Positions 1 through 25,968 of a DNA stretch of 25,968 nucleotides are shown piece by piece. The notes under the pieces are model-generated. The model was not told where the DNA came from and did no database searches. It saw only the letters and a program-made list of their open reading frames with translations. The translations under genes were made by a program, and so were the position numbers. The stretch lies in the IMG/VR virus record IMGVR_UViG_3300044695_000652, positions 1 through 25,968 of that record, one strand, 5' to 3'. Every line of letters starts with the position of its first letter. Position 1 is the stretch's first letter. Source of the stretch: a virus.

Positions 1-185
1 ACCCTGATGGCATTGGGCTAAGCGGGCTGGAAGACTACAAGAACGTCAAGATTGGCAGCATTGACGTGACTCCTAACCTCGGTTACGGCGCTGTTGGTGT
101 TGACAAGGTGCCGCCGCTGATGGAGCGATATCTCACAGGGCTTAGAATTAGCGGACCAGGCAACTTTGCAATCAAGCGGTCATGA
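1..185 (+). CDS. Head-tail connector-like protein, C-terminal fragment (5' end outside window)
   Basis: The reading frame is open from base 3 to a TGA at 183-185, giving the last 60 residues of a protein whose start lies off the left edge. The visible part contains a short beta-rich stretch (VKIGSIDVTP) followed by a helix (PPLMERYLTGL) and a basic end (FAIKRS). This layout resembles the C-terminus of small adaptor proteins (gp6/DnaT-like connectors) that sit on the portal ring in long-tailed phages. Its position just before the small head proteins and the head closure gene fits that role. The stop codon overlaps the next ATG (ATGA). The family call rests on pattern and position only, because too little sequence is present to name it firmly. 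Confidence 0.5.
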   Translation, partial: PDGIGLSGLEDYKNVKIGSIDVTPNLGYGAVGVDKVPPLMERYLTGLRISGPGNFAIKRS

Positions 186-409
186 GTTACAAGTATCCCG
201 GCGCCGAATATATCGACGACACTGCAGCGCATACCGGCCGCTTCGGCAAAATCGTTGCCCTTGAAGACACGGTGATCGCTAGCTTGGCTGCAATGGATTG
301 GACTGGCAACGCACTCAGCGCCATCCCGTTTAAGGCAAGCACCGAACTTGAAGGCGTGTTTACCAGCATCACATTGACCAGCGGCACTGTTGTTGCTTAC
401 AGGCTCTGA
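182..409 (+). CDS. Small putative structural protein (75 aa)
   Basis: The start codon overlaps the stop of the upstream gene (ATGA), and its own TGA overlaps the next ATG, so it is translated as part of the head operon. The 75 residues include HTGRFGKIVALEDTVI near the middle-left and end in a beta-rich segment (TSITLTSGTVVAYRL). Proteins of this size with the pattern 'GRFGKIVALEDTV...TSITLTSGTVVAYR' are common in phages between capsid and neck genes and are usually assumed to be minor head-surface, spike-base or decoration proteins. No enzyme motif, signal peptide or membrane segment is seen. The role is inferred from position. Confidence 0.7.
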   Translation: MSYKYPGAEYIDDTAAHTGRFGKIVALEDTVIASLAAMDWTGNALSAIPFKASTELEGVFTSITLTSGTVVAYRL

Positions 410-618
410 TGGCTTACGTTCTTCCTGGTGGTGGTGATGCGGTAGCACGCGATGGGCTCGAAATCCCTACGCATGATTGCATTGTCAATACATACGACGG
501 CGCAAATAACTTGCTAACTGCAACGTACAAACGTGGCGGTACAAGCGGCAAAACCGTAGCAGTGCTGACAATGACCTATGATGGCAACAATAATTTGCTT
601 ACCGTTGTTCGGAGCTGA
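409..618 (+). CDS. Small repeat-containing putative structural protein (69 aa)
   Basis: This short protein begins on the last base of the preceding stop codon (TGATG). It contains an internal repeat: TYDGANNLLTATYKRGG around residues 28-44 is echoed by TYDGNNNLLTVVRS at residues 56-69, suggesting a small beta structure built from two similar strand pairs. It lies between other small head genes and is followed three bases later by the jelly-roll-like protein, so it may belong to the same capsid appendage. No catalytic motif is seen. The function is unknown and 'structural' is an inference from position. Confidence 0.65.
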   Translation: MAYVLPGGGDAVARDGLEIPTHDCIVNTYDGANNLLTATYKRGGTSGKTVAVLTMTYDGNNNLLTVVRS

Positions 619-621
619 GCA

Positions 622-1155
622 ATGGCCTTTAAGCTCAATCCGTTCACAAGTGGTCTTGATACAGTCCGCAACCAAATGTTGTGGGGGTCGTTTTATGACA
701 CGACTCAGCAGATTGCAGCGGCTGCCAACACTGCCTATTCAGTTGGCATCAATTCAACGGATGCTGATAGCCGTGGGATAAGCATTGTCTCTGGCTCACG
801 AGTCACCTTTTCTAGGGCAGGCGTTTACAGCGTCACTTACTCTGTCCAGTTTGTGAACACAAGCAACTCGATTCACGACATCAATATCTGGCTGCGCAAG
901 AACAATGAAAGCAGCGCTGGCGACGTGCCCGCCAGTGACAGCCGGTTCAGCATTATTTCAAGCCATGGCAATGTTGATGGCCACGTTATTGGTTGCGTGA
1001 ACTATGTTCTGAAACTTGCCGCTAATGATTACTTGGAATTGATCTGGTCTACCACAGACGTAGCCGCTAGTATCCAATCGCTTCCTTCGTCGCCATCGGG
1101 ACCAGCGCATCCTTCCATCCCTGGCATTATCCTTACAGCAGTGCAGGTTGCCTGA
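622..1155 (+). CDS. Putative head fibre / decoration protein with C1q-TNF-like jelly roll (177 aa)
   Basis: The 177-residue protein has a short N-terminal arm (about residues 1-30) followed by a beta-rich domain. The pattern of that domain, VTFSRAGVYSVTYSVQFVN, then a short polar turn, INIWLRKN, and later YLELIWSTTD, resembles the C1q/TNF-like jelly rolls found in trimeric phage head fibres and BclA-type surface proteins. It ends with an ILTAVQVA strand. The gene follows its neighbour by three bases and its TGA overlaps the ATG of the head closure gene. Position in the capsid-neck region suggests a virion surface protein that may bind the cell surface or decorate the head. A tail role is less likely from gene order. 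The fold assignment is inference from strand pattern. Confidence 0.65.
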   Translation: MAFKLNPFTSGLDTVRNQMLWGSFYDTTQQIAAAANTAYSVGINSTDADSRGISIVSGSRVTFSRAGVYSVTYSVQFVNTSNSIHDINIWLRKNNESSAGDVPASDSRFSIISSHGNVDGHVIGCVNYVLKLAANDYLELIWSTTDVAASIQSLPSSPSGPAHPSIPGIILTAVQVA

Positions 1156-1511
1156 TGGCATTAGCTAGTCCGCTACGCAAGGTTGCCAGCAAGCTGATGG
1201 CAAAGTTTGGCGGTGTTGCCACCATCCGCCGGGTAACAACTGGCTCGTATAACACCAGCACTGGCACTGTTAGCGAGACCACGACCGACACCACAGTGCG
1301 TGGCGTGTTGGAAGATGTCAACCTGCGTGAGGTTAATGATCTGATTCAAGCTGGCGACAAGCGACTGTTGATTGCAGCGGCTGATATTGCCAACGCACCT
1401 ACTACAGCCGATGAAGTGCTAATTAGCAGCGTAACGCATCAAGTGATCCAGGTTCGTACGATTGAGCAAGATAACATCGCCATCACCTACGAGCTGATCC
1501 TGAGGGCATAA
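1155..1511 (+). CDS. Head closure / head-tail joining protein
   Basis: The 118-residue product has the length and character of the head closure proteins (SPP1 gp16-like, head-tail joining family) that plug the connector after DNA packaging. A short N-terminal helix (ASKLMAKFGG) is followed by alternating beta strands (ATIRRVTTGSYN, TTVRGVLEDV), a segment on a 'GDKRLLIAAADI' hairpin, and a final strand pair (HQVIQVRTIEQD, AITYELILRA). The Thr/Ser-rich loop at residues 29-45 is typical. The gene is exactly where this family is expected, between capsid and gp10-like genes, and overlaps both neighbours by one base. Assignment is by synteny plus pattern. Confidence 0.75.
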   Translation: MALASPLRKVASKLMAKFGGVATIRRVTTGSYNTSTGTVSETTTDTTVRGVLEDVNLREVNDLIQAGDKRLLIAAADIANAPTTADEVLISSVTHQVIQVRTIEQDNIAITYELILRA

Positions 1512-1909
1512 TGGCGCGCACGATCCGGGTTGCTGATATTGGTGACTACGCCAGCCAGCAGATGGAGAAGCTGCTGCGGGTTGCGGTGCTTGAAACTGAC
1601 AGCAGGCTTAAACAGGCAAGCCCCGTCGATACAGGCCGGTTTCGCGTTAGCTGGCAGGTAGGGGAGAATGCAGCGCCAGGCGGAGAGAAGCCTGCAGGCA
1701 CCTACAGCGGCACTCCGCAAATTGATCGCATCGGATACAGAGAAGAAAAGCTAGGCAATGTCTACAGCGTGCATAACAACCTGCCGTACGCCGAGCCTCT
1801 TGCCAATGGCAGCAGCAAGCAAGCGCCAGCGGGATGGGTGCAAGGCATCGCTAAGGACATCCAAGGGTTTGTACGTACAAATGCCGACCGCATCGGGAGG
1901 GAATCATGA
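1511..1909 (+). CDS. HK97 gp10-like neck/tail completion protein
   Basis: The 132-residue protein shows the hallmark of the HK97 gp10 family: an N-terminal helix (YASQQMEKLLRVAVLETD) leading directly into a 'SPVDTGRFRVSWQVGEN' strand-turn motif at about residues 37-53, where the PVDTG(R/L)-(R)-SW core is the family signature. A later NNLPYAEPLANGSSKQAP segment matches the 'YA..lE.G' loop. Members act at the head-tail junction or in tail completion. The start overlaps the stop of the head closure gene by one base and the stop overlaps the tail terminator start (ATGA), so translation is likely coupled. Confidence is high because motif and synteny agree. Confidence 0.85.
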   Translation: MARTIRVADIGDYASQQMEKLLRVAVLETDSRLKQASPVDTGRFRVSWQVGENAAPGGEKPAGTYSGTPQIDRIGYREEKLGNVYSVHNNLPYAEPLANGSSKQAPAGWVQGIAKDIQGFVRTNADRIGRES

Positions 1910-2328
1910 GCAGCACCTACAACGACGTTCGTGCCGCCATTGAAGGGCGCATTGCAACGCAGATGGCGCTGTCACCTGCGTATCCGGTTAGCTATCAGAA
2001 CGTGCCATTTACGCCACCCAACAACACGCCATGGGTGCAAGCGTTCATCCGCTTTGGCGATAACAGCTACGCCACGCTGCTGCCGACTGGTGGCGTTGGC
2101 TTCAACCGCCAGACTGGCACGCTGGTAATCAATGTCTTTACGCCGCAGGGTCAAGGCACTGCTGCTAACTTCACCATTGCAGAGCGGCTAAAGGATTTGT
2201 TTGATCGCGCCAAGTTTTCAAGCATTATCTTTGATGCAGCCTCGGGGCCAGCGCAAGTAACGCCAGCAGCGCCTGAGCCTTACTTTCAAACTCAGCTAAC
2301 TGCTACGTTTGAAGCCTATTTAGACTGA
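1906..2328 (+). CDS. Tail terminator-like protein (DUF4128-like)
   Basis: The 140-residue protein begins with a helix (YNDVRAAIEGRIATQMA), continues with VSYQNVPFTPPNNTPWVQAF, the 'phe/asn-x-P-f-x-P-p-x-x-t-p-W-v' segment typical of DUF4128 tail terminators, then two long strands (GTLVINVFTPQGQGT) and a helix (FTIAERLKDLFDRAKF). It closes with a strand pair (YFQTQLTATFEAYL). Tail terminators form a ring that stops tail-tube polymerisation and joins tail to head. Position between gp10-like and tail tube genes agrees. It overlaps the upstream gene by four bases and is followed by a 23-base gap before the tail tube gene. Confidence 0.8.
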   Translation: MSSTYNDVRAAIEGRIATQMALSPAYPVSYQNVPFTPPNNTPWVQAFIRFGDNSYATLLPTGGVGFNRQTGTLVINVFTPQGQGTAANFTIAERLKDLFDRAKFSSIIFDAASGPAQVTPAAPEPYFQTQLTATFEAYLD

Positions 2329-2351
2329 ATCTAGCCACTACCGTTCACAAC

Positions 2352-3110
2352 ATGGCTGTTACTGTTTTGTCCGGTACGTCCGGCGCTCTCTACTACAAAC
2401 CCGCCGGCACCAACGGCAACTTTCCCGAATCCGGCGTCAATGCCAGCACTGATGTCATCACCGTTCAGCCGTACCTGAACTTCAAGGCTGGCGATCCGGT
2501 CAAGTTCCGCGTTATCAATAGCCAAACCGGCGGCTCCGGCTCCGGCACGCTGCCGTCTCCGATTGATGCAGCTACCACCTACTACGTGCTGAGCTACACC
2601 GCAGCCACTGGCGCGCTGACCGTATCCACCGCTGCTGGCGGTACTATCCTCGCCATCACCGACGACGGCACGGCTGTGGCGCCTAACGAGTTCGAGGTGT
2701 ACTACGCCGACTATGCCGCCGTTGGCCAGGTGCAGTCTTGGTCGTTTGAGATCAGCCGCGCTGAAATCGACGTCACCACCATCGGGCAAACCGCTGGGCA
2801 GTACGCGCCCTTTCGCGCCTACATCCCCGGTTTCGCCGATGGCAACGGCACTGCCACCATCTACGTGACCAACGAGGACGCTGCACTGTCCAACCGCATG
2901 GTGGAAGACGTGCTGCAGCGCCAGCAGGTTGGCTGCGGCTTCAAGCTGTACACCGACAAGGGCGCCACTGAGGCTCTGAGCCGCAGCATTGCCATGGATG
3001 CCGTGCTGCTGACCGCCAGCCTGAACATCAATCCTGATGATGCTCAGCAAGTGGAGATCACTTTCCGCCCGGCCGGTGCGCCTACTTTTGACTTCAGCAC
3101 TTCTGCTTGA
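2352..3110 (+). CDS. Major tail tube protein
   Basis: The 252-residue protein is the likely tail tube subunit by its place between tail terminator and tail-assembly chaperone. Residues about 10-110 form an inserted beta domain (VITVQPYLNFKAGDPVKFRV, then TTYYVLSYTAATGALTV). The C-terminal half carries a tube-like core: QSWSFEISRAEIDVTTIGQ, then RAYIPGFADGNGTATIYV, and a closing MDAVLLTASLNINPDD strand. The '(E/D)I-x-TT-x-(I/L)-G' plus 'G-x-GTAT-x-x-(Y/F)' pattern recurs in two later genes (11028-11405 and 11408-12547). The start codon follows a short spacer without a Shine-Dalgarno sequence. A stable hairpin follows the stop, which often marks a highly expressed tail tube gene. Confidence 0.85.
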   Translation: MAVTVLSGTSGALYYKPAGTNGNFPESGVNASTDVITVQPYLNFKAGDPVKFRVINSQTGGSGSGTLPSPIDAATTYYVLSYTAATGALTVSTAAGGTILAITDDGTAVAPNEFEVYYADYAAVGQVQSWSFEISRAEIDVTTIGQTAGQYAPFRAYIPGFADGNGTATIYVTNEDAALSNRMVEDVLQRQQVGCGFKLYTDKGATEALSRSIAMDAVLLTASLNINPDDAQQVEITFRPAGAPTFDFSTSA

Positions 3111-3119
3111 TAGTTGAAC

Positions 3120-3141
3120 GGCCCCGGCTTATGCTGGGGCC
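3120..3141 (+). terminator. Hairpin after tail tube gene, possible (partial) terminator
   Basis: Nine-base arms GGCCCCGGC (3120-3128) and GCTGGGGCC (3133-3141) pair with one wobble around a TTAT loop, eight bases after the tail tube stop. There is no U-run, only CACCCACATTTATT, so it may act as a weak or partial terminator or as an mRNA 3' stabiliser that separates the abundant tail tube message from the chaperone genes. Confidence 0.55.
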
Positions 3142-3156
3142 ACCCACATTTATTGC

Positions 3157-3507
3157 ATGGCATCATCTGCACTGGCACGGCTGAAAAAAGCAGCCAATCT
3201 TCAGCCAATTAAGCGCGTTGTAACACTCAACGATGGATCTACATTTGAGTTTTATGCCACGGCTTTGACCATGGCAGAACGTGAGCGCGCGCAGAAGATG
3301 CCTGGTGGTGATGATCCCAATGGTTTTGCGTTGAATCTGCTGGTGACCAAAGCAGCCGACGATGCCGGCCAGCGGCTGTTTCAAGCCGGTGAGATTGCCG
3401 AGCTGAAAAATGATGTGCTTGACAGTGACCTGCAAGCCATGATGCTCGCCATCATCACCAACCCAGAGGAAGGCAAAGAACTGGACATGAAAAGCGGTAA
3501 AGGCTGA
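3157..3507 (+). CDS. Tail assembly chaperone, upstream (G-like) part
   Basis: The 116-residue protein sits between the tail tube and tape measure genes, the fixed place of the G/GT-type tail assembly chaperones. It has an N-terminal basic helix, a strand pair (KRVVTLNDGSTFEFYATALT), a charged segment (MAERERAQKM), and a mainly helical second half (GFALNLLVTKAADDAGQRLF, AELKNDVLDSDLQAMMLAII), matching the usual small alpha/beta chaperone that coats the tape measure protein. It ends with KELDMKSGKG at a TGA. A second open frame continues directly beyond (3491-3679), so a fraction of ribosomes probably shift frame to make a longer form. The start follows the hairpin by 15 bases. Confidence 0.8.
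   Translation: MASSALARLKKAANLQPIKRVVTLNDGSTFEFYATALTMAERERAQKMPGGDDPNGFALNLLVTKAADDAGQRLFQAGEIAELKNDVLDSDLQAMMLAIITNPEEGKELDMKSGKG
3490..3502 (+). promoter_or_regulatory. Probable +1 programmed frameshift site between chaperone frames
   Basis: The upstream frame ends at 3505-3507 and the downstream frame is closed by TGA at 3488-3490, so the switch must occur within 3490-3504 and must be +1 (or -2). The codon AAA at 3490-3492 is followed by another A, so the tRNA can slip forward onto AAA at 3491-3493 with full pairing. A second option is AAA to AAG at 3499-3502. The shift is inferred from frame geometry, not shown experimentally. Confidence 0.55.
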
Positions 3508-3679
3508 GCTGAAGAAAGACAACCTGCTGCTGCTGCAGCTTGGGATTGCCAAAGAACTTGGATATAGCTTGGCGCGATTAAACCAAGAGGTAACGCTTGA
3601 AGAGTTGCTGATATGGTCTAGTTATTTTGAGCTGCAGAACGAAGAGCAAGATCGTAGAATGAAGCAAAGCCGTAGGTAA
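3491..3679 (+). CDS. Tail assembly chaperone, downstream (T-like) extension, expressed by frameshift
   Basis: This frame runs from the stop at 3488-3490 to TAA at 3677-3679, just before the tape measure start. It encodes about 60 residues: KAVKAELKKDNLLLLQLGIA, then KELGYSLARLNQEVTLEELL and IWSSYFELQNEEQDRRMKQS. The helix ending in 'W-x-x-Y-F-x-x-x-x-E' and the charged C-terminus are typical of the T domain that recruits tail tube subunits in GT-type chaperones. No good ATG, GTG or TTG start exists in the first half, so independent translation is unlikely. The fused product would be about 173 residues. The ORF is shorter than common length cut-offs and is easily missed. Confidence 0.7.
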   Translation, partial: KAVKAELKKDNLLLLQLGIAKELGYSLARLNQEVTLEELLIWSSYFELQNEEQDRRMKQSRR

Positions 3680-3682
3680 GTC

Positions 3683-5875
3683 GTGTCGGTTGTCGCCAAC
3701 GTTGCCATTAACGTCGACAGCCGCAACGCGGTTAGCAAGCTGCGCGAGGTTCAGTCACAAGCAGGCGCGACCGAGCGTGCGATTGGCGGCCTTGGCGCGG
3801 TTGTCGGTCGTCTAGCTGGTGCATTTGCAGCGTTCCAAGCCGCTAAGTTTGTTTTTGTCCAAGCAGCAGAAGTTGAAAGCCAACGCCGCAGTTTGGAGGT
3901 ACTGACTGGTAGCGCTCAACGCGCGGGTCAGATCGTCAAAGAGCTGCAAGACCTTGGCGCAGTCACGCCGTTTACCAGCAGTGAGCTTATTGATGCCGCT
4001 AAACGGTTGCAGGCGTTTGGAGTTGAAACTAACAAGGTAGTTGAAACAACGCGCAGGCTTGCCGATGTAAGCGGTGCAACAGGTGCCGAGCTGCAAGGCT
4101 TGGTTACGGCCTATGGGCAAGTGCAGGCCAAAGGAAGATTGCAAGGCGAGGAGCTGTTGCAATTCCAAGAACGTGGTGTTGCACTGCAGCAGGTATTGCG
4201 TGAGGAATATGGTTTAAGTGGTGAGGAGTTCCAAAAGGCACTTGAAAAAGGACGCATCAGCGCAGAAGCGGTTGAATTCGCAATTCAAAAACTTACTGAT
4301 GCCGGTGGCAAATACGCCAATGGCGCCATCGCTCAGAGCGATACGCTAAACGGCAGGCTTAGCACATTGCAGGATTCAATCCAAGTATTAGCGCAAACTA
4401 TTGGCAAAACTTTAGCGCCAGTTTTTCAATGGGCGTTAACTCAAGCGACTGCCGTTGTTAGCGAGATACAACGAATCCTAGACGAAGCTAATAACGCTGG
4501 TGGCGCTAGGGATCGAGAAGCCCAATTTGCGCGAAATGCTGATGCAGCGGTGCGAGCCATGAGGCTTAATCCATTTACACAGCAAGGCATGATGGCTGAC
4601 ATGCGTCAGCGAAACATTGAACAGCAGCGAGCGGATTACAGACTGCGCCAACAGCAAGCAAGGACGCCATCCGCACCAAGCATTACTACTTTGCCGCCTT
4701 TATTGGGCGCCGCAGCCACTGGCAGCAAAGGTCGCGGTGGTAAATCAGACGCAGAAAAGGCGGCAGAAAAAGCAGCACGTGAAGCAGAAAAGCTACGGCA
4801 AGAACTTGAACGATCGCTTGAAGTTGGCGATCAACTTGGCACGCAATTTAGTCGTCAAGCAGCGTTGCTGTTTGAGGGATCAGAAATTGAACGCAAGCGC
4901 CTGCAAATTCAATTTGATTTCCAAGACCGCGCCAAGCAAATTGCAGAGCTGAAGAACGCTGAGCAGCGCACCAACCTGAATCAGCTCAACGCCGAAATCC
5001 AGCGACTTGAGATCATTCAACTACAAACGGAAGAACTAAAAAAGCAAGCAGAAGAAGCTGAGAAGCTCTTTAAGCAAGCGATGGAAGGCGCAGAGTTTGG
5101 CGTAGCAGGCCAAGGCACCGTTGCATCTGGCTTGAGTGATGCAATAGCCAAACTCAAGGAAGACCTAAATCCAATCAAGCTGCAGATTGACGCGATCGTC
5201 AACGGAGCCAATGCAATCGGCAGTGCTTTTGGCCAAGCATTCCAAGATGTCGCAACAGGTGCTAAGTCAACGCAAGAAGCGCTAGCAGATGCGTTTGAAA
5301 GTATCGGCAAGGCATTTGTCAGCATGGCAGCTGAAATCATCGCCAAGCAGATGACCCTGATCATTCTGCAAACCATCTTTAATGCGTTAAGCGGCGGCGG
5401 CAGTGCTTTAGGCACAGCAAACAAGAACCTTACTGGCACGGGGGCACTTAAAACTCCGATTCCAGGATTTGCCATAGGCGGTCGCGCCAACGGCGGCCCA
5501 GTTAGCGGCAACCAGCCTTACATCGTCGGTGAGCGTGGTCCCGAGTTGTTTGTGCCTGGTGTTAGCGGCAGCGTCGTATCCAATGCCGATACCCGCGCCG
5601 CACTAGCCCAGCAAGCCACAAACCGTCAAGGCAATGACACGCGGGCGATGCTTAATCAGCAAACTGCTAACCGTCAGATGAATGCTGGCGGCAGTGCAAT
5701 GCAGCAAAAACCGATCGAGGTCAAATACGAATCGACCGTGATCAATGGCGTTGAATACGTCACCACTGAGCAGCATCAGCGTGGCATTGCGTTGGCAGCA
5801 GAACGCGGCAGGGCACTTACACTGCAAACACTACAAAACTCAGTAAAAACACGTAAGCGCGTAGGTATGGCATGA
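3683..5875 (+). CDS. Tape measure protein (730 aa)
   Basis: The GTG start at 3683 follows the chaperone stop by three bases. Residues about 70-220 match the tape-measure N-terminal domain (a region such as SGSAQRAGQIVKELQDLGAV, then PFTSSELIDAAKRLQAFGVE, VSGATGAELQGLVTAYGQVQ and GRLQGEELLQFQERGVAL). The middle (residues about 345-470) is a long Glu/Lys/Ala/Gln-rich coiled coil. Near residues 520-575 are hydrophobic helices, and the C-terminal region has the usual GGPVSGNQPYIVGERGPELF signature followed by VPGVSG. With about 1.5 A per residue the length predicts a tail near 110 nm, which suits a siphovirus. The protein sets tail length and helps DNA entry. Its stop overlaps the next start (ATGA). 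Confidence 0.93.
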   Translation: MSVVANVAINVDSRNAVSKLREVQSQAGATERAIGGLGAVVGRLAGAFAAFQAAKFVFVQAAEVESQRRSLEVLTGSAQRAGQIVKELQDLGAVTPFTSSELIDAAKRLQAFGVETNKVVETTRRLADVSGATGAELQGLVTAYGQVQAKGRLQGEELLQFQERGVALQQVLREEYGLSGEEFQKALEKGRISAEAVEFAIQKLTDAGGKYANGAIAQSDTLNGRLSTLQDSIQVLAQTIGKTLAPVFQWALTQATAVVSEIQRILDEANNAGGARDREAQFARNADAAVRAMRLNPFTQQGMMADMRQRNIEQQRADYRLRQQQARTPSAPSITTLPPLLGAAATGSKGRGGKSDAEKAAEKAAREAEKLRQELERSLEVGDQLGTQFSRQAALLFEGSEIERKRLQIQFDFQDRAKQIAELKNAEQRTNLNQLNAEIQRLEIIQLQTEELKKQAEEAEKLFKQAMEGAEFGVAGQGTVASGLSDAIAKLKEDLNPIKLQIDAIVNGANAIGSAFGQAFQDVATGAKSTQEALADAFESIGKAFVSMAAEIIAKQMTLIILQTIFNALSGGGSALGTANKNLTGTGALKTPIPGFAIGGRANGGPVSGNQPYIVGERGPELFVPGVSGSVVSNADTRAALAQQATNRQGNDTRAMLNQQTANRQMNAGGSAMQQKPIEVKYESTVINGVEYVTTEQHQRGIALAAERGRALTLQTLQNSVKTRKRVGMA

Positions 5876-6351
5876 GCACATTTGCATTCGTCAATTATGC
5901 GCGCTTTCTGCAGGGCGATGGCACGCCAACCTCGCCGGTTTACGCCTATCAAAACTTCTCCATCAATCAAACACGCACCTACAGCAGCGTGACCTATGCG
6001 TTTGCGCCATTCGGCTACACGCTGGGTGCTGGCAGCAAGGGCGGCGACCGCAGCGAATCCAGTCTTGTTGCAGGATTGGATCCGATCAGCGTCAATATCT
6101 TTGCTGAGGCAGTTGAGTCGCGCTGGTTGCTGGACATCAAAACTGTCAGCCTTGACCCGGAAACATTTGCTGATGATGCGTTGATTCGGTCTGAGCTATG
6201 GCGCGTGGCGCAATACGAAATGGACACCGAGCGCGTAATCCTGAAGCTCTCTAGTCCATTGGATGCCACCAAGGGCGACATCCCTAAGCGTCGCCTGACC
6301 ACTGGCATCGTTGGCGCCTTACCCAGTACCGGCAACGTGGTGATCAGTTGA
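5872..6351 (+). CDS. Minor tail protein (DUF1833 / L-like)
   Basis: The 159-residue protein follows the tape measure directly and precedes an NlpC/P60-like gene, the order seen for minor tail L-type or DUF1833 proteins in lambda-like tail tips. Visible support: ISVNIFAEAVESRWLLDIKT around residues 73-92 and a later VILKLSSPLDATKGDIPKRR segment, where 'L-x-(S/N)-PLD-x-x-x-x-x-(I/L)-P-(R/K)-R' is typical of L-type proteins. The Cys-rich iron-sulphur tail of lambda gpL is absent, so the protein ends early at STGNVVIS. It likely forms part of the ring that connects tail tube to hub. Confidence 0.7.
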   Translation: MSTFAFVNYARFLQGDGTPTSPVYAYQNFSINQTRTYSSVTYAFAPFGYTLGAGSKGGDRSESSLVAGLDPISVNIFAEAVESRWLLDIKTVSLDPETFADDALIRSELWRVAQYEMDTERVILKLSSPLDATKGDIPKRRLTTGIVGALPSTGNVVIS

Positions 6352-6725
6352 TGGACTGGAAGCGCTGGATCGGGCTACCTCATGAGTTTGGCGCCGACCC
6401 GGAAGACGGCAAGGCTGCAGACTGCCTGGTGATGGTGTGGCGCATTCTTGATGATGCCGGCATCCATCACCCGTCAATGGATGCACAGTGGCTGCAGCTT
6501 GCTGAGCAAAAGCGCTGGCCAGAGCTAGAGCAGTTATGGCGTGATGGCACCGTTGAACTTGATGGCCCGCAGCAGCACGCCGTAACGCTGATCCGCAATG
6601 GCCCAGCCGGCCTTGGCGTAAGTATCGTTGTAGATGATGGGCTTTTGTTGGTGCATCACAGACGTGGCGTCCGATGGGTGCCGCTGTCGTATATGCCGAG
6701 TCTTCGCTTCTACAGGTTTCGCTGA
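6351..6725 (+). CDS. NlpC/P60-like tail tip peptidase (K-like)
   Basis: The 124-residue protein starts at the ATG that overlaps the upstream TGA. An in-frame TTG one codon earlier is a less likely start. It has the compact layout of phage-tail NlpC/P60 domains: an N-terminal WIGLPHEFG, then the nucleophile region KAADCLVMVWRIL with Cys25 at the start of a helix, and a later strand with GLLLVHHRRGVRW where His102 or His103 is the likely catalytic histidine. Such domains cleave peptidoglycan cross-links to let the tail tube through the cell wall. It lies between the L-like and hub genes, the same place as lambda K. Sequence similarity is moderate, so catalysis is an inference. Confidence 0.7.
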   Translation: MDWKRWIGLPHEFGADPEDGKAADCLVMVWRILDDAGIHHPSMDAQWLQLAEQKRWPELEQLWRDGTVELDGPQQHAVTLIRNGPAGLGVSIVVDDGLLLVHHRRGVRWVPLSYMPSLRFYRFR

Positions 6726-9700
6726 TGCTGCCTTCTGATCGCTACCTCGCAAGCCTACTGGGTCTGACAGACGAGCAATATCTGTACTTCAAGGCCGAAG
6801 TGGCGCGACACGCTAAGGAGCAGCCGGCTCCGGCTGTAGTTGCAGGCATTGATCCAGTTACGCTATCGATAATTATTACGGTCATCGGTATTGGTTTTCA
6901 GGTTGCAGCAAGCTTCCTGAAGCCAAGCATTCCACAGCAGCAAGGCGGCCGGCCTGCACAGTTGCAGGCACGCAACCGCAGCGATGCACCGATCACCAAT
7001 AACCAGCGCTATACCCCGCGCTACGGATTCGACAGCACGCAAGACATCACCACACTGGGCAGCACCATCCCACTGGTATATGCGCTGCGTGAGGCCATCA
7101 GCGGCACAACTTACGGCGGTGTGCGCGTAAGCACCCCGATGCTCTGGAGCCAGATTTACAGCCTCGGCGGCAGTCAACTGCTGCGTGCGATCTTCATGAT
7201 TGGCGAGGGTCCGATCGGCGGCATTGATGCCAAAAACTTTGCGGCTGGCGGCAACACGCTGGCTAGCTACGACTTCGGCAACAGCACAGCCAACAGTGCC
7301 GGCAGCAGGCTCACCGTTTATGGCCGAGTGGGTAGTGGCTTAACCACACGCATTGCATCCGGTGATCGGATCTTCGGCCGTGCTGCTAACGCCGACGCGG
7401 GCAATGCGCAGAACGTAGGCGGATCTGATGTGTTCATGGTGCGTCGTGGCAGCAGCTGGGCAGCAGACTTCAGCAGTGCCACCAAACCCAATAACCAAAC
7501 AATCTTTGGCGTCTACACGCTCATCGGCAACGACTTTGGGTTCAAGGTCAATCCAGTAATTCGCCCGCGCGTACAAGCGCAGTTGGTGCCTGAAGGCGAC
7601 GACGGCGATGCGCAGGTGAAATGCAAGATCGATGATGTTGCGTGGGCGCAACGTAAGAAAGCACAGACCTACTTCAGCAGCCGCAGCGGATTGGTGAGCG
7701 GCAGCGTCGGCAGCGTCGGCAGCACGATCACCTACAAGCTCTATCCCACCAGCGACAAGGACACGGAGTTCAGCCGTGACCTGCGCACGCTGACCAATAC
7801 GGCAGCATGGAGCGTCAGCAAAGAGCAGATCACAAAAGAAGGTGCTGCTGGTTACAACAAACCAGCAAGTCAAGACAGCCGCGCAAAGTGGGTTTACGAA
7901 TACGACGATGAATCAGTTTCAGATCTAAAAAGCCGACTGAGTGCAACTGTCAACAGCGTAACAATCGACTCCGAAGGCATTGGCACGTTAAACGCAACTT
8001 TTACGTTTGATACAACTGGACTTGGTGTTTACGACGACAGCGATAATATCGACACAGATATTGAAGTATTGAAAGCAAGTAAGTTCCGCGTTACCTTTAC
8101 CAACCCAGCGATCACGGACGATGACGACGAAGCGGTCTGCAAGTACACCGTCAAGATCAGGGTCCGCACAAAAGCAACCCAAAAGATTAAACGAGCAACG
8201 TTAAGCAACGTCAGCCTCAGTACAACCACGGCAGTTGTAGATGGTGTAACTGTTGTGACTAGCGTTAGCGCTAGCGGCGGCGGAGGTGACATTGATATTG
8301 ATGCGGTCAACAATAACCAAACGCCAGTCTTCAGAATTCAAGACGGCACCAGCGTAACTGGCAATGGCACCATCACTGTCACCAAAAACCTAAAGTTTGA
8401 TGCCACGCAAATTCATATCGAAAAGTGCGCTGATGTAGCTGGCACCGTTGCAGGCCGCCAGAAGACATGGGACGACGCGATCATCCCAGGCGAGCTCTAC
8501 AAGGTCGGCTCAGCGCTTGCAATCTGCACCAGCCGCACCGATGACGTGTTTGTCTCAGAAGCCGATATATCTAGCGGCAGCGGCACTGAAATCACTGCGG
8601 TGTTTACGACTGTGCGCACTGGATCAGTCACGCTCAATACGCAAGCCAACATTGAGCGCGATGGCGATGACTACCTAGCGGGCAGTTACGAACTGCGCAA
8701 CGTCGCCACAGCGCCCGATGGCCATATCTTGCGTTGCGCCATCGCAAGCGTTTCAACCACACGCCCATGCCAAGCTGTTGAGTTTGGCATCCGCTCGCGC
8801 ATTGGCATTCGTATCAACGGATTCTGCAATCTCAAGGATTCGATCAGCTTTACCCAAGCCGATGATCGTGCCTGCATTAGCCGCAAAGACGACATCATCG
8901 AGCGCGGCTCCACGCTAAAGGTGGATGTGTTCCAAAGCAACACGATCACAACTACAGAGGAGCGTTACAGCTTTTTCAAGATCGGTTACCGCGAAGCCGG
9001 TAGCGGCGGTGCATTCACGATCTTGAGCAACACTTATGGCATCCGCGGCGCAACACAGCAGAACGTGTTCAACTACGTGCAGTTGAACATGCCATCGTTG
9101 AAGCAGTGGGAGTTCAACATTGAACCGCTATCTGGTTTTGAGGTGCGCGCGGGCACTGGCATTAATACCCTCTACGTCCTAGATGCACGACTGAGCACCC
9201 GGCAGGTAGTGACTGATGGTTCGGTCACCGTTGCCTTCAATGGGGAATCAGTTCCTCGTACAGCCGAGCAATTTGCCATTGCCGCAGTCCGTGGAGAAGG
9301 TAAAGGTATCCCTGAACTGGATCCAAGCAATTACGGCAGCGCAGCAGATCGCAGTTACCTCGACACATGGGGCAAGCTTGCGGAAGCCTTCGTCTACGAA
9401 GAGGCCCAAAGCAGCGCCGGCAGTGGACCTGAACACGAAGTGGTGTACATCAACGAGATCGTTCCGAATGCCACGGCGCCGGTCTATGACGACCTCGCCC
9501 TAGTCGGCATCAACGTGATGAGTTCGGTTGAGTGGCAGCAGTTTGGGCAGTTCAGTTGCTATGTGACCGGCGGCAAAACGTGCCGGCGCCTGCGGAACAG
9601 CCTTGCGGTTGGCGCCACGCACCTATTCCCTGATGTGCTGCTGGATCTGATGACCAATGCCACCTATGGCGCTGGTGATCTGATCACCGATGAGATGATC

Positions 9701-10621
9701 GATCTTGATGCCTTTGAGACAGCAGCGGATTGGTGCTACGACCGCAAATACTTCTTCGATGGCGTGCAAGCCGATCGCGTCAACCTGCGCCAGTGGGCAG
9801 CAGACACTGCAGCCGCGCATCTACTGGTGTTTGGCGAGAGCGACGGTAAGTTCTATTTGCGTCCGGCCCTGCAATTCACGGCAGTGCCGATCAAGGGTCT
9901 GTTCACGGCCGGCAATATCGTTGAGGGCAGCTTCAAGTTGCAATACCTGGAGCCCGAGGAACGCGAGCCAATCCAGGTCAGCGTGCGCTACCGCGAAGAG
10001 CGTGCCAGTACTGATCTAACCAATCCCGGCATTTTCCCCACTGAGCGCGAGGTGCTGGTGCGTGAGGCGATCGGCACCGCAACCGATCCAGTTGAGTCGC
10101 TCGATCTCAGCGATTACGTCACCAGCCGCGCGCACGCGATTGATGCCGCCAAGTTCATCATCCGTATGCGCCGCATTCCGACGCACGCAATCAGCTTCCG
10201 CACAACTCATGAAGGCGCACTAGCCAAGCTTGGGCCTAGTGACTACATCCGCGTGGCAATGGATGAGACGCAATACGACGAATTCAACAATGGCGTCGTC
10301 ACGGCCGATGGCGCGCTAGTCAGCACCAAGCCTCTGGCCGATGGCGCCTACAACGTGATCGCATGGGATGGCACAGAAGGCACGCCGCCAGCCGATGCAA
10401 CGTTGACCGTAAGCGGCGGCGGCACGGTAGCCACTCCGGTTGGCGTGGTGTTTACCGTCAAGTTGCCCAGCACGCAGGTGCGTACCTACCAGATCGAACG
10501 GATTACGCCAGATGAGGAAGGCACGTTTAACATTGAGGCAGTTCACATGCCAACCAACGCCTCGGGTGTTTTGGAGCTGGCAAACGGCTTTGATACTGCC
10601 GGCAACTGGGTGATTGAGTGA
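6725..10621 (+). CDS. Central tail hub / host specificity protein (J/TipJ-like, 1298 aa)
   Basis: I chose the ATG at 6725, which overlaps the upstream stop (TGATG); the in-frame ATG at 6674 would lie deep inside the peptidase gene. Residues about 42-65 (IDPVTLSIIITVIGIGFQVA and on) form a hydrophobic helix like that of lambda I/J N-termini. Residues about 110-165 carry the hub signature TTLGSTIPLVYALREAISGT followed by YGGVRV. The middle (about 320-830) is a series of beta-rich insertions with many Ser/Gly/Thr. From about residue 920 the DLALVGINVMSSVEWQQFG region and LFPDVLLDLMTNATYGAGDL match the conserved hub core. The protein caps the tail and holds fibres. A nine-base repeat encoding SGSVGSVGS lies at 7700-7723. 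Confidence 0.9.
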   Translation: MLPSDRYLASLLGLTDEQYLYFKAEVARHAKEQPAPAVVAGIDPVTLSIIITVIGIGFQVAASFLKPSIPQQQGGRPAQLQARNRSDAPITNNQRYTPRYGFDSTQDITTLGSTIPLVYALREAISGTTYGGVRVSTPMLWSQIYSLGGSQLLRAIFMIGEGPIGGIDAKNFAAGGNTLASYDFGNSTANSAGSRLTVYGRVGSGLTTRIASGDRIFGRAANADAGNAQNVGGSDVFMVRRGSSWAADFSSATKPNNQTIFGVYTLIGNDFGFKVNPVIRPRVQAQLVPEGDDGDAQVKCKIDDVAWAQRKKAQTYFSSRSGLVSGSVGSVGSTITYKLYPTSDKDTEFSRDLRTLTNTAAWSVSKEQITKEGAAGYNKPASQDSRAKWVYEYDDESVSDLKSRLSATVNSVTIDSEGIGTLNATFTFDTTGLGVYDDSDNIDTDIEVLKASKFRVTFTNPAITDDDDEAVCKYTVKIRVRTKATQKIKRATLSNVSLSTTTAVVDGVTVVTSVSASGGGGDIDIDAVNNNQTPVFRIQDGTSVTGNGTITVTKNLKFDATQIHIEKCADVAGTVAGRQKTWDDAIIPGELYKVGSALAICTSRTDDVFVSEADISSGSGTEITAVFTTVRTGSVTLNTQANIERDGDDYLAGSYELRNVATAPDGHILRCAIASVSTTRPCQAVEFGIRSRIGIRINGFCNLKDSISFTQADDRACISRKDDIIERGSTLKVDVFQSNTITTTEERYSFFKIGYREAGSGGAFTILSNTYGIRGATQQNVFNYVQLNMPSLKQWEFNIEPLSGFEVRAGTGINTLYVLDARLSTRQVVTDGSVTVAFNGESVPRTAEQFAIAAVRGEGKGIPELDPSNYGSAADRSYLDTWGKLAEAFVYEEAQSSAGSGPEHEVVYINEIVPNATAPVYDDLALVGINVMSSVEWQQFGQFSCYVTGGKTCRRLRNSLAVGATHLFPDVLLDLMTNATYGAGDLITDEMIDLDAFETAADWCYDRKYFFDGVQADRVNLRQWAADTAAAHLLVFGESDGKFYLRPALQFTAVPIKGLFTAGNIVEGSFKLQYLEPEEREPIQVSVRYREERASTDLTNPGIFPTEREVLVREAIGTATDPVESLDLSDYVTSRAHAIDAAKFIIRMRRIPTHAISFRTTHEGALAKLGPSDYIRVAMDETQYDEFNNGVVTADGALVSTKPLADGAYNVIAWDGTEGTPPADATLTVSGGGTVATPVGVVFTVKLPSTQVRTYQIERITPDEEGTFNIEAVHMPTNASGVLELANGFDTAGNWVIE

Positions 10622-11025
10622 TGGCTGTCGCATTTCCAAGCATCACGCCAACCAGCCGCAGCTTTACGGCACCGCGATGGCCGACAAGCGGCATCACGTC
10701 ACAATCTGGCGTCACAACGCGCCGGCTATGGGGCAGCCGCCCATCGCAAGCGCAACTCAGCCTTGGTTTTGACAACATCACCGACGACAATGCGGCCGCT
10801 ATTGCGCAGGCATACAACTCAGCCAAAGGTGCCACAACTGATCTGACGCTGCCCGCGGCATTGTTTAGCGGCGCATCCTCTACGTTGACAACATGGCTTG
10901 ACGGCAGCGCCACCGGCGCAGGGCTGAAGTGGTTTTTTGCTGAAGAGCCGCCAAGCATCGAAAGCTCCGGCAGTCCTGGGCGCAGTAATGTGCGTGTGGC
11001 GCTGGTAGCTGAGCTTAGACTGTAG
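10621..11025 (+). CDS. Minor tail protein (M-like), 134 aa
   Basis: The ATG at 10621 overlaps the hub stop codon (TGATG). The protein opens with FPSITPTSRSFTAPRWPT and contains LWGSRPSQAQLSLGFDNITD, DDNAAAIAQAYNSAKGATTD and LTLPAALF, a pattern of a strand pair followed by a helix and 'kG-x-x-x-x-f-x-lP' that resembles small M-type tail proteins. It ends with RVALVAELRL. Its place directly behind the hub and before two tail-tube-like genes points to a tail-tip or fibre attachment role. No enzymatic motif is present. Function is inferred from gene order and weak pattern. Confidence 0.6.
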   Translation: MAVAFPSITPTSRSFTAPRWPTSGITSQSGVTTRRLWGSRPSQAQLSLGFDNITDDNAAAIAQAYNSAKGATTDLTLPAALFSGASSTLTTWLDGSATGAGLKWFFAEEPPSIESSGSPGRSNVRVALVAELRL

Positions 11026-11027
11026 TC

Positions 11028-11405
11028 ATGGCATACACAGGCGCTAACGGCAGTTTCACCATTAACGGGTACACCGGAGTGGTGCGTAACGCCACGGTGG
11101 ACATCTCGCGTGATGCGCTTGAGACCACGAACCTTGGTGATTACAGTCGCACATATACGCCTGGCCTGATTGGAGCAACAGGTAATGCGACGTTCATCTA
11201 TGAAGCCGAAATCAAAAGCAATTTGATTGCAAATGTGTTGAACACCGCTAGCTCGCGTGAGACGCCGATTGCAGTGACACTAACTGTTGGCACAGGGCAA
11301 ACACTGGCCGGCAGCGTGTTCATCACGCAAGTCGGCACGTCCGTCTCCGTCGGCGACGTGACCAGCACCAATGTGGCATTCCAGTTCACTGGTGCGCCTA
11401 GCTAG
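11028..11405 (+). CDS. Short tail-tube-like protein (125 aa)
   Basis: Two bases separate this gene from the preceding stop. The 125-residue product is nearly all beta: GSFTINGYTGVVRNATVDIS, RDALETTNLGDYSRTYTPGL, then IGATGNATFIYEAE and a closing VSVGDVTSTNVAFQFTGAPS strand pair. The core 'E-TT-x-LGD-x-x-x-x-x-x-PG-x-x-G-x-x-x-x-x-(F/Y)' is shared with the major tail tube protein and with the following gene. It is about the size of a minimal tail tube domain. It could cap or extend the tail distal end, or be a second tube or fibre-adaptor ring. The tube-like fold is inference from pattern. Confidence 0.65.
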   Translation: MAYTGANGSFTINGYTGVVRNATVDISRDALETTNLGDYSRTYTPGLIGATGNATFIYEAEIKSNLIANVLNTASSRETPIAVTLTVGTGQTLAGSVFITQVGTSVSVGDVTSTNVAFQFTGAPS

Positions 11406-11407
11406 CC

Positions 11408-12547
11408 ATGGCAGTTCTTGGCACTAACGGCAAAATCGTTTTAAGCCGCTCGGCGCCAGCGCCAGTCGCGGTGAACGTTACTGCGCTGAACCAAGACAAA
11501 AACATCATCTCGTTGACAACGACAGGATTCCGCAGCGGCGATCTTGTCGAGGTTTCAAGCACAAATAATTGGCCAAACGCAAATCTGTACAGCGATCCGC
11601 TGATTCCAAGCTACGCCAATATCTTTGATTACCAAGACTATGCCGAAATGGTCGGTTACGGCACGGCATACCCTGCCGGACTGTTGCGCCCATTTCGCTG
11701 GTTATCGACTGAAAATAACGATGTACTGACAACAGAAGACGGCAATGTGTTTGCCGTGCAGTCGGACGCAGATATCACTCCGTACCGCAATCGGCTGTAC
11801 GTACACGTTGATGCGCTAAATCGACTGTCGTTTTATCGCACGCGAGCAGCGGCGCTGGCTGGCGTTAATGACGTGACGCGAGAAGACATTGATCAATCCG
11901 ATTTTGCATTAGATCCTTCTGGCCAGATTGAATTGCGCCTTGTCAACGAATGGAAGCTAGAGGCTTGCCTGCAAAGCTGGAGCCTTAACCTCAACGCCAG
12001 CGAAATTGACACCACCGGATTGGGTGATCAATTCTTTGATGGCGTTAAGTCGCTGGTGCAAGGCGGCGGTACGTTTGATTTCTTTATTGAGCGCGAGGAA
12101 CGCGACACTCGCAACACCGCAATTATCAGTCGCAGCGAATACGCCAATGCCTATGTGTTTTTTGGCGTTGAAGAAAACATTACTTACAACAATGCTGCAG
12201 TGAGTGGCAGCAGCGCTGGAACAACTGCCTACAACAACGCAGCGGTAACGCCGGCTCCTGCCGCCTTCACCCTTGATGCAACTGCATTGGCCACGCTTGG
12301 CACAAGCAACATGCTGCGCTTGCTGCTGAACACTAACGAGCAGGCGGAGGCTGAGGCTGAGTTTTGGATGATTGACGGAGATGCGCAAGACCGCACTAGC
12401 TATACCGGAATGCTGCTGCCTGGCGACCTGTACTACAAAGCGCAAATTATGCTGACGAGTAGCGCTGTCAGTGTTCGCGCCACGGATGTGATTACTGGAT
12501 CAGCCAACTTTGTGACCGTGCGCGAGGTGCAGTTGCGCGAAGGCTAG
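11408..12547 (+). CDS. Long tail-tube paralogue with inserted domain (379 aa)
   Basis: This 379-residue protein repeats the plan of the major tail tube gene at larger size. Its N-terminus has IISLTTTGFRSGDLVEVSST, comparable to VITVQPYLNFKAGDPVKFRV in the tube protein, and RNRLYVHVDALNRLSFYRTR, comparable to the TTYYVLSYTAATGALTV hairpin. The core LQSWSLNLNASEIDTTGLGD with GGGTFDFFIEREE matches QSWSFEISRAEIDVTTIGQ and GTATIYV. An extra Ala/Asn/Thr-rich linker lies at residues about 258-295. It lies two bases after the small tube-like gene, suggesting co-translation. A tail-tip or fibre-adaptor role is inferred. Confidence 0.65.
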   Translation: MAVLGTNGKIVLSRSAPAPVAVNVTALNQDKNIISLTTTGFRSGDLVEVSSTNNWPNANLYSDPLIPSYANIFDYQDYAEMVGYGTAYPAGLLRPFRWLSTENNDVLTTEDGNVFAVQSDADITPYRNRLYVHVDALNRLSFYRTRAAALAGVNDVTREDIDQSDFALDPSGQIELRLVNEWKLEACLQSWSLNLNASEIDTTGLGDQFFDGVKSLVQGGGTFDFFIEREERDTRNTAIISRSEYANAYVFFGVEENITYNNAAVSGSSAGTTAYNNAAVTPAPAAFTLDATALATLGTSNMLRLLLNTNEQAEAEAEFWMIDGDAQDRTSYTGMLLPGDLYYKAQIMLTSSAVSVRATDVITGSANFVTVREVQLREG

Positions 12548-12573
12548 ACTGCTACCCATAAGGCACTGTTGCC

Positions 12574-14058
12574 ATGACCTACAAGATTACCCACAAGAAC
12601 AGCACCGTATCCGGCACTCCACCTACGGCGGGTGATATTGATGTTGGCGAGATTGCAATCAATGCGGCGGACGCTGAGATTTACACGAAGGACGCGAACG
12701 GCAATATCCGCAAGTTCCAAAATACAGCCACTGGCACTGCAGCAGGCGTGCAATTTACGCAATCCGGCACTGGTGCTGTGCAGCGCACCGTTGAATCAAA
12801 GCTGCAAGATGTGGTAAGTGTGTTGGATTTTATTCCGCAAAGTGAGCACGCTGCCATTAAGGCTGGAACATCAATTACTGACGTTACAACTTATGTGCAG
12901 TCAGCGCTTGACAGCGGCGCAAAATCTATAAAAATTCCTGAAGGCACATACGTCACAACTGGCGTTGAAATCAAATCAACTTCTGTAGTTGAAGAAGTTA
13001 TAGGCCAAGGGATGCCAACTCTTAAGCTGACGGCGGGCACTTCTAGAGTTGCATTACTTGTCAACAAGTCGTTAGTGAGGGTTGAAAACCTCATCCTGCA
13101 GTCTACTGGCACTAACTCTGACGGCTACAACACCGTTGGGTTGAAAATGCCAAGTCGTGCATACACTATTTTCAGGAACATCAGGGCTTACAATTTTTCT
13201 TTGCGCGGCTTACAGATTATCCAGTGTGTTTATGCAACATTTGAGAACATCACAGTCCAAGGGTGTACGTATGGAATCAGTTTTGAACGCGATCCAAGTA
13301 ATAACGTGCAATGTACTGCCTACACGCTAACGAATGCATATATCACAGGCTGCACTAGAGGAATTTCGCAAAATGGGTCAGTCAATCCCATTTATACGCA
13401 GTGCCTCATGGAATACTGCGGCGATGCAGTGGCTTCCGAAGGCGCATTTCATGCTGCAGGTGGTGGTGGTGTTTTAATTAACTGCTACTGGGAAGCAAAT
13501 TACCGCAACGTTTATGCGTCTGATGCGGGGCTAGAGTTTGTTGGTAAATATCAGCTAACGGCTACCGCACCGGATATTGTTTCGTATGCTGCAGCAGCGT
13601 TTGATTTGCGAGGGACGACTGACCTTGGTTCTAACAAAATAAAAACAAGATTTTTAGCCCCTGATGATTTTAGTGGTTACGATCTTCAGTTTGGAACAAA
13701 CCTAATAGCACCTCTTGCTGGAGGCAGTGTTAAGTTCGGCGACACCACTACGGAGACGTTGACGGGGACCGCCGTTGCTAACACTTGGACAACCGTGAAG
13801 GCAATACCAGCAACTGAAATGACTGGGACTACTCAACAAAAAGCCGCTTATTTTTATACCATATATACAGGTTACTCTGATTTGGGAACTGGGTTTGATT
13901 GTGGCACAATCTTCAATGATACTCTTAGAAGTTTTACTGGTACAACGCCATCCTGGCTACGTCTTAATTCTCAAAACATTCAAGTAAATCTTGCAAGCAG
14001 CTCTTACGGACTACTCTACAAGTTAGTCCTTCACCGTATCTTTCCGGGGACCGTCTGA
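12574..14058 (+). CDS. Tailspike with parallel beta-helix (pectate-lyase-like), 494 aa
   Basis: The N-terminus (about residues 1-85) is an attachment arm with YKITHKNSTVSGTPPTAGDI followed by DVGEIAINAADAEIYTKDAN and GTGAVQRTVESKLQDVVSVL, the last matching the 'QR-TV-x-x-KL-x-x-xVSVxDF' joint that precedes beta-helix tailspikes. From about residue 100 the sequence shows beta-helix rungs: IKIPEGTYVTTGVEIKST, LVRVENLILQSTGTNSDGYN, TIFRNIRAYNFSLRGLQIIQ, YATFENITVQGCTYGISFER. A C-terminal beta domain (about 390-494) probably trimerises. Such spikes bind or cut surface polysaccharide. From about 12830 on, the DNA is clearly more AT-rich than the upstream genes, pointing to an exchanged receptor-binding part. 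Confidence 0.85.
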   Translation: MTYKITHKNSTVSGTPPTAGDIDVGEIAINAADAEIYTKDANGNIRKFQNTATGTAAGVQFTQSGTGAVQRTVESKLQDVVSVLDFIPQSEHAAIKAGTSITDVTTYVQSALDSGAKSIKIPEGTYVTTGVEIKSTSVVEEVIGQGMPTLKLTAGTSRVALLVNKSLVRVENLILQSTGTNSDGYNTVGLKMPSRAYTIFRNIRAYNFSLRGLQIIQCVYATFENITVQGCTYGISFERDPSNNVQCTAYTLTNAYITGCTRGISQNGSVNPIYTQCLMEYCGDAVASEGAFHAAGGGGVLINCYWEANYRNVYASDAGLEFVGKYQLTATAPDIVSYAAAAFDLRGTTDLGSNKIKTRFLAPDDFSGYDLQFGTNLIAPLAGGSVKFGDTTTETLTGTAVANTWTTVKAIPATEMTGTTQQKAAYFYTIYTGYSDLGTGFDCGTIFNDTLRSFTGTTPSWLRLNSQNIQVNLASSSYGLLYKLVLHRIFPGTV

Positions 14059-14060
14059 CC

Positions 14061-14315
14061 ATGGCTATTCAAACTTCAATCAAGACCGAATTTGGCTTGG
14101 ATCTTCCAGCCGCTTACATCCGAATTGGTTCAACAGCTACCTCAGGCAAGGAAGTTCTAATCTTTTCTACCAACATACACGCAGATAAAAATTATCCAGC
14201 AATTTCGCAACGTCAGTATGTATGCCCACTTGATCTTGATGGACCTAATCACATTAAGCAGGCATATCTCTACCTTAAGACCCTCCCTGAATTTGCAAAC
14301 GCTATCGATTGCTAA
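14061..14315 (+). CDS. Small hypothetical protein (84 aa) after tailspike
   Basis: The start (ACCATGG) lies two bases after the tailspike stop. The 84 residues contain AYIRIGSTATSGKEVLIFST, an aromatic-basic stretch (ADKNYPAISQRQYVCPLDLD) and a final helix (HIKQAYLYLKTLPEFANAID). Small proteins of this size that begin 'MAIQTSIKTEFGLDLPAAYIR' occur next to fibre genes in phages. A fibre-associated structural part or assembly factor is possible, but nothing here shows it. No transmembrane helix or signal peptide is visible. Confidence 0.7.
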   Translation: MAIQTSIKTEFGLDLPAAYIRIGSTATSGKEVLIFSTNIHADKNYPAISQRQYVCPLDLDGPNHIKQAYLYLKTLPEFANAIDC

Positions 14316-14317
14316 TC

Positions 14318-14389
14318 ATGATTACCATCCTTGGCGTCAAAATGTCCTATGAGGCATTGGTAAGCTTGACTAAGCTGTATTTACGTTGA
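14318..14389 (+). CDS. Possible very small ORF (23 aa)
   Basis: An ATG two bases after the preceding stop opens a 23-codon frame ending at TGA 14387-14389, nine bases before the fibre gene. The peptide MITILGVKMSYEALVSLTKL ends in YLR and could form one amphipathic helix after a short strand, like other tiny phage accessory peptides. It fills the gap between two fibre-module genes. Too short for a firm call; it may be untranslated spacer. Confidence 0.35.
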   Translation: MITILGVKMSYEALVSLTKLYLR

Positions 14390-14398
14390 CGCTGACAA

Positions 14399-16015
14399 AT
14401 GGCCAACATTAAAATCTCAGAGCTGACCGCTCTGACGCCTCCTGCCGCATCTGATGAGCTGCCAGTGGTTGATGTCAGCGCCACTAGCACCAAAAAGACC
14501 ACGGTCGGAGAAGTAGTCGGCATTATCAACGGCGATGTAGAGGTCGCCAATGACGGCACTGCAACCATCAGCGAGTTACCTGTTAGCAAACTGCAGGATG
14601 GTGCAGCGCGTCAACTGCTGCAAACCGATGCAGCCGGCACTGGTGTTGAGTGGACTAGCAACATTGATGTGCCCGGCACTCTTGATGTAACCGGTGCCGC
14701 CACGCTCGATTCAACGCTGACCGTACCGCTGGGCAGTGCCGCAGCACCAACGCTGCGCTTCACCGGCGACCCCAACACCGGACTGTGGAGCCCCTCAGCT
14801 GATGCCATTGCCGTATCAACGGGCGGCAGCGAGCGCCTGCGCCTGGATTCCAGTGGCCGCTTAGGGCTGGGGACTAGTAGCCCCAACTATCAACTACATG
14901 TCACCACAGATTTTGCAGTTGGAGCAAGTGGCTTAAACCAACAGCTCACATTCAGCAACGACACAATCCAATCGTTACTCCTTGGTACTGGTTACACCCC
15001 GTTAAAGCTCAACCCCTTGGGAGGCAACGTAGGGATTGGCACTGGTACGTCTACGCCAGGTGGAACATTAGAGGTAAAAGCTGCCACTAGTGTGGCACCA
15101 TTTGTGGCGAGTGGACCGAGCAGTGAATTTGCCCGCATCGACAGCTCCGGCAGGTTGTTAGTTGGCACGTCTTCTGGGCAAGGTAATTCTCTACTGCAAG
15201 TTCAAGGAGACGCATCTTCTGCATCCGCCGAGGGCGTACTTTATTTGCGCAGAGGGCTAGCAACAGCAGCAATCGGTGCAAACGTTGGTTCTGATTTAGG
15301 TCGGATTCAGTTTGGTGCAAATGATGGAACTGTTGCCGCTAATATCCGTTGCATTTCTGATGGAACATGGAGCAGCACAAGTGACACCCCAGGCGCTTTA
15401 ACGTTCTCCACTACCGCCGACGGAGCGAGCAGCCCGACGGAGCGGATGAAAATCCAGGCCAACGGCCAAGTTCTGCTCAACCGTACAACTTCGGCCACTG
15501 GTTCCATCCTGGAAGTAGACGCCAGCTCAAACGTCGCTCAATTTCATCACACCGGCTCAGGCGACACGATAGGCATTTACATGCGGCATGGCCGAGGGCT
15601 TTCCGGCTTTAGCGGCAAAATGATCACGTTTAGAAGAAATGACGACACAGAAGTCGGAAGCGTTATTATTGATGCTAGTTCGGTTGCTTACAACACATCC
15701 TCCGACTACCGCCTAAAGGAAAATGTCGTCCCTCTGATTGGCGCTGCAGATAGGGTTAATCAGCTCCAGGTACATCGCTTCAACTTCATCGCTGATCCCG
15801 ACAAGACGGTTGACGGCTTCATTGCACACGAAGCCCAGGCCGTTGTTCCTGAGTGCGTGACAGGCGAAAAGGATGCCGTCGATGAAGAAGGTAATCCTGT
15901 CTACCAAGGCATCGACCAGTCCAAGCTGGTTCCCCTGCTAACGGCTGCGCTTCAGGAAGCCATCGGTCGCATCGAAACCCTGGAAGCTGAAGTAGCAGCT
16001 CTCAAAGCCTCGTAG
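14399..16015 (+). CDS. Long tail fibre with C-terminal S74 intramolecular chaperone (538 aa)
   Basis: The N-terminal part (NIKISELTALTPPAASDELP, then VVDVSATSTKKTTVGEVVGI) is a typical virion-attachment arm. The shaft holds repeated beta units such as STGGSERLRLDSSGRLGLGT and later RIDSSGRLLVGTSS. About residues 430-538 form a Peptidase_S74 endosialidase-type chaperone: SSDYRLKENVVPLIGAADRV, RFNFIADPDKTVDGFIAHEA and a C-terminal coiled coil (ALQEAIGRIETLEAEVAALK). In this family the chaperone folds the trimer and then cuts itself off before the Ser of the S-D-x-R motif. Together with the beta-helix protein upstream it gives the phage two adhesins. The stop is followed by a zinc-ribbon-like small ORF. 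Confidence 0.9.
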   Translation: MANIKISELTALTPPAASDELPVVDVSATSTKKTTVGEVVGIINGDVEVANDGTATISELPVSKLQDGAARQLLQTDAAGTGVEWTSNIDVPGTLDVTGAATLDSTLTVPLGSAAAPTLRFTGDPNTGLWSPSADAIAVSTGGSERLRLDSSGRLGLGTSSPNYQLHVTTDFAVGASGLNQQLTFSNDTIQSLLLGTGYTPLKLNPLGGNVGIGTGTSTPGGTLEVKAATSVAPFVASGPSSEFARIDSSGRLLVGTSSGQGNSLLQVQGDASSASAEGVLYLRRGLATAAIGANVGSDLGRIQFGANDGTVAANIRCISDGTWSSTSDTPGALTFSTTADGASSPTERMKIQANGQVLLNRTTSATGSILEVDASSNVAQFHHTGSGDTIGIYMRHGRGLSGFSGKMITFRRNDDTEVGSVIIDASSVAYNTSSDYRLKENVVPLIGAADRVNQLQVHRFNFIADPDKTVDGFIAHEAQAVVPECVTGEKDAVDEEGNPVYQGIDQSKLVPLLTAALQEAIGRIETLEAEVAALKAS

Positions 16016-16029
16016 ACCTACTCACTGCG

Positions 16030-16128
16030 ATGCCTCACGTTTCTTATTGCTGCCAGCGTTGCGGTGAACAGATTGGGTGGGTTGGGAGATTCTTCCAGCT
16101 CATCCGTATTCCTTTGCACCGTTGTTAG
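16030..16128 (+). CDS. Small Cys-rich (zinc-ribbon-like) protein, 32 aa
   Basis: The ATG at 16030 opens a 32-codon frame ending at TAG 16126-16128. The peptide begins MPHVSYCCQRCGEQIGWVGR and continues FFQLIRIPLHRC. It has Cys7 or Cys8 with Cys11 in a C-x2-3-C knuckle, a hydrophobic middle, and a terminal His-x-Cys (H30, C32), enough ligands to bind one zinc ion. It starts 14 bases after the fibre gene. Very short zinc-ribbon proteins with a 'C-x-x-CG-x-x-IGW-x-GR' core look familiar from phages and cyanobacteria, but no function is known to me. It is below usual ORF length cut-offs. Confidence 0.5.
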   Translation: MPHVSYCCQRCGEQIGWVGRFFQLIRIPLHRC

Positions 16129-16139
16129 GGCATAATGGT

Positions 16140-16167
16140 GGGGCAGCGAGTTTGCACCTCCTGCCCC
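16140..16167 (+). other. Hairpin in leader of next gene
   Basis: GGGGCAG (16140-16146) and CTGCCCC (16161-16167) are perfect complements around a 14-base loop. It lies between the zinc-ribbon ORF and the gene starting at 16190. There is no T-run after it, so it is not an obvious terminator. It could stabilise or regulate the mRNA. Confidence 0.4.
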
Positions 16168-16189
16168 TGGCCACAGTTCCCTAGAAACC

Positions 16190-16552
16190 ATGACCGATCA
16201 AGCTTACCGGGGCGTGCCCCACACACCTTGGGCTAAAGACGGAAAAGTCTTTCTGGCCAACGACGAAGACAGTCATTACACCCAAGAGTTCCACAGCCGC
16301 GAGGAAGTACAAACCTTTGCAATTCAGTTGCTCGTTAAAGCGAGCGAGGCTTGGCCGCTTGACTGCGAAAAAGCATTAGCCCAAGAAGACTACAGAAGTT
16401 TGTGTGCTGAGCTGATTAACAGCATCCACGCAAGCCGCTGTACTCAAATGGGTTGGACCAAAGAGAAAGAGGATGAATTACTTACACGTGCTGCACTAGC
16501 TGTAGGCGAAGGTTATTTTACGCCGACAGCGTGGAACATTCTTGCCCAGTAG
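16190..16552 (+). CDS. Hypothetical protein (120 aa)
   Basis: The ATG follows CTAGAAACC, with no Shine-Dalgarno sequence. The N-terminal half (YRGVPHTPWAKDGKVFLAND, then DSHYTQEFHSREEVQTFAIQ) looks like a small alpha/beta unit. The second half begins DYRSLCAELINSIHASRC, closely resembling the DFRSLCAELLQELEHA start of the minus-strand protein at 20817-21302, and continues with KEDELLTRAALAVGEG. That stretch is a module seen in several cyanophage hypothetical proteins. No catalytic motif is seen. It lies in the accessory zone between fibre and lysis genes. Confidence 0.7.
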   Translation: MTDQAYRGVPHTPWAKDGKVFLANDEDSHYTQEFHSREEVQTFAIQLLVKASEAWPLDCEKALAQEDYRSLCAELINSIHASRCTQMGWTKEKEDELLTRAALAVGEGYFTPTAWNILAQ

Positions 16553-16571
16553 TCATTACCACTAATCACCC

Positions 16572-16727
16572 ATGACTGAAGAACAAATTGAAATGCTTCG
16601 CTCCATTATCAAACAAGAGATTGAAGCGGCTGGTATTGACGGCATGGAACACGGCGCTTGGGGTTGGGCAGAACGAATGCTTGACGAAAACTGGGAAGAG
16701 TTTAGAAAGTCTTTTGAAGTCCAGTAG
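16572..16727 (+). CDS. Small acidic helical protein (51 aa)
   Basis: The ATG at 16572 starts a 51-codon frame ending at TAG 16725-16727. The product is acidic and mainly helical: MTEEQIEMLRSIIKQEIEAA, then GIDGMEHGAWGWAERMLDEN and WEEFRKSFEVQ. The clean hydrophobic periodicity and the 'HGAWGWAERMLDENW' segment look like a real protein, and it follows the previous stop by 19 bases. Function unknown. It was found by reading through the gap and is shorter than usual cut-offs. Confidence 0.55.
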   Translation: MTEEQIEMLRSIIKQEIEAAGIDGMEHGAWGWAERMLDENWEEFRKSFEVQ

Positions 16728-16749
16728 TCACCTTCTCTAGTCACCTTCT
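16725..16749 (+). repeat. Direct repeat of a 12-base unit
   Basis: TAGTCACCTTCT occurs at 16725-16736 and again at 16738-16749, one base apart. The first copy includes the TAG stop of the upstream small gene, so the duplication is at or just past the coding end. It may be a recent slippage duplication or a protein binding site. Confidence 0.7.
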
Positions 16750-16764
16750 AATTTGACTCAAATT
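16750..16764. promoter_or_regulatory. Perfect palindrome, operator-like
   Basis: AATTTGA-C-TCAAATT is a perfect seven-base inverted repeat with one central base, right behind the 12-base direct repeat and about 90 bases before the gene at 16855. Its AT-rich arms contrast with the surroundings. It could be a repressor site or a small hairpin. A second inverted pair, GCAACC (16795-16800) with GGTTGC (16814-16819), lies in the same 127-base gap. No convincing -10/-35 pair is seen. Confidence 0.35.
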
Positions 16765-16854
16765 TGAAGTTGGCCAGTCCACGTCGCTAGGCGGGCAACC
16801 GGCCTACTCAACTGGTTGCACTCCTACTAACCTGCTACTGAACACGGTTTTACC

Positions 16855-17160
16855 ATGGCCACCACCTTTACGTGGGGTATCAACACCCTTGAGCGCGAAA
16901 CCGACGACGGCTTTGTGTTTACCGCTCACTACACCGTCAACGCTGAAGACGGCACCTATTCGGCTGGTGCGTACGGCAGCATCGGCTTTACACGCCCCGA
17001 CAACCTCATTCCGTACAACCAGCTCCAAGAGGACACCGTGATCGGCTGGGTCAAGGAAGCCCTAGGAGGTGACGAGAAAGTGGCCGAGATCGAAGCTGCA
17101 CTGCAAGCTCAGATCGACGAGCAGCGCAGCCCTAGCAAGGCTGCAGGTGTGCCCTGGTAA
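16855..17160 (+). CDS. DUF7936-like cyanophage protein (101 aa)
   Basis: The start codon reads ACCATGG. The protein begins ATTFTWGINTLERETDDGFV and continues FTAHYTVNAEDGTYSAGAYG, SIGFTRPDNLIPYNQLQEDT and VIGWVKEALGGDEKVAEIEA, ending in a basic tail SPSKAAGVPW. A beta-rich first half with 'HYTV-x-A-x-DG-x-YSAG-x-YG' and a helical second half with 'VIGWVKEALGGDEKVAEIEAAL' are the pattern of a family common near fibre and lysis genes of cyanophages and other phages. A minor structural role is often assumed; no activity is shown here. Confidence 0.8.
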   Translation: MATTFTWGINTLERETDDGFVFTAHYTVNAEDGTYSAGAYGSIGFTRPDNLIPYNQLQEDTVIGWVKEALGGDEKVAEIEAALQAQIDEQRSPSKAAGVPW

Positions 17161-17164
17161 AAGG

Positions 17165-17215
17165 GTGGCAGGTGGCCGGTCCTCACGCGGTGCCGGCCTC
17201 CCCGCAGCCTGCCAC
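17165..17215 (+). terminator. Nested GC-rich hairpin after the DUF7936-like gene
   Basis: Outer arms GTGGCAGG (17165-17172) and CCTGCCAC (17208-17215) are perfect complements. Inside them GGCCGG (17174-17179) and CCGGCC (17193-17198) form a second perfect stem with a 13-base loop. The structure begins four bases after the stop. It lacks a U-run, so it may be a non-canonical terminator, an attenuator or an mRNA end stabiliser. Confidence 0.5.
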
Positions 17216-17224
17216 TGCGGATCG

Positions 17225-17249
17225 CCTAAACGCCTCAAAAGGGTTTAGG
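17225..17249 (+). terminator. Second hairpin before lysis cassette
   Basis: CCTAAAC (17225-17231) pairs with GTTTAGG (17243-17249); inside, CCT and AGG pair around a CAAA loop, leaving one bulged G. It follows the first hairpin by nine bases. TGTCAAGCTT follows, again without a U-run. Confidence 0.45.
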
Positions 17250-17254
17250 TGTCA

Positions 17255-17275
17255 AGCTTAGCAGGTGGCTAAGCT
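17255..17275 (+). promoter_or_regulatory. Third hairpin, displaying a purine-rich loop just upstream of the lysis genes
   Basis: AGCTTAGC (17255-17262) and GCTAAGCT (17268-17275) are perfect eight-base arms around the loop AGGTG. The loop carries the only Shine-Dalgarno-like bases before the ATG at 17282, so the hairpin may control translation of the first lysis gene. This role is inferred. Confidence 0.45.
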
Positions 17276-17281
17276 AATGGC

Positions 17282-17530
17282 ATGATCGAGCTGATCGCTG
17301 CTATCGCCGGGGCGTCGATCTCCGTTGCTGCAATGGGCGCAATGGGCTTTAGCCGCCGCAATGACGAAGCGCGTGATGCGGTCATTCGGCTGACCAGCGC
17401 AGTGGAGCACATTGCCACGCAACTAGAAGTGCTGCACACCGATATCAAAGAAGACCGCAAGGAGACATTTACGCGGCTGAATACGGTTGAGCAAAGGGTA
17501 TCTAAGCTAGAGGCACGGCCGCCTGCTTAG
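17282..17530 (+). CDS. Lysis-cassette membrane protein with coiled coil (82 aa)
   Basis: Residues about 3-24 (ELIAAIAGASISVAAMGAMG) form one hydrophobic segment, followed by a basic FSRR stop-transfer and a soluble helical domain: DAVIRLTSAVEHIATQLEVL, KEDRKETFTRLNTVEQRVSK. The latter is a heptad-rich coiled coil. This topology fits an accessory holin, antiholin or inner-membrane spanin-like protein. It is the first gene of a three-gene set (gap of two bases, then a four-base overlap) that ends in the endolysin. Which of the two small proteins is the true holin cannot be said from sequence alone. Confidence 0.75.
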   Translation: MIELIAAIAGASISVAAMGAMGFSRRNDEARDAVIRLTSAVEHIATQLEVLHTDIKEDRKETFTRLNTVEQRVSKLEARPPA

Positions 17531-17532
17531 CC

Positions 17533-17718
17533 ATGGATCGCCTTGCTGATTACGTTGCTTTAGCAGTCGCCATTCATGGCGTCGCGTTGATCGTGGTCAA
17601 CTTGACGCCAACACCAAAAGACAACAAAGCACTAAGAAAAACCGCCAAACTTGCGGTCAAGCTTTATAGGGCTATTGAAGTGCTTGCTGGTGTTGTCACT
17701 CCATTGGTTAAGCGATGA
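17533..17718 (+). CDS. Putative holin (61 aa)
   Basis: This small protein has one hydrophobic segment at about residues 6-26 (DYVALAVAIHGVALIVVNLT), a polar basic middle (PTPKDNKALRKTAKLAVKLY) and a second weakly hydrophobic amphipathic helix (RAIEVLAGVVTPLVKR). Small size, membrane helix, basic C-terminus and direct overlap with the endolysin gene (ATGA) are typical of phage holins. The pattern 'VNLTPTPKD...YRAIEVLAG' looks like a family common in cyanophage lysis cassettes. It would make membrane holes that release the endolysin. A start at CCATGG fits its neighbours. Confidence 0.7.
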   Translation: MDRLADYVALAVAIHGVALIVVNLTPTPKDNKALRKTAKLAVKLYRAIEVLAGVVTPLVKR

Positions 17719-18773
17719 TCAAGCTATCCGACCTATTCAAGTACTACAAGCACGGCACGCCGCATCAAATGGCGGCCATCTCTGAATTAGAGGCTGAGCT
17801 ATTAAAGGTTGCGCCTGAAGTCTTTAACAGGGATCAGCATTGGTACAAGACCTGGCAGGCTGGCGGCAAGTTGCATAATTATGACCCAGCCATAAAACTC
17901 ATTAAAGAGTTCGAGGGCGTGCACCTTAGCGCTTATCCAGATCCGCTGCACGGATGGGACGTTGCAACCATCGGTTATGGCACCACGCGCTACCCAGATG
18001 GCCGCAAGGTGCAACGCGGCGACAAGATCACCGTAATTGATGCCGATCAGCTACTAGCACTTGAAGTGGAGCGCATCGCCGCAAAACTGCGCAATAGCGT
18101 GCCGTTTTGGAATAAGATGACGGGCAACAAGCAATGCGCGTTGATCTCCTTCGCTTACAACCTTGGCGCCGGCTTCTACGGCAGCACTGGTTTTGAGACG
18201 ATCAGTAAATGCCTTGTTGGCAAGGACTGGCAGGCAGTGCCAGCAGCAATGGAGTTGTACCGCAACCCAGGCAGTGCCGTAGAGGCAGGCTTGCTGCGTC
18301 GTCGCCGCGCAGAAGGCAGGCTATGGGCTGGTGAGCAGCAGCAGGATCCATCCAAGCTGTCACCCAATAGCGCATTTACAGCTCGCATTACGCCGCACGT
18401 GCAGCTTGGTGAGTTTGCGCTATTTCAAGAAGCACGGCGCTTTGACCATCAATACCAGCTCGACACGGCAGCAGAGCTAGCGGCATTCCTTGAGCGTGCA
18501 CGTGTCAAGTTTGGCGGCAAGCCTGTGGTCATCACCAGCGGCTATCGCCCGCGTGCCATCAATGCAGCGGTAGGTGGCTCCAGTGGCAGCGAGCACCTAT
18601 ACGATGCACCTGACGTTGGTGCTGTTGATTTTTATATCCGCGAGGTCAACATTAACCACGTGCAAGAGTGGTGCGATCAGAACTGGCCGTATTCACTCGG
18701 TTACGGCGCACCTAAGGGATTTGTGCATTTAGGAATGCGTCGCGGCAAGCCAAAGGTACGATGGGATTATTGA
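17715..18773 (+). CDS. Two-domain endolysin: GH24 lysozyme + M15 peptidase (352 aa)
   Basis: Residues about 58-206 form a T4-type lysozyme (GH24): KLIKEFEGVHLSAYPD carries the catalytic Glu67, Asp76 lies nine residues on as in T4 (Glu11, Asp20), and ATIGYGT holds Thr85. ALISFAYNLGAGFYGST and LLRRRRAEGRLW complete the fold. Residues about 222-352 form a peptidase M15_3 domain with TSGYRPRAINAAVGGSSGSE, His294, a GAVDF motif (Asp305) and FVHLGM (His338) as zinc ligands. The protein can therefore attack both sugar and peptide bonds of peptidoglycan. An N-terminal 55-residue helical extension has no clear function. No signal peptide, so release should depend on the holin. Confidence 0.92.
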   Translation: MIKLSDLFKYYKHGTPHQMAAISELEAELLKVAPEVFNRDQHWYKTWQAGGKLHNYDPAIKLIKEFEGVHLSAYPDPLHGWDVATIGYGTTRYPDGRKVQRGDKITVIDADQLLALEVERIAAKLRNSVPFWNKMTGNKQCALISFAYNLGAGFYGSTGFETISKCLVGKDWQAVPAAMELYRNPGSAVEAGLLRRRRAEGRLWAGEQQQDPSKLSPNSAFTARITPHVQLGEFALFQEARRFDHQYQLDTAAELAAFLERARVKFGGKPVVITSGYRPRAINAAVGGSSGSEHLYDAPDVGAVDFYIREVNINHVQEWCDQNWPYSLGYGAPKGFVHLGMRRGKPKVRWDY

Positions 18774-18782
18774 AGCCACTGC

Positions 18783-19100
18783 GTGGATCACTGCATTGAT
18801 GGCGCAAACCTCATCCCGAAACGCAGTGCAAAACATAGATTCAGGCAGCAAATCTTTGAGGCATGGCAGCATCAATGTGCCTACTGCGGAGATGCAGCTG
18901 ACACGTTAGACCACGTCAAGCCGCGCCACAAAGGCGGCGCCACTGTAACGACTAATCTTGTGCCAGCTTGCAGGCCATGTAATCGAAAGAAGGGCAGCGA
19001 AGAATGGCAACAGTGGTTCAATCAGCAGGATTCTTATCTGCTAGATCGTGAGCTTGCTGTGCTGCACTGGATTCAAGCATCTGATGATAGAACACCCTAG
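18783..19100 (+). CDS. HNH endonuclease (105 aa)
   Basis: Start at GTG 18783, nine bases after the endolysin stop; no in-frame ATG is nearby. The HNH core is complete: CAYCG (Cys32, Cys35), TLDHVKPRHKGG (Asp43-His44), TTNLVPACRPCNRKKGS (Asn58, Cys63, Cys66, Asn67). The two CxxC pairs bind a structural zinc. Small free-standing HNH enzymes are often found near terminase genes and help packaging, or act as homing endonucleases. Here it is the last late gene and faces the sigma factor gene tail to tail, with 23 bases between them. Which role applies cannot be decided from this window. Confidence 0.88.
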   Translation: MDHCIDGANLIPKRSAKHRFRQQIFEAWQHQCAYCGDAADTLDHVKPRHKGGATVTTNLVPACRPCNRKKGSEEWQQWFNQQDSYLLDRELAVLHWIQASDDRTP

Positions 19101-19123
19101 CTTGCCATTCTTGCTGGTGATCT

Positions 19124-20050
19124 TTACACATTCCCGCTAGGCAGACCCTCCAGACGTTCCCGACTTTCTGTATTGTTGGCGCCAAGTGGGGTGCCTGCCA
19201 GCGGGTTGCCTATCAGCATACGAAGGCGGCTGATGCCACGCCTTTGTATTTCGCACATGCGTGCACGTGACAGGCCCATGCGCTTTTCTAGGTCATTCCA
19301 TGGCACTGGATTGCGACTGTTGCGTGCATAGATGATTTCACGAGTGCGATCATCTAAATGCTCATCGCAATAGTCGCGCACCGTTTCAAGTTGCCAATCG
19401 TATTCAACGTCGTATTGTCTTTTATCGGCAATGATGTCAAGAATGTTAGATGATTCATCTTGCGCAGGCTTATCAAGACTTGTGACTCGATACGACTGCT
19501 GCAATGTGTCAGATATCACCTTAGGGGTCACATCAAGCACTGCGGCAAGCTCCGCCATGGTTGCTGTGCGTCCGTGCTCTTGCGCAAATGCCTGCGCTGT
19601 CTTGTTGAGCTTGATCAGCATTTCATGTACGCCAAGCGGCAGCCTGATGATTGGATCGTATTGAATCAATGCACGCCCGATGGATTGACGGATCCACCAG
19701 TAGGCGTAGGTGCTGAACTTGTATCCGCGAGTGTAGTCAAACAACTCGACAGCGCGCGCAAGACCGATGTTGCCTTCCTGGATCAGATCCAACATGTCAA
19801 GCGTTTGCGTGTTGCGCCTGCTGTACTTGCGTGCAACATGCACTACAAGCTGCAGGTTGGATTGCATGAACTTTTGCCGCGCGCGCTCACCGCTGCGTAG
19901 TTCGCGGCGTTCTTGTGTCGTCAAAGGTCTTTCAAGATCCTTTAATTCTCTCCACTTTGAAACTCGGCGGCCAAGTTGTATCTCTTGTTGCGGTGTGAGT
20001 AATGGATACCGCGCGATACTGTTTAAGTAGTCGCCAATAGCGTCAGACAT
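19124..20050 (-). CDS. Phage-encoded sigma-70 family RNA polymerase sigma factor (308 aa)
   Basis: I chose the internal ATG at 20050, because the sigma homology begins right there; an in-frame ATG at 20101 would add an unrelated 17-residue leader. Region 1.2 is DAIGDYLNSIARYPLLTPQQ (about 3-22). Region 2 spans about 60-132 with NLQLVVHVARKYSRRNTQTL, LDLIQEGNIGLARAVELFDY and FSTYAYWWIRQSIGRALIQY, so core binding and -10 recognition parts are intact. Region 3 follows (about 140-195, RLPLGVHEMLIKLNK). Region 4 is at about 225-282 with the -35 helix LSRARMCEIQRRGISRLRML. Region 1.1 is missing, as in group-2 factors. It is the last gene of the minus-strand module and may direct host polymerase to phage late promoters. 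Resemblance to cyanobacterial group-2 factors suggests acquisition from a host. Confidence 0.93.
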   Translation of the reverse strand: MSDAIGDYLNSIARYPLLTPQQEIQLGRRVSKWRELKDLERPLTTQERRELRSGERARQKFMQSNLQLVVHVARKYSRRNTQTLDMLDLIQEGNIGLARAVELFDYTRGYKFSTYAYWWIRQSIGRALIQYDPIIRLPLGVHEMLIKLNKTAQAFAQEHGRTATMAELAAVLDVTPKVISDTLQQSYRVTSLDKPAQDESSNILDIIADKRQYDVEYDWQLETVRDYCDEHLDDRTREIIYARNSRNPVPWNDLEKRMGLSRARMCEIQRRGISRLRMLIGNPLAGTPLGANNTESRERLEGLPSGNV

Positions 20051-20309
20051 GGAGAATCCGTTAGTGCATACAATGGAAGCACAATTCCACGGTGCTGCCA
20101 ATGCTGCGCAGCTACGTGCGTTACATGCTGCAGCAGATTGGGGCGGACTGTTGGAATATGCGCTGCTGCTAGCCGAGCAAGAAGCAAGCCAGCGGTCTCA
20201 AATCCACTGGCTTGCGCAAGAGGCGTCGGCAGCATTGCGGACTGGTCTAGAGCAGTGGCACCTAGATGCCGCTGAGGAACTGCTTCGAGGCCGTCGTCGT
20301 GATGTCTGA
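20049..20309 (+). CDS. Lone plus-strand helical protein (86 aa, or 78 aa from 20073)
   Basis: This ORF fills the only gap in the minus-strand module, between the sigma gene start and the dCTP deaminase end, and reads the other way. Its ATG at 20049 overlaps the sigma start codon; the ATG at 20073 (MEAQFHGAANAAQLRALHAA) avoids this and may be the true start. The protein is two helices: AANAAQLRALHAAADW, then GLLEYALLLAEQEASQRSQI followed by HWLAQEASAALR, and an acidic-basic tail. The 'EAQF...(Y)-x-LLL-x-x-Q-x-x-x-R-x-x-I-x-x-L' spacing loosely recalls NblA, the small phycobilisome-degradation adaptor, but this is a weak pattern. The last 48 bases overlap the dcd gene. No Shine-Dalgarno sequence. 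Confidence 0.55.
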   Translation: MENPLVHTMEAQFHGAANAAQLRALHAAADWGGLLEYALLLAEQEASQRSQIHWLAQEASAALRTGLEQWHLDAAEELLRGRRRDV

Positions 20310-20792
20310 GTTGTAATGGCCTGTGACGCTGTAGCTGGTCACCGGCTGCTGGCTCATGCGGAAGAACACCATCTGCCCGATCTTTAAGCCAGGCCAAAGC
20401 GGCAGCGGCAGGATCTGGCGTGAGTTCTTCAGCTCCAAGGTGAGCACGCTGCCATGCCAGCCGGGATCTGCGTAACCGGCGTGCAGATTTTCGTAGCCTT
20501 CGCGTGCGCGGCTTGACTTGAGGAAGAACAGGCCGGCAATGTTCTCCGGCATGTTGAACACTTCAATCGTCTGCGCAAGGATGAACTGCCCCGGCTTCAG
20601 CTCGTAAGGATTTTCTGCCGTGCGTCCCGCAATGCTGAGCGGCCGCATGTTGAGGTTTTCGGCGGACTCGATCATGATCGTGTCACCAAGCCGTAGATCA
20701 AGGCTGGCGGGATTGATCAATGCCTCGTCGTAGTTCGGCACCATGCCATCGGTGCACAGCGCTTTGATTTCGTAGTCGCAGAGGATTGTCAT
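20262..20792 (-). CDS. dcd: dCTP deaminase (176 aa)
   Basis: The protein has the full trimeric dUTPase/dCTP deaminase pattern: INPASLDLRLGDTI (residues 26-39), FFLKSSRAREGYENL (89-103; Ser93/Ser94, Arg97), HAGYADPGWHGSVLTLELKN (104-123) with Asp109-Pro-Gly and Glu120 at the position of the catalytic glutamate, and PLWPGLKIGQMVFFRM. The 'LTLEL' glutamate and the absence of the C-terminal dUTPase arm favour deaminase over dUTPase. It converts dCTP to dUTP (or dUMP in bifunctional forms) and feeds thymidylate synthesis during phage replication. The gene lies in the early operon, upstream of the sigma gene, with an AT-rich 24-base leader. Confidence 0.88.
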   Translation of the reverse strand: MTILCDYEIKALCTDGMVPNYDEALINPASLDLRLGDTIMIESAENLNMRPLSIAGRTAENPYELKPGQFILAQTIEVFNMPENIAGLFFLKSSRAREGYENLHAGYADPGWHGSVLTLELKNSRQILPLPLWPGLKIGQMVFFRMSQQPVTSYSVTGHYNSDITTTASKQFLSGI

Positions 20793-20816
20793 TGGTTAAA
20801 TAAATAATGGGCTTGG

Positions 20817-21302
20817 CTAATCGGGGAGCTGCTCCAGTGCGCGGCGGATGGTGGGGCGGCCCCAACGGGCGAGGACGGCGCGGGCGAATGACAGCACGTC
20901 GGTACGCATGTCTTGACTGCCTTGCCACGGATAGAGCACCGTGCCATCAGGCCGGACTTCCGCAATGTTGTTTCGTTGAGCCAGTTGTAGTAAATCTTCG
21001 TCCGTTATTTTCTGAGGCTTGATAGCAGGACTGCCTAAACATGCAGCGGCCCGTAGGGCTAGCAGCAGTGGCTCGTATTCGTCCGATTCGGGACTCATGA
21101 AGTACGGCAGTTCGCTGCAACGTGGATAGGCGTCTACCGCGTCTCTAGCTGCTGTCATCAACGCCTCATCCGTCGGCCCCTGCGGCTCGGGCTGGGCCAG
21201 GGCGGCGCGGGCTTGATCCTTCAGGGCTTTCTGGTAGTCCCAGGCAGAGGCGTGCTCCAGCTCTTGCAACAGCTCAGCGCACAGTGATCGGAAGTCAGTC
21301 AT
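20817..21302 (-). CDS. Hypothetical accessory protein (161 aa)
   Basis: Its ATG overlaps the stop of the upstream small gene (ATGA). The N-terminus MTDFRSLCAELLQELEHASA shares a module with the plus-strand protein at 16190-16552 (DYRSLCAELINSI). A Pro/Glu/Gln linker (QPEPQGPTDEALM) follows. The C-terminal part (ITDEDLLQLAQRNNIAEVRP, then VLYPWQGSQDMRTDVLSFAR and AVLARWGRP) is a conserved block I recognise from many phage proteins of unknown function. It appears to combine two such modules. No catalytic residues are evident. Confidence 0.75.
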   Translation of the reverse strand: MTDFRSLCAELLQELEHASAWDYQKALKDQARAALAQPEPQGPTDEALMTAARDAVDAYPRCSELPYFMSPESDEYEPLLLALRAAACLGSPAIKPQKITDEDLLQLAQRNNIAEVRPDGTVLYPWQGSQDMRTDVLSFARAVLARWGRPTIRRALEQLPD

Positions 21303-21469
21303 CGGTCATCAGGTATAGAGGTTTTGTCGCAATCGGCATCCCAAGGCGCGGGCGTGGACAGGACTTTGGCGGCTCTAGGGCAGTACCGGCCCGGCTTGGA
21401 CAGCCGACGCAGCAAGGTGTCGAAGTCGGCTGGAACCATTTTGTGCAGCTCCCCAAAATGGTCAGTCAT
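21299..21469 (-). CDS. Small hypothetical protein (56 aa)
   Basis: I used the ATG at 21469, which overlaps the stop of the upstream gene by eight bases; a longer frame back to 21535 would run far into that gene. The peptide begins MTDHFGELHKMVPADFDTLL and continues RRLSKPGRYCPRAAKVLSTP. It ends in PDDR with TGA overlapping the next ATG. The double coupling to both neighbours supports translation. Function unknown; no membrane helix or known motif. Confidence 0.6.
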   Translation of the reverse strand: MTDHFGELHKMVPADFDTLLRRLSKPGRYCPRAAKVLSTPAPWDADCDKTSIPDDR

Positions 21470-21782
21470 CGGGCAGGGCCTCCAGAGCAAGGCGGATGGT
21501 GTCAAGATCACCCATAAGGTCTTGCCCTGATTCAAATCGCTTTACGCTTTGCAGCGCCTGCTCCTTCAAACTCTTTGGCTTGGCCCGCCGGCACTGCATA
21601 AGGTCTTCGCCATCAAGACCCCAATCGTCCATTAGCAGACAGCACGCCTCCAGCTCCTGATCTGCGCCGGCCTGGAAAACCTTGGCGGTGATTGCTTCAA
21701 ACTCGTAGAAGGCACCGTTGAAGTCGTCCCACCACTGCTGCACCAGCTCCGGCGGTGGGGTGATTGGGTGTTGTTGTGTCAT
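21462..21782 (-). CDS. Conserved cyanophage-type hypothetical protein (106 aa)
   Basis: The protein begins MTQQHPITPPPELVQQWWDD and continues with a helical region (FEAITAKVFQAGADQELEAC, then CLLMDDWGLDGEDLMQCRRA) and KPKSLKEQALQSVKRF. The opening 'MTQQHPITPPPELVQQW' and 'GADQELEAC...RRPKPPSLKEQAL'-type core look like a family frequent in phages of Synechococcus and other cyanobacteria. This supports the host call. It overlaps both neighbours by a few bases. Function unknown. Confidence 0.75.
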   Translation of the reverse strand: MTQQHPITPPPELVQQWWDDFNGAFYEFEAITAKVFQAGADQELEACCLLMDDWGLDGEDLMQCRRAKPKSLKEQALQSVKRFESGQDLMGDLDTIRLALEALPDD

Positions 21783-21964
21783 TCAAGCCAGCTCCATGCA
21801 ATGCGTTGGCAAATGCGCCATGCGTGTTTTTTGTCGATGCCGTAGCGTTCTGCTAGTTGTCTGTAGCTGTTGCCAGCAACACGCAACTGGCGTAGTTCGC
21901 GTACGTGATCTTCTGTAAGAAACGCGGCGTAGTTTGCCTCGCCGCGCTTACACGGATTACTCAT
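21779..21964 (-). CDS. Small HTH protein (61 aa), NUMOD-like
   Basis: The protein has EANYAAFLTEDHVRELRQLR followed by VAGNSYRQLAERYGIDKKHA and WRICQRIAWSWL. The second block is a helix-turn-helix of the resolvase/NUMOD kind: 'aGnSYRqLAeRYGI-x-x-x-x-x-x-I-x-x-x-x-x-W'. Such motifs normally form the DNA-binding tail of homing endonucleases; here it is free-standing with no nuclease part. It may regulate phage genes or be a remnant of a homing endonuclease. The gene overlaps both neighbours (ATGA at its end, eight bases at its start). Confidence 0.7.
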   Translation of the reverse strand: MSNPCKRGEANYAAFLTEDHVRELRQLRVAGNSYRQLAERYGIDKKHAWRICQRIAWSWLE

Positions 21965-22175
21965 CTACATGCAACAGCAACCTGCGCATGTACCAATCAG
22001 CTTTGCCGTAATCCTGATCGGCATTGCCTTTGTGCTCAGCACGCCATAGGTATTTGATGACGTTGCCTTTGCAGTAAGCGCGAAAGCCGTCATCACCGAG
22101 TGCTGCCTTAATGGCTTGGATGCACTCAATGTCGCCGTGCTTGTAATGCGGCGGATGATTGACAAGATCACTCAT
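21957..22175 (-). CDS. DUF3310 protein (72 aa)
   Basis: I used the ATG at 22175; a GTG one codon earlier is also possible. The protein shows the DUF3310 pattern: NHPPHYKHGDIECIQAIKAA, then GFRAYCKGNVIKYLWRAEHK and GNADQDYGKADWYMRRLL. The 'HY-x-x-G-x-ECI' and 'F-x-x-GN-x-IKYLWR-x-x-x-K' motifs are the family signature. DUF3310 proteins are small phage proteins often annotated as nucleotide-kinase-related, but their activity is not established to my knowledge. The start overlaps the upstream small gene by eight bases. Confidence 0.88.
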   Translation of the reverse strand: MSDLVNHPPHYKHGDIECIQAIKAALGDDGFRAYCKGNVIKYLWRAEHKGNADQDYGKADWYMRRLLLHVDE

Positions 22176-22323
22176 CACCTAAAGCCTCTGCCATATCGCG
22201 GCGGATCAGATCAGCAATGCGCTGTTGATACAGACCGGTGTAGGTGCAGCAGGTTCGGCCGCTTTGCTCGTACAGCCACTGCAAGTAGTCATCACGGCGC
22301 TGCTCAGTTTTGTGGTTGATCAT
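22168..22323 (-). CDS. Small conserved phage-type protein (51 aa)
   Basis: The ATG at 22323 opens a 51-codon frame ending at TGA 22168-22170, inside the start of the DUF3310 gene. The peptide reads MINHKTEQRRDDYLQWLYEQ, then SGRTCCTYTGLYQQRIADLI and RRDMAEALGDE. The 'YTGLY-x-x-RIADLIRRDMAEAL' half is a pattern I know from small cyanophage proteins. It fills the gap between DUF3310 and the next gene with coupling on both sides (20-base overlap upstream). Function unknown. Confidence 0.65.
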   Translation of the reverse strand: MINHKTEQRRDDYLQWLYEQSGRTCCTYTGLYQQRIADLIRRDMAEALGDE

Positions 22324-22459
22324 CTTGCATCAGCTCCAAGAGTTCAAGAATATGCGCGGCAAATGCCACGTGTGTCATTACTGCATGGGTGCCGGGAGGG
22401 CGCCCGTAGGACGCCTCCCACCACTCCTTGAATGCAATATCAAGTGTGGTTTTGTTCAT
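22304..22459 (-). CDS. Small conserved phage-type protein (51 aa) after SSB
   Basis: The ATG at 22459 shares a base with the SSB stop (TGATG). The 51-residue peptide begins MNKTTLDIAFKEWWEASYGR and continues PPGTHAVMTHVAFAAHILEL and LELMQDDQPQN. An aromatic 'FKEWW' start and a hydrophobic central helix with 'HAVMTHVAFAAHILEL' look like a genuine compact fold. It overlaps the next small gene by 20 bases. Function unknown; association with SSB is by position only. Confidence 0.65.
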   Translation of the reverse strand: MNKTTLDIAFKEWWEASYGRPPGTHAVMTHVAFAAHILELLELMQDDQPQN

Positions 22460-22809
22460 CAGAACACGGGCTCCTCGCTAATGGTTGCTGCGCCGCGTGG
22501 CATGAATTCAAAGCGCTGGATGCTGAGCACATGCTTGCTGCGCTTAGCGCCAGTTTCCTTGTCGTTCCACTCTTGCCGGCGCACGGCACCAGTTACGAGG
22601 ATGCTGTCGCCTTTTTTGAGCTTATCAACGATCAGCTCAGCGGACTTACCCCAGATCTCGCAGTCGATTGCGTTATTGATCCAGTTGCCGTCTTTGTCTT
22701 TACCCTCCTGGATGCCACCTGCGAAGTTGGCAACCATGGTGCCGGATTCAAATGCACGTAGTTGCGGGTCGGTGATGATGCGAACGATGCCGGTTGCGTA
22801 AAGGCTCAT
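22459..22809 (-). CDS. ssb: Single-stranded DNA-binding protein (116 aa)
   Basis: The OB-fold is recognisable: MSLYATGIVRIITDPQLRAF, GTMVANFAGGIQEG, then AIDCEIWGKSAELIVDKLKK, GDSILVTGAVRRQEWNDK and HVLSIQRFEFMP. The 'A-x-D-x-x-x-WGK-x-AE-x-(I/V)-x-x-x-(L)-KKGD-x-(I/V)-(L/V)-x-G' core is the SSB signature. The C-terminal tail is short and ends EEPVF, which keeps the acidic-plus-Phe character of the partner-binding tip of bacterial SSB. It coats ssDNA in replication and works with the RecT-type annealing protein encoded upstream. It lies one base from the HTH gene upstream and shares a base with the following gene. Confidence 0.92.
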   Translation of the reverse strand: MSLYATGIVRIITDPQLRAFESGTMVANFAGGIQEGKDKDGNWINNAIDCEIWGKSAELIVDKLKKGDSILVTGAVRRQEWNDKETGAKRSKHVLSIQRFEFMPRGAATISEEPVF

Positions 22810-22810
22810 G

Positions 22811-23020
22811 TCAGTTCAGTGGTGTTATGCCATTGGCTTCTTCAAAAGCCAAGATTTGTGCAAGGGGATAGCGAACGCGTGGCGTGCCGGCCGGTAAGCC
22901 AATGCGCGGTGCAGTGACGTAGGCAGGGCCAATGCCGCGTGCACGTTGGTTTTTGATGGCTGCTGGCTTCAATCCCCAGCGTGCTGCCAGTTCGTCAGTG
23001 GTGAGGAATGGTTCAGTCAT
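22811..23020 (-). CDS. HTH DNA-binding protein, excisionase/MerR-like (69 aa)
   Basis: The N-terminal half FLTTDELAARWGLKPAAIKN forms a winged helix-turn-helix of the HTH_17/MerR type, followed by QRARGIGPAYVTAPRIGLPA, the wing, and VRYPLAQILAFEEANG, the usual 'VRY-x-x-x-x-(I/L)-x-x-(F/W)' end. Proteins of this size act as excisionases, repressors or activators in phages. Here it is placed between RecT and SSB, so an early regulator is plausible; the absence of an integrase gene in view argues against calling it an excisionase. It overlaps RecT by eight bases. Confidence 0.75.
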   Translation of the reverse strand: MTEPFLTTDELAARWGLKPAAIKNQRARGIGPAYVTAPRIGLPAGTPRVRYPLAQILAFEEANGITPLN

Positions 23021-23774
23021 CAGCGAAGGGATCCTCCGATGGCGTGTCGGATAGAACCGCTTCGCGCTCTACGGCAAGGCGCAGCAGCTCATCGTTCTGC
23101 TCATCGCTGAGATCAGGCTTGCGCTTATCCATGCGCGCTACCACCTCCTGCAGCTTGGCCAGCGTGTCGGCCTTGGCAATCGCAGCCTTGCCGGCTTGGA
23201 ACAGCTTGGCATCGCCTGCCGGGAGCGCGGGTGCAGGCGCAGCGGTCACCGTGACAGGCTCCACCTCGGCCTGCTGCATCTCATCGGTGCTGTAGACACC
23301 GGACATGTCGGCAGGAAACGCCTTGCGCAGTGCCAATGCCTCAGAGCACTTGGCGATCATCGCGGCACCCATCTTGGACCACAAGCCTTGGCCGGCGTTG
23401 TAGTCAGCAAAGCGTGCAACGCCAACAAATGGATGCTGGCTGCCCTTGCGATGGATGATGGTCTTGGCCGCGGCAGGTGGCTTGCTGCCAAGCCATACAT
23501 CAGCCCATACGCCGTCTTCACCGCACCAGTAGGTTTCGCTGCCGTCAAGCTGGCCGGTGCGCTCAGCAATGGCACGCAAGCCGTCGATGCCGGCTTGGAT
23601 GGTCATCTTTCCGCCACGCTTGATGGCGTAGATCTGCTTGCTGAACGGGTCAAGCCCAGTGCGTTGGCAGGCGTAGGCAAACAGGCGCAACTCGTCATTG
23701 CTGCAACCAGGCGCAATGGTGGTTGAGATCAGCTGCGTTTGCTCTGGTGTCCAGAGCGTGAGAGTGGTGGTCAT
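23013..23774 (-). CDS. RecT/Bet-family ssDNA annealing protein (253 aa)
   Basis: Residues about 20-155 carry the Bet/RecT core: CSNDELRLFAYACQRTGLDP, FSKQIYAIKRGGKMTIQAGI, DGLRAIAERTGQLDG, and later GLWSKMGAAMIAKCSEALAL followed by RKAFP. The 'C-x-R-T-x-L-x-P-x-x-(K/R)-Q-(I/V)-Y' and '(I)-D-G-x-R-x-(I)-A-x-R-(T/S)-G' motifs define the family. The C-terminal third (about 165-253) is a variable linker rich in Ala/Pro/Glu, then a helical region and an acidic end DPFADD. It anneals ssDNA during recombination and pairs with the PD-(D/E)XK exonuclease two genes upstream. Its start overlaps the stop of the AT-rich orphan (ATGA). Confidence 0.9.
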   Translation of the reverse strand: MTTTLTLWTPEQTQLISTTIAPGCSNDELRLFAYACQRTGLDPFSKQIYAIKRGGKMTIQAGIDGLRAIAERTGQLDGSETYWCGEDGVWADVWLGSKPPAAAKTIIHRKGSQHPFVGVARFADYNAGQGLWSKMGAAMIAKCSEALALRKAFPADMSGVYSTDEMQQAEVEPVTVTAAPAPALPAGDAKLFQAGKAAIAKADTLAKLQEVVARMDKRKPDLSDEQNDELLRLAVEREAVLSDTPSEDPFADD

Positions 23775-24181
23775 TGCAATTCAAGGGTTGGCTGAGACAC
23801 AAAGTCGGTAAATTGATACTTGCGTATCTTGCCTGATGGCTTGATTGGGCAAGCGCCATTCGGCCATCTGTCAGCGCAGATGGCATTTGATACTTGATTG
23901 TCAAATCGCGTGCAACCTGCATTCTCCAAATACTCTTCGTCTAGCGAGCGCAAATCAGTGTACTTTTTAAGGAAAAAACGAAGAATACTAAGATCAAACT
24001 CTTCAGCGTTAATGTCTTTCTTGAGTCTTTCTATGTTAGCGGAGATTAAAAAACGTATTTCAGGGACACTGTGGTAACTCCGCTGTATATTCGGTTTAGC
24101 CTTCGCCTTGCTTTCCAATAGTCGTTTAGTAATTATATTGTCTATAAATGCAATTTGTTCAGGGGTGAACAGATCGTCCAT
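23771..24181 (-). CDS. AT-rich orphan protein between exonuclease and RecT (136 aa)
   Basis: I do not recognise this protein. It is Lys/Asn/Ile/Phe-rich: FTPEQIAFIDNIITKRLLES, then VPEIRFLISANIERLKKDIN and FDLSILRFFLKKYTDLRSLD, all helical, followed by a segment with three cysteines (AGCTRF, NAICADRWPNGACPI) and KPSGKIRKYQF. The cysteine part could bind a metal. Its DNA is clearly more AT-rich than the flanking genes, with runs such as GGAAAAAACG, which suggests recent transfer. It starts three bases after the exonuclease stop and overlaps RecT, so it is well built into the operon. Confidence 0.7.
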   Translation of the reverse strand: MDDLFTPEQIAFIDNIITKRLLESKAKAKPNIQRSYHSVPEIRFLISANIERLKKDINAEEFDLSILRFFLKKYTDLRSLDEEYLENAGCTRFDNQVSNAICADRWPNGACPIKPSGKIRKYQFTDFVSQPTLELQ

Positions 24182-24184
24182 GTC

Positions 24185-24973
24185 TCAAAAGTCCTCCGAA
24201 GTAATAGCAGACTCGTTGCGCAATGCCCATAAAGGCAGGCTGAGGGGCTGGATGGTGTCGCCGTAGCCGGGCCATTCAGAGATGGCTTGGCAATCGGCAA
24301 TCACGCGCATGTCACGTTGCCGCAGCTCATCACCAGCAGCCATGGCCGCGGCGTCAAGCTCGTAAACAGCAACCGCGTACGGCGCAGTCTTCTCGACGGC
24401 AATGAACACAAACCGCTCAGCACCGTGCAAGCCGGCTAGGTAGTGGCTCGCTTGCACATGGTAGCGGAAGGTAGCCACGCTACGGGCGAAGCCGGGGCCG
24501 GCATCCGTGGTGGTCTTGAGGTCAACCACCGTGGTGCCGTCGTACCAGTCGGGGCGGCACTTGCAGCGCAGCCCAGTGGCGGCGTCATCCCACCAGAAGG
24601 ACTGCTCAGCCTTGCCATGGACGAGCAATGCTGCTGCTGCGGGATGCAGGCGCACGCTCAGCGCCATGGATAGCGCCAGTGCCATGTCGGACTGAGTGAT
24701 GGCTTCAATGCCAGCAGCGGCCATGCGCTCTGCTTGCTCCTTGCCGGCCTTGGTATTGCGTGGCGCGCAGACGCCATAGCGCTTGCCAAGCTCCTCCGGC
24801 TCTAGCACTGCGCAATGCACTAGCGATCCAAGCCGCATGGCAGCAGTCGACTCGGGTGCGATGCGATTGGGGTCGAGGTAGCGGCTCCAGTAGTGATAGG
24901 GAGATTTAGCCACTGCGTGCAGGTGCGAAGCGCTAACCGCTGGATCGGCGTGGTAGTCGGCGTTGCTGGTCAC
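24185..24973 (-). CDS. RecE-like PD-(D/E)XK exonuclease (262 aa)
   Basis: The catalytic core is clear: MRLGSLVHCAVLEPEEL (His53 and Glu58 region), KAEQSFWWDDAATGLRCKCR, RPDWYDGTTVVDLKTTTDAG with Asp142, Asp151 and Lys153, then FRYHVQASHYLAGL with Gln174. The layout matches the exonuclease VIII/DUF3799 type that digests dsDNA ends 5' to 3'. The adjacent RecT-family gene shows this is a RecE/RecT-like two-component recombination system, useful for genome circularisation, concatemer formation or gene exchange. The start overlaps the upstream gene by four bases (ATGA). Confidence 0.9.
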   Translation of the reverse strand: MTSNADYHADPAVSASHLHAVAKSPYHYWSRYLDPNRIAPESTAAMRLGSLVHCAVLEPEELGKRYGVCAPRNTKAGKEQAERMAAAGIEAITQSDMALALSMALSVRLHPAAAALLVHGKAEQSFWWDDAATGLRCKCRPDWYDGTTVVDLKTTTDAGPGFARSVATFRYHVQASHYLAGLHGAERFVFIAVEKTAPYAVAVYELDAAAMAAGDELRQRDMRVIADCQAISEWPGYGDTIQPLSLPLWALRNESAITSEDF

Positions 24974-25170
24974 GCTGCTGCTCCACTGCGCATCTGGCGG
25001 TGCATCCGGCTAGCAGTGCCGTAGGTGGCGACTAGCTCGGGAAACGCATCCAGCAGGCGGCGCTTGTTGCCGGGGTCGGCCTTGAGGCCAGCGTGCGCTA
25101 GCGCTTGGAAGAATCCACCGCCGTGCTGGTAGGCGGTGGCAAATGTCCAGTAGATGTCTGCTTCAGTCAT
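24970..25170 (-). CDS. Small conserved phage protein (66 aa)
   Basis: The peptide begins MTEADIYWTFATAYQHGGGF and continues FQALAHAGLKADPGNKRRLL and DAFPELVATYGTASRMHRQM. The pattern 'Y-x-x-(GG)-x-FF-x-AL-x-x-AG-x-KAD-x-x-N-x-x-(R/K)-L-x-x-AFPE-x-(V)-x-x-YG' recurs in small phage proteins next to recombination genes. It is coupled on both sides by ATGA overlaps. Function unknown. Confidence 0.75.
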   Translation of the reverse strand: MTEADIYWTFATAYQHGGGFFQALAHAGLKADPGNKRRLLDAFPELVATYGTASRMHRQMRSGAAA

Positions 25171-25292
25171 GGCTTGAGTTGCTCTTGGCAGGCGTGATGG
25201 CTGTAGGCAGGCTGCTGGCGGCCGGTGTCATAGGCCATTGCCCAGACACCGAAGATGATTGCCAGCACGGCAAAGCGGTTGAGATTGTTCAT
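25167..25292 (-). CDS. Very small membrane protein (41 aa)
   Basis: The frame from ATG 25292 to TGA 25167-25169 overlaps the flanking genes by four bases on each side, a strong sign that it is translated. The peptide is MNNLNRFAVLAIIFGVWAMA followed by YDTGRQQPAYSHHACQEQLK P. Residues about 7-20 form one short membrane helix, and the rest is polar and outside or inside the membrane with one Cys. Function unknown. Confidence 0.6.
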   Translation of the reverse strand: MNNLNRFAVLAIIFGVWAMAYDTGRQQPAYSHHACQEQLKP

Positions 25293-25483
25293 GCCATCAG
25301 CGCCTTACGGACGCGATAGGTGGACAGGTTGAGGCGGTCGGCAATGCGCTTCTGGCTCAGGCCAGTGCGGCGCAGTACGCGAATGCGTCGGTCGTCAGAG
25401 GCGGTGAGCCAGTCGATTACGGCGACTACTACCAGCAGTGGCAGCAGCAGTTTCCAGATAACTAGCAGTGCGGTTGTGAGCAT
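25289..25483 (-). CDS. Membrane-anchored helix-turn-helix protein (64 aa)
   Basis: An N-terminal membrane helix (TTALLVIWKLLLPLLVVVAV, residues about 3-22) is followed by IDWLTASDDRRIRVLRRTGL and SQKRIADRLNLSTYRVRKAL. The second part is a compact helix-turn-helix of the 'I-x-x-L-x-x-(A/T)-GLSQ-x-x-IA-x-RL-x-(L/V)-S-x-Y-x-V-(R)' type. A single protein with both a membrane anchor and a DNA-binding motif is uncommon outside a few regulators, but similar small proteins do occur in cyanophages. It overlaps the next gene by four bases. Role unknown; DNA tethering to membrane or early gene control are options. Confidence 0.75.
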   Translation of the reverse strand: MLTTALLVIWKLLLPLLVVVAVIDWLTASDDRRIRVLRRTGLSQKRIADRLNLSTYRVRKALMA

Positions 25484-25543
25484 GGTTGGGGTCGCAATGT
25501 GTGGTTGCCGGATTGGGAGCGGCTCCGGCGGGCCGCGTGGAGG

Positions 25544-25717
25544 TTACGCTTCGGACAGAATCCGGTGCGCTTGCTCCTCAGTCGCATCGACTGTCAGCGT
25601 TGCGCCGCAGTCAGCCAACTGGACGTGCCACAGGCCGCATGGGCGGCGAGTAGCAACCAGATCATCGGCAACCATTGCGGGCTGGCCGTTGATCTCAGTA
25701 GTGATGACGTGAGCCAT
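25544..25717 (-). CDS. Small protein (57 aa), first complete gene after the early promoter-like site
   Basis: The frame from ATG 25717 to TAA 25544-25546 has the best ribosome binding site in the window (AAGGAGG, five bases before the ATG). The peptide is MAHVITTEINGQPAMVADDL, VATRRPCGLWHVQLADCGAT and LTVDATEEQAHRILSEA. It looks like a small alpha/beta protein with two cysteines (Cys27, Cys37) and a closing helix. A 60-base gap with a GC-rich inverted sequence separates it from the HTH gene. Function unknown; strong initiation suggests high early expression. Confidence 0.65.
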   Translation of the reverse strand: MAHVITTEINGQPAMVADDLVATRRPCGLWHVQLADCGATLTVDATEEQAHRILSEA

Positions 25718-25722
25718 CTAGA

Positions 25723-25729
25723 CCTCCTT
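25723..25729 (-). promoter_or_regulatory. Strong ribosome binding site
   Basis: On the minus strand AAGGAGG lies five bases before the ATG at 25717. It fully matches the anti-Shine-Dalgarno core and stands out, since most genes in this window start without one. It supports the 25717 start. Confidence 0.75.
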
Positions 25730-25735
25730 GATGGG

Positions 25736-25750
25736 GGCGGCAATGCCGCC
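25736..25750. promoter_or_regulatory. Perfect palindrome in the early leader, operator-like
   Basis: GGCGGCA-A-TGCCGCC has seven-base perfect arms around one central base. On the minus strand it lies 11 bases downstream of the -10-like box and six bases upstream of the ribosome binding site, so it would span the start of the transcript. It could be a repressor site or an mRNA hairpin. Confidence 0.45.
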
Positions 25751-25761
25751 GGTGCTCTGGA

Positions 25762-25789
25762 ATCCTACACCATGCGCAACCGTGGTCAA
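25762..25789 (-). promoter_or_regulatory. Sigma-70-type promoter for the early operon
   Basis: On the minus strand TTGACC (25784-25789) is followed after 16 bases by TAGGAT (25762-25767), preceded by TG. It lies just behind the stop of the RlpA-like gene and 45 bases before the first ATG of the operon. The -35 box differs by one base from consensus and the -10 by two. Host sigma factor use is inferred. Confidence 0.5.
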
Positions 25790-25795
25790 CCCTGC

Positions 25796-25968
25796 CTAGT
25801 AACGGATGGACACAGTTGCGGTGCCATCCAGCGGAACACCAAGGCGGTAGGCAGCGCCAGCACTGAGATCCAACGATCCGCAGTCGCAGCGATCAGTGAC
25901 TGGCACGGTCAGCAGGCGCCCGCGGTGTTGCACTGTGACGCGCGTGCCGCATGGCAGCCATGGAGGGG
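25796..25968 (-). CDS. RlpA-like double-psi beta-barrel protein, C-terminal part (5' end outside window)
   Basis: On the minus strand a frame open from the right edge ends at TAG 25796-25798, giving 56 residues. It reads PPWLPCGTRVTVQHRGRLLT, VPVTDRCDCGSLDLSAGAAY and RLGVPLDGTATVSIRY. The 'LPCGT-x-V-x-V-x-x-x-G-(R)-x-x-x-V-x-V-x-DR...(L)DLS-x-(A)-A-(A/Y)-x-x-LG-(V)' block is the end of an RlpA/expansin-like double-psi beta-barrel, with the motif's central aspartates (D in TDR, D in LDLS) in place. RlpA domains are lytic transglycosylases or bind peptidoglycan. The N-terminus is not visible, so signal peptide and other domains are unknown. Confidence 0.75.
   Translation of the reverse strand, partial: PPWLPCGTRVTVQHRGRLLTVPVTDRCDCGSLDLSAGAAYRLGVPLDGTATVSIRY

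Follow-up and report, generated by a model that had tools for sequence, protein, structure and literature searches.

The window analysed here is the whole of a 25,968-base virus record, whose nearest named relatives are Synechococcus phages, S-CBS3 first (blastn of 16500-18900). Between the stop codon of a DUF7936 gene and an ORF of 82 amino acids it holds a gap at 17161-17281, and a gene for a phage lysozyme and M15 peptidase follows (Table 1). The question raised by this locus is what the structured sequence in the gap does there. The 82-aa protein matches a PHROG without assigned function, and its membership of a lysis module is our reading from its place. A preliminary description had seen three perfect hairpins filling the whole gap and had taken them for a control element timing lysis or for a processed small RNA. 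Our results indicate that the element recurs at varied places in many relatives among the viruses of aquatic cyanobacteria, and that it looks like an undescribed viral RNA, not a lysis switch.

Table 1 Positions in the window of the conserved element, its parts and the neighbouring genes.
Feature	Position	Strand	Remark or basis
DUF7936 gene	16855-17160		upstream of the gap
Whole conserved RNA element, ~104 nt	17159/17161-17262	+	5' AAW to 3' A-NNN-TAGC
Stem a, 5' strand GGCAGG	17167-17172	+	pairs with 17208-17213
Stem b, 5' strand	17174-17179	+	pairs with 17193-17198
Core tip UCCUCACGCGGUG, closing pairs CC/GG around hexaloop UCACGC (17183-17188)	17180-17192	+	near-invariant in main class
Stem b, 3' strand	17193-17198	+	covariation in A3
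Stem c, 5' strand CCGCAG, pseudoknot	17202-17207	+	pairs with 17215-17220
Stem a, 3' strand, doubling as loop of stem c	17208-17213	+	covariation in A3
Stem c, 3' strand CTGCGG	17215-17220	+	covariation in A3
Variable hairpin d, 9-bp stem, A-rich loop	17223-17251	+	stem frequency against shuffles
Conserved 3' end A-NNN-TAGC	17255-17262 (TAGC 17259-17262)	+	conservation in 56 sequences
Third hairpin	17255-17262/17268-17275	+	element 3' end plus leader of 82-aa gene
Spacer and leader of 82-aa gene GCTAAGCTAATGGC	17263-17281	+	outside element; forms the non-conserved third hairpin with element 3' end
82-aa ORF	17282-17530		directly downstream of the gap
Phage lysozyme and M15 peptidase gene	17715-18773		downstream of the 82-aa ORF

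The sequence 17161-17281 folds at -61.2 kcal/mol, compared with -47.2 (sd 3.6) in 200 dinucleotide shuffles, none of which was as good (z -3.91). Three stem-loops thus lie where the preliminary description had placed them, although they belong to one RNA unit ending at TAGC and not to three modules. Helices are present in what it had called a nested hairpin, but these are not perfect and build a pseudoknot, in which 17208-17213 is the loop of the helix 17202-17207/17215-17220. Its observation that a U-run is lacking holds, as a simple consensus scan covering 16500-17800 found no terminator-like site (a GC hairpin followed by a U-run) on the plus strand. Nor did that scan find a promoter-like site, and no tRNA was found in the window. 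On the minus strand, 17640-17658 carries a terminator-like hairpin with a T-rich tail inside a 61-aa ORF, at about the number expected by chance.

Relatives were viral contigs fetched by the two flanking proteins (the best 80 of 570 and the best 80 of 536), and the counts of relatives and of element matches are lower bounds, to be read as 'at least'. From these best 80 per flanking protein the gap was cut out of 82 of 161 relative loci, 39 of them distinct; in many relatives the gap measures 121-127 nt and contains a homologous element, in others it is longer and the element lies beside a small ORF, and still others lack the element. A search of viral_contigs with the core added at least the further members among the matches listed. 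Alignment A1 holds 56 diverse members and was made after 17 of 72 non-redundant candidates had been removed by eye (13 from genome_contigs and four, L203, L204, L223 and L241, from viral_contigs). A2 is A1 minus two (54 rows), and A3 joins 30 A2 rows with 20 of 22 core variants (50 rows). In A1, 93.5% of the cells pair and 12 of the 20 pairs change on both sides, with a covariation score of 0.276 against 0.086 in shuffled alignments, none of 500 reaching it, and no more than 0.033 when the pairing is slid. The A1 members were picked partly by stems a and b, which raises the percentage paired of these two stems, while stem c played no part in the choice. Covariation in relatives, the check that the preliminary description had itself put forward, is found in all three stems, since in A3 compensatory change affects 15 of the 20 pairs of stems a, b and c, and the score of 0.326 compares with 0.102 in shuffled alignments and with no more than 0.065 in slid ones. 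Further pair types are mildly above chance, being 21 against 18.2 in A1 (reached by 30 of 500 shuffles) and 25 against 21.4 in A3 (20 of 500). This covariation supports a conserved structured RNA, as predicted from the alignments, which fits the 'processed small RNA' of the preliminary description.

The comparison shows, at the level of predicted structure, stems a, b and c, the a/c pseudoknot, the hexaloop UCACGC, hairpin d and the 3' end A-NNN-TAGC, with the strand order a b b' c a' c' d d'. Stem a is paired in 98.7% of the A3 cells, its members having been chosen partly by stem a, and changes on both sides in five of its six pairs; one pair of stem b is UA in 24, CG in 17 and GC in nine rows of A3. 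In stem c two-sided changes affect four of six pairs, for example AU 28, UA 18 and CG 2 in A3, and one pair is C-A in 37 of 56 members of A1, probably as a non-canonical pair. Stem c encloses the 3' strand of stem a as its loop, which makes the a/c arrangement a pseudoknot, and because the two stems use different bases both should be able to coexist. Hairpin d varies in sequence; of 29 non-redundant segments, drawn from 106 distinct ones, 25 have a stem of 5 bp or more, compared with 48% of shuffles (mean z -2.2). The stems do not discriminate when stripped of the loop sequence, as a descriptor scan gave 1198 matches against 1202 in reversed sequence.

Because the viral_contigs core search selected on the core, its constancy was judged from the protein-anchored set and from stem-anchored scans. 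Two scans anchored on stem a and the bases next to it found the exact core in 45 of 53 and in 24 of 91 distinct matches, the latter among the matches listed; matches with another core mostly look unrelated, and 22 among those listed are true variants. Several of the variants exchange a closing C-G for G-C and retain UCACGC or a near relative (UCCCGA, GCACGA, UCGCGC), and L490 is more divergent. One closing pair in A3 is C-G in 42, G-C in seven and unpaired in one of the 50 rows, and CCTCACGCGG is present in 148 of 179 copies. About 11 nt of the main-class core (noted for the window, 17180-17192, and L609) are complementary to a 16S-like stretch with ACCGCGTGAGGGA from one of six cyanobacterial genomes. 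We consider an antisense action on 16S rRNA unlikely, given that the loop variants UCCGCACGAGG, UCCUCCCGAGG and GGCUCACGCACC lose most of the complementarity and keep the fold, and the match of the main-class core is probably a coincidence.

The element has sharp edges. Across 52 contexts with differing upstream sequence, conservation sets in abruptly at AAW, which lies 21 bases ahead of the core, and further up reaches at most 0.24 bit at any position shown; in the window the initial bases of the element overlap the DUF7936 stop codon. On the 3' side conservation drops after A-NNN-TA(G/A)C, with A in 55, T in 54, A in 54, G in 47 and C in 56 of 56 sequences. A likeness of this TAGC to the sso CS-6 motif extends over four bases and was set aside. 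The same 52 contexts hold no promoter of the element's own at a fixed distance. The third hairpin, whose loop was said to hold Shine-Dalgarno-like bases, folds as described but lies partly outside the unit. Among 15 distinct sequences of the 82-aa context its 3' arm is invariant, and one or two mismatches occur in six, none of them compensated, even though the search required an inner TAGC/GCTA and was therefore biased towards the hairpin. The loop, AGGTG in the window, varies among these sequences to CGACA, TGGTA, GGGTA and others. We read the third hairpin as a probable junction effect.

Covariance models R1 and R2 were searched over whole viral records. In the window the single real match is that of R2 at 17164-17229 (81.1 bits, E 1e-15; the next best has 11.3 bits). 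Matches were found in 33 of 42, 19 of 30 and 28 of 35 records of three sets (R1/R2) that were largely chosen for holding the element. In the set of 30, 15 comprise every record of 35 kb or more among the relatives kept from the two protein searches (the best 80 each), and the other 15 (25-34 kb) were handpicked, some as known carriers. The least biased estimate of carriage is therefore that from these longer records, 11 of 15. G035, G036, G042 and G437 are long relatives that gave no match, so that the element seems dispensable for the lineage. The carriers amount to 62 distinct viral records, of which 61 hold a single copy and one (G459, L521) holds two on opposite strands, at 23983-24047 (-) and 32610-32675 (+). 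Outside these relatives the searches were negative: R1 gave nothing convincing in seven named cyanophages, apart from one weak match in S-CBS3 (15.4 bits, E 0.24), and 0 of 386 in cyanobacterial genomes searched with stricter filters, a set that holds no positive control. By blastn against 50,697 named phage records the window copy had no match at E<=10, and two other members matched only short pieces at E 4. Core-pattern matches in genome_contigs, among those listed, were judged chance on inspection of their sequences. Gene content was compared between 17 genomes with the element and only three without it, in which small proteins encoded by the ORFs G024|1+7510, G452|1-7864 and G024|1+4709 occurred in 13, 11 and 10 of the 17 and in none of the three; these are possible partners or mere lineage markers. 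The second and third may be one family, and G024|1+7510 matches neither Pfam nor PHROGs.

A list of loops combined with stems a and c identified 179 distinct copies, some of them doubtful (odd loops; L241 and L248 unassigned), whose junctions were assigned by homology to the neighbour genes. The element precedes a convergent HNH gene in 69 copies, c15 in 30, the 82-aa gene in 25, a sigma factor in 12, a dCTP deaminase gene in five and a convergent tail fibre gene in two, with 36 unassigned. Both dCTP deaminase clusters match the dCTP deaminase family in PHROGs and Pfam, and c15, c18 and c23 have no match in either. The window has its own phage sigma-70 family factor at 19124-20101 (-), convergent with the lysis and HNH genes across a junction of just 23 bases (19101-19123). 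A gene upstream is on the same strand as the element in 112 of 115 copies with an anchor within 700 nt, the anchors having been picked from clusters seen beside the element in a way that favours co-directional ones. Two checks were added because of this hand choice. In the first, the DNA of DUF7936, dCTP deaminase, c18, c23 and c15 has its best coding score in the assumed frame, a plus frame for the four main anchors named first, and the assumed frames are free of stops except for one of the five dCTP deaminase rows, which strengthens the strand argument. The second, an anchor-free test of the 150 nt upstream, weakens it: of 93 comparable copies, 77 favour the element strand (57 of them clearly) and 16 the opposite one (11 clearly). 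The contrary copies belong mainly to the junction with the convergent HNH gene, and the 150 nt tested there may be spacer. Co-directionality of the element with the upstream gene is well supported and has exceptions. At the 82-aa site the element and the lysis genes point the same way, and at the HNH site they are opposed; the orientation of the element therefore follows that of its operon, and this favours a function as RNA rather than as DNA.

The place of the element is also changeable. Among 78 evaluable relatives with the 82-aa gene, the element lies within 320 nt upstream of it in 43 and is absent in 35. One of the relatives (L023) carries it before its dCTP deaminase gene and has none before its 82-aa gene, while another (L121) shows the reverse, its empty site being a short unrelated spacer; in this single filled/empty pair no target duplication or terminal repeats were found. 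On a tree of 143 assigned copies, built on short sequences of 87 nt, junctions change at least 29 times; 100 shuffles gave 62-73 changes, and the smallest number possible is five. The element thus appears to have been inherited mostly with its place, yet to have been moved or exchanged with modules many times. The site before the lysis genes in the window is one among several slots.

The varied junctions, together with a third hairpin that lies partly outside the unit and shows no compensatory change, leave the lysis control proposed in the preliminary description unsupported. The RNA occurs at several other junctions, only 43 of the 78 evaluable 82-aa relatives have it within 320 nt upstream, and the hairpin meant to act as the gate is not conserved. 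A transcriptional or translational gate timing lysis would explain why 25 copies, the window's included, precede the 82-aa gene and why Shine-Dalgarno-like bases sit in the third hairpin, but 118 of the 143 assigned copies are elsewhere, 35 of 78 evaluable 82-aa loci go without the element, and neither hairpin nor loop is retained; we therefore consider it highly improbable. A gate acting by sequestration of the Shine-Dalgarno bases was rejected on the same variation, which is uncompensated in the 15 distinct sequences. Likewise, a riboswitch or 5' leader regulator was set aside, because the downstream gene differs and 69 of the 179 copies face a convergent gene, and stop-codon readthrough or frameshifting because, on inspection, upstream gene and linker lengths vary. 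A more serious competitor, which we hold to be possible and yet rather unlikely, is a cis-acting element of the mRNA that would close the upstream gene on its 3' side or sit at an operon joint, and would block exonucleases, direct cleavage or terminate transcription without a U-run. It would account for an ORF stop at most 6 nt from the 5' edge (47 of the 99 copies for which an upstream ORF was called), for the shared direction with the upstream anchor (112 of 115), for the commonest site being a convergent operon end (69 of 179) and for the very stable fold. A general terminator or stabiliser would, however, be expected at several operon ends, whereas 61 of 62 carriers have a single copy. Its position just upstream of co-directional genes argues in the same direction, a terminator in the window would cut off a gene beginning 20 bases further on, an interval too short for a promoter, and a roadblock needs no near-invariant hexaloop.

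The usually single copy, the strict structure and the sharp edges are also what a DNA site acting as a folded single strand, for replication, priming or packaging, would display. This reading is as improbable as the lysis gate, because the element stays aligned with the gene upstream of it even though its host operons run either way with respect to the lysis module, and because its location differs between related genomes. A small mobile element, MITE-like or a homing unit moving among intergenic sites, receives barely more credence from us: the edges, the several insertion sites, the filled/empty pair and the at least 29 junction changes against a minimum of five suit it, but the junction is far from random on the tree (29 changes against 62-73 in the shuffles), there is almost never more than one copy, and neither target duplication nor terminal repeats mark the pair compared. 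We favour, by a little over even chances, a phage-borne structured RNA of ~104 nt, a single-copy RNA gene that would be cut from operon transcripts and act in trans, the processing and the trans action being inferred. We propose that the RNA would be made within whichever operon hosts the element, that its compact ends would release or protect it, and that it would present the hexaloop UCACGC in trans to a partner of host or phage. The single copy, the free place, the kept direction, the sharp edges, the strict fold and the near-constant loop together give the element the look of an RNA gene. Speaking against an RNA gene, no promoter of its own stands at a fixed distance or showed up in the scan of 16500-17800, four of the 15 longer records (35 kb or more; protein searches, best 80 each) lack it, no partner emerged from the comparison of 17 genomes with and three without the element, and a single-copy cis element would look alike. 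More tentatively, and with the odds against it, the RNA gene may belong to a new class of phage RNA effector, whose pseudoknotted body would expose UCACGC to machinery of the host, be it ribosome, RNA polymerase or RNase; the gene would be slotted wherever the time of expression suits.

The element was also compared with known systems. The window has no match in Rfam 15 at the gathering threshold, nor do eight relative loci, and at E<=10 the stretch 17100-17320 matches only mir-341 (E 8.1), read as chance. No description of the element was recognised among the open-access papers listed by literature searches, which is weak evidence of absence. To our knowledge, few phage structured RNAs have a known role. 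The packaging RNA of phi29 is phage-encoded, structured and present once per genome; the element resembles it in size and in its one copy per genome. The put antitermination RNAs of HK022 are hairpins with conserved tips that act in cis near operon starts; the element shares a conserved hairpin tip but has no fixed place. With intrinsic terminators it has in common a GC-rich hairpin at gene ends, and differs in having no U-run and in possessing a pseudoknot and a conserved hexaloop. The HDV fold is a nested double pseudoknot with the strand order P1 P2 P3 P3' P1' P4 P2', in which a P2 strand lies between P1 and P3. An HDV-like fold, that of theta ribozymes included, was rejected for the element, since the covarying strands a b b' c a' c' differ from this order and no HDV-type model of Rfam matched. 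Theta ribozymes are reported to be compact and HDV-like, to lie in non-coding regions of phages, mostly sense to their neighbours, and to be sited at tRNAs (PMC10879173). The element is likewise compact, non-coding and mostly sense to its neighbours; it differs in that the window holds no tRNA. The manA and wcaG motifs are described in Weinberg 2010 (PMC2864571) as structured RNAs of cyanophages and marine metagenomes found by comparative genomics, as lying in potential 5' UTRs of metabolic genes and as having Rfam entries. The element is similar in being a structured RNA found by comparison in cyanophage relatives, and differs in matching no Rfam family and in having no consistent downstream gene. 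Its kind, a phage structured RNA, is already known, and the family fits no tested Rfam model; a strongly covarying, pseudoknotted RNA that is kept at one copy per genome and can shift from one operon to another is a clear candidate actor in the infection of aquatic cyanobacteria.

The surroundings of the 82-aa gene have further features in common among relatives. Many relatives that lack the element have, ahead of this gene, a leader similar to that of the window (TAA, a few bases, then GATGGC or alike). An ORF of ~45 aa, small and very basic and ending much like ...KKPLRGQGR, often precedes the 82-aa gene where the element is absent, or follows the element (L030, L031, L043, L054, L057, L062 and others). 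The window does not carry this ORF, yet keeps a GCTAA leader that resembles its end.
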